A DNA stretch of 55,438 bases from Deltaproteobacteria bacterium. Its GTDB lineage: Bacteria > Desulfobacterota > Binatia > HRBIN30 > JACQVA1. A program made the position numbers and the translations under genes. Where the stretch lies: the NCBI GenBank assembly GCA_016210005.1, contig JACQVA010000216.1:1-55438 (forward strand). Direction: 5' to 3'. The notes under the pieces were generated by a model, which ran no database searches, was not told where the DNA came from, and saw only the letters and a program-made list of their open reading frames with translations. Below are positions 1 to 55,438 of the stretch, one piece after another. Position 1 is the first letter of the stretch. The number at the start of each line of letters is the position of its first letter.

Positions 1-156
1 CGAAAGCGGGAATCCACGGCGCCGTTCCGTTTGCTGGCCAGGATGTAAACGCAGAACTGCTTGTCCATAGCGCCAAACGCCAAACTGGATTCCCGCTTTC
101 GCGGGAATGACGGCCATAACACCGAACCACGTTACCCACAACTTTGTCGCGCACCC
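1..156 (-). repeat. Truncated copy of the GIY-YIG inverted-repeat element
   Basis: Read on the minus strand, 156 down to 21 matches 9676-9812 with one substitution and one single-base indel. It carries the 29-bp terminal repeat (128-156), a 20-bp dRS3-like palindrome of form ATTCCC-N8-GGGAAT (89-108) and the first 16 codons of a GIY-YIG nuclease (ATG at 68, reading MDKQFCVYILASKRNG). At 20/21 the match stops and the sequence becomes a second half-palindrome (1-15) cut by the window edge. The nuclease reading frame is therefore broken by another palindrome copy. Unlike the copy near 9.7 kb, the frame through codon 10 is intact here. Confidence 0.85.
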
Positions 157-256
157 TTGGCATTTGCGGATAATCGCCGCAGCGGACACCGGCACCACCC
201 GGCGCGCTGCTGCTTACGGTTGTGGTACGCTGCCACGGAGTCTAGGCGAGGTGCTC

Positions 257-628
257 ATGCTCCATCTCATATATTGTTTACGCCGTTTGCCCCATCTCTC
301 GCGCGCCGAGTTTCAACGCTATTGGCGCGACACCCATGCCCCGCTGGTCAAGCAGCATGCGGCGACTCTGGCGATCAGACGCTACGTGCAGGCGCACACG
401 GTGGCGCCGGCGCTCTCCCTGGCAATCGCCGCCGCGCGCGACGCCCCGGAGCCGTTCGACGGCGTCGCCGAGCTGTGGTTCGACCTCGAAGAACTGACCG
501 CGGCCGTGCAGACCCCCGCCGGCAGCGAAGCCGGCCGCGCACTGCTCGAAGACGAACGCCGCTTCATCGATTTGGCGCGCTCGCCAATCTTCTTCGCCGC
601 AGACTACCCGGTGATCGACTTGGCGTGA
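257..628 (+). CDS. EthD-domain protein
   Basis: A 123-residue protein of the EthD family, small dimeric alpha/beta ferredoxin-fold proteins. The family includes ethyl tert-butyl ether degradation protein EthD and polyketide-processing enzymes. The visible signature is an N-terminal strand followed by SRAEFQRYWRDTHAPLV (about residues 16-32), the usual family core, and a conserved-looking C-terminal RSPIFFAADYPVID. ATG 257 was chosen over an upstream in-frame extension because GGCGAG lies just before it and the EthD fold begins directly. The reading frame upstream runs into the repeat element. The gene stands alone, convergent with the EamA gene. Substrate is unknown; the family assignment is firm, the function is not. 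Confidence 0.75.
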   Translation: MLHLIYCLRRLPHLSRAEFQRYWRDTHAPLVKQHAATLAIRRYVQAHTVAPALSLAIAAARDAPEPFDGVAELWFDLEELTAAVQTPAGSEAGRALLEDERRFIDLARSPIFFAADYPVIDLA

Positions 629-642
629 AAGATCGCCGGCGA

Positions 643-1566
643 TCAGAACAGCTCAGCCGCCAACGGTCTGTCCGCTGCCGCCACATGCGGTGCCGTCACA
701 AATACAAGCACGCCGGCCGCGGTTAGAAGCAAGCCGATCCATTGTTGAGCAGTTGGCACCTCCCCCAGCAGCAGGAAGCTGGCTGCCAGCGACAGCAGCG
801 GAATGGACGGCACCACGATGGCCGTGGTTCGCGCCAGGTCTAGCCGCGCTATGGCCTGGTACCACGCCAACGTACCGGCATAGCTGAGCACCACTCCCTG
901 CACTGCCAGTAGCGGCAGCTGGCGCAAGAGTTCGGTCGCCGCCGGCAGCGAAGACACCCCGCCACTTGCGAGCCACGCTAGCGCCAGCAGCACGCTGCCG
1001 TTGATGTAGCGCGCACCGGTCAGCACCGACGGCGAAACGCCGGCCAGCCCGCGCAACACAACGAGGTGCGAGAGCTGCCAACACAACGGCGTGGCCAGGA
1101 GGATCCACACGCCACTGGATGGCGCTGCTCCCACGCCGCCGACCGCCAGGGCGATCCCCAGCAGCAGCATCGCGGTGGCAGCGAGCCGCCGCCGCGACGG
1201 CCGGTGCCCCAATGCAAGCCACGCCAACAGCAACGAGTACGCCGGCTCAGTTTGCAAACACAGCACGGTTTCGATCGCGCTGGCTCGGCGCGCACCGAGA
1301 AAGAACAACAGGTGCGCCCCGGCAGTCCCTAGCGCCCCGACGAGGAGCAGACGCGGCCCAACCGTGCGCCGTACCAGCACCGTCACCTTGCCCTGCACAC
1401 TGAGCACAACCACGGCGCACAGGCCGGCGAACGCGCTCGTCATCGCCGCCACGAACAGCGGCTCGGCACGGCCCGTCGTCAGCTTCGCCAGCGCCGGCAC
1501 AAAGGCGCCGTTGACGGCGCACAACGCCGCGAACAGCAGCCCCAGCTGCTCCTGCTGCCGGGTCAT
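643..1566 (-). CDS. EamA-family (DMT superfamily) transporter
   Basis: A 307-residue inner-membrane protein with about ten hydrophobic segments arranged as two halves of five, the EamA layout of the drug/metabolite transporter superfamily. Short basic loops separate the segments, for example VLVRRTVGPR and HRPSRRRLAA, and the second half ends ITAP-like as VFVTAPHVAAADRP. Members export amino acids, nucleosides or drugs; nothing here fixes the substrate. It is divergent from the VOC gene and convergent with the EthD gene, and sits in no operon. Length is typical of the family. AAGGTTAGG lies upstream of ATG 1566. Confidence 0.85.
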   Translation of the reverse strand: MTRQQEQLGLLFAALCAVNGAFVPALAKLTTGRAEPLFVAAMTSAFAGLCAVVVLSVQGKVTVLVRRTVGPRLLLVGALGTAGAHLLFFLGARRASAIETVLCLQTEPAYSLLLAWLALGHRPSRRRLAATAMLLLGIALAVGGVGAAPSSGVWILLATPLCWQLSHLVVLRGLAGVSPSVLTGARYINGSVLLALAWLASGGVSSLPAATELLRQLPLLAVQGVVLSYAGTLAWYQAIARLDLARTTAIVVPSIPLLSLAASFLLLGEVPTAQQWIGLLLTAAGVLVFVTAPHVAAADRPLAAELF

Positions 1567-1741
1567 CCGCGCCTAACCTTCTCGGCTTGCACCGCCATTG
1601 CCGGCCGGTGTATCGGCTCGGCCCTGGCGCTGCAACCGCCGGCGATTTCACACCCGTCAGCAATGGCTAATGCACTCCTGATTGCTCGGTGCACCCGGCT
1701 GAGCTACTGCCTACCCACGGGCGTACAGGCAGCAGGCGGCG

Positions 1742-2431
1742 ATGCAGTTCGATAGCGTTCAAATCGGCGTGCCAGAGCTGACGGTGGCGGCGCGTGACTA
1801 CGCCTTGCTCCTGGGCGTGACTCCTGAACCCGCCGGGAGTGAAACCCGCCGGTTCCAGCTTGGCCATGGGGCAGTGGAGTTGGAGCTTGGCGAGCCCGCT
1901 ACGCGCTCGTTGTGCTTTGTGGGCGGGCCGGAGACCAGCTGGCCGAGCGGCCGCGAGTCATTTCACGGGCTGGATGTGCGGGTAGAACCGGCCATCGGAG
2001 TCCCACCACCGCGCACATGCGCCGCAGCGGGGGTGGAGGCAATCGATCACCTCGTGATCCATTCGCCGGATCTGGATCGGGCGATTGAGTTGTGGCGCGA
2101 CCGCTTGGGCATCCGCCTCGCCCGCTCGCGCGAGTTTCCTGAGCGCGGCTTACGAATGGCGTTCTTCCGTAGCGCGGGCGTCACGCTCGAGTTTGTCAGC
2201 TCGTTGCCGCCACCAGCCCAACCGGCCGGGCCTGACCGGCTCTACGGCATCGCCTATCGGGTGCCGTCACTGGCAGCGTGCCGGGCGCGGCTTATCGCAG
2301 GCGGCGTCGATGTCGGCGCTGTCCGTCCGGGCCACAAGCTCGGCACGCTCGTCGCCAGTGTGCGCTCAGGTACGGCCGGTGTGCCCACCTTGCTGATAGA
2401 GGATCCCAGCCGGGTCAGTCACTCACCGTGA
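1742..2431 (+). CDS. VOC-superfamily (glyoxalase/dioxygenase-like) protein
   Basis: A 229-residue protein with two tandem vicinal-oxygen-chelate halves. The first half opens with FDSVQIGVPELTVAARDYALLLG; the second opens near residue 100 with IDHLVIHSPDLDRAIELWRDRLGIRL, a textbook VOC betaalphabetabetabeta start with a candidate metal His. The glutamate usual at the end of the repeat is visible in VTLEFVSS. Family members are glyoxalases, extradiol dioxygenases, epimerases or resistance proteins that use a divalent metal. The substrate cannot be told from sequence. It lies 100 bp upstream of a flavin reductase on the same strand; the gap argues against tight coupling. Confidence 0.75.
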   Translation: MQFDSVQIGVPELTVAARDYALLLGVTPEPAGSETRRFQLGHGAVELELGEPATRSLCFVGGPETSWPSGRESFHGLDVRVEPAIGVPPPRTCAAAGVEAIDHLVIHSPDLDRAIELWRDRLGIRLARSREFPERGLRMAFFRSAGVTLEFVSSLPPPAQPAGPDRLYGIAYRVPSLAACRARLIAGGVDVGAVRPGHKLGTLVASVRSGTAGVPTLLIEDPSRVSHSP

Positions 2432-2530
2432 GGCAGCGCCGTTACGCGGCCCGCGATCAGCAGTTGCGTTAGCCTGCGGAATGATGTCACCTGGCGTCGA
2501 TTCGTAACAGCTGCTTCGAGGAGAAGGACG

Positions 2531-3001
2531 ATGCCGATCGACAAGGATCAGTTCCGGCGCGTGCTCGGCCACTTGGCCGTGGGTGTCACGGTGGTCACCA
2601 CACGCAGTGCGGAAGGTACGCCTCATGGCCTGACGGTAACCTCGTTCACCTCGCTGTCGCTGTCGCCGCCCCTGGTGCTGGTGTGCATCGACAAGACCGC
2701 GGAGAGCTATGATCATTTCCGCTCCGGCGTATTTGCGGTGAACTTGCTGGCGGAGGGCCAGGATGTGATCTCGCAACGATTCGCCAAATCCGGTGGTGAC
2801 AAATTCAGCGAGACCGATTATCGCTGGGGCACAACCGGCGCGCCGATATTGGCGGGCACCCTCGGTTGCCTCGAGTGCCGCATCGCGCACGCATACGAGG
2901 GCGGCGACCACACCATTTTTGTCGGTGAGGTGGAAGCGGCTAACGCCAGCACTGGCGAACCGTTACTGTACTTTCGCGGCGCTTATCGGCGACTGGGTTG
3001 A
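2531..3001 (+). CDS. Flavin reductase family (FMN-binding split-barrel) protein
   Basis: A 156-residue flavin:NAD(P)H reductase-like protein. The visible pattern is FRRVLGHLAVGVTVVTT, HGLTVTSFTSLSLSPPLVLVCIDK, then FAVNLLAEGQDVISQRFA and GCLECRIAHAYEGGDHTIFVGEV, which is the flavin-reductase domain from end to end. Such proteins supply reduced FMN or FAD to partner monooxygenases. No monooxygenase is adjacent, so the partner must lie elsewhere. The start at 2531 is preceded by GAGGAGAAGGACG. Convergent with the ferredoxin gene at 3066; the two could share a redox role, but this is only inference from position. Confidence 0.85.
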   Translation: MPIDKDQFRRVLGHLAVGVTVVTTRSAEGTPHGLTVTSFTSLSLSPPLVLVCIDKTAESYDHFRSGVFAVNLLAEGQDVISQRFAKSGGDKFSETDYRWGTTGAPILAGTLGCLECRIAHAYEGGDHTIFVGEVEAANASTGEPLLYFRGAYRRLG

Positions 3002-3065
3002 GCGCTGGCCGCTATCAGCCGGCGGCCGCAGCAGCGCTCGGGTGTGGGTAGGCCGATAGACAGTC

Positions 3066-3416
3066 TCACTCCATCTTCTGCATCCACTGGTACGTTGGAT
3101 GGTTTGTCCAGGCCAATTTGCGCCGCGGGTTGCTAACCACTGACACATCGGCCAGCACTCGGGTCTGGCAGGCCAAGCGATACTCGGGGCCTTCCCAGCC
3201 GAGTTTGGCTTCCTCCGCCGGAGTCCGCTCCGACACCGCTCGCAAGTCGTCAACCTTGACACGGCAGGTGCCGCACAGCCCGTTGCCGAAGCAGTTGATC
3301 AGGTTGTTGGGGAAGACCTGGAGACCGATCCCGTGCTCGATCGCAATCCGGCGCAAATTCGCACCGGCGGGACAGTGTAGGGACTGGTTCTGCTTGACGA
3401 AGTAGACGGTCGGCAT
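3066..3416 (-). CDS. 2Fe-2S ferredoxin
   Basis: A 116-residue plant-type ferredoxin. Three cluster cysteines are C42, C48 and C51 in the motif CFGNGLCGTC, and the fourth is C83 in LACQTRV, giving C-x5-C-x2-C-x31-C. It carries one electron between a reductase and a mono- or dioxygenase or similar acceptor. ATG 3416 was chosen because AAGGAGG lies about 11 bases upstream and the fold starts at once; the frame is open further upstream but that part is low-complexity. A C-terminal extension (RKLAWTNHPTYQWMQKME) is longer than in minimal ferredoxins. No operon partner is adjacent. Confidence 0.85.
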   Translation of the reverse strand: MPTVYFVKQNQSLHCPAGANLRRIAIEHGIGLQVFPNNLINCFGNGLCGTCRVKVDDLRAVSERTPAEEAKLGWEGPEYRLACQTRVLADVSVVSNPRRKLAWTNHPTYQWMQKME

Positions 3417-3690
3417 TCGGTTGGAGCCCTCCTTGGCGGCGAGGTGCATAGCAAAGGCGGCCTGCCGCTGCAAAACCCCCCATCGCCCTTGGTCCGGCAC
3501 AGGACCAGGCAGGTGACTGGTAGCGATTGGTAGGCGCCGAGTCGCCGATTCCCGCTTCGGTGTCACGGCTCAGTCGTAGTCGCCCAAAAGCGCTAAACCG
3601 TGACGCGGCCTGTGAGCGTATGACACCGCGAAGCTGTGCGTCCTCGCCATCGCCGAAGGGGCATGTGGGTTGCTCCAGGTTAGCAGCGCC

Positions 3691-4137
3691 ATGACAAGGT
3701 ATGCACGCCTTCGTTCCCGGCCTGGCACCTCGCTGGCCGACTGCTGGGCCAGTCGACTGCGGTGTCAGCGCGGCTTTACGCTTGCCGACTCACTGGTGGG
3801 ATGCCTGCTGATCATGATCAGCGTGGCGGGCTTGCACACCGTGGGCATGACGGCGCTCAATGGCAACCTGCTCGCCAGACAGAACGACCAGGCCGCTGCT
3901 CTGGCCGCGCAAAAGATCGAAAACATCAAGCAGAGCGGGTACGACGCCGCGACCACGGGCACGACTACGGAGTCCAACCTCAATGCTCAAGGAAACACCC
4001 CCGGCCCGTTTGCGCGCACTACCGCCATCACCGCCGGGCCCATCGCCAACACCAAGCAGCTACAGGTGAGTGTGACCTGGAACAACCAAGCGGCACGCAC
4101 GCTGACGCTGACAAGCTTGATCACTTCGGCCGGCTAA
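3691..4137 (+). CDS. PilV-like minor pilin (prepilin)
   Basis: A 148-residue type IV prepilin-like protein. A basic leader ends at CQRG (G28) and is followed by FTLADSLVG and a hydrophobic helix (about residues 29-52). Prepilin peptidase would cut after G28. The residue at mature position 5 is Asp33 instead of the usual Glu. The rest is a small Thr/Asn-rich head, matching the type IV pilus modification protein PilV. It is the first gene of a three-gene minor-pilin block, 20 bp before the PilW-like gene. A TTG at 3670 is an alternative start; ATG 3691 gives a normal leader length. The product is expected in the inner membrane and pilus tip. Confidence 0.7.
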   Translation: MTRYARLRSRPGTSLADCWASRLRCQRGFTLADSLVGCLLIMISVAGLHTVGMTALNGNLLARQNDQAAALAAQKIENIKQSGYDAATTGTTTESNLNAQGNTPGPFARTTAITAGPIANTKQLQVSVTWNNQAARTLTLTSLITSAG

Positions 4138-4157
4138 CGAACTGAGGCAGAGCTGAC

Positions 4158-4895
4158 ATGATTCGAAAACGCACCAGGCAACGCGGCAACTCGCTGGTGG
4201 AGCTGATGGTCGCCACCGTCCTGCTCACCATGCTGCTGGGAGTGATCTACTCGGCCTTTGCCTCGCAGGGCCACACCTATGCCGCCCAGACGCAGTTGAC
4301 TGAAACGATGACCGGTGTGCGAGCGGCACTCCAGGTGATGACGGATCAGATCGCCCTGGCGGGCTACGGCGTGCCGTCGGCCAACTCGCCGTCAACGGCA
4401 ACGAAACTTGTCACCGCTACCTCCTCGACGTTGACCTTCGTGGCCAACATCAATTGCGTGCAGAGCTTCCTGAGCGCCGGCGCCAGCAAGAACGCCGGCA
4501 GCATCCAGCTGGTATCGAGCGCCGGCTTCGAAGTGCAAGATGCCATTTACGTCAGCGACGGCTCCAACTGGTACTCCGGCGCCGTCAGCTCGATGAACGG
4601 TAACACACTGAACGTTACGCCCGCCCTGACATTCGCCTTTGCCGCGGGTACACCGGTCAACCCGGTCAACAGCGTGACGTTTCGATTTGAGGATGGCCGG
4701 CTAAAACGCAACGATCAGAGCGTTGCCGGCAACGTCACCGGGATCACCTTCACCTACGACTCGGCGCAGCTCTCGGCCATCCGCCGCATCGGCGTGACGC
4801 TGTCAGCACAGACCCGTTCGCTCGTGGGCAGCAACGGCCAGCCACTGGCGGTGAGCTTGAGCACCGAGGTGGCACCGAAGAACTTGGGGCTCTGA
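4158..4895 (+). CDS. PilW-like minor pilin (prepilin)
   Basis: A 245-residue prepilin-like protein. The leader MIRKRTRQRG ends at G10, followed by NSLVELMVATVLLTMLLGVIYSAF. This is a canonical type III signal with Glu at mature position 5 (E15) and a hydrophobic helix. The downstream region has the pattern typical of PilW (GVRAALQVMTDQIALAGYGVP, then beta-rich sequence ending STEVAPKNLGL). PilW is a minor pilin that primes type IV pilus assembly. The stop codon TGA overlaps the ATG of the next gene by one base (TGATG at 4893-4897), so the two are probably translationally coupled. Confidence 0.8.
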   Translation: MIRKRTRQRGNSLVELMVATVLLTMLLGVIYSAFASQGHTYAAQTQLTETMTGVRAALQVMTDQIALAGYGVPSANSPSTATKLVTATSSTLTFVANINCVQSFLSAGASKNAGSIQLVSSAGFEVQDAIYVSDGSNWYSGAVSSMNGNTLNVTPALTFAFAAGTPVNPVNSVTFRFEDGRLKRNDQSVAGNVTGITFTYDSAQLSAIRRIGVTLSAQTRSLVGSNGQPLAVSLSTEVAPKNLGL

Positions 4896-6160
4896 TGCGC
4901 CCGCGCCACCACCGACAGTGGACCAACCAGCGGGGCTCGGCTACCGCAGTTGCCCTCGGCATCAGCACGGTCTTGTTGGTCGTCGGGGCCGGCACCGCCG
5001 GCTACGTGGTCGATCAACTGCGGGCCACCGGCGCCTCGCGACAACGCGCGGCCGCCTTCTATCTGGCCGATGCGGGAATCGCGCAGGCCACCGCTTGGTT
5101 CGCCAACCAGAACTACACCCTGCCCGCCACCGGAACGTCTCTCAATAACGTCGTGCCGGTGACCCTTGCCGGCTCAAACACCGCGGTGGTGTTGCCCGCC
5201 ACCCACCCGAACTCGTACACCGACTACGCCGGGCAGCAGCAGTCAGACGTGGTCACGAGCTACAACAGCACCGTCACCGGCCAGACCCTTGGAGCCGGCA
5301 GCTTTTCCGTCACTGCGACGTTGATTTCGTTGCAGCCGGAGCAGTGGGAACTGCTCGCTACCGGCCAGCAGGGAGGGGCACAACAGCGGGTCGGAGCGCT
5401 GCTGCGTCGTGACCCGGCCAATCCCTTCAGCAATGCCTTGTTCGGTCGGCAGTCGGTGACATTGAACGGCAATGCCGCCACCGACAGCTACGACTCCACA
5501 CTCGGCAATTACGGCGGCGCCAACGTGAGCCAGAACGGCCACGTGCGCAGCAACGGCCCGGTAACGCTCAACGGCAATGCGACGGTCAAAGGGAATGCGA
5601 TGCCGGGGCCAAACAACGTGGTGACGCTCAACGGTAATGCCGCGGTGACCGGCTCGACCACTGCCGCCAAGCAGCCGATGACGCTCGGCGCCGCGCAAGT
5701 CCCGGCCGGCACCACCTATCTCGGCAGCATCAATCTTTCGGGCAACAGCGCCATGACGCTCAATCCCGGCACCTACACCGCCGCCAGTATTTCCCTGAGC
5801 GGCAATGCCAGCCTGACGATCAACAACGCCGCCGGCCCGGTCTACCTCTACGTCACCGGCACCGTGAGTGCCTCGGGCAACGGTATCGCCACCGGCAGCA
5901 ACGACAGCACCCGCTTCATTCTCTACCAAATCGGCGGTTCCAGCGTAGCTATCGTCGGCAACGGTCTCTTCCGGGGCGGTGTGTACGCTCCTGACTCCAA
6001 CCTGGCGGTGAGCGGCAACGGCGATCTCTACGGCTCCTTCGTCGGCAATCAGATCAGCATCAACGGCAATGGCGGCATCCACTACGATCAGAAGCTGCAA
6101 AGCATAACCGGCCCGCCGGGCCCGCTGCTGACCGTGTCGTGGTGGCGGCTGCCCGGTTGA
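4895..6160 (+). CDS. PilX-like N-terminus with repetitive NGN/SGN beta-domain (DUF7305-like)
   Basis: A 421-residue membrane-anchored protein. Residues about 15-45 form one hydrophobic segment after a basic N-terminus (NQRGSATAVALGISTVLLVVGAG), followed by AAAFYLADAGIAQATAWF, the PilX/PilA helix pattern. From about residue 185 the protein is built from degenerate repeats containing LNGNA, LSGNS, VSGNG or INGNG, ending near GGIHYDQ. This resembles the DUF7305 domain found at the C-terminus of PilX-like proteins in deltaproteobacterial-type genomes, probably a beta-solenoid. The repeats are also visible in DNA near 5462, 5566 and 5629. It is the last gene of the block; no PilY1 or FimT gene is adjacent. 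Confidence 0.7.
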   Translation: MRPRHHRQWTNQRGSATAVALGISTVLLVVGAGTAGYVVDQLRATGASRQRAAAFYLADAGIAQATAWFANQNYTLPATGTSLNNVVPVTLAGSNTAVVLPATHPNSYTDYAGQQQSDVVTSYNSTVTGQTLGAGSFSVTATLISLQPEQWELLATGQQGGAQQRVGALLRRDPANPFSNALFGRQSVTLNGNAATDSYDSTLGNYGGANVSQNGHVRSNGPVTLNGNATVKGNAMPGPNNVVTLNGNAAVTGSTTAAKQPMTLGAAQVPAGTTYLGSINLSGNSAMTLNPGTYTAASISLSGNASLTINNAAGPVYLYVTGTVSASGNGIATGSNDSTRFILYQIGGSSVAIVGNGLFRGGVYAPDSNLAVSGNGDLYGSFVGNQISINGNGGIHYDQKLQSITGPPGPLLTVSWWRLPG

Positions 6161-6254
6161 TCGCCAAGCCCGCCGGCCTGGCCCCGCCGTCGCAGCGCAT
6201 CAGGCCACGGCGGCGGCTCTCGCCCCGGTTCTTTCCCGGGTAATGCTCGGGCGG

Positions 6255-6282
6255 TTGACCGTCTTCCGGCTCAGGCTATAAG
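6255..6282 (+). promoter_or_regulatory. Sigma70-type promoter of glmU
   Basis: A TTGACC -35 (6255-6260) and a TATAAG -10 (6277-6282) are separated by 16 bp. The expected transcription start is near 6289, only about five bases before the TTG start of glmU at 6294, so the transcript would have almost no leader. No ribosome binding site is visible between them. Confidence 0.55.
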
Positions 6283-6293
6283 ATTCGCCCACC

Positions 6294-7778
6294 TTGGATA
6301 CCAATAGGACACTCGGGGCGATTGTGATGGCCGCCGGCCTGGGAACGCGGATGCGCTCGCGCGTTGCCAAGGTCCTGCATCTACTCGCGGGCACGCCGCT
6401 CATCCGCTACCCGCTGATGGCACTCGCGGCGTTGGACGCCGAGCCCGTCGTGGTCGTGGTCGGCCACCAAGCCGAGGAGGTGATGGCGGCCTGCGGCGCA
6501 CCGAACACCCGCTTTGCCCGCCAGCGCGAGCAACGGGGCACCGGCCATGCAGTGCAATGCGCAGCCGCGCAGTTGCCGGGTTTCGATGGCGACCTGCTGA
6601 TCCTGCCTTCGGATTTGCCGTTGCTGAAGGCCGAGACGATCGCGTCGCTGGTAGCCGCGCAGCGAACCTCCGGGGCGGCGCTCTCTTTGTTGACCGCCAC
6701 GGTGGCGGAACCGGCCGGCTTCGGCCGCGTTGTGCGCGACGCCGGCCGAGTGACGCGCGTGGTCGAGGATCGCGACGCAACTGCGAACCAACGCGCCATC
6801 CGCGAAGTCAACGTCGGCGTGTACTGCGTCGCTTCTGCTTTTCTGTTCCCGGCCTTGGCGCGCTTGCGGCCGGATAATGCGCAGGGGGAGCTGTACCTCA
6901 CCGACATCATCGGCGAAGCGGTTGCGGCCGGCCAGGCGATTGCCGGCGTTCCGGTGGCCGAGGCCGAGGTGGCGCAAGTCAGCACGCGTGCCGATTTGGC
7001 ACGGGTCGAACGGGCGCTGCGCGCGCGGACGGCCGAGCTGTGGATGAACGAGGGAGTAACGCTCGAGGATCCCGACACCACCGCCATCGGGCCGCAGGTG
7101 AGCATCGGCCGCGATACCGTGATCGGCCCGAATGTGATCTTGCGGGGCCGCACGCAGATCGGCAACGATTGCCGCCTCGACGGCAGCGCGCGGATTATTG
7201 ACGCCACCATCGGCAACTCCGTGCACATCAAGTTCGGTGTTGTGATTACCGAGGCGCGCGTCGGCGATCGCAGCTCGGTCGGGCCGTTCGCCCAGTTGCG
7301 TCCGGGCACACACCTAGCCGACAACGTCCACATCGGCGACTTCGTCGAGACCAAGAACGCGATCCTGGGCAGCGGCACCAAAGCGCATCATCTCGCCTAC
7401 CTCGGCGACGCCGAACTCGGCCGCGAGGTCAACGTCGGGGCCGGTACGATCACGTGCAATTACGACGGCTTTCGCAAACACCGCACCGTGGTGGGTGACC
7501 GCGTGATGATCGGCAGCGACAGCCAGCTGGTGGCACCGGTCACGCTCGGCGATGACGCTTACGTAGCCACGGGCACTACGGTGATGAAGGACGTTCCCGG
7601 CGGCGCACTGGTGTTCAACGACAAGCAACAAAGCACCCGCCCCGGCTGGGTCGCCGCCCGCCGCCGGCGTGAGACGCAAGCGGCGCCGCCGCCGCCGGCT
7701 GCCGCCGCCAAGCCCACCCGGCCCGCGCGCAAGCGCGCTGCGGCCAAGCCGAAACGCGCGGGCAAGCAGCCGCGCTAA
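6294..7778 (+). CDS. glmU: Bifunctional UDP-N-acetylglucosamine pyrophosphorylase / glucosamine-1-phosphate N-acetyltransferase
   Basis: GlmU, 494 residues. The N-terminal uridylyltransferase domain has GAIVMAAGLGTRM (about residues 8-20) and the UDP-GlcNAc-binding REQRGTGHAVQ. The C-terminal left-handed beta-helix acetyltransferase runs through IGDFVETKNA, GAGTITCNYDGF and VATGTTVMKDV. It makes UDP-GlcNAc for peptidoglycan and lipopolysaccharide in the cytoplasm. It starts with TTG at 6294; no ATG upstream fits and the spacing to the Rossmann motif is normal. An odd feature is a roughly 40-residue Pro/Ala then Lys/Arg-rich tail (from about residue 455: PPPPAAAAKPTRPARKRAA) beyond the usual family end. 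glmS follows 22 bp downstream, so the pair covers successive pathway steps. Confidence 0.96.
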   Translation: MDTNRTLGAIVMAAGLGTRMRSRVAKVLHLLAGTPLIRYPLMALAALDAEPVVVVVGHQAEEVMAACGAPNTRFARQREQRGTGHAVQCAAAQLPGFDGDLLILPSDLPLLKAETIASLVAAQRTSGAALSLLTATVAEPAGFGRVVRDAGRVTRVVEDRDATANQRAIREVNVGVYCVASAFLFPALARLRPDNAQGELYLTDIIGEAVAAGQAIAGVPVAEAEVAQVSTRADLARVERALRARTAELWMNEGVTLEDPDTTAIGPQVSIGRDTVIGPNVILRGRTQIGNDCRLDGSARIIDATIGNSVHIKFGVVITEARVGDRSSVGPFAQLRPGTHLADNVHIGDFVETKNAILGSGTKAHHLAYLGDAELGREVNVGAGTITCNYDGFRKHRTVVGDRVMIGSDSQLVAPVTLGDDAYVATGTTVMKDVPGGALVFNDKQQSTRPGWVAARRRRETQAAPPPPAAAAKPTRPARKRAAAKPKRAGKQPR

Positions 7779-7800
7779 GCGAGCGATAGGGGACTCAACT

Positions 7801-9627
7801 ATGTGCGGGATCATGGGCTATGTCGGCGACCGCGACGCCAGCTTCATTCTCTTTCAAGGGCTGAAGCGCTTGGAGTACCGCGGCTACGATTCGGCGGGGA
7901 TCGCGGCCGCCGGCGACGACGGCCGCATCGACGTACGCCGCTGCGTCGGCAAGCTCGACAATCTCGAGCGCCTGTTGCGTGAGTCGCCCGTGCACGGCAC
8001 CATCGGCATCGGCCATACGCGCTGGGCCACCCACGGCCGGCCTTCAGACCACAACGCCCATCCGCACCGTGCCGGCCACGTGGTGCTGATCCACAACGGC
8101 ATCATCGAGAACTACCTGGCGCTGCGGGCCACCTTGCTGGCCAAGGGACGTAAGCTGACTTCCGAGACCGATACTGAGATCATCTCGCATCTCATCGATG
8201 ACTGGATGCAGCAGGGGTTGGATTTCGTCAGCGCGACGCGCCGCACCCTGCAACAGCTCGAAGGCTCCTTCGCCATCGTCGTCATGTGTGACCTCGAACC
8301 CGACAAGCTGCTGGCGGCCAAGAGCGCCACGCCGATCGTCATCGGGGTGGGCGAGAACGAGAACCTGATCGCGTCGGATATTCCGGCGCTGCTTGACCAT
8401 ACCCGTAACGTGCTCTTCCTCGACGATGGCGAGATGGCGGAAGTCACCCGCGATCACGTGGCGCTTTCGACCTTTGCCGGCGTGCCGGTGCAACGCGCCA
8501 CGCGGCGAGTGACCTGGGACCCGGTTACGGCCCAAAAGGGCGGCTATAAGCACTTCCTGGCCAAGGAGATCCACGAACAGCCCCAGGCGGTGATCGACAC
8601 CATGCGCGGCCGGCTGGAGCTGGAAGCGGGCGACGTCGCGCTGCCCGACCTCGAGCGCGACTGGTGGCGCCGGGTCGAACGCATCACTTTGGTGGCGTGC
8701 GGCACCGCCTGGCACGCCTGCCTGGTCGCCAAGTTCTACTTGGAGCAGCTCGCGCGGATTCCGTGTGACGTCGATTATGGCAGTGAGTTCCGCTACCGCG
8801 ATCCGGTCGTCGACGAGCACACGCTGCTGATCGCAGTATCACAATCCGGTGAGACGCTCGACACCTTGGCCGCGCTCGAAGCCGGGCGCGATCGCGGCGG
8901 CCGCACGCTGGCGGTCTGCAACGTGGTCGACTCCTCGATCGCGCGCCGCGCCGGCGCCGTGCTCTACACCCATGCGGGACCCGAGATCAGTGTGGCCTCA
9001 ACCAAAGCTTTCACCACCCAGCTAACCGCGCTGTTCCTGCTCGCGCTCTACCTTGGCCGGCGGCGGGGCACGGTGACAGCAGCGGCAGGGCGCGAGCTGC
9101 TCCAACACCTGGTGGCACTGCCGCACCACCTCGAGAGCATACTCCAGCAGGATACCGCGATCGAACACCTAGCCCGGCGCTACGAACACGCCCGCGATAC
9201 GCTCTATCTCGGCCGCGGCATCAACTACCCGATCGCCCTTGAAGGAGCGCTCAAGCTCAAGGAGATCTCTTACATCCACGCCGAGGGCTACCCGGCCGGG
9301 GAGATGAAGCACGGCCCGATCGCGCTCATCAACGAAGAGGTTCCGGTGGTGTTGCTGCTGCCGCACGACTCGGTGTTCGCCAAGACCGTCGGCAACATGA
9401 AGGAAGTCGAGTCGCGCGGGGGCAAGATCATTGCGCTCACCGATGCCCCGGACCGCGACCTCGAAGCGGTAGCCACCGACATCATCCGCCTGCCCACCGT
9501 GCATCCGCTGCTGATGCCGTTGGTGCTGACAGTTCCGTTGCAGTTGTTCGCCTACCACGTGGCGGTGCGCCGCGGCACCGACGTCGATCAACCGCGCAAT
9601 CTCGCCAAGAGCGTGACCGTAGAATAG
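7801..9627 (+). CDS. glmS: Glutamine--fructose-6-phosphate aminotransferase (isomerizing)
   Basis: GlmS, 608 residues, makes glucosamine-6-phosphate from fructose-6-phosphate and glutamine, the first step of the amino-sugar pathway completed by the upstream glmU. It begins MCGIMGYVG, exposing the N-terminal nucleophile Cys of the class II glutaminase domain. Also visible are HTRWATHGRPSDHNAHPH and HNGIIENY. Two SIS domains follow, with VACGTAWHACLVAK, SQSGETLDTLAALE, and the C-terminal NLAKSVTVE. The start was set at ATG 7801, after AGGGGACTCAACT, because MCGI must be N-terminal; a longer open frame exists but overlaps glmU. No glmS ribozyme-like leader is possible in the 22-bp gap. Confidence 0.97.
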   Translation: MCGIMGYVGDRDASFILFQGLKRLEYRGYDSAGIAAAGDDGRIDVRRCVGKLDNLERLLRESPVHGTIGIGHTRWATHGRPSDHNAHPHRAGHVVLIHNGIIENYLALRATLLAKGRKLTSETDTEIISHLIDDWMQQGLDFVSATRRTLQQLEGSFAIVVMCDLEPDKLLAAKSATPIVIGVGENENLIASDIPALLDHTRNVLFLDDGEMAEVTRDHVALSTFAGVPVQRATRRVTWDPVTAQKGGYKHFLAKEIHEQPQAVIDTMRGRLELEAGDVALPDLERDWWRRVERITLVACGTAWHACLVAKFYLEQLARIPCDVDYGSEFRYRDPVVDEHTLLIAVSQSGETLDTLAALEAGRDRGGRTLAVCNVVDSSIARRAGAVLYTHAGPEISVASTKAFTTQLTALFLLALYLGRRRGTVTAAAGRELLQHLVALPHHLESILQQDTAIEHLARRYEHARDTLYLGRGINYPIALEGALKLKEISYIHAEGYPAGEMKHGPIALINEEVPVVLLLPHDSVFAKTVGNMKEVESRGGKIIALTDAPDRDLEAVATDIIRLPTVHPLLMPLVLTVPLQLFAYHVAVRRGTDVDQPRNLAKSVTVE

Positions 9628-9634
9628 GGGTAGT

Positions 9635-9658
9635 GGGGCGGGTGTTCGTCCCCGCCCC
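9635..9658 (+). terminator. GC hairpin after glmS
   Basis: GGGGCGGG (9635-9642) pairs with CCCGCCCC (9651-9658) across an 8-base loop, eight bases after the glmS stop. There is no T-run, so it is either a weak terminator or an mRNA 3' stabiliser. Confidence 0.4.
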
Positions 9659-9763
9659 CTCCATCGCTTGGCACCGGGTGCGCGACAAATTTGTGGGTAA
9701 CGTGGTTCGGTGTTATGGCCGTCATTCCCGCGAAAGCGGGAATCCAGTTTGGCGTTTGGCGCT

Positions 9764-10007
9764 ATGGACAAGCAGTTCTGCGTTTACATCCTGGGCCAGC
9801 AAACGGAACGGCACGCTGTACATTGGGGTGACCTCACGGCTGGCAACGCGGGTGTGGCAGCATAAGAGCAAGGTAGTGGAGGGTTTTTCGGCCCAGTACG
9901 GCGTTGACAAGCTGGTCTACTACGAAGCGCACGGCTGCGCAGAGACCGCAATCGTGCGGGAGAAGCAGCTGAAGAAGTGGCGCCGCGCCTGGAAGACAGA
10001 TTGCGTC
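9764..10007 (+). pseudogene. GIY-YIG endonuclease, frameshifted
   Basis: The start reads MDKQFCVYIL from ATG 9764, then the frame is lost in CTGGGCC (9791-9797), where the copy at 1-156 has one G fewer. One base removed restores ASKRNGTLYIGVTSRLATRVWQHK, then EGFSAQYGVDKLVYYE and EKQLKKWRRAWK. This is the GIY-YIG fold with its catalytic Tyr (YIL / YIG), Arg (ATRVWQH) and Glu (YYE). These small (about 90-residue) single-domain nucleases of the UPF0213/YhbQ-like group often sit inside short palindromic repeats. The C-terminus is shorter than usual: homology fades after about 10007 and the open frame runs on through the right terminal repeat to 10136. Probably inactive unless frameshifting occurs. 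Confidence 0.8.
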
Positions 10008-10029
10008 CCTTTCGGCCATGGGCCTCGGC

Positions 10030-10052
10030 CTGACAGTACACAGTACTGTCAG
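10030..10052. repeat. Perfect 10-bp hairpin inside the element
   Basis: CTGACAGTAC (10030-10039) and GTACTGTCAG (10043-10052) are exact inverted repeats with a three-base loop. The hairpin lies between the nuclease gene and the right terminal repeat. There is no T-run, so it is more likely a structural part of the element than a terminator. Confidence 0.7.
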
Positions 10053-10263
10053 ACTGGTGAGGATTTGCCCAGTCGGCACGTTACCCACGGATTTGTCGCA
10101 CACCCAGCCGCCGGCGGCGGCTCCCCTGATCCTTGATCTCGGCGCCGGAGTTCGTCATTATGCGCCGTGTTGTGGTGAACAAGCGTTCGTTTGCGGCGAA
10201 CTCCCGAAAAGGCCGGCGCTGCGAACGTGCGGCCAATCCAGAACCAAGAAGAGGACAAGCACC

Positions 10264-11373
10264 GTGGCTAGGAATCCATTACACACGAAGCTGTGCGACT
10301 CACTCGGCGTCGAGTACCCAATTGTCGCCTTCACCCACTGCAAGGACGTCGCCGCGGCGGTCATCAATGCCGGCGGATTCGCCGTGATCGGCGAGACGCA
10401 TCACTCGCCGGACGAGATCGAACAAGACATCAGGTGGCTCAAGGAAAAGATCGGCGACAAGAAATACGGGGTCGATCTGGTCTTCCCCGCCTCGGTACCG
10501 CCAGCGGGCTCGATCGAGGATCTGGTGAAGCAGATCCCGAAGGCGCAGCGCGATTACACCGACGACATCATCCGGCGCAACAATATCCCGCCGGCCAAGC
10601 ACCGGCCGGAGTTGTACGACCTGCGCTGGATGACCCAGGACATGCCGCGCAAGCAGCTCGAAGTGGCGCTTGATCTGAAGGTGCCGGTGCTGGCGTCAGG
10701 TCTGGGCAACCCCGCCTTCGTGGTCGAGGCGGCGCACGCGCGCGGCATGCAGGTGTGGGGGCTCGTCGGCAAGGTGCGCCAAGCCAAGAAGGAACTCGAA
10801 GCCGGCGTGGACGTCATCGTCGCGCAGGGGATCGATGCGGGCGGCCACACGGGTCCGATCGGAACCTTCTCCATTGTGCCGCAAGTTGCGGCGATCGCGG
10901 GAGACAAGCCGGTGATCGCCGCGGGCGGCATCACGACGGGCCGGCACTTGGCCGGCGCGATCACCCTGGGCGCGTCGGGCGTGTGGTGCGGGACGTTGTG
11001 GCTGCCGTCACGCGAGTCCGACCGCGAGATGGTGATCAAGGAGCTGATTCTCAAGACCACGGCCGACAAGACCGCGTTCTCGGCCTGCATCTCCGGCTTC
11101 ACCATGCGCACGGTGAAGAGCAAGTGGCACGAGGAATGGGAGCGGCCCGAGGCCCCGCCGCCGGCGCCGGCGCCGTACCAGTTGCTGCTGTTCGCCGAAG
11201 TCAAACAAGCCGTGATGGACCACAACCTAGAGCCGTTCATGACCGAAGCGGCGGGCCAGGGCGTCGATTTCGTCACCTCGATGAAGCCGTGCCGGCAGAT
11301 TGTCTTCGACATGGTCGAGGAAGCTATGGGCGTGTTCGAGGATCTCTTCGGCGCGCCGCTGGGCGATGAGTAA
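10264..11373 (+). CDS. Nitronate monooxygenase / 2-nitropropane dioxygenase-like flavoprotein
   Basis: A 369-residue FMN-dependent TIM-barrel enzyme of the nitronate monooxygenase family. The visible signatures are YPIVAFTHCKDVAAAVINAGGFAVIG near the N-terminus, the phosphate/flavin region VDVIVAQGIDAGGHTGPIGTFSIVPQV, and VIAAGGITTGRHLAGAITLGASGVWCGTLWL. The AQG(I)DAGGHTG stretch contains the His used for catalysis in the family. Members oxidise alkyl nitronates, but many are really enoyl reductase-like, so the substrate is open. GTG 10264 was chosen, with AAGAGGA upstream; the frame is open upstream but that part lies in the inserted element. A CocE-type hydrolase follows 34 bp downstream on the same strand. 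Confidence 0.85.
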   Translation: MARNPLHTKLCDSLGVEYPIVAFTHCKDVAAAVINAGGFAVIGETHHSPDEIEQDIRWLKEKIGDKKYGVDLVFPASVPPAGSIEDLVKQIPKAQRDYTDDIIRRNNIPPAKHRPELYDLRWMTQDMPRKQLEVALDLKVPVLASGLGNPAFVVEAAHARGMQVWGLVGKVRQAKKELEAGVDVIVAQGIDAGGHTGPIGTFSIVPQVAAIAGDKPVIAAGGITTGRHLAGAITLGASGVWCGTLWLPSRESDREMVIKELILKTTADKTAFSACISGFTMRTVKSKWHEEWERPEAPPPAPAPYQLLLFAEVKQAVMDHNLEPFMTEAAGQGVDFVTSMKPCRQIVFDMVEEAMGVFEDLFGAPLGDE

Positions 11374-11407
11374 CACGGGCCGACGGCGCCCCGGCTGAGG
11401 GAATCGC

Positions 11408-13147
11408 ATGGCGCACAACATCGTCGTCGAGCGGGATGTCATGGTGTCGATGCGCGATGGCGTGCGCCTGGCCACCGACGTCTACCGGCCCGACGACGGC
11501 GCCCGGCACCCGGTGTTGGTGAACGGGCATCCCTACGACAACGATCACTTCCTCGCCACGCACGAGCTGCTGTTCAGCCCGCTCGTCGGCGCCCAGCGCG
11601 GCTACGCAGTCGTCGTCCAGGAAGCCCGCGGCAGAGCCGGGTCCGAGGGGACGTGGCGTCCTTACGGCAGCGAAGGCGAGGACGCCTACGACACGGTGGA
11701 ATGGGCCGCGGCCCAGCCGTGGTCGGATGGAAACGTCGGCCTGTACGGCGCCTGCGCGCTGGGCTGGACGGCGATCCAGGGGGCGGTCGAGGCCCCGCCT
11801 CACCTCAAGGCCGTCTTCGCCTACATGACCGCCACCAATTATCACAACGGGTGGACCTACTCCGGCGGCGCCTTCGAGCTGGGCTTCCAGCTATCCTGGG
11901 TCTGGACGATCCTGGCGCGGGACACGATTTCGCGTCTCGGCCTCGATCCGGCTGCCGCGGCGGAGACCGAGCGCAAGCTGGCAGAGGCGGCCCGCGACGT
12001 CAGAGGCTCGGCCCGCCATCTGCCGCTGATCGACTTCCCCGCCTATCAGCACGGGGCGGCGCCGTACTGGCGCGAGTGGCTGTCTCACCCGAGCTACGAC
12101 GACTTTTGGAAGCGGGTAGACGCCGTGGCGCGTGCCCAGCGCATCGAGGTGCCCGTCCTGCACATGACCGCGTGGTACGACACCTGTTTGAAGGGGCATG
12201 TCGACCTCTACTCGGCGCTGCGGCACGGCGACGCGCGCGTCCGCGATCAGCACCGGCTGGTGCTCGGCCCGTGGGATCACAGCGCGTATTACAACAAACG
12301 ACCCACCTGCGCGGGCGAGCGGGACTTCGGCCCGTCGGTGATGACCGGCCCCGACACGCTCGCACCGCTCGCCTTCCAGTGGTTCGACTACTGGCTCATG
12401 GGCAAGGGCGAAGCCTTCATGCCGGAGAGCAAGGTCCGCTACTTCCAGATGGGGGAGAATGTCTGGAAGGAGACTAACTCCTGGCCGCCGCCTCACACCG
12501 TTGCGCCCTACTACCTCCACAGCGCCGGTCAGGCCAATAGCCGCGCGGGTGACGGCGTGTTGAGCCTGGAACCGCCGCACACCGAGCCGGCCGACAGCTA
12601 CATTTACGATCCGTTCGATCCGGTTCCCACCGCGGGTGGACGCAGCATGATCGACGTTCTGCCGGGAGTCGAGAACCAGGCGCGAGTCGAGGAGCGGCAA
12701 GACGTGCTGGTGTACACCACGCCTCGACTCGCGGAGCCCGTCGCCATCACCGGCCCGGTGTCCGTCACCCTGTACGCCAGCAGCAGCACGCCGGACACCG
12801 ACTTCACCGCCAAGCTAGTCGATGTCGAGCCCAACGGGTATTGCGCCAACATCGCCGAAGGCATTGTCCGGGCCCGCTACCGCAACGGCTGCGATCGGGA
12901 AGAGTTCCTCGAACCGGGAAAGGTAACGGAATTCCGCATCGACCTGTGGGACATGGCCCACACCTTCAAAGTGAATCACCGCATCCGGTTAGAGATCGCC
13001 AGCAGCAACTTCCCGCGTTTCGACCGCAACCTGAATTCGCGCGTTACCCCGGCGCTCGGCAGCGCCGCCGACGCGCAAAAGGCGGTACAGCAGGTGTTTC
13101 ACGACGCGCAGCATCCCTCTCGTCTCAACTTGCCCGTAGCGTCGTAG
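11408..13147 (+). CDS. CocE/NonD-family hydrolase with Cys at the nucleophile position
   Basis: A 579-residue protein with the three-part layout of the CocE/X-Pro dipeptidyl-peptidase (S15) family: alpha/beta-hydrolase core, helical cap, and C-terminal jelly roll (from about residue 400, FRIDLWDMAHTFKVNHRIRLEIASSNFPRFDRN). The N-terminus MVSMRDGVRLATDVYRP is typical. The acid (TAWYDTCLKG) and His (LGPWDHS) regions are present. At the elbow the sequence is VGLYGACALGWT where the family has G-x-S-Y-x-G; the nucleophile position is Cys116 (TGC at 11753-11755). The enzyme would act on esters or amides, but with Cys its activity is uncertain. It is 34 bp after the nitronate monooxygenase gene. Confidence 0.8.
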   Translation: MAHNIVVERDVMVSMRDGVRLATDVYRPDDGARHPVLVNGHPYDNDHFLATHELLFSPLVGAQRGYAVVVQEARGRAGSEGTWRPYGSEGEDAYDTVEWAAAQPWSDGNVGLYGACALGWTAIQGAVEAPPHLKAVFAYMTATNYHNGWTYSGGAFELGFQLSWVWTILARDTISRLGLDPAAAAETERKLAEAARDVRGSARHLPLIDFPAYQHGAAPYWREWLSHPSYDDFWKRVDAVARAQRIEVPVLHMTAWYDTCLKGHVDLYSALRHGDARVRDQHRLVLGPWDHSAYYNKRPTCAGERDFGPSVMTGPDTLAPLAFQWFDYWLMGKGEAFMPESKVRYFQMGENVWKETNSWPPPHTVAPYYLHSAGQANSRAGDGVLSLEPPHTEPADSYIYDPFDPVPTAGGRSMIDVLPGVENQARVEERQDVLVYTTPRLAEPVAITGPVSVTLYASSSTPDTDFTAKLVDVEPNGYCANIAEGIVRARYRNGCDREEFLEPGKVTEFRIDLWDMAHTFKVNHRIRLEIASSNFPRFDRNLNSRVTPALGSAADAQKAVQQVFHDAQHPSRLNLPVAS

Positions 13148-13396
13148 CCGATGCCGCGGCCGCCGGTGGCTCTGTGGGATCGGAAGCATCCTCATTCCAC
13201 CACAAGTGCCGCCCTACGATTCCTCCCCCCGCGAGGACGCGGCCCCGGGGTGGCGTCCCGACGGAGGAGATGCGCCCGGCGGCTCGATGTGCCCTCCAAG
13301 CGCATCCGCACAATGAGAGCAGCGCTGGGAGCTGGCCTGACCGGCGTGAGTAGACTACGCTGCTTCAAACGCTCAGCAGTGCAGCCGGCATCATCC

Positions 13397-14746
13397 ATGA
13401 TTCGCGATCTCGGTAACGGACTTGTCTTGCGTCGGGCCACAGCCGCCGACGCGGAGGCGCTGGTCGCGTTCACGGCCGATGTCCTCCGCAATCAAGATGC
13501 GGACGAGCCTGATGCGCGCACGGCCGCGTGGACGCGCGACCTCGTCACCGGCCGCCATCCGACCTGCAGTACCGATGACTTCACGGTCGTCGAAGACCTG
13601 CGCATCGGTGCGATCGTGTCGGCGCTGTGTCTCATCTCTCAGACATGGTCGTTAGCTGGGCTGCCCTGTCGAGTCGGCCAAGTCGAGCTGGTCGGCACCC
13701 ACCCCGACTATCGCGGCCGTGGCTTGGTGCGCCAGCAGTTCGAGATCGTGCACGACTGGAGCCGCCGCCGCCGCGAGCACTTCCAGGTCATCGACGGCGT
13801 CCCGTGGTTCTACCGCCAGTTCGGCTACGAGCCGGCGCTCGAACTGCGCGGCGGCGGCTCCATCGCCGTGCCGCCGGGCTTGCTCGCCCCCGTTGACGTC
13901 GAGCGCTATCGCGTTCGCCCCGCCACGGAAGACGACCTCGGGTTCATTGCACGTATCGGCGCGGCGACGGCGCCACGGTATCTCGTGACCTGTGTGCGCG
14001 ACGAACCCCTGTGGCGCTACGAACTTCGCAGCCACGATGCGCTGAGCATGTATCGGCCCGAGTTGCGCATCGTCGAAGCCCGTGACGGCACGCCGCTGGG
14101 ATTCGTGGCGCACTTACCGCGTCTGGTCGCATCCACGTTGTGGGTGCTCGGGTGTGAAATGGTGACCGAAGATCTGTACCGGGCCGCGGCCCCAAGCATC
14201 CTGCACGCTCTACAAACCGCGGGAGAGGGTTTTGCCGGGGGGGATGGCGGCGAGCGCTGTGAACGACTCGGCTTCTGGTTCAGCGCGCAGCATCCGTTCT
14301 ATCAGCCTTTGCCCGCCGTGCGCGTGGAGCCGCCGTACGTGTGGCACATCCGCGTACCCGACTTGCCCGGTTTCCTGCGGCACCTTGCTCCGCTGTTGGA
14401 GCGCCGCCTCGCGGCGTCGGTTCATGCCGGCCATACCGGCACTCTGCGCCTGAGCTTCTATCGCGACGGGCTGCAGCTCACCTTCGATCACGGGCGGCTG
14501 GCGGCGGTGGCGCACTGGACCCAGCCGCGCGATCTCCTCGGCGTCGAGCGCGGGCAACTCACCGGCGCCCCTCGCGCCCACGGATCGTTTCCCGACCAGA
14601 CGTTCCTGCAACTGCTGTTCGGCTACCGCTCCCTCGCAGAACTGGAATACGCCTTCCCCGACTGCCTGACCCGCAGCGATGCCGCGCGCAGCCTGCTGGC
14701 CGAGTTGTTTCCGAAGTGTCCCTCCAACGTGTGGGCGCTGCTGTAG
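13397..14746 (+). CDS. Eis-like GNAT acetyltransferase with SCP2-like C-terminal domain
   Basis: A 449-residue protein with the Eis architecture. The N-terminal GNAT domain contains the acetyl-CoA loop VGTHPDYRGRGLVRQQF (about residues 96-112) and the WFYRQFGYEPALEL strand. A second GNAT-like domain starts near residue 175 (YRVRPATEDDLGFIARI). The C-terminal sterol-carrier-like domain ends ELFPKCPSNVWALL, matching the Eis rule that the C-terminal carboxylate reaches the active site. Mycobacterial Eis acetylates amines such as aminoglycosides or lysine side chains; the substrate here is unknown. ATG 13397 was chosen because the GNAT fold starts directly; the upstream open frame has no family resemblance. 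Confidence 0.8.
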   Translation: MIRDLGNGLVLRRATAADAEALVAFTADVLRNQDADEPDARTAAWTRDLVTGRHPTCSTDDFTVVEDLRIGAIVSALCLISQTWSLAGLPCRVGQVELVGTHPDYRGRGLVRQQFEIVHDWSRRRREHFQVIDGVPWFYRQFGYEPALELRGGGSIAVPPGLLAPVDVERYRVRPATEDDLGFIARIGAATAPRYLVTCVRDEPLWRYELRSHDALSMYRPELRIVEARDGTPLGFVAHLPRLVASTLWVLGCEMVTEDLYRAAAPSILHALQTAGEGFAGGDGGERCERLGFWFSAQHPFYQPLPAVRVEPPYVWHIRVPDLPGFLRHLAPLLERRLAASVHAGHTGTLRLSFYRDGLQLTFDHGRLAAVAHWTQPRDLLGVERGQLTGAPRAHGSFPDQTFLQLLFGYRSLAELEYAFPDCLTRSDAARSLLAELFPKCPSNVWALL

Positions 14747-14755
14747 CAGATGGGC

Positions 14756-15232
14756 TCACGCGTACATGATGCGCGTGATCCAGTCGGCGACCATGGCGGG
14801 CTTGGCCTCGCCCTCGATCTCGACCGTCATCGTGCGCGTCGTCTGGATCCACGGCGCCTTCAGCTCCGCCTTGGCGAGCACGCTGCGGGCGCGGATGCGG
14901 CTGCCCACTTTGACGGGGCTGACGAACCGCACCTTCTCGAAGCCGTAGTTGAGGCCCATGACGATGCCGGCGTAGCGCGCCGGATCGCCTTTGGGGATCG
15001 AGGTGTCGAGGTACGTCAGCAGCGAGAGCGTGAGAAACCCGTGGGCGATGGTGGTGCCAAACGGCGTTGCCTTGGCGGCCTCGGGATCGACGTGGATGAA
15101 CTGATGATCAATGGTGACGTCGGCGAACTGATTGATACGCGCCTGATCGACCGTGAACCAGTCTCCGACGCCCTCTTCCTTGCCCACGCCAGCCTGGAAC
15201 AACACGAAAGCCTTCTCTGCGTTTGTGCTCAT
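14756..15232 (-). CDS. MaoC-family (R)-enoyl-CoA hydratase
   Basis: A 158-residue single hotdog-fold protein of the MaoC/NodN type. The hydratase signature is clear: FADVTIDHQFIHVDPEAAKATPFGTTIAHGFLTLSLL (about residues 36-72), containing the catalytic Asp and His (D-x4-H) and the AHG turn. It hydrates trans-2-enoyl-CoA to (R)-3-hydroxyacyl-CoA in the cytoplasm, feeding beta-oxidation or lipid synthesis. It is convergent with the Eis-like gene, 9 bp from its stop. A second, longer hydratase of the same clan lies at 52217. Neighbouring genes give no pathway. Confidence 0.88.
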   Translation of the reverse strand: MSTNAEKAFVLFQAGVGKEEGVGDWFTVDQARINQFADVTIDHQFIHVDPEAAKATPFGTTIAHGFLTLSLLTYLDTSIPKGDPARYAGIVMGLNYGFEKVRFVSPVKVGSRIRARSVLAKAELKAPWIQTTRTMTVEIEGEAKPAMVADWITRIMYA

Positions 15233-15575
15233 GGCGGCGGGAGAGTACAGGCGCGGTGAAGTCCTGTCGAGAGGCTACACCGCGCCGCTCCGCGGCGCTC
15301 CAGGGAGCGACGGAAGGCGGGATCGCGCCCAGTGCTCTTCACCGCGGTGGCGTTCGCTTGCTCACTTCGGATCACGCGAACTTGGCCGGCTTGATGAAGA
15401 CCGGCTTCCACGGCTTGCGGTGCCTGACCTGGGGAGTCTCTCCGCCGCCAGGAGTGCCACCCCTGATACGACATCATTGGAAACCCGCGGCCCCTGTTGT
15501 AAACTCAGCGCAACTCAGCGCTGGAATCAACCCGTTCGGCAGGCTCAGAAGCAAGACCAGGCAAGGGAGGGCACG
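15233..15575. other. 343-bp divergent intergenic region
   Basis: This gap separates the divergent MaoC gene and the giant secreted-protein gene, and must hold both promoters; no convincing -35/-10 pair was found. On the minus strand a short open stretch ends near 15370 with KPWKPVFIKPAKFA then TGA. It looks protein-like and may be the end of a lost gene, but is unrecognised. Confidence 0.4.
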
Positions 15576-18500
15576 ATGATGGGGGGAACAGGGGCGGAGC
15601 AGACCACCGGCAATCGGCAAGCGCAGGCTTTGTCCCGGGTGCCAGGGCGAGTCTGGTCGGCTGGCTGCGATCAGAGCACAGCACGGCGTGCCGCCAAACA
15701 AGCGCTCGTGATGGTCGCGGTCGCTCTCTCAGCGATACTGCTCGCGCCGCCACCCACGCTGGCTCAGCCGCTGCTCTGCGACGCCGAACCTCCAGCCGGC
15801 GTGCCGCGCCCACTCTGGCTGGAGCTGGCGCCGCCCGCCGGCTCGGGTTACCCGGATTATCAGACCGTCTCCAACAACCTCCAGCTCATCCGCTCGATCA
15901 AGCTGCTGGCCTCCGTCGCCACCCGCGCGGCGCAGTCGCTGCAAGACCTCACAAGCGAGGTTGAAGACCCCGAGGCCGAAGGCCGCTGCGTCTGCTGCGT
16001 CAGCACCGGCTGCATCGTCCCCGAGTTCTACCTGAACCTGAAACGCAAGGACTGCACTGCGGCTCAGTGCACCGCCCTCGAAGGCCCCGACTACCCGATC
16101 TGGTTGCCGACCGACCTGTTCAAGAACAGCACCAACACCGCGCGCTTCGCTCTCAAGCAGATCGATTTCCTCGACAAACTGAAAGACGAGCTGAGCCAGA
16201 TCGCGCAGGCTTTGCAAGCCCTCGGTTCCGACCTCGACAACCTGGCGGACCTAGTCCAGCAGTATCTCGACTACGTCGATCTACTCACCGAAGGTTACCA
16301 CCTCGGCGGCTACTCCAGCGAGCGCCCGAATCTCCACCTCTGTGTCGGCTACGGTGGCCACGGCGCCTTTGCGGAGATGGCGAATCTGTTTGGCGAAGTC
16401 AGCATCGGCAGCCGCTACACCTCGCACAATCTCAGCGCGGAGCACCGCGCGCAGTTCCGCTCGGGCGGCTTCGCGGTCACGGCCTTCGGGCGCGCACTCA
16501 GCGTTCTGCCGGGTCTCGAGGCCAACGTGCAGATGGACGGCTTCAAGCTGTGGGATGCCGCCAGGCCCTTCGGGGTCGACCTGGGCGTGGCGGGCGATGT
16601 GACCTGCGCCAGCGGCCCGGGTTTCCGCATCGCCGATGTCGATCAGTACGACCTCTTCCACCTGATCGATCCGTCTACCGACCTCACCCCGTTCGACACC
16701 TCCGCCGACGGCTGCCTCCAGCCCGGCGAGTTCCTGATCAGAGACTTCTACGAGGCCACCTATCTATCGGCCGCTGCCGGCAGCTCGCACACCTGGCCAC
16801 GCGCCGCCTTCCCCCATGACTGGGAGAAGCAGAACACAGCGCTGTTCTCGGCCGGTCTCAACCTGCCAATCGAAATGAAACCGATCGAAAAGCTCATCCC
16901 AGCGACGGGCATCGTGCTCTTCCCCGGCGCCACCCTGTATCCGAAGCTGACGCTGAAGGCGGGCGCGGCGTGGGAGCACAAGGCCTACGGCCTGCGGGAG
17001 CGGTTGCAGGATGCCGTCAACGAGAACCTGCCGCCGTCCGCCCAGCTCGGCCCCGACGACTTCGAGCGGCCGATGCATGCGCTGCAAGCCCCCGACGTGT
17101 CGGAAGACAACGGCGCCTCCGCCTACGTCAAGCCGCGAATCGCGGCGGACTTGGTGCTGGGCATCGCCCTCAGTCGCTACTTGACGCTCGGTATCACCGC
17201 CAGTGTTGGCACCAGCGTTCGCGTCGAACCGGCCGCACACGGCGGCTTGCACGACCTCAACGTGTCGCTCGCAACGGCGTTGCTCAACAGCAACCCGCCG
17301 CCGGACTTGCCGTGCGATCCGATCATCGAAGACGCCCAGACTACGAGCTGCTCGAACGAGCTGTTTCACAAGCCCGACCCCCGAGACCCCTCCCAGTTGA
17401 TCGACATCTCCACGGGCAACTACAGCTGCGCCACCACTCAGGTGGTGGTGTTCCACTGTAAGGAACCGGAGGATGGCCGCAGCTGTACGCCGGCCAAAGC
17501 CAGCGTCGACTGTCCCCTAACCGGGGAATGCGTCGCGGAGTATGGCTGCGCCGCCCATGGGTACTGCACGCGCATACTCGAGGCCGGACCGGATCGGCTC
17601 GAAGGGACCGCGGACGACGTGCTCGATGTGCAGCACGACACGACTTACGCGGCATGCATCGGCAGCGCGGTCTGCGACGAGGCGGCGGTGAACGCCGGCA
17701 GCGACTGCGATGAGGATGCGGACTGCGTCGGCCCGACGCAATGTCTCGGGGGCGACAACGCCGGCAAGCCGTGCAAGACCGACCGCGATTGCCCGCGCGG
17801 CGAGTGCAAACCGTCCACCGCGCCCTGCGTCGTGATCTCGCCGGTGGGCTACTTCACGCCGTACCAATGCCTCGTTCATAGCAATCCGGAAATAGCCGGC
17901 TGGCAGGGCCCTGGTTGCCATCCGCTCACGGTCGGTTTCCCCTCGGCCTGCGGTTGCCAGAGCGACGACGATTGCGTGGCGGGCGTCGAGACCTGCGTCG
18001 ATGGAGCGTGCTCGACCAACAGCCAACCCGTGACCTGCACCTGCGATCCGGGAAATCCCACCTGTGGCAGCGGGCGCCTCTGCCGCGACGGCGGCTGTGT
18101 CCTCGATTGCTCCGTCAACGGCGCCGCCGACTGTGCCGCGTACCAGACCTGCACCAACGGCACCTGCGCGAATAGCTACGGCATCCCGTTCGCGGAGCAG
18201 ATCGTCTGGCAGATCACCAACACGCCCAAGCCGCAGCACGCGGTGACCAGCTACGCGCTGTCGGATGTCTTGACCAGTGCCATCCTCGATGCCGGTCTCT
18301 GGATCGGCCTCGATCTGAAGCTGTTCAAGAAGCTCTACCACTTCCCGATCCTCGACATCAGCGACTACTGGACGCTGCTGGCTTTCAACAAGAGCTGGTA
18401 CCAAGCCGGCCTCGAAGCGCGCTATCAGAACGATTGCGATCCGGTCAGCGGCAGCACGGTATCGAACTGGCAACCGGGGACGTTGCGCGTCAAGCGTTAC

Positions 18501-19586
18501 AACCCGGGCAACGCGACGAGCGGCAGTTATGGCAACGCCGGCACGCTGGCCGACCTGCAGCAGTGGTGTCTCAACGAGCTGCCCAACGAAGTGGCCGATC
18601 CCGCCGGGCCGACCACAGGCGACATCAGCAGCTCGGCCACTGATCTGCTCACTTGGGGTGAGAACATCGGCATGGAGGTCTGGGCGCTGGGTGGCCTGTG
18701 TGTGACGAACCCTGGGGCGGGGGGCGTCGCGTCGCAGCCTTTTACGCAGTGGCTGAACAGTCTCAACGCCAACCCAGCGGGCTTGCAGTGCCTGTACTCC
18801 TACAACATGCTCCGCTACTTGTTCCCTTGCAGCGATCTGCAGAACGAGCTGCTGCTCGTCTGGGGCTGTCTCGATGTCACGGCTAACCCGTGGGGGCCAC
18901 AGCTGGCGTCGGCCTTCCCCAACACGGTGGTTCCGGCCAGTACGCCGTTCTTCAACGTCCCGGCGATGCTGAGCGATCCGGCCGCCGAGTTCACGCTCGA
19001 CAACCTGCAGCCGGCGATTCGCAGCCACGGCCTTTTCGCCGGCCACTTCTGGTATCAATCAGTCACGCAGTGTTTCGAGCAGAACTACGCGACGATGGGC
19101 CCCGGCGACATCCACCTGCTCGGGGTCGACGTCGGACCCTGTTGCGGCAACCGCGTGCGCGACGTTGGCGGCTGCGAACGCGGCCCGGGCGTGCCGCCGT
19201 GCGAGCAGTGCGATGACGGCAACACCACGGCCGGCGACGGCTGCTCGCCGCTGTGTCGCAGCGAGGGGCGGCCGCGCCCGCTCGGCACCTGCGGCAACGG
19301 CATCGTCGACCGCCAGGATCTGGAAACCTGCGATGACGGCAATCAAATTCCTGCCGACGGCTGTGAACCCGACTGCACGCGGACGCCGGTGTCATGCGTG
19401 GGCGACTGCGACGGCAGCAGCGAGGTAACCGTGGACGAGCTCGTCACCGGTGTTAACATCGCGCTCGGGTCGCTGCCGCTGTCGGCCTGCCGCTCGTTTG
19501 ACACCGACACTGACGGAGCGGTCACGGTCGACGAATTGGTGCGCGCGGTGAACGATGCGCTGGCCGGTTGCGTTGCCAGTCGTTAG
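15576..19586 (+). CDS. Giant secreted Cys-rich protein with DUF4215-type repeats and dockerin-like C-terminus
   Basis: A 1336-residue exported protein. A signal peptide ends around LLAPPPTLAQ. The N-terminal half is unrecognised: a helical stretch with Leu/Asp/Gln repeats (KDELSQIAQALQAL), then beta-rich segments. The middle (about residues 630-870) is Cys-rich with repeats of the form GGDNAGKPCKTDRDCPRGEC. Near the C-terminus are two Myxococcus-type Cys-rich repeats (CDDGNTTAGDGCSPLC and CDDGNQIPADGCEPDC). The end is a paired EF-hand module: DCDGSSEVTVDELVTGVN and DTDTDGAVTVDELVRAVN. Start at ATG 15576 after AAGGGAGGGCACG. Likely calcium-binding and surface-located; function unknown. The C-terminal module is shared with the protein at 20578. 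Confidence 0.75.
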   Translation: MMGGTGAEQTTGNRQAQALSRVPGRVWSAGCDQSTARRAAKQALVMVAVALSAILLAPPPTLAQPLLCDAEPPAGVPRPLWLELAPPAGSGYPDYQTVSNNLQLIRSIKLLASVATRAAQSLQDLTSEVEDPEAEGRCVCCVSTGCIVPEFYLNLKRKDCTAAQCTALEGPDYPIWLPTDLFKNSTNTARFALKQIDFLDKLKDELSQIAQALQALGSDLDNLADLVQQYLDYVDLLTEGYHLGGYSSERPNLHLCVGYGGHGAFAEMANLFGEVSIGSRYTSHNLSAEHRAQFRSGGFAVTAFGRALSVLPGLEANVQMDGFKLWDAARPFGVDLGVAGDVTCASGPGFRIADVDQYDLFHLIDPSTDLTPFDTSADGCLQPGEFLIRDFYEATYLSAAAGSSHTWPRAAFPHDWEKQNTALFSAGLNLPIEMKPIEKLIPATGIVLFPGATLYPKLTLKAGAAWEHKAYGLRERLQDAVNENLPPSAQLGPDDFERPMHALQAPDVSEDNGASAYVKPRIAADLVLGIALSRYLTLGITASVGTSVRVEPAAHGGLHDLNVSLATALLNSNPPPDLPCDPIIEDAQTTSCSNELFHKPDPRDPSQLIDISTGNYSCATTQVVVFHCKEPEDGRSCTPAKASVDCPLTGECVAEYGCAAHGYCTRILEAGPDRLEGTADDVLDVQHDTTYAACIGSAVCDEAAVNAGSDCDEDADCVGPTQCLGGDNAGKPCKTDRDCPRGECKPSTAPCVVISPVGYFTPYQCLVHSNPEIAGWQGPGCHPLTVGFPSACGCQSDDDCVAGVETCVDGACSTNSQPVTCTCDPGNPTCGSGRLCRDGGCVLDCSVNGAADCAAYQTCTNGTCANSYGIPFAEQIVWQITNTPKPQHAVTSYALSDVLTSAILDAGLWIGLDLKLFKKLYHFPILDISDYWTLLAFNKSWYQAGLEARYQNDCDPVSGSTVSNWQPGTLRVKRYNPGNATSGSYGNAGTLADLQQWCLNELPNEVADPAGPTTGDISSSATDLLTWGENIGMEVWALGGLCVTNPGAGGVASQPFTQWLNSLNANPAGLQCLYSYNMLRYLFPCSDLQNELLLVWGCLDVTANPWGPQLASAFPNTVVPASTPFFNVPAMLSDPAAEFTLDNLQPAIRSHGLFAGHFWYQSVTQCFEQNYATMGPGDIHLLGVDVGPCCGNRVRDVGGCERGPGVPPCEQCDDGNTTAGDGCSPLCRSEGRPRPLGTCGNGIVDRQDLETCDDGNQIPADGCEPDCTRTPVSCVGDCDGSSEVTVDELVTGVNIALGSLPLSACRSFDTDTDGAVTVDELVRAVNDALAGCVASR

Positions 19587-19610
19587 GAGGCCCGCCGGCA
19601 GATCGAACTC

Positions 19611-20450
19611 TCAATTGCGTACACCGGCGAGGAAGTCGAGCACCTCGCGGTTGAATAACTCCGGGGTCTCGAAGTTGAAGCCGTGGCTGCCGCCGGGGAT
19701 CTTCACCAGCCGCGCGCCGGGAACGCGCTGGGCGATGATGTCGGAGTTGGCCGGGGGTACCAGCCGATCGGCGTCGCCGGTGATGACCAGTGTGGGCGAG
19801 CGGATCTGGTGCAGGCGCTCGGTGGCCCGGTGGCTCATAACGGCAGCGACTTGGCCGAGAACCGCGTCCATGCTGAAACCGTACTGCAACGCTCCGCCAA
19901 AGAGCTCGATCAGCTTGGGCAGCTCCCTCTCCATGAATTCGGGGTTGAAGACCGCGGGCAACAGAGTTTGGAAGAAACTCATCGGATCGAGCGAGGTGAA
20001 GTCGATCTGGATCTCGCCGCTGGCGGTAATCTGACCGCCCAACTCGCTCACCGAGAATTGGCGCTGGCGCTCGATGTCCGCGTCCGGTTCCGGGTAAGTG
20101 CAGCCGAGCACCAGCCCGCACACGCGCTGCGGGTGGCGTAGCGCCAACTCCTGCGCGATCATGCCGCCCATCGACACGCCCACCACATGCGTGCGGGCAA
20201 TGCCCAGCGCGTCGAGCAGACCAGCAGTGTCATCGGCCATCTGACTGATGGTGTACGGCCCCGGCGGCTTCGAGCTACGGCCGACGCCGCGGTTGTCAAA
20301 GGTAACGGTGCGGTAATGCTCGGCGAACTCCGGCACCTGAAACAGCCATGCGGTCGAATCCGCCGCCAGCCCCATGATCAGCAGCAGCGGCCCCCCGCTG
20401 CCGTGTTCCTCGTAGTACAGCTCCAGCGAGCCAACCTTGGCGATGCTCAT
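19611..20450 (-). CDS. Alpha/beta-fold hydrolase
   Basis: A 279-residue single-domain alpha/beta hydrolase. The oxyanion-hole region is MGLAADSTAWLFQ, the nucleophile elbow is GVSMGG (Ser near residue 95), the acid lies in VITGDADRLVP, and the catalytic His in PGGSHGFNFE. The N-terminus matches the AB-hydrolase group containing 3-oxoadipate enol-lactonase and related esterases, but the specificity is not fixed by sequence. ATG 20450 was chosen because TCGGAGGTTT directly precedes it. It is convergent with the giant secreted protein, with only 24 bp between the stops. Confidence 0.88.
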   Translation of the reverse strand: MSIAKVGSLELYYEEHGSGGPLLLIMGLAADSTAWLFQVPEFAEHYRTVTFDNRGVGRSSKPPGPYTISQMADDTAGLLDALGIARTHVVGVSMGGMIAQELALRHPQRVCGLVLGCTYPEPDADIERQRQFSVSELGGQITASGEIQIDFTSLDPMSFFQTLLPAVFNPEFMERELPKLIELFGGALQYGFSMDAVLGQVAAVMSHRATERLHQIRSPTLVITGDADRLVPPANSDIIAQRVPGARLVKIPGGSHGFNFETPELFNREVLDFLAGVRN

Positions 20451-20577
20451 AAACCTCCGAACGCGCAGGGCCAAGCTATCAAATGATCACCGCCCATCAA
20501 ACGGACGTTGTCGAGCTCCAGGCACCATACCTTCCCTTCGGATGGCAGCCGATCCGCAATACGTCGGCGCCGTCGCC

Positions 20578-21369
20578 TCATGGGCAGCCGGCGAGTGCCG
20601 CATTCACGGCCGCAACCAACTCCTCAATGGTGACCTCGCCATCGATGGTGGTATCAAATGCCGGGCACGCCGCGAGTGCAAGATTGCCGAGCGCGATATT
20701 CACTCCCGTCACCAGTTCATCGACCGTGACCTCCGCACCGCCATCGCAGTCACCGGCGCACAGGCCCGGTGTCGCGCTCGTCGGCGTGGCGGTCGCCGTT
20801 GGCGTTGGAGTCGGGGTGGCAAGCGCGGCGTTGAGAATGGTGATGCTGGCGAAGGCGGCGCGATCACCTTGGGTGCCGCCGGTACCGTCGACCGCGTTGC
20901 CCCAGACGTTGACGCTCGCGCCGGAAAAAACCTCCGGTGCGGTCCACAAGAAAGTGAAGGTGGTAACACCATCAGCCATAGCCTTCGGCAGCCGGTGCGT
21001 GATCTCTGCGCGGCCGCCGGTGCCGGGCAGCGCACGCGTGCCCTCGGCGGCGCTCCCGCCGGTGGCGAGTGTGCCCAGCTCGGACGAGGCATTAAAGCCC
21101 GCCTTGTTCTGCGCGCCAACGGCGAAAACGCGCACCGTGTACTCCCCGGTGGACGCCGGCATGAGCGCCGCCGGTCCCGACAGCTCCACCGTTGGCACCG
21201 TGCCACCGCTGTGGCACTGGTCGCAGCCGGTCGGCCCAAAAGCGAGTGTCGTAACGCCTTCCTGGCGAGCGTGGGCTTCGGGCAGCCACATGAACGCGAA
21301 GACCGTCACTAACAGCAAGGCGCAACACCAGGTCTGCGCCAAGCGATCTTTGCACGCGTTTTGGTACAA
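20578..21369 (-). CDS. Secreted reelin-like protein with CxxCH motif and dockerin-like C-terminus
   Basis: A 263-residue exported protein. After a signal peptide (hydrophobic WCCALLLVTVFAFMWLPEAHA) comes GPTGCDQCHSGG, a single c-type haem motif. Next is a beta-sandwich resembling the choice-of-anchor V / reeler-like group (about residues 50-175, VSGPAALM-type start to NAALATPT). A Pro-Thr linker (ATPTPTPTATATPTSATPG) leads to an EF-hand pair: DCDGGAEVTVDELVTGVN and a second, degenerate loop DTTIDGEVTIEEL lacking one Asp. This tail is homologous to that of the protein ending at 19586. A TTG start at 21369 was chosen because AAAGGAGG sits five bases upstream; ATG 21393 is the alternative. Function unknown; periplasmic or surface. 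Confidence 0.7.
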   Translation of the reverse strand: MYQNACKDRLAQTWCCALLLVTVFAFMWLPEAHARQEGVTTLAFGPTGCDQCHSGGTVPTVELSGPAALMPASTGEYTVRVFAVGAQNKAGFNASSELGTLATGGSAAEGTRALPGTGGRAEITHRLPKAMADGVTTFTFLWTAPEVFSGASVNVWGNAVDGTGGTQGDRAAFASITILNAALATPTPTPTATATPTSATPGLCAGDCDGGAEVTVDELVTGVNIALGNLALAACPAFDTTIDGEVTIEELVAAVNAALAGCP

Positions 21370-21466
21370 GGTGCCTCCTTTGCGTGGCGCCACTCTTGCG
21401 GCGTGGGCACAGCTGAGTCAACTGGGGCGATGCCCGCCACCACTGTGGTGTGGTAATGAACGGTGC

Positions 21467-21982
21467 ATGCTGCGCCGATTCCGCTGGCTGCTGATGGCGA
21501 TAGGATTGCTGGCCCTGGGCAGCGGCGGGGCCTCGATCTTCTCGCGGCCCGCGCACGAAGTGCTGTACAGCCCGCGCCCCCCGTTGCGGACCTGCTTGAG
21601 CAGCGGCTGCTTGGCCATCTACATCATCGAGGTCGGCAACACCGGCAGCGAGGGGCAGGAGGATGTTCGCATTCGCCTGCGGGCGGATGTGGTGCGAGCC
21701 GCGCTGCTGCCGGTGACCGTGCGCAACTTCGGCAAGGTCGATCGACCGGTCACTGTCAGTGAAGCGGGTGGGGTGCGCACGTTCGCGTTCGGGCGGGTCA
21801 AGCCGGGCGATCGGGTCGAGCTGAGCTTTACGCTGCGTCACGGCGAGCGCTTTCAGGCGCCGGGTTGGGAGCAGATATTGGTCGCGGTCGAAGCCGCCCA
21901 GGGCCCGGCCCAGCCCGGCGATCCGGCGGCGGTAGCATTGGGCCGGATGCTTTACGCCGTGTTCGGGCAGGGCTGGTGGTGA
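21467..21982 (+). CDS. Membrane-anchored hypothetical protein
   Basis: A 171-residue protein with an N-terminal hydrophobic segment (RRFRWLLMAIGLLALGSGGASIF), a signal anchor or uncleaved signal. The rest is a soluble beta-rich domain: CLAIYIIEVGNTGSEGQEDVRIRL, VKPGDRVELSFTLRHGERF. The pattern (paired strands, GNTG, RVKPGDRV) resembles an immunoglobulin-like or DUF11-like periplasmic domain but no family was recognised. The start was set at ATG 21467, where the transmembrane segment begins; no clear ribosome binding site precedes it. The open frame continues upstream only because it lies antisense to the reelin-like gene. Divergent from that gene; convergent with the methyltransferase. Confidence 0.55.
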   Translation: MLRRFRWLLMAIGLLALGSGGASIFSRPAHEVLYSPRPPLRTCLSSGCLAIYIIEVGNTGSEGQEDVRIRLRADVVRAALLPVTVRNFGKVDRPVTVSEAGGVRTFAFGRVKPGDRVELSFTLRHGERFQAPGWEQILVAVEAAQGPAQPGDPAAVALGRMLYAVFGQGWW

Positions 21983-22019
21983 CGTTGGCGAACGCCGCCG
22001 GCGAGCGCGCGGCCTTTGC

Positions 22020-22658
22020 CTACGCCCGCGCTTGGATCTCACGCATCGGAAAGCGCGGAGTGTGCGGCACGCGCAGGTCGTGCACCGCGACCGCCTCGAC
22101 GGTAAAGCCGGCGGCGCGAATAGCGGCGACGGTGTCGCGGTTAAGGTTGCAGCCGTCCATCAGCCAGCGCCACAACGGATTGGCCACGTCCTGTACCAGC
22201 GCGACGGCGGCGTGTTCACTCCGCACGTGCTCGAAAAAGCGCACCGGGGCGCCGGGTTTGACCACCCGGCGCAGCTCCCGTAGCCCCTTGGCCGCGTCGG
22301 GTACGGAGCAGAAGGCGAGGGTCTCGATGCCGGCGTCGAAGCTGTGATCGGGAAACGCCAGTGCCTGAGCATCGCCCTCGGCCACGGTGATCCGCGCCGC
22401 CGCTGTCTTGGCACGCTCGGCCGCAAACAAGCGGTAGTCCTCCATGGGCTCGATCGCCACCACCTCCGCATCAGCCGTGTAATGGGGAAAGTTCAACCCC
22501 GTGCCACAGCCGATCTCGATGATGCGACCGTACAGGGTGCCCGCCAGCCTTGCCCGGATCGCCGCCAGGCCCGCCCGTTCCAGCGGCGCGGTGAATTTCT
22601 CGAAAGCCACGGCCATGCCGCCGTTGCGCCGCGCCACCCACTGCGTCAAGAAGCTCAT
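22020..22658 (-). CDS. Class I SAM-dependent methyltransferase
   Basis: A 212-residue Rossmann-fold methyltransferase. Motif I is IIEIGCGTGLNFPHY (about residues 46-60), the acidic end of strand 2 is VAIEPMEDY, motif II/III is AEGDAQALAFPDHSFDAGIETLAFCSV, and RELRRVVKPGAPVRFFEHVRS follows. It is closest in look to the UbiE/phospholipid-methyltransferase-like group (Methyltransf_11), acting on a small molecule or lipid. ATG 22658 was chosen; the frame upstream is long but without homology-like sequence. It stands alone and is divergent from the DUF507 genes. Confidence 0.87.
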   Translation of the reverse strand: MSFLTQWVARRNGGMAVAFEKFTAPLERAGLAAIRARLAGTLYGRIIEIGCGTGLNFPHYTADAEVVAIEPMEDYRLFAAERAKTAAARITVAEGDAQALAFPDHSFDAGIETLAFCSVPDAAKGLRELRRVVKPGAPVRFFEHVRSEHAAVALVQDVANPLWRWLMDGCNLNRDTVAAIRAAGFTVEAVAVHDLRVPHTPRFPMREIQARA

Positions 22659-22996
22659 GCCGGTTCCGTAGCAGAGAAGTTCGGGGCTTTGAAGCACCCT
22701 GATTGCACGGGGCGGGGGTATGTAGTGTCCGAGGTCAAGTCCGTACGGGGCGCCCAAGAGCGGCAAGGGACTGAGCCGCCCATTCATTCTTGCCACCCCG
22801 ACGGCCCCCGGTCATACGCCCAAGCTGGCGGAATCAGGCGTCTTACGGGGCACCCGACGGCTCGGTCGCCTGCCCGGTCGTGATCGGCGGCGTGCGCTAC
22901 GAATACTGTCGCCTCGATCGTCGCCCGCGCTGCTGGGCAAGCCGGGCACGGGGGGCTGTGTTGCACACCGCCGCCAATGCAGGTAGGAATGCGGCC
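22659..22996. other. 338-bp divergent intergenic region
   Basis: This gap lies between the divergent methyltransferase and DUF507 genes. It has open frames on both strands but no recognisable protein, no obvious promoter pair and no repeat. Confidence 0.4.
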
Positions 22997-23269
22997 GTGC
23001 CCCGCGAGGAAGAGATTCGGCGCATGGCCCAGCTGATAGCGCGGGGCCTCTTGGGGCAGGAGATCGTCCGGATCAAGGCAGACGAGGCCAAGATTGCCGC
23101 CCGAGTGAGCGAGGTCCTGGAGAAGAACTTCGCCGGTGAAACGGCGCTGGAGGCCGAGGCCGAGCGGCTGGCGGCGGCTCATGCGCGCAGCATGACCGGG
23201 ATGGATCAACGGCGGATCGTGCGCGGGATCATGGAGCGGCTGGCGCGCGAGCGGAATTTTCCTCTCTAG
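22997..23269 (+). CDS. DUF507 family protein (first of tandem pair)
   Basis: A 90-residue, all-helical, highly charged protein of the DUF507 family, beginning MPREEEIRRMAQLIARGLL and ending RRIVRGIMERLARERNFPL. Members are about 90 residues and occur in tandem pairs in Aquificae and Deltaproteobacteria-like genomes; the function is unknown. The start is GTG 22997, with AGGTAGGA upstream. The next DUF507 gene starts three bases after the stop, so the two are co-transcribed. The pair directly precedes groES-groEL. Confidence 0.8.
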   Translation: MPREEEIRRMAQLIARGLLGQEIVRIKADEAKIAARVSEVLEKNFAGETALEAEAERLAAAHARSMTGMDQRRIVRGIMERLARERNFPL

Positions 23270-23272
23270 TAG

Positions 23273-23548
23273 ATGAAGAAACTGTCCGAAGCGCGGGTAT
23301 CGTTTTTGGCCCACGAAATCCTGCGTGTCTTGCGCAGTGAGGGCCTCGTGGAGGTGGTCAACGAACGCTTGGCTCTGGCCGAACTCAAGCGCCTCCTGAA
23401 CCAAGAGGACGAAGCCATGGGCCGAATCGACACCGCGGTGCGCAATAAGATCGCCTCCTTGTCGCGCAAGGTACCGCCGGGCAGCCGTGAGTGGGACGTG
23501 CTCTACCGGCAGTATTTCGACCAAGAACTGCGCAAGACCCGGGCCTAG
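23273..23548 (+). CDS. DUF507 family protein (second of tandem pair)
   Basis: A 91-residue DUF507 protein starting MKKLSEARVSFLAHEILRVL and ending VLYRQYFDQELRKTRA. Its basic C-terminus (REWDVLYRQYFDQELRK) is typical of the family. It is a diverged partner of the protein ending at 23269, with the same length and helical pattern but low identity. That suggests an ancient duplication and perhaps a heterodimer. It lies 126 bp before groES. Confidence 0.82.
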   Translation: MKKLSEARVSFLAHEILRVLRSEGLVEVVNERLALAELKRLLNQEDEAMGRIDTAVRNKIASLSRKVPPGSREWDVLYRQYFDQELRKTRA

Positions 23549-23553
23549 GCCCC

Positions 23554-23653
23554 TTGACAAAGGGGGGCCGGTGGTTAACGTTTCGCCGGTTTTCTGACCG
23601 TAGCGTTGCAGCGGTCGCAAATCATCGGCTCAAATTCGGACATTAGGAATGTC
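23554..23653 (+). promoter_or_regulatory. groE: Possible groESL upstream region
   Basis: A TTGACA (23554-23559) lies just after the DUF507 stop, with no good -10 at 17 bp (TTAACG at 15 bp). A small inverted repeat GACATT-AGG-AATGTC (23639-23653) sits 21 bp before the groES start. There is no CIRCE element (TTAGCACTC-N9-GAGTGCTAA) and no clear sigma-32 promoter. Regulation is therefore not readable from sequence. Confidence 0.25.
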
Positions 23654-23674
23654 GTAGGAGGAAAGGAGAGGAAC

Positions 23675-23965
23675 ATGAAAATTCGGCCACTGCAGGATCG
23701 CGTCATCGTGAAGCGCATCGCCGAGGAAGAGAAGACGAAGGGTGGCATCATCATCCCCGACACGGCGAAGGAAAAGCCGCAGGAGGGGAAGGTCATCGCG
23801 GTGGGCAAAGGCAAGGTCTCCGATGATGGCAAAATCATCGCCCCGGAAGTGAAGGTTGGCGACAAGATCTTGTTCGGCAAGTATTCCGGCAGCGAGATCA
23901 AGCTCAACGGGGAAGAGCACCTGATCATGCGCGAGGACGACATCCTCGGCATCGTCGAGGGCTGA
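23675..23965 (+). CDS. groES: Co-chaperonin GroES
   Basis: GroES, 96 residues, the heptameric lid for GroEL. The family start [43 protein letters not shown] and end [17 protein letters not shown] are textbook; the mobile loop is [18 protein letters not shown] 23675 follows AGGAAAGGAGAGGAAC, a strong ribosome binding site. groEL starts 44 bp downstream, giving the usual groESL operon. The two DUF507 genes upstream on the same strand may be read together with it. Confidence 0.98.
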
Positions 23966-23991
23966 ACCCGCGAGCGCGCACCCGCAATTAA

Positions 23992-25650
<1,659 letters not shown>

Positions 25651-25679
25651 CCGCACCGCCAAGACTCCGAATAAAACTC

Positions 25680-25719
25680 AAGGGGCTTCCTTTCCGAGCG
25701 GGAGGAAGCCCCTTTTTTT
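25680..25719 (+). terminator. Rho-independent terminator after groEL
   Basis: AAGGGGCTTCCT (25680-25691) pairs perfectly with AGGAAGCCCCTT (25703-25714) over an 11-base loop, followed by a T-run to 25719. It lies 30 bp after the groEL stop, a classic intrinsic terminator. Confidence 0.92.
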
Positions 25720-25793
25720 CGGCCAAGTTCTGCTCGCGCCGTTCGCCGTCAGCTCGACGGCGCCGCGATGGATATAAGAGTATGCCGGTGGGC

Positions 25794-26903
25794 CTATTGC
25801 AGCCCGCGCACCTCGTCCGGGCCCAAGAGTCGATTGTAAGCGGTAAACCGACTGATTGTGCCACGTGCACCCGGTTGCCCGCCGGGATGATCGGAGCCGA
25901 TGTAGAGCGGACCGGATGGGGGCACGAAGTTGCCGTTGTACGGACTTTGCCCGACCAGCCGGCCATCGATGTAGAGTCGGGTCAGTCTTTGGCCGGTTTC
26001 CGGGTCCTCGCCCCAGGTCGTCGCAATGTTGTGGGTTTCGCCCGGCTGCCAATTGATGGGCACACCAACGCCGCTCTCCATCCCGGTGTCGTCGGTGAAC
26101 AGAAAGCGCATCCACTGGCCGTTCTTGGTGACCTGGATGCGGTTGTTCCATTCATTGGGTGTGCGCAGCTGCACGAAGGACGCATCGGTATTGTCATTGC
26201 CCGGCCATTCGCCCTGAATCGTGAACGCGAAAGTGCCGGCTTCGCCGGTGATCCCGCCGGCATTCGGAACCGCGAACTGGGCATCGGTGGAGAACTTGGC
26301 CCCGTCTTCACTCTCAAAGCTGACACCTTCCGCTACCACCGGGGCATCGCCCTTATCCGGCTCGGTGGTTCCTTGGAGCGACAACGACAACACCGGCCCG
26401 TTGGGGTCCTCTTCCTTACCCTCTTCGGCCGCGTCTTGAGGTAGCGGCTGGCCGCGCACAACGCTCTCGCCCGGCCTATCGCCGCCGAGGCCGCCTGGCC
26501 TTTCGAAACGGACCCCGGGCTCGCGCGGCCGCGCGATCTGAATCGCTCCTTCCTCGGACGCCGTGCTGCCGCTGGCGCCCAAGGCATCACCAGCGCGGCG
26601 GCCGCCGGTGATAACCGTGGCAGCGCCACCGCCCGACTCCGCGGCGCCGGGGCCACTGCCTCGCTCACCCTGGGCTCCGCCGCGCGCCGCTACTGCGCCG
26701 CTGGTTTGGCCCGCCTCCCCGGTGTTCTGACGCGTGCTCCAGCCGCCCGCTCGCTCTGCGAGCGCGCCGCCGGCCGGAACCGCGATCGGCACCCGCGCCC
26801 GGCCCGGTTCATCACCTCCGCCAGTTCGAAAATGGCGCGCCGCGATCGCGAGGGTGATCACGACGCACACGCCAACAATGATGCCTACCCAGGTCTTGGT
26901 CAT
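25794..26903 (-). CDS. Membrane-anchored LamG/concanavalin-like domain protein
   Basis: A 369-residue protein. An N-terminal hydrophobic segment (KTWVGIIVGVCVVITLAIAA) anchors it; residues about 25-170 are low-complexity Gly/Ala/Glu/Arg-rich linker. The C-terminal domain (about 175-369) is a LamG jelly roll, visible in FSTDAQFAVP, EGTFAFT-type strands, WPGNDNTDASFVQLRT, THNIATTWGEDPETGQRLTRLYIDGRLV and RGTISRFTAYNRLLGPDEVRGL. Such domains bind sugars or other ligands outside the membrane. ATG 26903 was preferred over TTG 26915. It converges on the groEL terminator and is divergent from luxE; nothing links it functionally to either. Confidence 0.7.
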   Translation of the reverse strand: MTKTWVGIIVGVCVVITLAIAARHFRTGGGDEPGRARVPIAVPAGGALAERAGGWSTRQNTGEAGQTSGAVAARGGAQGERGSGPGAAESGGGAATVITGGRRAGDALGASGSTASEEGAIQIARPREPGVRFERPGGLGGDRPGESVVRGQPLPQDAAEEGKEEDPNGPVLSLSLQGTTEPDKGDAPVVAEGVSFESEDGAKFSTDAQFAVPNAGGITGEAGTFAFTIQGEWPGNDNTDASFVQLRTPNEWNNRIQVTKNGQWMRFLFTDDTGMESGVGVPINWQPGETHNIATTWGEDPETGQRLTRLYIDGRLVGQSPYNGNFVPPSGPLYIGSDHPGGQPGARGTISRFTAYNRLLGPDEVRGLQ

Positions 26904-27026
26904 CGTCCGTCTCAACGGTCCGCACGATCGTGATATGCCCGAGCACGGGAGTCAACACCCGGCCACTACCTGGGCAACCTGGCCACGAGCCCTTGGCCGC
27001 CCCGGCCGGCGTGCTATCGTCCCGGC

Positions 27027-28109
27027 GTGCACGCGGTTCACGATGCCGTCCTCCGTTTCATCTCTGGGCAGGAGGGCAATTTTGAGACCTTGGCGCTGGC
27101 CGTCTTCCGCCACCAATTCGAGGGCATCGCCCCATACCGGCGCTACTGCGAACAGCGCGGCACCGGCATCGCGGCGGTTCGCTCATGGCGCGAGATCCCG
27201 CCGGTGCCGGTGCTGGCGTTCAAGGAGACGGAGCTCGCCTGCGCCGCGCCGCAGCGTGTGTTTCTAACCACCGGAACCAGCCGCGGCCACCAGCGCCGCG
27301 GGCGGCACGCCCTGCCGGACGTGCGCCTATACCACGCCTCGGCCGTCGGCGGACTGCGCCGCTTCTTGTGGCCCGATCTCGAGCGGGTGCCGATCGTCTC
27401 ATTGATCGCGCCACCTGCGGCGATGCCGGATTCGTCGCTGTCACAAATGGTGGCGTGGGCGATGGAGGAGTACCCGGCCGACGGCAGCATTTACGCCGCC
27501 TCAGCGGCCGGGATTGACTACACCGCCTGCGCTGCTGCCTTACGTGCGGCTGAGCGCAGCGGCAACCCGATCTGCCTGCTGGCCACCACCGCCGCGTTGA
27601 TTTACTTGCTTGACCACTGCGCCGTCGGCGGAGTCAGCTTTCGCCTGCCCCACGGCTCGCGTCTGATGGACACCGGCGGCCACAAGGGGGCACCGCGGCC
27701 GCTGTCGCGCCGCGGCCTGCTGCGGGCGTGCTGGAACACCTTCGCCATCCCCGGCTATTTCTGCGTCAACGAATACGGCATGGCGGAGTTGTCGTCCCAG
27801 TTCTATGAAAACGTCATCAGCAATCGTTGGCGCGGGCATTTCGCGCCGCGGTATTTGGTGGCACCGCCGTGGGCGCGCGTGCGGCTGCTCGATCCGGCCA
27901 CGCTGGATGATGTGCCGGCGGGTGAACGTGGCCTGGTTTGCGTCTACGACCTCGCCAATGCCGGTACCGCGCTGGCCGTGCTGACGGAAGACATTGGCCG
28001 CCAGGCCGGCGACGGCTTTGTGATCGTGGGTCGAGCCACCGGCGCCGCAACCCGCGGCTGCTCCCTTAGCGCCGCCGAGTGGGACGCAGCGGCGGAGTCC
28101 CGGCAATGA
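27027..28109 (+). CDS. LuxE-like acyl-protein synthetase (AMP-forming)
   Basis: A 360-residue member of the LuxE acyl-protein synthetase family. It activates a fatty acid with ATP and hands the acyl group to an enzyme-bound thiol for reduction by LuxC. Family pattern: REIPPVPVLAFKETELACAAP near the N-terminus, a threonine/serine-rich turn (FLTTGTSRG), and an adenylate-forming-like core (VNEYGMAELSSQFYEN, GLVCVYDLANAGTALAVLTEDIG). The C-terminal RGCS (Cys345) is where LuxE proteins carry their acyl-acceptor cysteine. It starts with GTG 27027. Its stop overlaps the luxC-like ATG by four bases (ATGA), so the two are translationally coupled. No luciferase (luxAB) gene is near, so the role is fatty-aldehyde production, not light. 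Confidence 0.85.
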   Translation: MHAVHDAVLRFISGQEGNFETLALAVFRHQFEGIAPYRRYCEQRGTGIAAVRSWREIPPVPVLAFKETELACAAPQRVFLTTGTSRGHQRRGRHALPDVRLYHASAVGGLRRFLWPDLERVPIVSLIAPPAAMPDSSLSQMVAWAMEEYPADGSIYAASAAGIDYTACAAALRAAERSGNPICLLATTAALIYLLDHCAVGGVSFRLPHGSRLMDTGGHKGAPRPLSRRGLLRACWNTFAIPGYFCVNEYGMAELSSQFYENVISNRWRGHFAPRYLVAPPWARVRLLDPATLDDVPAGERGLVCVYDLANAGTALAVLTEDIGRQAGDGFVIVGRATGAATRGCSLSAAEWDAAAESRQ

Positions 28110-29419
28110 ATCCCACGCACACCACGACAGAAGCGGCAGCGCCCAGCCCGATCGCCTCTGCGGCGACCGTGAGGCAAGTGGCCGAACGGCTGAGAGCCAC
28201 CGGCCTGCGATGCCTGGCACCACGGCCGATTGCGGATATCTTACGGGTGTTGGCCGAGACCGTCGAAGCGTGGTTGCACCCGGACTCCCCTTGGCGGCGG
28301 CGGGCGGAAGCGGCGCTGCCCGCAGCCACCGGTTTTTCGGCGCCGATGATTCGCCATGGCTTGAGGCTGTTGCTCGAACCTCTGCGCGGCGACGCTATCG
28401 GCCGACTGCTCGACACCGAACTCGCAGAGCGGACGGTGCTAGATCGTATCAGCGGCCCGCCGCTCATGCTGCACATCGTGTCCGGCAATATCCCAGCCCT
28501 GGCGGCGGTGCCGATCGCGCTCTCGCTGGCGGTCAAGTCGGCGGCTTTGGTGAAGGAAAGCCGCGGAGATCGCGTGTTTCCGCCGCTGTTCATCGAATCG
28601 CTGCGTGCGATCGACGGTGAGCTGGGCAGTTGTGCGGCGTCGTTGTACTGGATGGGCGGCCGTGTCGATGTCGAAGTCGCGGCCTTTGCCGCGGCCGACC
28701 TGGTGGTGGCGGCGGGCGATGACGCAACCATTGCCGACATCACCCGGCGAGTCCCTGGTAGGTTCATCGGGCATGGGCACCGCATCAGCTTTGCGGTAAT
28801 CGCCCGGGAAGCGCGGCAAGAGGCTGAAGCGATCGCGGCTCGCCTGGCCTATGATGTCGCCGTGTGGGACCAACAGGGCTGTCTCTCGCCACAGCTCGTC
28901 TACGTCGAGCGTGGCGGTGCACTCGGGGTGGAGCGCTTTGCTGCGGAACTCTGCCGGCAGCTGGAGCTTGCCGCGATCGAGCTGCCGCCGCGGCAACTGA
29001 GCGTTGAGGATGCTGCAGGCGTGCTGCGCTTTCGCCAGGAGGCCGAGTGGCGCGCCGTGCGTGGCGAAGAAGTGCTGGTGCTCGTGTCACCGGGTGGGAC
29101 GGGCGGGACCGTCGTCTACGACGCCAAGCCGGCCTTTGTGCCCACACCGCTGAACCGAACCGTCTGGGTCAAACCGGTGGATACGCTTGCCGAGCTGCCG
29201 CCGCTGCTGGCACCCGCGCGGCCGTACCTCGAGGCGGCGGGCCTGGCGGCGCCGCCGGCGCGCCAGGCCGATCTCAGCGCCTTGCTGACACGGGCGGGTG
29301 TTCATCGCCTCTGCCCGCTCGGTGAGATGCAGCGGCCCGACCTCACCTGGCGCCCCGGCGGCCGGCCGCGCGTGGCGCAGTGGGTCGGCGCGCCGTTTTC
29401 CGGCATCGGGCAGGCGTGA
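28106..29419 (+). CDS. LuxC-like acyl-CoA/acyl-protein reductase
   Basis: A 437-residue LuxC-family reductase, an aldehyde-dehydrogenase-like enzyme that reduces acyl thioesters to aldehydes with NADPH. The NADP-binding stretch PPLMLHIVSGNIPALAAVPIAL-type start lies at about residues 118-138, and VKESRGDRVFPPLF follows. The catalytic Cys is C259 in WDQQGCLSPQLVYVE. The ATG at 28106 overlaps the luxE-like stop (ATGA). The ATG of the aminotransferase comes seven bases after the stop. Together with LuxE it would make a fatty aldehyde. The N-terminus is Ala/Thr-rich and variable. Confidence 0.87.
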   Translation: MNPTHTTTEAAAPSPIASAATVRQVAERLRATGLRCLAPRPIADILRVLAETVEAWLHPDSPWRRRAEAALPAATGFSAPMIRHGLRLLLEPLRGDAIGRLLDTELAERTVLDRISGPPLMLHIVSGNIPALAAVPIALSLAVKSAALVKESRGDRVFPPLFIESLRAIDGELGSCAASLYWMGGRVDVEVAAFAAADLVVAAGDDATIADITRRVPGRFIGHGHRISFAVIAREARQEAEAIAARLAYDVAVWDQQGCLSPQLVYVERGGALGVERFAAELCRQLELAAIELPPRQLSVEDAAGVLRFRQEAEWRAVRGEEVLVLVSPGGTGGTVVYDAKPAFVPTPLNRTVWVKPVDTLAELPPLLAPARPYLEAAGLAAPPARQADLSALLTRAGVHRLCPLGEMQRPDLTWRPGGRPRVAQWVGAPFSGIGQA

Positions 29420-29426
29420 GGGTGCA

Positions 29427-30650
29427 ATGGCCGATGACCTAACGACCGGTGAGGAGTTGCGCGCGGCTTTCTTGCGCCACGTTTGCCAGACCTCGCCCGA
29501 GCCCCTCGCTATCACTGTCAACCGCGCCGCGGCGGCCACCGTCTGGGACACGCGCGGGCGTGCTTACCTCGATCTGCTCTCCGGCATCGGCGTCGCCAAC
29601 GTCGGCCACGCCCATCCCGAAGTCGTCCGCGCCGTGCAGGAGCAGGCTGCGCGCTACTTGCACGTCATGGTATACGGCGAGGCCATCATCGCACCGCAGG
29701 TGGCACTGGCCCAGCGCCTGGCCGAAGTCACGCCAGGTGATCTAGAGGTTACGTACTTCACCAACAGCGGCACCGAAGCGGTGGAAGGCGCGCTCAAGAC
29801 GGCGCGCAAGTTCACCGGACGCGCGAACTTGGCGGCCTTCGACGGCAGCTTTCACGGCGACACCTTCGGATCGCTGTCCGTCGGCGGCAATCCGATTTAC
29901 CGGCAACCATTCGAGCCGCTGCTGCCGGGCGTTCGTTTGCTCCCCTTCGACGACCTCGAAGGCTTGCGCCGCATCGACGAATCGGTGGCCGCGGTGATCG
30001 TCGAGCCGATTCAAGGTGAGGGCGGGGTGCGCGTGCCGCAGGAGGCTTTCTTGCCTGCATTGCGGCACCGCTGCACCGAGGTCGGGGCGCTGCTGATTTT
30101 TGACGAAGTGATCACCGGCTTTGGGCGCACGGGGGCGCTGTTTGCCTGTACCCACTGGGGAGTGACGCCCGATCTGCTGGTGCTAGCCAAAGCGCTCGGC
30201 GGGGGCATGCCGCTGGGGGCATTCATCGGAAGGCGCGAAGTCATGGCCACGCTGTCACACGATCCGCCGCTGGCGCATGTCACCACTTTCGGCGGCCACC
30301 CGCTGTCGTGCGCTGCCGGGCTCGCCGCGCTCTCCGTGCTGCTGCGCGAACAACTACCGGCGCGCGCCGCTGATCTCGGCGAATACTGGCGCGCGCGCCT
30401 CGCCGCTCACGCGGGTGGCGTGCTGCGCGCCGTGCGCGGCAGGGGGCTGTTGCTGGGCCTCGAATTCCGCAACGCCGGCGCCACCCAGCGCTTCGCCCGT
30501 GCCTGTTTCCACCGCGGCCTGATCGTGAACTGGACGCTGCACCGCGACAGCGTGATTCGGCTGGCACCGCCGTTGATCATCACCGAGGAGGAATGCGAGC
30601 GAGCACTGAGCCTACTGGAGGAGGCGCTCGGGGAAACCGCAACCAGTTGA
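29427..30650 (+). CDS. Class III pyridoxal-phosphate aminotransferase
   Basis: A 407-residue PLP enzyme of the acetylornithine/ornithine/omega-amino transaminase group. Signatures are YLDLLSGIGVANVGHAHPEVV, TYFTNSGTEAVEGALKTARKFTG, FDGSFHGDTFGSLSVGGN, LLIFDEVITGFGRTG, and the PLP Lys255 in LVLAKALGGGMPLGAF. Class III enzymes can aminate aldehydes at a terminal carbon, so the product of LuxE/LuxC is a plausible substrate; that link is inference from the operon. ATG 29427 was chosen, seven bases after the LuxC stop; a longer open frame upstream overlaps luxC. Full-length and intact. Confidence 0.88.
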   Translation: MADDLTTGEELRAAFLRHVCQTSPEPLAITVNRAAAATVWDTRGRAYLDLLSGIGVANVGHAHPEVVRAVQEQAARYLHVMVYGEAIIAPQVALAQRLAEVTPGDLEVTYFTNSGTEAVEGALKTARKFTGRANLAAFDGSFHGDTFGSLSVGGNPIYRQPFEPLLPGVRLLPFDDLEGLRRIDESVAAVIVEPIQGEGGVRVPQEAFLPALRHRCTEVGALLIFDEVITGFGRTGALFACTHWGVTPDLLVLAKALGGGMPLGAFIGRREVMATLSHDPPLAHVTTFGGHPLSCAAGLAALSVLLREQLPARAADLGEYWRARLAAHAGGVLRAVRGRGLLLGLEFRNAGATQRFARACFHRGLIVNWTLHRDSVIRLAPPLIITEEECERALSLLEEALGETATS

Positions 30651-30670
30651 TCGCCGCCGCTCGCGCCCGG

Positions 30671-31474
30671 CTACGGCTTGATGATCATCCCGGCCAGCCG
30701 GCGCACCAGACTGCGGGGGGCGGCGTTGGCGGCGGCGGCCAGCACCTGATTGCCTAGGCCGGGGATGCAAATCAGGCTGCCGCGCTGCAACGCCGCCAAT
30801 GAGGCTGCCACCACCGCATCCGGCGTCATCCACACGAACGATGGGACATGCGAGGTGTCGATGCCGGCGCGCTCTTGGAACTCCGTGCGGGTGAAGCCCG
30901 GGCACAGCGCCTGCACTTGCACCCCGGTGCCGCGTAGTTCCTCGTGCAGCGCTTCGGTGAAGCTGTTCACAAATGCCTTGGTCGCAGCGTAAGTCGCGTT
31001 GAAGGGGGTCGGCTGCAACGCGGCCAGCGATGAGACGTTGATAATGGCGCCACGGTGCCGTGCCACCATGCCGGGTAACGCCGCCCGAGTCAGCCGGGTC
31101 AACGCCAGCACATTGAGTTTCACCTCGGCCTCCTCGCGGTCGGGATCGAGGCGTACGAACGGCCCGACGGTGCCAAAGCCGGCGTTGTTGACCAGCAGCT
31201 CGAGCTGCTGGTCGCCGGCGATGACCTGCTCCACGACACGCAGCTCGCTGCTGTCGGTGAGGTCTGCCGAGAGCGGCTCAGCCGCGATCCCGTGGCGCTG
31301 GCGCAGCCCCTGGGCGAGCGCCGCGAGGCGCTCGGCGTTGCGCGCCACCAAAATCAAGTCGTAGTGTTCGCGCGCCAGCCGCTCGGCAAAGGCCAGCCCG
31401 ATGCCAGCTGACGCGCCCGTCACCAGCGCCCGGCGGGCGCCGGACGGTCTTGCCACTGCTCGTTTCGCCACCAT
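30671..31474 (-). CDS. Short-chain dehydrogenase/reductase
   Basis: A 267-residue SDR, Rossmann fold with the cofactor motif TGASAGIG (about residues 19-26), NNAG (about 96-99) and the catalytic Ser-Tyr-Lys in INVSSLAAL...YAATKAF. The TGASAGIG...ARNAERL pattern fits the group often annotated as DltE-like or 3-oxoacyl reductase-like. It would oxidise or reduce an alcohol/ketone with NAD(P)H. It converges on the aminotransferase gene, 20 bp from its stop, so it is not in that operon but may act on the same lipid. Divergent from the DHH phosphoesterase gene. Confidence 0.88.
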   Translation of the reverse strand: MVAKRAVARPSGARRALVTGASAGIGLAFAERLAREHYDLILVARNAERLAALAQGLRQRHGIAAEPLSADLTDSSELRVVEQVIAGDQQLELLVNNAGFGTVGPFVRLDPDREEAEVKLNVLALTRLTRAALPGMVARHRGAIINVSSLAALQPTPFNATYAATKAFVNSFTEALHEELRGTGVQVQALCPGFTRTEFQERAGIDTSHVPSFVWMTPDAVVAASLAALQRGSLICIPGLGNQVLAAAANAAPRSLVRRLAGMIIKP

Positions 31475-31593
31475 GCCCTCCCGGCAGAGTGCGCCTATCG
31501 CACGGCCGCTTGGCGTTCAAGCACCAGCCAAAGATCAGCAGAGGATCACCCAGGCCGCGCCGTGCAAGCTTTTCGGCGCGCTCGCGGTCTGCA

Positions 31594-31599
31594 TATAAT
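31594..31599 (+). promoter_or_regulatory. Perfect -10 hexamer just before the DHH gene
   Basis: TATAAT at 31594-31599 ends five bases before ATG 31605. A transcription start about seven bases downstream would fall at the A of the ATG, giving a leaderless message. The -35 region (around 31571, TTTCGG) is weak. Confidence 0.4.
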
Positions 31600-31604
31600 G
31601 GATC

Positions 31605-32591
31605 ATGAGCGCCGAACAGAAGCCCAAGATCATTCACGTAGTCAGCCACGGCCCGCACTGCCTTGACGGGGTAGCTGCGGCGGTAGCCGTCGCCCGCTAT
31701 TACCGCAACGCCGAGGTCATCCCCTGTTTCGCCAGCAATCAGAAGGTCGACGAGACGATTCTCGCGCTTGGTTGTGAACCCGCAGAAGCTGCCCACGAGA
31801 TCTGGATTACCGACATCTCGTGGACCAAAGCCGAGGTCGATGCCCACCTGCGGAACTTGGCCGAACGCGGGGTGAAGATCTACTGGATCGATCACCACCG
31901 CACCGCCATCGAACGAGTCGCCGCGGGCGAAGTGCGGGTCCCCTTTGCCGGCTCCGTGGTACGCGACGAGTTCGCCGCCTCACGGCTCACTTACGAGTAT
32001 CTGCGCGCGCGGCTGGAGGGAGATGGCCAACGAAACCAGCTGTTTGAGGACTTCGCCCCGATAGTCGCAATGGCAGACGACAACGACCGCTGGCTGCATC
32101 GCGTTGCGGGTTCGCGTGAATTGGCTTTGACTGTTCGCGCCATCGGGGGCATGGCGGCATATGAAGATCTGCTGACCATCGATCGCGCGGCAACTTACAC
32201 TCCCCGCATGCAGGAGGCGGCCGCCCGTCTCGACAAAGAACTCCGCCACAGCTTTGCGGTGGCGGAGGGAAGCCGCGTGAGCCAAGCGATCGCCGGGCGC
32301 GACATTACCCTCGTCACCGCTCTGTGTGATGGTTACCCCAGCGAGGTTGCCGACGCCTGGGGCAAGCAGACCCGGCGCACGGTCTTCGCCCTGTTTGATG
32401 CCCGCAGCCTTTCGGTCAGCCTGCGGCGCTCGCCGGATTGTGAAATCGACTTGTCGCATCTCGCCCGAGCCTTTGCGGGCGGTGGCCACGCCGCGGCGGC
32501 AGGCTGCGAGCTAGCGGAACTGCGCCGCTGGCTCGCCGAGCAACTGGCCCAGGTGCTCGGGGCTGCCCTCGCGGCCGGTAAGGATCTCTAG
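31605..32591 (+). CDS. DHH-family phosphoesterase
   Basis: A 328-residue DHH/DHHA1 protein. The catalytic DHH box is in YWIDHHRT (about residues 90-97); an N-terminal metal site is in SHGPHCLDGVAAAVAVA; the DHHA1 end has the conserved FAGGGHAAAAGCEL (about residues 290-303). Such enzymes are Mn-dependent phosphodiesterases (oligoRNase, c-di-NMP or pAp phosphatase types) in the cytoplasm. This one lacks RecJ size and CBS/TM additions, so it is closest to the stand-alone NrnA-like group; exact substrate is open. A hairpin terminator follows at 32651. Confidence 0.85.
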   Translation: MSAEQKPKIIHVVSHGPHCLDGVAAAVAVARYYRNAEVIPCFASNQKVDETILALGCEPAEAAHEIWITDISWTKAEVDAHLRNLAERGVKIYWIDHHRTAIERVAAGEVRVPFAGSVVRDEFAASRLTYEYLRARLEGDGQRNQLFEDFAPIVAMADDNDRWLHRVAGSRELALTVRAIGGMAAYEDLLTIDRAATYTPRMQEAAARLDKELRHSFAVAEGSRVSQAIAGRDITLVTALCDGYPSEVADAWGKQTRRTVFALFDARSLSVSLRRSPDCEIDLSHLARAFAGGGHAAAAGCELAELRRWLAEQLAQVLGAALAAGKDL

Positions 32592-32650
32592 CGTCCCACC
32601 GCACGGCATATCGGGAGAGCCACGTACTAGCTAGCGCTCGTATCATCTGT

Positions 32651-32680
32651 CCTCGGGTCTCCCCGAGGTCGTACTTTTTT
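32651..32680 (+). terminator. Terminator-like hairpin
   Basis: CCTCGGG (32651-32657) pairs with CCCGAGG (32662-32668) over a four-base loop; a T-run follows at 32675-32680, six bases off the stem. It lies 60 bp after the DHH stop. Confidence 0.5.
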
Positions 32681-32818
32681 GCCTGGCCGTTAACGAAACT
32701 GAACGCCGGCACAGCATCTCCCAATTCACTCACGGTCGTGGGCGGCAAGTTGCGGCGCTGTCGCTCGTGGCATTGTCATTGCTGTCCGCCTCTCTTGGAG
32801 TGATGAAAGGATGGGACC

Positions 32819-33112
32819 ATGGGTCGAATCAAACCCCTGACGCCGGAAACCGCGGGACGCACGTTGCAAGCGGAAGAGCTGTTGATGTTGGCCGTGCTGG
32901 AGCAAGCCATCGCCGACTTGGCGCACAACTGCCCGGCGGTGCGCGCCGACGCGGAAGCTTATTTCTTCAATTACAGCCCGGATTCCAGTGCGTTCAGCTT
33001 CGACCACGTCTGCAGCCAGTTCGGACTGTCCCCGTCTGCCATTCGGCGGCGGCTGCGCCGGCGTGACGGGGTCCGCCGCGTCCTGGCATCGCTGGAGGCC
33101 AAGGCGGCCTAG
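32819..33112 (+). CDS. Small hypothetical protein, possible HTH
   Basis: A 97-residue, helical, unrecognised protein. The C-terminal third (FDHVCSQFGLSPSAIRRRLRRRDGVRRVL) looks like a helix-turn-helix recognition unit: a Leu-Ser-Pro turn followed by a very basic helix. The N-terminus ends in an acidic/aliphatic helix (ELLMLAVLEQAIADLAH). ATG 32819 follows GAAAGGATGGGACC. It could be a small DNA-binding regulator; this is inference. The gene stands alone after a terminator and before an AT-richer gap. Confidence 0.5.
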   Translation: MGRIKPLTPETAGRTLQAEELLMLAVLEQAIADLAHNCPAVRADAEAYFFNYSPDSSAFSFDHVCSQFGLSPSAIRRRLRRRDGVRRVLASLEAKAA

Positions 33113-33792
33113 CCCAATGTGAGAGAGTCTGCGAGTTAGTGAGTTAAGGACCACGAGGAAACGGACACCCCCTTCGAGCTAATTCAGAACGTGCTTCGAG
33201 ACGGCCGCTTACAAGACGCGGCCTCCTACCAAGCGCTTCATTTGTTCCGCAACAGCAAGCGCCACCCAACCGAGATCGGCGCAGCAGAGATGGTCGCCAG
33301 GCACGTAAGTGCCTCCACCAAGAACCGCGCGCTGGCGGACGCAGGAACTAGAGCCGAATGACCGTTGGCAAGATCGCATGCTTCGAGACGGTGCCTTTGC
33401 CTTCAACAGACGGCGCCGCCTCAGCATGCCCGGGAAGCGTTGCAGCGATTCAAATCACCGTCCCAGTCAGCCCCTGGGAGTCTCGCACGCTGGGCCTCGG
33501 CCGTTACCTCTTTTTGCGCCTGCGAGGACTCATGAACCGGTGCACTTAGCCCTCCCGCGGGGCCGCGTCGCACTCTTTATCCACAATCGCCCTTGCGGCA
33601 AGGGAATTCGGCTATAAATTGATCAAGCCTGCCGCTCGATGCGAACAATCAGAAGCAGGCCCATGATTTCATGAATGATTTGCCAGACCTCTCGGTGATC
33701 ATAATGAAGGCAATGCAGCCGGGGCCTAATTAGAGAAGCCCTCCGCGCACTTGCTCCACAGGTTACCCACAGCGGCCGTGAAGTTCGTCCGC
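33113..33792. other. AT-richer 680-bp intergenic region
   Basis: Base composition from about 33600 to 33740 is clearly more AT-rich than the surrounding genes. It contains one protein-like reading frame (33191-33361, listed separately) and otherwise short overlapping frames with no recognisable protein. It lies where sucD would be expected, downstream of sucC, which points to replacement or deletion. Confidence 0.5.
33191..33361 (+). pseudogene. Possible gene fragment of unknown family
   Basis: A frame open from the stop at 33140-33142 to the stop at 33359-33361 reads smoothly as protein: ELIQNVLRDGRLQDAASYQA, then LHLFRNSKRHPTEIGAAEMV, then ARHVSASTKNRALADAG. There is no ATG; GTG 33191 is the only start-like codon. 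It has normal amino-acid composition but matches no family I know. Either the 5' end of a short gene has been lost or it starts with GTG. Low confidence. Confidence 0.3.
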
Positions 33793-34959
33793 TCAAGCGA
33801 CCGCTTGGGCAGCAGCTACGGCCTTTCGCGCCGCATCGGCCATATCGTTGGCCGCGATGATGTTGAGGCCGGACTCGGCCAGGATGCGCTTGCCGATGTC
33901 GACGTTGGTGCCTTCCAAGCGCACCACTAGTGGCACGGACAGATGCACCTGCCGAGCAGCTTCTACCACACCACTTGCGAGTACATCGCAGCGCATGATG
34001 CCGCCGAAGATGTTGATCAGCACCGCGCGCACGTTCTGGTCGGAGAGCAGGATCTTGAACGCCTCGGCTACCTTCTCGGTGGTCGCGCCGCCGCCAACGT
34101 CAAGGAAGTTGGCCGGCGCGCCGCCTGAGTGCTTGATGATGTCCATGGTCGCCATTGCCAGACCGGCACCGTTGACCATGCAGCCGATGTTGCCGTCGAG
34201 CGAGATGTAGCTGAGGTCGTGCTCGGCCGCGCGGGTCTCTTTGGGATCTTCCTCGTTGAGATCGCGTAGCTCGCGGATAGCGGCGTGGCGATAGAGCGCG
34301 TTGTCATCGAAGCCCATCTTGGCGTCGAGCGCGATCACCTCGCCGGCCTTGGTGATGACCAGAGGGTTGATCTCGGCCATCGAGGCATCGCAGTCGATGA
34401 AGGCGCGATAGAGCCCGTTCATGAAGGCGACCGCCTTGTTCACCGATGGTCCCTCGAGTTTGAGGCCGAAAGCGAGCTTGCGCGCTTGAAACGGCTGCAA
34501 GCCGACGGCGGGGTCGATGGACTCGCGCAGGATCTTCTCGGGCGAGCGGGCGGCCACCTCCTCGATCTCGACGCCGCCCTCGGCGCTGGCCATCATGGCG
34601 GGCCGGCCAGTGGCGCGGTCGATGACCATGCCCAGGTACAGCTCCCGGGCGATCTCGCTGCCCTGCTCCACTAGCACGCGGCGCACGACGCGGCCGGCCG
34701 GTCCCGTCTGGTGGGTCACCAGGGTGCTGCCGATCAGCTTGCTGGCGAAGTCGTGGACCTCCGGCGGCGTCCGGCACAGCTTGACGCCGCCGGCTTTGCC
34801 GCGGCCACCGGCATGGATCTGTGCCTTGACGACGCAGACGCCGCCGAACTCACGCGCGATCGCCGCCGCCTCTTCGCCGCTGGCTGCTGGCTTCCCGTTT
34901 GGGACCGCTACGCCGTATTTTCGCAGAATGTCTTTCGCCTGAAACTCGTGAATGTTCAT
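33793..34959 (-). CDS. sucC: Succinyl-CoA synthetase, beta subunit
   Basis: SucC, 388 residues, the ADP/GDP-forming half of succinyl-CoA synthetase. The start [21 protein letters not shown] and the glycine-rich [17 protein letters not shown] are canonical, as are [42 protein letters not shown] and [19 protein letters not shown]. It works only with SucD, which binds the CoA side; sucD is not downstream here. It is the last gene of the mdh-sdhC-sdhA-sdhB-sucC run. The 86-bp gap after sdhB is larger than the other gaps but contains only a GC hairpin. Confidence 0.97.
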
Positions 34960-35045
34960 ACCAATCCTTGCCCGCCGTCGGCGCGATTAAGTGCTCGCCC
35001 CGGCGGGAGGCTCGGGGCGGGGTAAGTAGCTCGCACGACCGGCGT

Positions 35046-35795
35046 CTAGCGCCAGAGCAGGTCCTTAATCGACTTGATCGTCACCTGGCGCCCCAGTTCC
35101 CCGATCGCGGTAGTGAGCGGAATTTCCTTCGGGCACACCTGGACGCAGTTCTGCGCGTTGCCGCAGTCGCTGACACCGCCCTCGCCCATCGCCGCCGCCA
35201 GCCGATCGTCCTTGTTCATTGCTCCGGTCGGGTGGAGGTTGAAGAGCACCACCTGCGCCATGGCGGCCGGGCCCATGAACTGCGAGCGCTCGTTCACTTG
35301 CGGGCAGGCTTCTAGGCAGCAACCGCAGGTCATGCAGCGCGACAGCAGGTAGGCAAACTCCTGCTGGGCCGAGGAGATCCGCGGCCCGGGGCCGAGATCG
35401 TAGGTGCCATCAATCGGGATCCATGCTTGCACCCGTTTGAGCGCCTCGAACATCCGGCTGCGATCGACCATCAGGTCGCGCACGACCTGAAACTTGGTCA
35501 TCGGCTCGACCCGGATGGGTTGTTCGAGCTGATCGACCAGGGCGGTGCAGCCCTGGCGCACGCGGCCGTTGATGACCATGGTGCAAGCGCCGCACACCTC
35601 TTCGAGGCAGCTCGACTCCCACACCACCGGCGTGGTCGGCTTGCCGTCGCGGGTGACCGGGTTGCGGCGAATCTCCATCAGCACCGACAGCACGTTGTGC
35701 TGCGGCTTGTAGGGGACTTCGAATTCCTGCCAGTAGGGCGCGGCGTCGGCTGCGTCCTGCCGCTTGACTCGTAAAACGATTGCGCGCGTTTCCAT
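35046..35795 (-). CDS. sdhB: Succinate dehydrogenase iron-sulfur subunit
   Basis: SdhB, 249 residues. The 2Fe-2S cysteines are in SSCLEEVCGACTMVINGRVRQGC. The 4Fe-4S ligands are in CMTCGCCLEACP, and the 3Fe-4S set is CGNAQNCVQVCPKEIP. It passes electrons from SdhA to the membrane subunit. It starts seven bases after the sdhA stop, so the two are co-translated. Like SdhA and SdhC it is of the Bacillus-type (type B) complex, as the short SdhC and lack of SdhD confirm. Confidence 0.95.
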   Translation of the reverse strand: METRAIVLRVKRQDAADAAPYWQEFEVPYKPQHNVLSVLMEIRRNPVTRDGKPTTPVVWESSCLEEVCGACTMVINGRVRQGCTALVDQLEQPIRVEPMTKFQVVRDLMVDRSRMFEALKRVQAWIPIDGTYDLGPGPRISSAQQEFAYLLSRCMTCGCCLEACPQVNERSQFMGPAAMAQVVLFNLHPTGAMNKDDRLAAAMGEGGVSDCGNAQNCVQVCPKEIPLTTAIGELGRQVTIKSIKDLLWR

Positions 35796-35802
35796 CCACC
35801 CC

Positions 35803-37548
35803 TCACGCGGCTTGCTTGTCGACGTCGTACTTGCGCGCGCGCGGCTTGATCAGCGACGTGTCGACCGGATCGTAGCTGAACTGCGGGCCATCGGAGCTCC
35901 ACCGCGCCATCGTGGTCTTCAAGAAGTTAACGTCATCGCGTTCGGGAAACGCCGGTTTGTAGTGCGCGCCGCGGGATTCGTCGCGCCGCAGGGCGCCGAG
36001 GGTGATCACCCGCGCCAGCTCGAGCATGCCCCACATCTGCTTGACGAAGGAAATCTCCTGGTTGGCCCACTTGCCCTTGTCGTTGAGCCCGATGCGACCC
36101 CAGCGGTCTTTGAGCTCGAGCAGCTTGTTGTCGGTCTCGCGCAGCTTGGCGTTGTCGCGAATGACTGTAACGTTGGCCGTCATCCACTCGCCGAGCTCCT
36201 TGGCGATGCTGTAAACGTTTTCTTTGCCGTTCATGCCGGCGAGCTTGGCAAAAGCTTCCTCTTGCCGTTTCTTCTCCAGATCGAGCGTGCGCTCGGCGCC
36301 GTCGCCGGAGTGAGCGTGGGCGTAGCGCACCATCGCCGGGCCGGCGACCTGGCCGCTGAACAGGCAAGAGAGCAGCGAGTTGGCGCCGAGGCGGTTGGCG
36401 CCATGGTACTGATAGTCGCACTCGCCGGCGGCAAACAGGCCCGGGATCTTGGTCATGTGGTCGTAGTCGACCCACAGTCCGCCCATCGAGTAGTGCATGC
36501 CGGGGAAGATCTTCATCGGCACTTTGCGCGGGTCATCGCCGACGAACTTCTCGTAGATTTCCAGCACGCCGCCAAGCTTGCGGTCGAGGGTGCGGGCGTC
36601 GATATGGGTGACGTCGAGGAAGACCTGCGGCTCGCCGTCGACGCCGAGGCCCATTTCGAACACGACCTTGAAGATAGCGCGGGTAGCGATATCGCGCGGC
36701 ACCAGGTTGCCGTAGGCCGGGTACATGTCTTCGAGGAAGTACCACGGCTTGCCGTCGCGGTAGGTCCACACCCGGCCGCCTTCGCCGCGCACCGACTCGG
36801 AGATCAACCGCAGCTTGTCATTGCCCGGGATCGCCGTCGGGTGGACCTGGATGAACTCGCCGTTGGCATAGGTAGCGCCCTGCTGGTAGGCAACAGCCAC
36901 CGCTGCGCCGGTGTTCACCATCGAGTTCGTGCTCTTACCGAAGATGATGCCGGGCCCGCCGGTAGCCAGCATCACGGCCGCAGCTGGGAACGCCTGCACC
37001 GCCATGGTGCGCTGATTCATGGCGATGATCCCGCGGCAGCGCCCGCTCTCGTCGAGCACCGCGGAGAGGAACTCCCAGGTTTCGAACTTGCGGACCAAGC
37101 CCGCCACCTCGTGGCGGCGCACCTGCTCATCGAGCGCATAGAGCAGCTGCTGCCCGGTGGTGGCGCCGGCAAAGGCGGTGCGGTTGTACTTGGTGCCGCC
37201 GAAGCGCCGGAAATCGAGAAAGCCCTCCGGCGTGCGATTGAAAGTCACGCCCATGCGATCGAGCAAGAAGACGATGCCGGGCCCGGCCTCGCACATGGCC
37301 TTGACCGGCGGTTGGTTGGCGAGGAAGTCGCCGCCGTAAATCGAATCGTCGAAGTGTTCCCAAGGCGTGTCGCCCTCGCCCTTCCAGTTCACCGCGGCGT
37401 TGATGCCGCCCTGCGCGCAAACCGAATGCGAGCGTTTGACCGGCACCACCGAAAAGAGGTCGACCGGCACGCCCAGCTCCGCGATCTTGACCGTAGTCAT
37501 CAACCCCGCCAAGCCGCCACCGACGACGATGAGACGTTCATCCGCCAT
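35803..37548 (-). CDS. sdhA: Succinate dehydrogenase flavoprotein subunit
   Basis: SdhA, 581 residues. FAD motif IVVGGGLAGLMTTVKIAELG is at residues about 7-26. The FAD-linking His is in RSHSVCAQGGINAA. Active-site regions include HPTAIPGNDKLRLISESVRGEGGRVW, and the C-terminal third ends DTSLIKPRARKYDVDKQAA. It oxidises succinate to fumarate at the cytoplasmic face. ATG 37548 was chosen because the longer frame upstream runs through sdhC. It lies 32 bp after sdhC and seven bases before sdhB. Confidence 0.96.
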   Translation of the reverse strand: MADERLIVVGGGLAGLMTTVKIAELGVPVDLFSVVPVKRSHSVCAQGGINAAVNWKGEGDTPWEHFDDSIYGGDFLANQPPVKAMCEAGPGIVFLLDRMGVTFNRTPEGFLDFRRFGGTKYNRTAFAGATTGQQLLYALDEQVRRHEVAGLVRKFETWEFLSAVLDESGRCRGIIAMNQRTMAVQAFPAAAVMLATGGPGIIFGKSTNSMVNTGAAVAVAYQQGATYANGEFIQVHPTAIPGNDKLRLISESVRGEGGRVWTYRDGKPWYFLEDMYPAYGNLVPRDIATRAIFKVVFEMGLGVDGEPQVFLDVTHIDARTLDRKLGGVLEIYEKFVGDDPRKVPMKIFPGMHYSMGGLWVDYDHMTKIPGLFAAGECDYQYHGANRLGANSLLSCLFSGQVAGPAMVRYAHAHSGDGAERTLDLEKKRQEEAFAKLAGMNGKENVYSIAKELGEWMTANVTVIRDNAKLRETDNKLLELKDRWGRIGLNDKGKWANQEISFVKQMWGMLELARVITLGALRRDESRGAHYKPAFPERDDVNFLKTTMARWSSDGPQFSYDPVDTSLIKPRARKYDVDKQAA

Positions 37549-37580
37549 AGCTTCAATCCTTTGCCCGCCGCCGTACGCGA

Positions 37581-38210
37581 TCAGCGGAATGCCGCCACGA
37601 TCATCAGGCTCGATGCGCCCAGGGCCACGAACGCCAGCGTACACGCCGCCTGCACCGCCCGCTGCGCCCGCACGCCGACGGTGATGCCCCAGGTGATGCA
37701 GAAGGTCGAGATGCCGTTGGTCAAATGGAAGACGCAGGACAACACCCCCACCAGATACACGGCGAACACCAGCGGGTTGCTGACCCAGTCGTGCATCGTG
37801 GCGTAATTGATCGGGACGCCGAAGAAGTAGTTGTAGAAGCGGGTGGTGTACATGTGAAACACCAGGAACAACAGCGCGATCACGCCGGTCACCCGCTGCA
37901 TGGTGTAGAACACGTTGCGCGCGTACGGGTAGTCGCTGAAGTTGGGCTGAGCTTCCACCACAATGAAAGCACCATAGATGCCGTGGAAAGCGATCGGGAT
38001 CCACAAGACGAAGATCTCGATCAGCAGCAACAGGAACCACGGAGCTGACTCCAGCGACTCGGCCACCGCATCGAAGCGCTGCGGCCCGGCCAACACCGCC
38101 GCGTTGGCCAGGAACACATGGAACAGCATATAGAAGCCGATCGGCAGCAAACCCGACAGGCTGTGTAAACGTCGCAAGAGGAAATGTCTTCGATCCCGAT
38201 CCATCGCCAT
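37581..38210 (-). CDS. sdhC: Succinate dehydrogenase cytochrome b558 (membrane anchor) subunit
   Basis: SdhC of type B, 209 residues with five hydrophobic segments. The start MAMDRDRRHFLLRRLHSLSGLLPIGFYMLFHVF is typical of Bacillus/deltaproteobacterial cytochrome b558. His ligands for two haems are visible in LHSLSG, FHVFLAN, FHGIYGAF, FHMYTTR and FHLTNGI. A single anchor protein of this type needs no SdhD, and none is present. ATG 38210 was chosen (MAMD); ATG 38204 is the next in-frame choice, and the longer frame upstream is not family-like. First of the sdhCAB run, 133 bp after mdh. Confidence 0.92.
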   Translation of the reverse strand: MAMDRDRRHFLLRRLHSLSGLLPIGFYMLFHVFLANAAVLAGPQRFDAVAESLESAPWFLLLLIEIFVLWIPIAFHGIYGAFIVVEAQPNFSDYPYARNVFYTMQRVTGVIALLFLVFHMYTTRFYNYFFGVPINYATMHDWVSNPLVFAVYLVGVLSCVFHLTNGISTFCITWGITVGVRAQRAVQAACTLAFVALGASSLMIVAAFR

Positions 38211-38343
38211 CAGGGTCCCTTCTCGGCACTCCTTAGTGAGCCCCCTCGCAAACTTCAAGAACAGCGCAATGAAATCTCGTTGCCAAGAGCAGAAGAGTGC
38301 CTGCTCGAAATCCGGCGGCGGCAACCACTCTTCGGCCTGGCCG

Positions 38344-39423
<1,080 letters not shown>

Positions 39424-39511
39424 TCAGTAGCACAGTGCTAATGCACCCCAGCCGCATGGCGCAAAGATCGCGTGTGGTACTGGGCCCAACCCTTGACGGC
39501 ACCAAGGGTAG

Positions 39512-39595
39512 CAAGCCACCGGCGCCAACGTCGGCTACGAAGCCGAGTTGTGGCAGATGGCCGACGCGCTGCGCGGCAGCATGGACGCCGCGGAG
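39512..39595 (+). pseudogene. hsdM: hsdM remnant (type I restriction methyltransferase, N-terminus only)
   Basis: After a TAG at 39509, this frame reads [20 protein letters not shown], then RGSMDAAE (28 codons). This is the highly conserved start of HsdM, which continues YKHVVLGLIFLKYIS in intact genes. Here the match stops dead at 39595 and the next bases encode the four-helix-bundle protein in another frame. The rest of hsdM and all of hsdS are missing. The frame just upstream (GTKGSKP) may be the earlier part of the same gene, shifted by one base. Confidence 0.7.
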
Positions 39596-39596
39596 T

Positions 39597-40178
39597 GTGG
39601 CGCAGCTGGTCTACGACGTCACGGTGCGGTTCTGCGATCGCTACATCTCGCTGCGCAGCCGCACCCACGATCAGATGGTGCAGGCGGCGCGCTCCGGCGT
39701 GCAGAACATCGCCGAGGGCAGCCAGGCCAGCGGCACCTCGAAGAAAATGGAGCTGAAGCTGACCAACGTGGCGCGTGCCAGCCTGGAAGAGCTGCGCCTC
39801 GACTACGAGGATTTCCTCCGGCAACACGGCCACCCGATCTGGCCGCGCGATGACCCGCGCCGCGCGGAGCTGATCCGGAGGCGGCCCGCCACCGCGGATG
39901 CGGTGGCGGAGTGGGCGAGAGAACTACATGGACTACGTGGACGGCATGGACAAAGTGGACAGGCCCGAGATCCGCTTGGGTCCACTGGGTCCATTTCGTC
40001 CACAGCGTCCACCCCGAGCTACCCAGAACTCGCCGCCAACGCGGCGCTCGTCCTCATCGCGGTGGCGTGCGGCCTGCTCGATCGGCAGCTCGCAGCGCAG
40101 GCCACCGCGTTCGAGAAAGAAGGCGGCTTCACCGAGCGCCTTTACAACCGGCGCCACAGCACACGGAGAGGTGCATGA
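39597..40178 (+). CDS. Four-helix-bundle protein of type I restriction loci, N-terminally truncated
   Basis: A 193-residue four-helix-bundle suffix-domain protein (S23/IVP-like). The core [27 protein letters not shown], then [19 protein letters not shown] and [20 protein letters not shown], is textbook; the C-terminus [17 protein letters not shown] matches the family end. Such genes sit between hsdS and hsdR. The expected N-terminal 10-15 residues are missing, and the first in-frame start is GTG 39597, right at the junction with the hsdM remnant. The stop overlaps the hsdR remnant start (ATGA at 40175-40178). It may still be made but has lost its partners. The middle is enriched in a Gly/Ser linker. 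Confidence 0.6.
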
Positions 40179-40285
40179 GCCGCTTCTCCGAATCCGTCGT
40201 CGAGGACGCCGCGCTCGATTGGTTGAAGCGCCTCGGCTTCACCATCAAGCACAGCCCGCACATCGCGCCCGGCGAGTTGGCGGCT
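40175..40285 (+). pseudogene. hsdR: hsdR remnant (type I restriction endonuclease, N-terminus only)
   Basis: From ATG 40175 the frame reads [20 protein letters not shown], then GFTIKHSPHIAPGELAA (37 codons). This is the standard N-terminus of HsdR, which normally runs on for about 1000 residues. After about 40285 the sequence is unrelated and enters the 3' end of the SirB1-type gene. The start overlaps the stop of the four-helix-bundle gene by four bases, the coupling expected in an intact operon. Confidence 0.75.
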
Positions 40286-40326
40286 GTCGGAGCAGTGGGC
40301 GGCGTGAACAACGCCGCCGCGTCGCC

Positions 40327-41157
40327 TCAGTGGATCTGGGCCGCTTGGCGGCGCACGGTGAAGAGGTCTTCGCGGATGGCCTCGGCAGTCTCGTGGTCCG
40401 GCGCCAGGCGCAGGAAGCGCTCGAGATCGGCCAGCGCCGCCCCGTAGCACTCCAACCGCTGGTAGATCAGACCGCGATCGCGCAGATCTTCGGCCGCCTC
40501 CGGCAGCAGCAGCAGAATGCGATCGGAGCACGACAACGCGGCCTCGAACTCCTCGGCGTTGATGTAAACCTGCTTGAGGTTGCGCAGCATGCGCACCAGG
40601 ATCTCACGCGCGCCGGCCGGCTGCAGGTAGCTGCGATCGAACGGCGCATCGGGGCCGAGGACGCTTTGCAAGCGTTCGGCGCAGTCGCGCTCGGTGAGCA
40701 CCTGCCCGTGGAATGCGTCGATGATGATCTCCTGGTCGCCGACGTACTTGGCGAGGAAGTGGCCCGGAAAGCCGACACCGTGCACCGGCAATCCGAGCCG
40801 CCGCGCCACCTCGATGTACACCAGCGCCAGGGTGATCGGGATGCCGGTGTGGCGGTCGAGCACTTCATTGAGAAAGCTGTTGCGCCGGTCGTAGTAGCGC
40901 CGGCGGTTGCCGACGAAGCGCTTCTCGACGAACAGGAAGTGGTTGAGCCGTTCGATGCGCTCGGGGTCGGAGCGCGCCGGTGTCACGAAGCGGCGGGCCT
41001 CATCGGCCAGGGCATCGAGCCGGCGCAGATAGGCGGCGATATCGAGATCGGGGTAAGCCTCGGCGGCTATCACCAGCGCGGCCTCCGCCAGGTCTATGTC
41101 TTCCTCCGGTTTGCGCGCCAACTCGGCGAAGCGCTCCCGCGGGTTCTTGCCCACCAT
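40327..41157 (-). CDS. SirB1/transglutaminase-like protein with TPR
   Basis: A 276-residue protein of the SirB1 (transglut_core2) family. The core RNSFLNEVLDRHTGIPITLALVYIEVARRLGLPVHGVGFPGHFLAKY (about residues 92-138) is the family hallmark, with the His of the pseudo-transglutaminase site in PGHFL. The C-terminal part (about residues 190-265) has tetratricopeptide-like helices (YINAEEFEAALSCSDRILLLLP, DRGLIYQRLECYGAALADLERFLRLAP). Members are thought to act as protein-interaction factors, and no catalytic activity is established. It is divergent from the SDR at 41286. Its 3' end sits against the hsdR remnant. Confidence 0.85.
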   Translation of the reverse strand: MVGKNPRERFAELARKPEEDIDLAEAALVIAAEAYPDLDIAAYLRRLDALADEARRFVTPARSDPERIERLNHFLFVEKRFVGNRRRYYDRRNSFLNEVLDRHTGIPITLALVYIEVARRLGLPVHGVGFPGHFLAKYVGDQEIIIDAFHGQVLTERDCAERLQSVLGPDAPFDRSYLQPAGAREILVRMLRNLKQVYINAEEFEAALSCSDRILLLLPEAAEDLRDRGLIYQRLECYGAALADLERFLRLAPDHETAEAIREDLFTVRRQAAQIH

Positions 41158-41285
41158 GTCGTACCTCTACGCCCCCGCATAGCGTGTGCTTGCAGCCGAA
41201 TGCAAGACACGGCCGGCGATTTTTCTCGGCCGCGTGACAGCTTGCGTTGATCGGCCCAACTGGTAGACGATGGCGAGGAGAGCCG

Positions 41286-42038
41286 ATGGACATCAACGGC
41301 AAGGTCGCAGTGGTTACCGGCGGCGGTTCGGGTATCGGACGCGCCACGGCAATCCGCCTGGCTCAAGCGGGCGCGCGGGTTGTCGTCGTCGATCTTGACG
41401 AGCGCGGTGCCGGCGAGACGGCGGCGCGAATCGCGCAAGCCGGCGCCGCTGCCGCCGCCTTCGGTGCCGACGTTGCGCGCCCGGCGGAGGTGGCCGCGAT
41501 GCTGGATTTCGCCGGCGGCCGCTTCGGCGGGTTGGACATCTTACACAACAACGCCGGCATCACTACGGGTGATCCAGGCTACCCGGAAGCGGGCTTGGAG
41601 CAGTGGCAGCGCGTCATTGACATCAACCTGCGAGCGGTAATTCTCGCCACTCAGCTGGCCTTGCCGCTGCTACGCCGCCGCGGCGGCGGCGCCGTCGTCC
41701 ACACCTCGTCGCTGGCCGGCCTGGTCGGTTGGGCACCGGATCCGATTTACGCCGCCACCAAGGCGGCAGTGGTGTTGTTCACGCAATCGCTGGCGCCGCT
41801 GGCGGCCGAGAACATCCGCATCAACTGCATCTGCCCCGGCGGCGTCAATACCCCAATGCTGCAGCGGGCGCGGCAGAGCGCCAGGGAGAAGCCGCCCGCC
41901 GAGCTGCCGCTGCTCGAGCCCGAGGAGGTCGCCGATGGGGTGCTCCAATTGATATCGGATGACACGCTGGCCGGGCGCACGCTGGTGATTGCGCCCGGGC
42001 TGCGTGATTTCGCCCCCCTGCCGCCATTGCCAAGCTAG
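41286..42038 (+). CDS. Short-chain dehydrogenase/reductase
   Basis: A 250-residue classical SDR: cofactor motif TGGGSGIGRA (residues 11-20), acidic Asp after strand 2 (VVVVDLDERG, suggesting NAD(H) preference), NNAG in HNNAGITTG, and Ser-Tyr-Lys in TSSLAGLVGWAPDPIYAATKAA. It would oxidise a secondary alcohol or reduce a ketone. ATG 41286 was chosen after GAGGAGAGCCG. The phosphotransferase gene starts 66 bp downstream on the same strand, so the two may be co-transcribed. C-terminus FAPLPPLPS is not typical of any subfamily I recognise. Confidence 0.87.
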   Translation: MDINGKVAVVTGGGSGIGRATAIRLAQAGARVVVVDLDERGAGETAARIAQAGAAAAAFGADVARPAEVAAMLDFAGGRFGGLDILHNNAGITTGDPGYPEAGLEQWQRVIDINLRAVILATQLALPLLRRRGGGAVVHTSSLAGLVGWAPDPIYAATKAAVVLFTQSLAPLAAENIRINCICPGGVNTPMLQRARQSAREKPPAELPLLEPEEVADGVLQLISDDTLAGRTLVIAPGLRDFAPLPPLPS

Positions 42039-42104
42039 GGGCTGGCCGCCGCTCTTTTCGCGCAGAGTTTGCCGTTCAATTGTAAGCCGTAAGGAGGAAG
42101 CACA

Positions 42105-43250
42105 GTGCACGATCAAGACAATCGGCCGCCGGCACAGGGTGGCGAGGTGGCTCGGCCGCAGGCATCGCGGCGTGACCTTGCCGATCTCAAGCACCGAATG
42201 GAGAGCTGGTTGGCCAGCAAGTTGCCGCCCGGGTCCGCGCCGCAGGTGTCGGCGCTGGAGGTGCCCTCCTCCAACGGCATGTCGAGCGAAACGGTGCTGT
42301 TCGGCGCCAACTGGCGCGAGCAAGGTCGCACACGCACCGAATCGTTGGTGGCTCGCGTGGCGCCGGATGCCGCGGCCGTGCCGGTCTTCCCGGTCTACGA
42401 CCTCGAGTGCCAGTTCCAGGTGATGCGGCTGGTCGGCGCCAATACCACGGTGCCGGTACCACACGTGTACTGGTCCGAGCCCGACAGCGGGCCGCTCGGC
42501 GCCCCCTTCTTCGTCATGAAGCGGGTCGAAGGTCAGGTGCCGCCCGACATCATGCCCTACAACTTCGGCAGTTGGGTGAGTGAAGCAACGGCGGAGGAGC
42601 AGGCCCGGTTGCAGAAATCCAGCGTCAACGTGCTCGCCCGGCTGCATGAGATCGCGCAGCCGGAGCGCACCTTTGCCTTCTTGCAATCCAAGCAGCCAGA
42701 GCCGACCGCGTTGCGACGCCAGGTCGCAGAGCTGTGGGCCTATTACGAATGGGTTAGGGAAGACTTGCGCGTGCCCCTGATCGAGCGCTGCTTCACCTGG
42801 CTGCAAGAGCACTGGCCGAAGGACGAGGGGGAGACGGTGTTGAGTTGGGGCGACGCCCGGATCGGCAACATCATGTACCGGCAGTTCGAGCCGGTGGCGG
42901 TGTTCGACTGGGAGATGGCTGCGCTCGGCCCCCGGGAGCTGGATCTCGGGTGGATGATCTTCATGCACCGCTTCTTCGAGGACATCGCCGCGAAGATGGG
43001 CTTGCCGGGGATGCCGCACTTCTTGCGGCGCGATGACGTCGCCGCCACCTACGAGTCGTTGAGCGGCCACACCCCCCGTGATCTCGACTTCTACACCATG
43101 TATGCGGCCCTGCGGCACGGCATCATCATGAGCCGCATCCAACGCCGCGCCATCCACTTCGGGGAAGCCACGATGCCTGAGGACGTTGACGACCTCATCA
43201 TGCACCGGGCCACGCTCGAGGCGATGCTGGCCGGTACTTACTGGAAGTGA
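42105..43250 (+). CDS. Phosphotransferase family protein (ACAD10/APH-like)
   Basis: A 381-residue aminoglycoside-phosphotransferase-fold protein. The nucleotide-binding region includes FGANWREQ and VARVAPDAAAVPVFP. The catalytic loop is SWGDARIGN (D250, N255), a known subgroup variant with Trp where most APH enzymes have His; the metal-binding Asp is D268 in VFDWEMAALGPRELDLGW. The group includes the kinase half of mammalian ACAD10/11, which phosphorylates 4-hydroxyacyl-CoA, and mycobacterial relatives. A role in hydroxy-acid or alcohol catabolism with the SDR upstream is inference. GTG 42105 follows AAGGAGGAAGCACA. Convergent with the sulfotransferase, 12 bp apart. Confidence 0.85.
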   Translation: MHDQDNRPPAQGGEVARPQASRRDLADLKHRMESWLASKLPPGSAPQVSALEVPSSNGMSSETVLFGANWREQGRTRTESLVARVAPDAAAVPVFPVYDLECQFQVMRLVGANTTVPVPHVYWSEPDSGPLGAPFFVMKRVEGQVPPDIMPYNFGSWVSEATAEEQARLQKSSVNVLARLHEIAQPERTFAFLQSKQPEPTALRRQVAELWAYYEWVREDLRVPLIERCFTWLQEHWPKDEGETVLSWGDARIGNIMYRQFEPVAVFDWEMAALGPRELDLGWMIFMHRFFEDIAAKMGLPGMPHFLRRDDVAATYESLSGHTPRDLDFYTMYAALRHGIIMSRIQRRAIHFGEATMPEDVDDLIMHRATLEAMLAGTYWK

Positions 43251-43262
43251 TCACGGCGGCGC

Positions 43263-44450
43263 TCAACTGCCGATGTAGCGCTGGCGATAGTCGGCGAACT
43301 CACGCCGGATTTCGGCTTCGGTGAATCCGAACTTCTCCAGCGAGTACTCGTGCGGAGCGCGCTTGTCGCGGCGGTTCTCCTCCACCCACCACTGCATCTC
43401 CTTGACCACCTCGGCCGTGAGTTTGCGCTCGAGGAAGTCGTAGATGCGGCCGACCTCGGCGATCGGGTCGCGCACCACTGCCCGGTAGTCAACGTCGATG
43501 AAAGGAGCGTGCGTCATCGGGTCGCGCACCTGCATGCAGTGATGCAGCGCGCGGCTCCAGTGCTCGAGACAGTACCGGCCCACCACCAGCGGGTCGACGT
43601 CGTCGCAAGCCAGCTGCCACAGCGAGTAGTACATGCTGGTGATCGACGGGATGGTCTGGAGCGGGTCGCGGTGAGTCTGGATGACGCGGGCGTCGGGGAA
43701 GACCTTGAACAGGTACTCGACGAAGCCGAGGTGGTGGGGTGTCTTGAGCACCCATTGCCGCCCGACTCTGCCGGCTTGGCGCTTCTGCCACTGGAGAAAT
43801 TGCAGCATGAGCTTGAGGTACTCGTAAGCGCCGGTGTTGTCCTGCTGCTTGGACCAGGAATCATAGGTTGGCACATGGGCCATCGATCCCGGCACGGTGC
43901 TGTAGAAGGAGTGCTCCAAGAGCAGGATCTCCTCGTCGGGTCCTTCGGGGTCCCAGGGATGGATGGCGGCCAGCGCGGGCACGGCCTCGAGAATGGCGCG
44001 CACTTGCTGGTGGGCGGCGGCGATGCGCGGGTCGGGCTCGCCCCACTTGCTGCCGGGGAACGGCGCCGGATTGCGGTTCTCCCACCAGGCCACGGCGTTG
44101 GTGTTGGGGTCGCACGACAGCAGGCGGTGCAGCATGGTGGTGCCGGTCCGGGCCAGACCGACGATGACGAAAGGAGCGCGGATTTCTTCGTCGCGAATCT
44201 CGGGATGGCGTTCGAGGTGCTCCTCCAAGCGGAAGCGGTTGACCAGCAGATCGACGATCCGCGCGCGCATCGAGAATCGGCCGGCGGCGTTGAGGTGCGC
44301 TTCCTCTACCAGTGAGCGCAGCAGTACGCGCATGGGGGCGAGGAACGAATCGTCAGTCCAGCGCGCGCGGCTCGCTTGACGCAACGCCTCGTCGAGAATG
44401 GCTTGCTCGTCCAAGCCGATGGTTGCGCCCGCTGTATCTGTCTGTGACAT
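43263..44450 (-). CDS. Sulfotransferase family protein
   Basis: A 395-residue PAPS-dependent sulfotransferase of the Sulfotransferase_3 type. The 5'-phosphosulfate loop is FVIVGLARTGTTMLHRLL (about residues 94-111); the 3'-phosphate region is around ARVIQTHRDPLQTIPSITSMY (about residues 255-275). A substrate-side motif reads WVLKTPHHLGFVEYLFKVFPD. It moves sulfate from PAPS to a hydroxyl or amine acceptor. ATG 44450 follows GGAGGACACG. It is the third gene of a minus-strand operon after the molybdoenzyme alpha and beta subunits (33-bp gap), so its acceptor may be the hydroxylated product of that enzyme. That link is inference. Confidence 0.85.
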   Translation of the reverse strand: MSQTDTAGATIGLDEQAILDEALRQASRARWTDDSFLAPMRVLLRSLVEEAHLNAAGRFSMRARIVDLLVNRFRLEEHLERHPEIRDEEIRAPFVIVGLARTGTTMLHRLLSCDPNTNAVAWWENRNPAPFPGSKWGEPDPRIAAAHQQVRAILEAVPALAAIHPWDPEGPDEEILLLEHSFYSTVPGSMAHVPTYDSWSKQQDNTGAYEYLKLMLQFLQWQKRQAGRVGRQWVLKTPHHLGFVEYLFKVFPDARVIQTHRDPLQTIPSITSMYYSLWQLACDDVDPLVVGRYCLEHWSRALHHCMQVRDPMTHAPFIDVDYRAVVRDPIAEVGRIYDFLERKLTAEVVKEMQWWVEENRRDKRAPHEYSLEKFGFTEAEIRREFADYRQRYIGS

Positions 44451-44483
44451 CGTGTCCTCCGTGCGCCCGCCGGCGCTCCTGGC

Positions 44484-45515
44484 TCAACTCCAGCGAATTT
44501 CGGCGGGGTCGCGGTCGTAAGGCTTGAACATGTCCTTCCACCAGTAGGCAATCAAGGTGTCGAGCAGCTCCGATTTGCCGCCTTCTCGCACCTTCCTCAT
44601 CTCGCCTTGCAGCGTCGCCAAAGCGCGGCGCACCTGGGAGCCGAACAGTTTTTCGAGATACTCGGTCGGAATCCGTGGGGTGCCTTCATCGAAGTTCCCG
44701 TCCCTATCCAGCGGGGCTGGGCCGATGGGCGGGATGTAGTACACGTTCGGGCCGGTGCCGTACTCGGGATGCAGTGGCAGCGCCACTTCCCATTTGCCCA
44801 CCAACCTGGCCACCGGACCGTCCGCGTCATCGAGCATGCCGAACCACACCGCCCGGCCGGGGCACTGGCGGGCACAGGCCGGCGCCACCATCTGTTCCAC
44901 GCGCGGGAAGCACATGATGCAGTGCTGGCTGACCTTGGTGACGTGGTTGAAATAGATTTTCTTGTACGGGCAGGCCGCCGCGCAGGCCTGGTGCCCGCGA
45001 CAGCGGGTTTCGTCACGCAGCACGATGCCGTCTTCGGCGCGTTTGTACATCGCGCCCTCGGGACAGACCTCGACGCAGGCCGGCTTGGTGCAGTGATTGC
45101 ACAGCCGCGGCATATAGAAGGAGTACGAGTTGGGGAACTCGCCCGCGCCCTGATCCTCTTCCCAATTCGGACCCCACTTCGGCTCCTCGCCCAGCTGGTG
45201 CAAGAAGGTGTCGCGGCCCTTGCCGCCGAACATCGCCTCCTCGTGGTTGAACTTCCAGCCGCCGCCCCACTGCTCGCGTTCGGGCACGCGCCCCGGCGCC
45301 AGCTGGCCGTCTTTGTAACCGCCGCCCATGCTTTCCCAATCGCGCGGGTGCCCGCGCCCGGGCAGGGTGTTCACGGTGCACCACCACTGGTACTCCATGC
45401 CCTCGTCGCGGGTCCAGAGCATCTTGCAGGCGACCGAGCAGGTCTGGCAGCCCATGCACTTGTTGAGATCGAATACCATCGCCGCTTGCCGGGCGGAGTT
45501 GCTGCTTGTGGTCAT
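44484..45515 (-). CDS. Molybdoenzyme iron-sulfur (beta) subunit, ethylbenzene-dehydrogenase type
   Basis: A 343-residue four-cluster electron-transfer subunit like those of type II DMSO-reductase-family enzymes (ethylbenzene dehydrogenase, steroid C25 dehydrogenase, dimethylsulfide dehydrogenase, perchlorate reductase). Cluster cysteines: CMGCQTCSVACK (about residues 19-30), CNHCTKPACVEVCP, CRGHQACAAACPYKKI, and CIMCFPRVEQMVAPACARQCP. The long W-rich insert after the first set (DWESMGGGYKDGQ, WGPNWEEDQGAGEFPNSYSFYMPR) is the family hallmark. It passes electrons from alpha to a haem gamma subunit, but no gamma gene is adjacent. It begins 41 bp after the alpha stop, and the sulfotransferase follows. 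Confidence 0.92.
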   Translation of the reverse strand: MTTSSNSARQAAMVFDLNKCMGCQTCSVACKMLWTRDEGMEYQWWCTVNTLPGRGHPRDWESMGGGYKDGQLAPGRVPEREQWGGGWKFNHEEAMFGGKGRDTFLHQLGEEPKWGPNWEEDQGAGEFPNSYSFYMPRLCNHCTKPACVEVCPEGAMYKRAEDGIVLRDETRCRGHQACAAACPYKKIYFNHVTKVSQHCIMCFPRVEQMVAPACARQCPGRAVWFGMLDDADGPVARLVGKWEVALPLHPEYGTGPNVYYIPPIGPAPLDRDGNFDEGTPRIPTEYLEKLFGSQVRRALATLQGEMRKVREGGKSELLDTLIAYWWKDMFKPYDRDPAEIRWS

Positions 45516-45556
45516 CGTTGGTCTCGCTTACTTCCGAGCGCGCCGGGTGGGCTTGC

Positions 45557-48355
45557 CTACGCGATCTTGCTCACGTCGACGCGGGTGGCGCGATCGACGT
45601 GCGTCGGCTGCCACATGAACGGCCAGTAACGCAGGTGGCCGTAGCCGCCGACGAGGTGGAGCCACTTCACCATGGCGCCCTCGACGTCGCTCGGCCCGCG
45701 CAGGCCGCGGAACTGCACCGGATCCCAGCCGGTGTAGCAGATCACTTGTCCCGGCTGCACTGACGGTGACAGCTTGACCCGCACCAAGAAGGCGCCCATG
45801 TCGTTGTGCACCCGCACCTCCTCGTTGTCGGCCACGCCGCGGGCCGCGGCATCGTGCGGGCTCATCACCAGATGGGGCCGGCCGCGGTGGGTTTCGAGCA
45901 TCACCTGGTTGACGATGTTGGTGCTGTGCACGCTCCAGCGGTTGTGGCCGCTGGTGAGCAGCAGCGGGTAGTTGCCGCCCATCTTGGGCGGGTCCTTGTG
46001 ACACGGCAACGCCTCGCCGGCTTCGAGGAACCACTCGTGGTCGATGTAGAACTGCGCCCGGCGGGTCAGTGTCGGGTAGGGGACTTTCTTCTCGAGGTGG
46101 TTGCGTAGGGGTGACATCGTCTCGTCGGGCTTGATGTCGGTCTGATAGCTGAGCGCGTTGGGGAACATGCCGAAGTCGGTGAAGCGCACCGCGCCCTGCT
46201 GGCGCAGGCTCTCGATGGTGGTACCCTGCGGCACCACACCCATCATGGCGCTGGTCTGCACGCCCTCGGCCGTGATCACGGCCTCGTCCACCATCGTGCC
46301 ACCGCCGGTGAAGGTGTCCTCGAGCGTTGCCAGGGTGACGCTCTGGCCGTGACTGTTGGTGTACTCCGTCATACCGCGGGCCTGAGCGCGCTCGCCCAGC
46401 TGGCGGCAGAGCTGGCGGAAGATTTGCCACTCCGGCAGTGACTCGCCGCCCGGTTCCACCGCTTTGTCCAGCGGAGTGAGAAAGAGGGTGGCGGCGTAGC
46501 CGTTGGCGTGTGGCCGTTCGTAGTTCTGCGCCGCCGGCAACACGTAGTCGGAGAACAGCCCGGTGGCGGTCATCTTGACGTCGATGCTGACGATGGTCTT
46601 GAGCTTGGGCCAGAGGTGCGTCAGGAACATGCTCTGGCCGCCGCGGGTGCGCCGCAGCAGGTTGCCGCCGCATTCGATCATCACCCGCGGCGGCTGGTCG
46701 GCGCGCGGAACGTCGACGCCGTTCCACCAACCTTTGTCCATGGCCTCGCGGAAGTAGTCATCGAACTCGCGCCGCATGCTGGGGTCGTTCCAGTCGCGGC
46801 GATTCCAGAGTTCGCGGAAGCCGCAGTGGTGGTACCACCACCAGGCCACCGGCACGTAGGTGCCCGTCATCGCGCTGCGCATCTGCATGACGTCGATCAT
46901 GGCGATCTCGTCGGTTTTGCTCGGGTCGTCGGCCTTGATGCCCTCGACCGTGGCGCGCAGCATCATCAGGATCTGTTCCGCCTCTTCGATGCCGCTCTTG
47001 GTGCGGGGTTCGTTGAGGTGCATGCCGGTGGACGGGCCGGTGTTCCAGTAATCGGGCCCGGCGCCCTTCTTGCCCCAGTTGCCGGTGAGCGCCAGCAGCA
47101 GATACATCGAGCGGCCCATCAGGTCGCCGTGATAGAACTTGCCCGTGCCCAGGCCTTCGTGCACGCGGGTTTTCTTGCGGGCCACCTTGCGCGCCAGCGT
47201 GCGGATGACCTCGGGGTTAACGCCGCACATGGCCGCTGCCTTCTCCGGGGTGTAGTCGCGCAGCCGGTCCTGGAGCAGCGAGAAGACAGGGCTGACCTGC
47301 ACCTGCGCGCCGCTTTTCAAGGTGGCGGTGTAGGTGCCGTCCAGCGCCGGGTCGAGTTCACCGAGCGCCAGGTTGCCGCGGGCTGCCTCCACGATCCGTC
47401 CCGAGCGCGCATCGTAGCAATAGAACTGGTCGTCGCGCCCGCCGTCGTTGAGGTCGGAAGCGCGCAAGAACCTGTGGTCGTCGAGCCGCACCAGCAGCGG
47501 CAGATCGGTCTGTTCTTGCACGAAGGTGCGGTTCAGCAAGCCTTCGTCGATGACCACCTGGCTCATGCCGAGGCAGAGGGCGGCATCGCTGCCGACTTTG
47601 ACCGGTACGTGGTAGTCGGTGTGCATCGCCGAGGGGTTGACGTCGGGGGCGATGATCACCACTTCGGCGCCCTTGTAACGCGCCTCCGTCAGGTAGTGGT
47701 AGACCGGGATGCGCGTGTACGCCGGGTTGCAATGCCAGATGAAGATCAATTCGGCGTGAACGTGATCATCGGAACTGGGAGTGATGTACTTGCCCCAGGT
47801 GAGGTGCATGCCGGGCACGCAGTCGCCGATGTCGGAGTCGAAGTCGCCCAGCGGGATGCCGGTGACCGAGCAGAAGCGGCGCTGGGCCATCATGCCCCAG
47901 GCCAGCGCATTGGCGCCGTTGGGTGAGAAGACGGCTTCCGGGCCGACTTCTTGGATGGCGTCGAGGATGCCGTCGGCGATTTCCGATAATGCTTGGTCCC
48001 ACGAGACCCGCTGCCACTTGCCCTCGCCGCGTTCTCCGGCGCGCTTGAGCGGGTAGAGCACGCGCTCCTTGGCGGTCAAGAACTGATGCCAGCATGAGCC
48101 CTTCTGGCAGCCGAGCGGGTTGAAGTCGGGCACGCCCTCTTCGACCCGCGGCAGGTTGCCGGCCTGCTCCTCGAACATGATCTTGCCGTCTTTGAGGAAG
48201 ACCCAATACGGGCAAGAGCCGACGGTGGGGTAGCAATCGACGGCGTGGCTGCTGTTGACGACCTTGTCCCACTTCCACTTGCCCCGGTAGGTATCTTCGG
48301 AGCCGCGGGCAGCCGCTGATTTCCCTGCCTGCTGGCGTTGCGCGGTGGTAGCCAT
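45557..48355 (-). CDS. Molybdopterin oxidoreductase, catalytic (alpha) subunit, type II DMSO-reductase family
   Basis: A 932-residue molybdenum bis-MGD enzyme. The N-terminal 4Fe-4S site uses H37, C41 and C48 in HAVDCYPTVGSC plus the later Cys in DFNPLGCQKGSC, a His-containing (type II) cluster as in EbdA, SerA and PcrA. The Mo-binding Asp is probably the D in SDIGDCVPGM. Downstream are FFCD/MGD regions and EHVRVNN-like DNEEVRVHND, and a KWKW-type start. Related enzymes hydroxylate benzylic or tertiary carbons without O2. There is no twin-arginine signal at the N-terminus, so the enzyme appears cytoplasmic unless partner-exported. ATG 48355 follows GCAGGAGTATCA. It is first of the alpha-beta-sulfotransferase operon. 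Confidence 0.9.
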   Translation of the reverse strand: MATTAQRQQAGKSAAARGSEDTYRGKWKWDKVVNSSHAVDCYPTVGSCPYWVFLKDGKIMFEEQAGNLPRVEEGVPDFNPLGCQKGSCWHQFLTAKERVLYPLKRAGERGEGKWQRVSWDQALSEIADGILDAIQEVGPEAVFSPNGANALAWGMMAQRRFCSVTGIPLGDFDSDIGDCVPGMHLTWGKYITPSSDDHVHAELIFIWHCNPAYTRIPVYHYLTEARYKGAEVVIIAPDVNPSAMHTDYHVPVKVGSDAALCLGMSQVVIDEGLLNRTFVQEQTDLPLLVRLDDHRFLRASDLNDGGRDDQFYCYDARSGRIVEAARGNLALGELDPALDGTYTATLKSGAQVQVSPVFSLLQDRLRDYTPEKAAAMCGVNPEVIRTLARKVARKKTRVHEGLGTGKFYHGDLMGRSMYLLLALTGNWGKKGAGPDYWNTGPSTGMHLNEPRTKSGIEEAEQILMMLRATVEGIKADDPSKTDEIAMIDVMQMRSAMTGTYVPVAWWWYHHCGFRELWNRRDWNDPSMRREFDDYFREAMDKGWWNGVDVPRADQPPRVMIECGGNLLRRTRGGQSMFLTHLWPKLKTIVSIDVKMTATGLFSDYVLPAAQNYERPHANGYAATLFLTPLDKAVEPGGESLPEWQIFRQLCRQLGERAQARGMTEYTNSHGQSVTLATLEDTFTGGGTMVDEAVITAEGVQTSAMMGVVPQGTTIESLRQQGAVRFTDFGMFPNALSYQTDIKPDETMSPLRNHLEKKVPYPTLTRRAQFYIDHEWFLEAGEALPCHKDPPKMGGNYPLLLTSGHNRWSVHSTNIVNQVMLETHRGRPHLVMSPHDAAARGVADNEEVRVHNDMGAFLVRVKLSPSVQPGQVICYTGWDPVQFRGLRGPSDVEGAMVKWLHLVGGYGHLRYWPFMWQPTHVDRATRVDVSKIA

Positions 48356-48477
48356 TGATACTCCTGCGTAGACAAACGTCCGTTTGGCCGGCGCGCGCTT
48401 GTAGTCCATCGCCCCAGGAGCAGTCAAGCTGAAGATCGCGCCACGCAATTCTGGCGGGCATGATCCACCCAGCCCGA

Positions 48478-50841
48478 TCATCCTGGCCGCTTGGTTTCCC
48501 CGATGATCACTCGCTCCACTGGGTTCGGCACCTCATCCGGGTTCCACAACGCGGAGCGGAAATACTCGTAGCGGGACCACGGCACGGTCAGATTGGCGAA
48601 GAACGGCGAGCTGATGTCGCCGCTTGGACCGGAGGAGTGCGCGAAAAGCGCCTCCTCAGGTTTGGCGAGATCGCAGATGAAGCGACTGCTGGCGCCGACG
48701 AAGGCGCGCAGTCCGTTACTGGCCGGAATCGGGACGCACGGGCTGACGGTGTACAGATCGCCCGGGAACGGTGCGTCGAGCGCGAGAAAGTAGCTGCCGA
48801 TCAGCGGCAGCTCCGCGAGGATCGTGCCGAGGCGAATGCGCTGGAACTGATCCCAGCGCCACCGCTCCGGTTGTGCGCCGCACTGCTTTACAACACGCGT
48901 GACCGCTGCCTCGAAGGCCTCGCCTGCCAGCGCCGCGAACGACTTGCCGCTGGCCCGCTCGAGGTCCGGATGCAGCGGATCGCTGCGGTCGCGCAACAGC
49001 TGCTGCACCCGCAGCACGGCGCGCCGGCCATTGAGATAGCGGCGGCCGGTCTCTTTGCCGAGCAACGGCGCGAACACCCGCCGCGCCAATTCCTGCTGCG
49101 TAAATGCCAGCAGCGGCGCGGCGGCCGAGTCGCACGTGAAGTCGCCGTTCCATGCCGCGAGCACGCGATAGGCATGCCCGACCGCGTCGGAGCGTTCGGC
49201 GAAGGCGGAGCAAAGCCCGAGCAGCGCATCGCGCAGCGGCACGCCGTAATCGGAGCCCAGATCACGCTGCAGGGCCGCGAACGTCTCGCATGAGTGGGCG
49301 GCGTTGCCCGCCAGGAACGACTCGATGCGCAGCTGTCGATGACGTGGCTCGACATGCACCCGCGTCGTGGCGATGCGGAATTTGTCCGGATCAACGATGG
49401 AGTTGGCCGAGGCCACGAAGCCGCGGGCGGGGTTGAGCATCTTCGGCATCTGCGCAAACGGCACGAAGCCGTCCCACTGCGCTGCCGGATCATGCGCGTC
49501 GCGCACGAACAGCCCGTCTCCTTGCCGGCGCGGCAGCCGGCCGAAGGGCTCCCAACCGATGTGGCCGTCCTTGTGGCCGTATACATGGTTGAAGTCGAAC
49601 GGCCCGTCGTTGATGCGCGCCAGGGCGTGCTGGTGTTCCTCGACCGTCTTCGACTCGGCCAAGGCGAGGTAGCCGTCAAAATACGCGGCAAGATCCGACG
49701 GCACCACGCGCAGCGCCAGATCGGCGCCGTCATGATGCGTCCAGCCGGGATAGATGATGCCGTGCTCGCACTGCTCCCATTCGATGGTGATAGCGCGGCC
49801 GAACCGTGCGCGCTGGGCCTCGCGGTGCTTGGTGATGGCGCCGGTGCCACTGACGGTCCGATAGCGGCTGGCATCGCCGGGCAGCCGCTGGACGCGATAG
49901 AGGTCCCAGCCGTCGCGGTACGCGGTGGTGCAACCCCAGGCGAGGTAGCCGTTGTGCCCGAAGCCGAAGATCGGACAGCCGAGCATCATGCCGCCCTGGA
50001 CGCGATAGCGCGGGCAATCGAGGTGGGCGTGGTACCAGAACGTCGGCAGCGGCAGCAGCGGTACGTGCGGATCGTTGGCGACGATCGGGGCGCCGGAGGC
50101 CGAGCGCTCGGCGCTCACCGCCCAGTTATTGCTGCCACCGGCGGTGAGATGCAGCGGCGGCTCGGGCTCCGGGCCCGGCACCACCGGATAGCTCGCCGGC
50201 ACATTCTCCCACGGCGCCTCAGGATAGAAGCGCCGGGCGGCATCATCGCCGAGCTGGCCGCGTACCGCGTCGAAGATCAGCTCGACATCGAGCGGCGCCA
50301 GCGCGATGGCGAAGGCGCAGGCGCGCGCGGCGAGCAGGGCGTCGCTCGGGCGCCACGGGCGCACCGCGCCGAGCAGCAAGTACTCCGGCGGATAGACGCC
50401 ACGCATGGCATGCAACGCGGCATTGATGCCGGCGGCAAACCCCTCCAGGCACTGCCGGCCGCGCTCGCCGAGGCGCTCGTAGTCGCGCTCGCACTGGGGC
50501 TCGAATCCGAGCGGCTGGATGAAGGCGTCGAGATCACCGACGCGCTTGCCGGCAAACATCTCGCTGTCTTTCGGCACCGCGATATTGCCCACCAGCTCGC
50601 AGAGCCGGCCGGCGCCGAAGTGGCGCACTATATCGAGCAGCACGAAGCGGTCGGCGGCCTGGAGAAAACCGAGCGCTGCGAACAGATCGGGTTCCTGCTC
50701 GGCGTAGATGTGCGGAACACCGTTGGCGTCGCGGATAATCTCGACGCGGCCGCGCAGCGGCGGAAAGTGCTGCGCCGCGAGTGCTGGAACCGTGCCCGCA
50801 TTTCGCGCGCCGGCGAGCGCACGCACGGTGCGCGCCAGCAT
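48478..50841 (-). CDS. Penicillin acylase family (Ntn) amidase
   Basis: A 787-residue Ntn-hydrolase of the penicillin/cephalosporin/AHL-acylase family. The precursor would self-cleave before Ser237, in GG-S-NNWAVSAERSASG, leaving the new N-terminal Ser nucleophile. The alpha part starts VEIIRDANGVPHIYAEQEPDLFAALGFLQAADRF; the beta part has NDPHVPLLPLPTFWYHAHL, GHNGYLAWGCTT, and the C-terminal ASNGLRAFVGASSRFICDL. It cleaves amide bonds (beta-lactams, acyl-homoserine lactones or other N-acyl compounds). No signal peptide is visible, unusual for a family normally exported. ATG 50841 was chosen because ATG-like 50949 would overlap the DUF5985 gene upstream. Confidence 0.85.
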   Translation of the reverse strand: MLARTVRALAGARNAGTVPALAAQHFPPLRGRVEIIRDANGVPHIYAEQEPDLFAALGFLQAADRFVLLDIVRHFGAGRLCELVGNIAVPKDSEMFAGKRVGDLDAFIQPLGFEPQCERDYERLGERGRQCLEGFAAGINAALHAMRGVYPPEYLLLGAVRPWRPSDALLAARACAFAIALAPLDVELIFDAVRGQLGDDAARRFYPEAPWENVPASYPVVPGPEPEPPLHLTAGGSNNWAVSAERSASGAPIVANDPHVPLLPLPTFWYHAHLDCPRYRVQGGMMLGCPIFGFGHNGYLAWGCTTAYRDGWDLYRVQRLPGDASRYRTVSGTGAITKHREAQRARFGRAITIEWEQCEHGIIYPGWTHHDGADLALRVVPSDLAAYFDGYLALAESKTVEEHQHALARINDGPFDFNHVYGHKDGHIGWEPFGRLPRRQGDGLFVRDAHDPAAQWDGFVPFAQMPKMLNPARGFVASANSIVDPDKFRIATTRVHVEPRHRQLRIESFLAGNAAHSCETFAALQRDLGSDYGVPLRDALLGLCSAFAERSDAVGHAYRVLAAWNGDFTCDSAAAPLLAFTQQELARRVFAPLLGKETGRRYLNGRRAVLRVQQLLRDRSDPLHPDLERASGKSFAALAGEAFEAAVTRVVKQCGAQPERWRWDQFQRIRLGTILAELPLIGSYFLALDAPFPGDLYTVSPCVPIPASNGLRAFVGASSRFICDLAKPEEALFAHSSGPSGDISSPFFANLTVPWSRYEYFRSALWNPDEVPNPVERVIIGETKRPG

Positions 50842-50902
50842 TGCCACCCGGCGCTTGCGCGGCAACCGATATTGGGAAAGCACCGGTTCGAACCTGCCGC
50901 CC

Positions 50903-51169
50903 TCAGCGCGCTGACCGGCCGCTCCGGTTCTTGTCCCAGACGGCAGCAAGGATCAGGCAGAAACCCAGCAGACGAATCAAATACGGGACCGGCGCACCTT
51001 CGCTGGCGTCGGCGCCGAACGACAAGGCTACCCGACCCAGGGCCAGCACCCAGAAGGCAAGGGCAAAGATGAGGAACAGCCGGTCGGCGGTCTCTTTCCA
51101 GAAGCGCAGAAAGAACAATCCCACCACCGCCCATGCCATCGCGGTTGCTCCGAACATGAACAAGTTCAT
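50903..51169 (-). CDS. DUF5985 family small membrane protein (second of pair)
   Basis: An 88-residue protein with three hydrophobic segments (ATAMAWAVVGLFFLRFW, LFLIFALAFWVLALGRVALSF, LIRLLGFCLILAAVWD), ending KNRSGRSAR. It matches the DUF5985 family, in particular the FLRFW...DRLF...AFW pattern. Function is unknown; the product should be an integral inner-membrane protein. ATG 51169 was chosen (GAGGCGCGT upstream); it is seven bases after the stop of the first DUF5985 gene. Confidence 0.75.
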   Translation of the reverse strand: MNLFMFGATAMAWAVVGLFFLRFWKETADRLFLIFALAFWVLALGRVALSFGADASEGAPVPYLIRLLGFCLILAAVWDKNRSGRSAR

Positions 51170-51176
51170 ACGCGCC

Positions 51177-51434
51177 TCACCTGACATCCCAGATCAAGCC
51201 GTAAAGCAGGATCGCAGAGGCAGCCAGTGCCATAGCGTGGCGCAGGTGGCTGAGGTCAGCCTCGGGAATTACCACCAGGTCGATGAAAACCAGCAGGTTG
51301 TTCAGCGTCAAACCCGCGAAGCACAGCCCGCTCCACAACAGCAGCCGCGAGCCACCGCTGAAGTAGCCGCGCAGTAGCAGCCAGGCGCAAACGCAGGCCG
51401 TGAGGGCGCACAAGGCGTACACCAACGGGGCCAT
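51177..51434 (-). CDS. DUF5985 family small membrane protein (first of pair)
   Basis: An 85-residue protein with three hydrophobic segments: LVYALCALTACVCAWLLLRGYF, LLLWSGLCFAGLTLNNLLVFIDLVVI and AMALAASAILLYGLIWDV. The pattern LLLWSxLCF...LNN...DLV...LYGLIW is the DUF5985 hallmark. Function unknown. AGAAAGGAGAAGTGAG precedes ATG 51434, and the winged-helix gene ends one base before it, so the three small genes form one minus-strand operon, followed by the amidase gene. Confidence 0.78.
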   Translation of the reverse strand: MAPLVYALCALTACVCAWLLLRGYFSGGSRLLLWSGLCFAGLTLNNLLVFIDLVVIPEADLSHLRHAMALAASAILLYGLIWDVR

Positions 51435-51435
51435 C

Positions 51436-51825
51436 TCACTTCTCCTTTCTGACCACGAACGCATCGGCAAAGCGTTGCACGGCAGGTGGGCTCTTGGCGT
51501 GGATCAGGTTGGTAACCTCGACCAGCTGGTCCCTGTACGCCGCGTCGAGAAGATCCGCCGCCCGCGCCAGCCTTTCGTCTTCCGGGCGGTAGCGATAGCG
51601 GGGGCTCGGCCGTGCCGAGGCGGTCAGAAACCCCCGCGTGCTCAGCTCGGCCAGCACGGTCATAGCGACGCTGGCGGCGATGTAGAGTCGTTCTGCCACC
51701 GCGCCGGCGTCCCATTCCCGCGCCGGGTCGCTGCGCAGCAACAGCAAGGCTTCCAACTGAGCCACCGAATCGATGTGCGCAGCAATCACCCGCCGGACGT
51801 CCTCGGGAATCGCATCAGTGCCCAT
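51436..51825 (-). CDS. Winged-helix transcriptional regulator-like protein
   Basis: A 129-residue protein. The N-terminal part (VAQLEALLLLRSDPAREWDAGAVAERLYIAASVAMTVLAELSTRGFL, about residues 20-66) reads as a winged-helix domain with an HTH and a following TASARPSPRYRYRP wing. The C-terminal half is an amphipathic helix pair. It would bind DNA and likely regulates its own operon with the DUF5985 genes; this is inference from position. No ligand domain is visible. A CATG at 51823-51826 is shared with the plus-strand reading frame starting at 51824. Confidence 0.65.
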   Translation of the reverse strand: MGTDAIPEDVRRVIAAHIDSVAQLEALLLLRSDPAREWDAGAVAERLYIAASVAMTVLAELSTRGFLTASARPSPRYRYRPEDERLARAADLLDAAYRDQLVEVTNLIHAKSPPAVQRFADAFVVRKEK

Positions 51826-52117
51826 GCAACCTCCGACCGAGACAGCGCGTAGGATACGCCTTCCTCAAAAGCCCGTCCATAACCTAAAATCCTTGGGCCT
51901 GCTTTCGGGTGAGCGGCCCTGGACCAAGCTCTATCTGGCCGATCTCTTCGAAGCCAAGTGGACCAAGCTGCCGGCGGCGAGCGGCGGCGTTAAGCTCGAT
52001 TTCGTGCGCTGGGTAGCGGGCAAGTCGCGGATCGCCGCCGCCATCGTCGGCCGCGCCCGGCACGGGTTTCCGCTTGCGCTGGACCTCCGGGCGACGCCCG
52101 TGGCGGAGATGGAGTGA
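51824..52117 (+). CDS. Unrecognised open frame, possibly a gene fragment
   Basis: A 97-codon frame on the plus strand, divergent from the winged-helix gene with overlapping start codons. From about 51890 it reads like protein: KSLGLLSGERPWTKLYLADL, then FEAKWTKLPAASGGVKLDFV, then RWVAGKSRIAAAIVGRARHG, ending FPLALDLRATPVAEME. No family was recognised. A start shared with the divergent gene is unlikely, so this may be the 3' end of a decayed gene. The rest of the gap to 52217 holds nothing else. Confidence 0.3.
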   Translation: MQPPTETARRIRLPQKPVHNLKSLGLLSGERPWTKLYLADLFEAKWTKLPAASGGVKLDFVRWVAGKSRIAAAIVGRARHGFPLALDLRATPVAEME

Positions 52118-52216
52118 GGCACGCGGCCGGTCAACACGCGTACGGCGGGCGGCACACGCGCGCCGGCGGAGGTCGGCTCGTGGCCCGCATGAGCACAATC
52201 GCGATTGCTTGGTCGT

Positions 52217-53071
52217 TTACGCACGCAGTTCGATCGCCGCGTTGCTGAGCACCGGAGTGTCGCGCTCCTTGGTCTTCGCGTCCACCAGCAGCCGGCCGCC
52301 TTCCCGCCACACCGACGTCACGATCGTTTCGCCCGGAAACACCACGCCCGCGAAGCGCACCTGGTAGCGGGCGACCTTAGTGACATCGCCGTCGAGAACG
52401 TGGTCGACAACCGCCTTGCACACGACGCCGAAGGTCGACAGCCCGTGCAGGATCGGCTTGTCAAAGCCGCCCATCGCGGCGAACTGCGGATCCGCGTGCA
52501 ACGGGTTCTTGTCACCCGAGAGGCGGTAGATCAGGGCCTGGTTGGGCATCGTCTTGCTCTCCGCGGTGACATCGGGAGCGCGCTCGGGGGCCTGGTTGCC
52601 TGCCGGCGGACCGGATTCGCCGCCGAACCCGCCCTCGCCGCGGGCGTAGATGCCGAAGCGGTTCGTGAACAACGGGCCGTCCTTATCGCCCGACACCGTT
52701 TCCACGATGATCAGCGCAGCCTTGCCCTTATCCCAGATGTGCGCGACGCGGCGCTGGGTTTCCACCGCGCCGGCAACCGGAATCGGCCGGTGGATGACCA
52801 GGTCCTGCTCGCCGTGCAGCACCATCATGAAGTTGATCTCAACCCCCGGCATCTCGCCAAGCCCGGAGAGCGCACCGAAGACCGGGATCACGCCGTAACT
52901 GGGAAGCACCTTGAGATTTCTCTCGTAGGTGTACTCGAGCTCCTTCTCATCGGTGGGCTTCTCGAAGCCCGCCCCGAGGCCGAGGTGGTAGAGTACGATG
53001 TCGTCCGGCCCCCACTCTGCACGCTGAGCGGGAAACTTCGCGGCGAGCGCCCTGCTTGGATCGATAGGCAT
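52217..53071 (-). CDS. MaoC-like two-hotdog enoyl-CoA hydratase 2
   Basis: A 284-residue double-hotdog hydratase like the hydratase-2 part of peroxisomal multifunctional enzyme type 2. The N-terminal half is a non-catalytic hotdog with the start AKFPAQRAEWGPDDIVLYHLGLGAG. The C-terminal half carries the hydratase motif NQALIYRLSGDKNPLHADPQFAAMGGFDKPILHGLSTFGV, with Asp and His placed as expected. It converts trans-2-enoyl-CoA to (R)-3-hydroxyacyl-CoA and suits branched or steroid-like acyl-CoAs. ATG 53071 follows GGAGGACACT. It lies downstream of the thiolase on the same strand (123-bp gap), a natural pair in side-chain beta-oxidation. Confidence 0.88.
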   Translation of the reverse strand: MPIDPSRALAAKFPAQRAEWGPDDIVLYHLGLGAGFEKPTDEKELEYTYERNLKVLPSYGVIPVFGALSGLGEMPGVEINFMMVLHGEQDLVIHRPIPVAGAVETQRRVAHIWDKGKAALIIVETVSGDKDGPLFTNRFGIYARGEGGFGGESGPPAGNQAPERAPDVTAESKTMPNQALIYRLSGDKNPLHADPQFAAMGGFDKPILHGLSTFGVVCKAVVDHVLDGDVTKVARYQVRFAGVVFPGETIVTSVWREGGRLLVDAKTKERDTPVLSNAAIELRA

Positions 53072-53194
53072 AGTGTCCTCCACAGCGCGGGCTTTGCCCG
53101 CGGTCCAAAGTCGAAAGTCTCAACCCCAAAGCCAAATTACCAATCTGATTTCATTGCGTCACGCAAGAGTCATTCCCGGGGACGGCGGCTAGCG

Positions 53195-54358
53195 CTATTG
53201 CGGCAGCCCCAAGATGGTAACGGCACAGACCGAGCCTGGTCCTCCCAGATTGTGCGCCAGCCCGAGGCGCGCGTTTTTCACCTGTGCCCCATCGGCCCGG
53301 CCTTGGAGCTGTTTGGTGATCTCGCAGAGCATGCGGCAGCCGGTGGCGCCGATGGGATGACCGAAGCACTTCAAGCCGCCGCTGGCGTTGACGGCGATCT
53401 TCCCGCCCACATCCGCATGCCCTTCGCGCACGAACTTCGCGGCCTGGCCGCGCTCGCAGAAGCCGAGGTCCTGGATGTTGAGCAGTTCGGTGATGGTGAA
53501 GCAGTCGTGCACCTCGGCCAGGTCGATCTCCGCGACCGGGTTCTTGATCCCTGCCTCCGCGTACGCCAACTTCGCCGAGGCCTGCGTTGCCGGAAAACCC
53601 AACCAGTCGAAGGACGCCCGATACATCGGCAGAAAGGCGTGCATGGTCAGCGCGTTTGCCTTGGTGAGGGCGTAATCGTGCTTGTGCTTGCTCTTCTTGG
53701 CGATCTCCGGCCGAGTGATCACCACCGCGGCGGCGCCGTCGGACATGGCGCAGCTGTCGAAGCGCCCCAGGGGCCAGGCGATCATCGGTGCGTTCAGGGC
53801 CGTATCCAGGCTGATGGCCCGCCGGAAGTGCGCCTTCGGGTGATGGGCGCCGTTCTTGTGATTCTTGACCGCGACTTGCGCTAGGTCCTCCCGCGTCCAG
53901 CCGTACTCGTGGAAGCAGCGCGTGGCGGTCAGGGCGAACATAGCCGGAGCGCTGGCGCCGCGCATCACCGGATGCCCCATGTCTACCGGCAGGCCGGAAC
54001 CGCCGACATCCATGAGCTTCTCGACTCCACAGGCGAGCACGACATCGTAGACTCCGGATGCGACCGCAAAGCAGGCGTTGCGGAAGGCATCCATGCCCGA
54101 GGCACAGAAGTTCTCCACGCGTGTGGTGGGCTTGCCGAACAGCTTGAGAGGTTCGGCGGCGACGCTACCGCTCAGGCCGGTGAAGTCGTAGAGGTTGCCC
54201 ACCCAGGTCGCCTCGATGTCGTCCGGGGTAACCCCGGCGTCATCCATCGCCTCGAACGCGGCCTCCACGATCAGGTCTTCCGCGTCCTTCTCCCAGAGCT
54301 CGCCGAACTTGGTGCAGCCGACACCGATGATGGCCGTCTTGTCCTTGATGCTTCCCAT
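53195..54358 (-). CDS. SCP-x-type thiolase (acetyl-CoA acetyltransferase family)
   Basis: A 387-residue thiolase of the non-decarboxylating SCP-x/lipid-transfer type. The nucleophile is C85 in VENFCASGMDAF. HDCF (H284) and GHPIGATG (H334), with C331 just before, supply the other catalytic parts. It cleaves 3-oxoacyl-CoA to acetyl-CoA (or propionyl-CoA) and a shortened acyl-CoA, and this subgroup often acts on branched or steroid side chains. The start MGSIKDKTAIIGVGCTKFGEL is typical. It sits upstream of the enoyl-CoA hydratase 2 gene; together they carry two steps of one beta-oxidation turn. Confidence 0.9.
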   Translation of the reverse strand: MGSIKDKTAIIGVGCTKFGELWEKDAEDLIVEAAFEAMDDAGVTPDDIEATWVGNLYDFTGLSGSVAAEPLKLFGKPTTRVENFCASGMDAFRNACFAVASGVYDVVLACGVEKLMDVGGSGLPVDMGHPVMRGASAPAMFALTATRCFHEYGWTREDLAQVAVKNHKNGAHHPKAHFRRAISLDTALNAPMIAWPLGRFDSCAMSDGAAAVVITRPEIAKKSKHKHDYALTKANALTMHAFLPMYRASFDWLGFPATQASAKLAYAEAGIKNPVAEIDLAEVHDCFTITELLNIQDLGFCERGQAAKFVREGHADVGGKIAVNASGGLKCFGHPIGATGCRMLCEITKQLQGRADGAQVKNARLGLAHNLGGPGSVCAVTILGLPQ

Positions 54359-54524
54359 GAGATTCTCCTCTTGCGCCTCGGCTGAACTTGCTCAGCGCTA
54401 TGCGCGTAACGACATAAGCAATTCCGCTTTTCCTCCTCCAGCACGAATACCACGAAACTCACGAAGATGATGGGAAACCCTTGTCGTCGCCTGGAGCGGC
54501 TCGGCCTGTGCTATCCTGCTACCC

Positions 54525-54650
54525 CTGGAAATCATCGAAGCCGAGTTCGAGAACGGTGTACTTCGTCCCATGCGCCCCAGTGGGGGTCTTGGGCAGTGGA
54601 CGTCACAGCACGAGCGCTCCGACCGGATGCTCCGGTCCCAACGGAAGTAG
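54525..54650 (+). pseudogene. DUF104-type antitoxin remnant
   Basis: A short frame reads LEIIEAEFENGVLRPMRP, the exact start of DUF104 (AF2212-like) antitoxins, which normally go on to LEPLDLPEGTEV. Here the match ends after RPMRP and the frame stops at 54648-54650. There is no ATG; a CTG at 54525 is the only start-like codon. No PIN toxin follows. It is probably the relic of a toxin-antitoxin pair. The rest of the 310-bp gap between thiolase and lipoprotein genes shows nothing else. Confidence 0.45.
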
Positions 54651-54669
54651 CTGCAGCGTCTTGATCCCA

Positions 54670-55176
54670 TTACTCCCTCCTCGTGAGGGGCGCGGTCTCT
54701 GGGTCCTTCGACCCGCCGACAATATCGCCGGTCTCGATGTCCTCGACCCAAGCGGGGTATTGAGAAGGCGCTCCAGGAATATCGACAGCGCGCCCGTCGA
54801 CGCGATAGCGATGTCCCGGCTGGCCCGTGAACTCGACCAGCCGCACTTGCACGGGCCGAGTGATGCTCGCAAAAGATGAGCCCGGGCCGAGAAAGAGATG
54901 GTTGACCCAGTATGCGGTAGTAACCGCATGAGGCCCGGGAAGAACCGCCCACTCGTCGGCGGACGGGTCCACGGAGTGACCGTCGACGGAGATGACGGTG
55001 ATACGTGTGGTGCGGTTGTAGACGACCCATATCTTGCGGTGGGTCGATCCCGAAAGCACGGCCACCTGCTGATTTGGTAGTGCAGGACCGTCATACAGTT
55101 GCACTCTATGCGTGGAACACGCGGCTACGATGAAGGCGATGAACAGAAGTGGCAAAGTGGCGCGAGCATGTGTCAT
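54670..55176 (-). CDS. Lipoprotein of unknown function
   Basis: A 168-residue lipoprotein. The signal peptide MTHARATLPLLFIAFIVAAC ends in a lipobox VAAC, so Cys20 would be lipid-modified. The mature part is beta-rich with a PEGA/carboxypeptidase-like start (VQLYDGPALPNQQVAVLSGS, then RITVISVDGHSVDP, LPGPHAVTTAYW), the pattern of small surface or periplasmic lipoproteins that contain a single immunoglobulin-like fold. No family name could be fixed. The C-terminus ends in a charged, likely disordered tail. Alone on the minus strand. Confidence 0.7.
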   Translation of the reverse strand: MTHARATLPLLFIAFIVAACSTHRVQLYDGPALPNQQVAVLSGSTHRKIWVVYNRTTRITVISVDGHSVDPSADEWAVLPGPHAVTTAYWVNHLFLGPGSSFASITRPVQVRLVEFTGQPGHRYRVDGRAVDIPGAPSQYPAWVEDIETGDIVGGSKDPETAPLTRRE

Positions 55177-55383
55177 GAGACACTCCGGTGGTGGTGTCTA
55201 ACGCCCTGCGCGGCCAGACCGCGCCCTCGACCAGCGCCTCGACAGGCGACCCTCATCCGGCGAAGTGAACATGACGGGGCTACCCAGCCCAGCTGTTCCG
55301 TGTCCTTCCGGTGAGCATGCATGCGCGCTGACGTCGCGTTCGACTAACCTCCCCGGCCATCTCGACGAGAGGAGGATGGTCGA

Positions 55384-55438
55384 ATGGCAAGGGAGAACAG
55401 CGCAACGCAGGGACTGGCACGACTGAGTGAGCTGCGGC
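55384..55438 (+). CDS. Start of a truncated gene (window edge)
   Basis: ATG 55384, eight bases after GAGGAGG, opens a frame MARENSATQGLARLSEL that runs off the window end. The alternative ATG at 55373 in another frame hits a stop after 16 codons. Only 18 codons are visible, too few to identify the family. The 207 bp upstream, between the lipoprotein gene and this start, shows no clear promoter. Confidence 0.45.
   Translation, partial: MARENSATQGLARLSELR

Follow-up and report, generated by a model that had tools for sequence, protein, structure and literature searches.

To our knowledge, few natural pathways by which bacteria make fatty amines have been characterised, and tambjamine synthesis is the clearest of them. 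In amino acid metabolism, ArgB-ArgC-ArgD (arginine) and LysZ-LysY-LysJ (lysine) activate, reduce and transaminate with a class III aminotransferase. For tambjamine YP1 of Pseudoalteromonas tunicata, TamA and TamH convert a fatty acid to a fatty amine through adenylation, thioester reduction to the aldehyde and class III transamination with L-glutamate (PMC9594044). The locus presented here, from a relative of Candidatus Binatia, places a LuxE-like synthetase, a LuxC-like reductase and a class III aminotransferase in a row (Table 1) within a window of 55,438 nucleotides, the whole stretch of DNA that was analysed. The preliminary description knew of no established pathway with exactly this trio, and literature searches on the trio, on LuxC with an aminotransferase and on natural fatty amines likewise gave no description of it; TamA and TamH perform the proposed chemistry with different parts.

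The resemblance to TamH lies in the union of reductase and transaminase in one protein, seen in one Binatia family as a LuxC-aminotransferase fusion and replaced elsewhere by adjacent genes. The differences are that TamA is an ANL-ACP di-domain whereas the trio would activate its acid in the LuxE manner, that TamH carries an acyl-ACP-reductase type domain after its transaminase whereas LuxC precedes the aminotransferase, and that no acyl carrier protein (ACP) or pyrrole genes were seen with the trio, an ACP being absent among the neighbours scanned. PigE of prodigiosin synthesis also combines thioester reduction to an aldehyde with transamination in a single protein but, unlike the trio, makes a specific prodigiosin precursor (PMC8341465). 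A solved PigE chain, 4ppm, matches the window aminotransferase with 234 bits. The reductase of PigE differs from LuxC. In luminous bacteria, the LuxC-LuxE fatty acid reductase (PDB 7xc6) shares both families and both relay cysteines with the trio; however, no LuxD or luciferase was seen near the trio among the genes scanned, and the aldehyde would go to the aminotransferase instead of luciferase. Compared with the arginine and lysine enzymes, LuxE and LuxC take the place of the kinase and the acyl-phosphate reductase. In flagellin glycosylation islands LuxE/LuxC are accompanied by ACP, FabG and an AMP-dependent synthetase, unlike the trio; in Aeromonas, to judge from the descriptions, the class III aminotransferase belongs to the group I islands and LuxE/LuxC to those of group II (PMC7874193, PMC4875605).

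Table 1. Features of the LuxE-LuxC-aminotransferase locus, in window coordinates.
Feature	Position	Strand	Start, stop and basis
LuxE-like acyl-protein synthetase (acid activation)	27027..28109	+	GTG 27027, TGA 28109; Pfam PF04443
LuxC-like acyl reductase	28106..29419	+	ATG 28106, TGA 29419; Pfam PF05893
Class III (PLP) aminotransferase	29427..30650	+	ATG 29427, TGA 30650; Pfam PF00202
LuxE/LuxC 4-base overlap	28106..28109	+	sequence
7-base spacer GGGTGCA, LuxC stop to aminotransferase ATG	29420..29426	+	sequence

The extent of the locus, the overlap and the spacer given in the preliminary description proved exact, and its statement that luciferase is absent holds among the 16 window proteins scanned with Pfam, none of which belongs to a luciferase family. 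Translational coupling of LuxE and LuxC through the overlap is likely, judging by the gene layout. Promoter-like sites numbered 0 against 0.4 expected and terminator-like sites 3 against 3.2, and the window gave no Rfam match at gathering thresholds.

LuxE and LuxC are adjacent and each exceeds its own Pfam cut-off (53.7 bits against 24.9 and 209.8 bits against 21, respectively). Neither attains the cut-off of any NCBIfam family; both fall far below the NCBIfam bioluminescence equivalogs (LuxE 49.8 bits against 550, LuxC 46.1 bits against 750) and are thus not bioluminescence LuxE and LuxC proper. The nearest solved chain to LuxE is 7xc6_E, named “LuxE” (E 9.5e-13), whose GCSLS motif aligns with the C-terminal RGCSL cysteine; this relay cysteine is kept in 62/62 aligned LuxE proteins, a count in which one genome is entered twice (L137 and L150). 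LuxC has a sole solved match, 7xc6_A, named “Long-chain acyl-protein thioester reductase” (E 1.1e-8). Its catalytic cysteine, C259 (DQQGCLSPQ), aligns with DQQACFS of that chain, is invariant in a 15-row alignment and is a cysteine in all 63 LuxC proteins of the larger set, fragmentary matches (L123 and L136 for LuxE, L202 for LuxC) being left out of the cysteine counts. In the class, some LuxE matches of weak E-value that lie on separate contigs (G336, G337) may represent different adenylating enzymes.

The aminotransferase belongs to Aminotran_3 (364.8 bits, cut-off 30.5) and is below every NCBIfam cut-off among the 25 families listed out of 69, including TIGR00707 argD (371.1 bits, cut-off 410.05), so that it cannot be named ArgD or PatA. 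Its nearest solved relative is the putrescine aminotransferase 4uox (315.2 bits), followed by the acetylornithine/acetyl-lysine aminotransferase 1vef (293.5 bits), and it is 38-48% identical to the other class III matches of the phylum among those listed. A quick tree was built from 93 aminotransferases (89 distinct) of selected loci, omitting four (L179, L193, L206, L212) in which the aminotransferase is cut or broken. Window-type enzymes, 40 rows of which 36 are distinct, fall into a single clade (SH-aLRT 100), apart from E. coli ArgD, AstC, GabT, PuuE, PatA and BioA and from the ArgD-like copy of the same genome (L223). ArgD rows sit in a different supported set (97), and E. coli PatA is not in the trio clade but groups with five further rows (support 86); high support is less safe on the long branches of E. 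coli BioA and L166.

The features of a class III omega-transaminase are all present: the Aminotran_3 domain of the window enzyme and, across this clade, the PLP lysine K255 (40/40) and the Glu-Arg pair for glutamate/2-oxoglutarate, E198 (40/40) and R378 (38/40, the exceptions L116 and L151 having identical sequence). In the alignment of the window enzyme with its solved relative, E198 and R378 correspond to Glu243 and Arg426 of PatA, used in the 2-oxoglutarate half-reaction, and L282 and L371, each Leu in 40/40, to the PatA entrance residues Phe327 and Leu419. The arginine that binds the substrate carboxylate, present at column 145 in 22/22 ArgD-like rows, is replaced by D145 in all 40 rows (36 distinct). 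The kept Glu-Arg pair, replaced carboxylate arginine and hydrophobic entrance recall PatA/YgjG (PDB 4uox; PMC4244111), but PatA has Lys where the trio enzyme has Asp and occupies another position in the tree, and the trio enzyme lies in an acid-activating operon. Identity with ArgD was rejected on the basis of the tree and the active-site columns.

Among 148 genomes of the class, all three genes occur in 90 and none, at the thresholds used, in 42. Of the 99 genomes with both LuxC and the aminotransferase, 84 have the latter less than 400 bp behind LuxC, with strand and order unchanged, and LuxE-LuxC spacing is below 700 bp in 81/94. In the Binatia family f86, LuxC and the aminotransferase share a single stop-free frame in every genome with both (13/13), joined by linkers of 21-78 amino acids, nine of which lack Met; both parts are complete in 10, and in the remaining three a contig end cuts LuxC (G288, G292) or the aminotransferase (G297).

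A Pfam scan covered 20 ORFs that neighbour the trio in 11 Binatia genomes. Eleven match no family, and some of these may not be real genes; the rest are histidine kinases, an AIRS protein, a JAB-domain protein, YkuD, an iron-sulphur protein, a short-chain dehydrogenase and zinc alcohol dehydrogenases. Among these ORFs there was no ACP, LuxD or lipid gene beside the trio, and no recurrent transporter or regulator except a histidine kinase that two genomes from a single family have beside it. A larger biosynthetic cluster was rejected, as no partner common to all was present among the ORFs scanned. The closely related loci L142-L149 do have additional neighbours in common.

Outside the class, evenly drawn but incomplete phylum samples were searched. 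Of 148 Nitrospirota, two carry a window-type aminotransferase and three LuxC, both aminotransferases following LuxC at 21 and 30 bp (match to match). Neither outcome that the preliminary description had named as contrary to its proposal was therefore found: the trio is conserved elsewhere, with the same order in a few Nitrospirota, and the aminotransferase forms its own clade apart from acetylornithine enzymes. In Myxococcota (140 sampled), 68 genomes have an aminotransferase match, with LuxC downstream on the same strand in 43/68 and in 25/26 of the best matches; in the named loci LuxE lies between, giving the order aminotransferase-LuxE-LuxC. A SUF operon, HPPK and PAPS reductase are common to the Myxococcota-type loci. 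All 18 Myxococcota-type aminotransferases have Leu/Val at 145, Arg at 198, Ala/Ser at 282 and Gly at 371, and lack Arg378; none of the substrate positions considered agrees with the window type, so the same reaction or donor need not be assumed. The tree splits the two types (supports 99 and 100), but a single common clade is not rejected by the AU test (p 0.343), and separate origins are therefore not claimed. A non-exhaustive survey of genome contigs with two short peptide patterns, overlapping partly with the class-survey genomes, gave 76 LuxC loci, 49 with a same-strand class III aminotransferase beside LuxE-LuxC or LuxC. Another 26 have none within the DNA examined, some loci being incomplete, which suggests that LuxE-LuxC probably functions without one too.

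These observations make it probable that the trio is one small pathway in which a carboxylic acid, most likely a fatty acid of medium or long chain, is converted to the corresponding primary amine. LuxE would use ATP to form an acyl-adenylate and then bind the acid as a thioester through its C-terminal cysteine; from there the acyl group would pass to the catalytic cysteine of LuxC and be reduced with NAD(P)H to the aldehyde, which the aminotransferase would receive and aminate with glutamate as donor. The logic of acid to aldehyde to amine, the part of the fatty-acid-to-fatty-amine route of the preliminary description that stands, is well supported by the kept gene order, the separation of the aminotransferase from ArgD and the f86 single frame. 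The long-chain acid of that description is suggested by LuxE/LuxC family membership and the two conserved entrance leucines. The great distance of LuxE and LuxC from the bioluminescence enzymes and the absence of an ACP, LuxD or lipid gene among the neighbours scanned count against the pathway as proposed. We infer the direction, fatty acyl substrate, glutamate donor and free amine product.

We regard it as rather unlikely that the trio instead performs the same carboxyl-to-amine change on a non-fatty acid (for instance an aromatic or polyketide-like one, or an omega-amino acid that would give a diamine), with LuxE activating and LuxC reducing in analogy to ArgB-ArgC-ArgD or LysZ-LysY-LysJ. 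Among solved proteins the aminotransferase is nearest to PatA, a diamine enzyme, and Asp145, shared with E. coli BioA, could contact a positively charged amino group. The substrate of BioA bears an amino group, and the BioA Asp is presumably near that of KAPA. A literature search on BioA gave no paper on this placement; given the shared residue, an amino-bearing aldehyde would fit the window enzyme equally. LuxE/LuxC also serve beyond bioluminescence, as in flagellin glycosylation islands (PMC4875605, PMC7874193). Against a non-fatty substrate stand the nearest solved reductase, named for long-chain acyl groups, and the invariant entrance leucines.

A catabolic unit running in reverse, the aminotransferase deaminating an alkylamine to an aldehyde that LuxC oxidises, with LuxE handling the acid, seems improbable. 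A cysteine-relay acyl-protein synthetase spends ATP on acid activation, which is unnecessary for oxidation; the LuxE cysteine is kept throughout, and the neighbours scanned hold no recurring transporter or regulator beyond the histidine kinase mentioned. Such a direction would suit the use of putrescine as amino donor by PatA (PMC4244111) and the predictions that Binatota use methylamine and that they degrade alkanes and fatty acids (PMC8262859). That an ordinary acetylornithine enzyme lies by chance beside LuxE-LuxC, whose aldehyde is used elsewhere, is very improbable despite the sub-threshold argD score and the identity to other class III enzymes, given the separate clade, the additional ArgD-like copy, the loss of the carboxylate arginine in all 40 rows and the single frame with LuxC in 13 genomes.

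Returning to the acid-to-amine pathway, we tentatively suggest, as a possibility, that a widespread and undescribed trio supplies Binatota and some Nitrospirota with free primary amines of long chain, or with a lipid built from them that bears an amine, and that Myxococcota make such compounds by means of a second and very different aminotransferase, the f86 fusion passing the aldehyde on directly. A self-contained acid-to-amine unit in 90 of the 148 Binatia sampled, with many Myxococcota having a related arrangement, would hint at an overlooked class of amines. It would also suggest one role for the LuxE-LuxC pairs of non-luminous bacteria and provide a compact enzyme set, natural fusion included, for the synthesis of amines from acids.

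LuxE, LuxC and a class III aminotransferase form an operon in the window, which is contig C216 of a 5.9-Mb genome. The trio's coordinates in the preliminary description, the four-base LuxE/LuxC overlap and the seven-base gap before the aminotransferase all agree exactly with the sequence. Since genes on both sides lie on the opposite strand, the operon comprises these three genes only. None of the three proteins reached an NCBIfam cut-off among the families listed. The only solved structures matching LuxE and LuxC are both chain kinds of PDB 7xc6, with each cysteine aligned; those nearest to the aminotransferase are putrescine aminotransferase 4uox (315.2 bits) and, second, acetylornithine/acetyl-lysine aminotransferase 1vef (293.5 bits). 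No RNA family matched anywhere in the window.

Operon genes and other features of the window
Feature	Position	Strand	Remarks
ORF	15153-19586	+	terminal repeats CDG..VTVDELV.GVNIALG, similar to those of ORF 20578-21393; dockerin- or EF-hand-like in look
ORF	20578-21393	-	terminal repeats similar to those of ORF 15153-19586; no Pfam match at E up to 1e-5
LamG-like protein	25794-26915	-	in front of LuxE
LuxE	27027 (GTG)-28109 (TGA)	+	Pfam LuxE 53.7 bits, above cut-off
LuxC	28106 (ATG)-29419 (TGA)	+	Pfam LuxC 209.8 bits, above cut-off
Class III aminotransferase	29427 (ATG)-30650 (TGA)	+	Pfam Aminotran_3 364.8 bits, above cut-off
Short-chain dehydrogenase	30671-31474	-	next after aminotransferase
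ORF resembling DHH/DHHA1 proteins	from 31605	+	Pfam scores below cut-offs
TCA-type block	33793-39408	-	ATP-grasp/CoA ligase (succinyl-CoA synthetase beta type), lactate/malate dehydrogenase, succinate dehydrogenase iron-sulphur, flavoprotein and membrane subunits
23S rRNA-intervening-sequence-type protein	39435-40178	+	27 bits, Pfam cut-off 33.8

The genome probably belongs to the class Binatia, as judged from its closest LuxC sequences, mostly Candidatus Binatia/Binatota and unplaced Deltaproteobacteria, and from the aminotransferase of locus L145 (Candidatus Binatota), which the tree places among sequences from the window's class. In a first phylum sample of 198 genomes, all seven of the class, the window included, have the whole trio on a single contig; the other six aminotransferases share 55-65% identity with the window's own, and the remaining matches, among those listed, at most 48%. 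A survey of 148 class genomes (E thresholds 1e-100 for the aminotransferase, 1e-10 for LuxC and 1e-4 for LuxE) found the aminotransferase in 101, LuxC in 103 and LuxE in 96, with the complete set in 90 and none of the three in 42. Whether the order holds in related genomes, a question raised in the preliminary description, can be answered positively for Binatia: the aminotransferase follows LuxC on the same strand within 400 bp (match to match) in 84 of the 99 genomes with both, the others having it on the same strand at 0.5-14 kb (10) or on a different contig or strand (5). LuxE lies within 700 bp ahead of LuxC in 81/94 genomes, farther away in 4 and on a different contig or strand in 9. The trio is tight in 64 genomes of the survey and present in a looser form (LuxE-LuxC within 10 kb, LuxC-aminotransferase within 5 kb) in 77.

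This linkage extends beyond Binatia. A LuxC-alignment scan of genome_contigs, with partners identified by profile search, yielded 76 loci, some from genomes also present in the class and phylum surveys. The order LuxE-LuxC-aminotransferase occurs in 19, with a LuxC-to-aminotransferase distance of about 1.3-2.6 kb in L142-L148; eight have LuxC-aminotransferase with LuxE missing from the locus DNA examined or on the opposite strand. Another 22 follow the order aminotransferase-LuxE-LuxC, the aminotransferase being cut or broken in four, and L196 carries a trio-type enzyme on the opposite strand and a GabT-like aminotransferase upstream. No class III aminotransferase was found in the locus DNA of 26 loci, some of them incomplete. 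Among 148 Nitrospirota genomes, LuxC occurs in three and a window-type aminotransferase in two, starting 21 and 30 bp after LuxC. Among 140 Myxococcota genomes, 68 have an L207-like aminotransferase (E up to 1e-95) and 110 have LuxC (E up to 1e-12). LuxC lies downstream of the aminotransferase on the same strand in 43/68, at 1.2-1.6 kb in 42 of these, which leaves room for LuxE, and at 3.4 kb in one; it is on a different contig or strand in 19 and without a match in six. Of the 26 best aminotransferase matches, 25 are linked to LuxC. Because the genes stay adjacent in distant lineages, and in two orders, these comparisons of gene neighbourhood provide strong evidence that the trio proteins work together.

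Several loci (e.g., L175, L177, L184) place the Myxococcota-type unit, aminotransferase-LuxE-LuxC, between HPPK/PAPS reductase genes and a SUF iron-sulphur operon. Three Methylomirabilota (NC10) loci, L153, L157 and L180, possess LuxE-LuxC with no aminotransferase in the locus DNA and a zinc alcohol dehydrogenase family gene upstream (L153 scanned); here the pair may feed alcohols. L150, L152 and L163 also have a gene of this family, located after the aminotransferase. In L160, L165, L167, L171, L188 and L197 a different partner, one gene family, follows LuxE-LuxC; in the three scanned (L160, L171, L188) it is a U32-peptidase-like protein.

Grouping with acetylornithine enzymes, which the preliminary description held would speak against its proposal, was not recovered in a quick IQ-TREE analysis with a mixture model (93 aminotransferase rows, 393 columns). 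The window type forms its own clade of 40 rows (36 distinct; SH-aLRT 100), comprising, with identical rows unmerged, 25 Binatia rows, 14 others and one Nitrospira copy not adjoining LuxC. The aminotransferase-LuxE-LuxC type constitutes a separate clade of 18 rows (SH-aLRT 99), and the 22 ArgD-like rows, including L223 from the window's own genome, cluster with E. coli ArgD and AstC (support 97). The linked aminotransferase of L166 (Bacillota) stands apart on a long branch. Joining the two linked clades as one was not rejected by the AU test (p 0.343). The L223 match (G000:C85:10641-11831) contains one TGA, which may mark where the gene stops or stem from a sequencing error.

The PLP lysine K255 (window enzyme numbering) is kept in all rows of the three groups. 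Column 145, the position of the substrate-carboxylate arginine, holds Asp in 40/40 window-type, Leu/Val in 18/18 Myxococcota-type and Arg in 22/22 ArgD-like rows; among references, it is Arg in E. coli ArgD, AstC, GabT and PuuE, Lys in PatA and Asp in BioA. E198 and R378, aligned with the PatA residues of the 2-oxoglutarate half-reaction, occur in 40/40 and 38/40 window-type rows. All 18 Myxococcota-type rows have Arg at 198 and Ser, Gln or Ala at 378, and thus lack the Glu-Arg pair. At the entrance, the window type has Leu at both 282 and 371, where the Myxococcota type has Ala/Ser and Gly, respectively. Judging by these columns, the expected reactants of the window-type enzymes are glutamate and an aldehyde that bears no carboxylate at the column-145 place; the Myxococcota type is expected to take a different donor and perhaps a different substrate as well.

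In one Binatia family (f86), LuxC and the aminotransferase form a single stop-free frame in all 13 genomes with both. Linkers span 21-78 aa, lack Met in 9/13 and are identical in G290 and G291. Both parts are whole in 10/13; the contigs of G288 and G292 carry only the rear part of LuxC, and the G297 aminotransferase is cut. LuxE remains its own gene, overlapping and in front of the fusion wherever on the same stretch. The same script found no fusion in 13 other stretches (the window, L119-L124, L133, L134, L136, L137, and L291 and L292, both without the aminotransferase). Comparable coupling of reductase and transaminase in one protein is described for TamH, whose transaminase is joined to a domain of the acyl-ACP-reductase type and which acts with the ANL-ACP protein TamA (PMC9594044), and for PigE, which couples thioester reduction with transamination (PMC8341465). 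The fusion suggests that, as in TamH and PigE, the aldehyde from the reductase is the substrate of the aminotransferase.

The proposed reaction would begin with ATP-driven activation of an acid by LuxE, the acyl group being held on the LuxE C-terminal cysteine (conserved in 62/62 aligned proteins). It would then pass to the LuxC cysteine (63/63) and be reduced by LuxC, and the aminotransferase would yield an amine. These acyl-relay roles of the two cysteines are presumably those of the bioluminescence enzymes. We infer a fatty acid as the substrate from two features: the nearest solved structure of the pair, a long-chain acyl reductase complex, and conserved Leu in the aminotransferase entrance, at two positions lining the hydrophobic entrance of PatA; the acid may instead be small or amino-bearing. 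Conversion of fatty acids to amines has a described counterpart in TamA/TamH, which uses L-Glu and accepts C7-C14 aldehydes with C12 preferred (PMC9594044), and non-bioluminescence LuxE/LuxC are described from flagellin glycosylation islands (PMC7874193, PMC4875605). Neither "lux" nor "aminotransferase" begins any word in the main text of the Binatota genome paper (PMC8262859), and literature searches on the trio and natural fatty amines, with subscription journals mostly outside their coverage, turned up no description of the trio. The trio would represent a known kind of chemistry built from different parts, with an amine as its predicted product.
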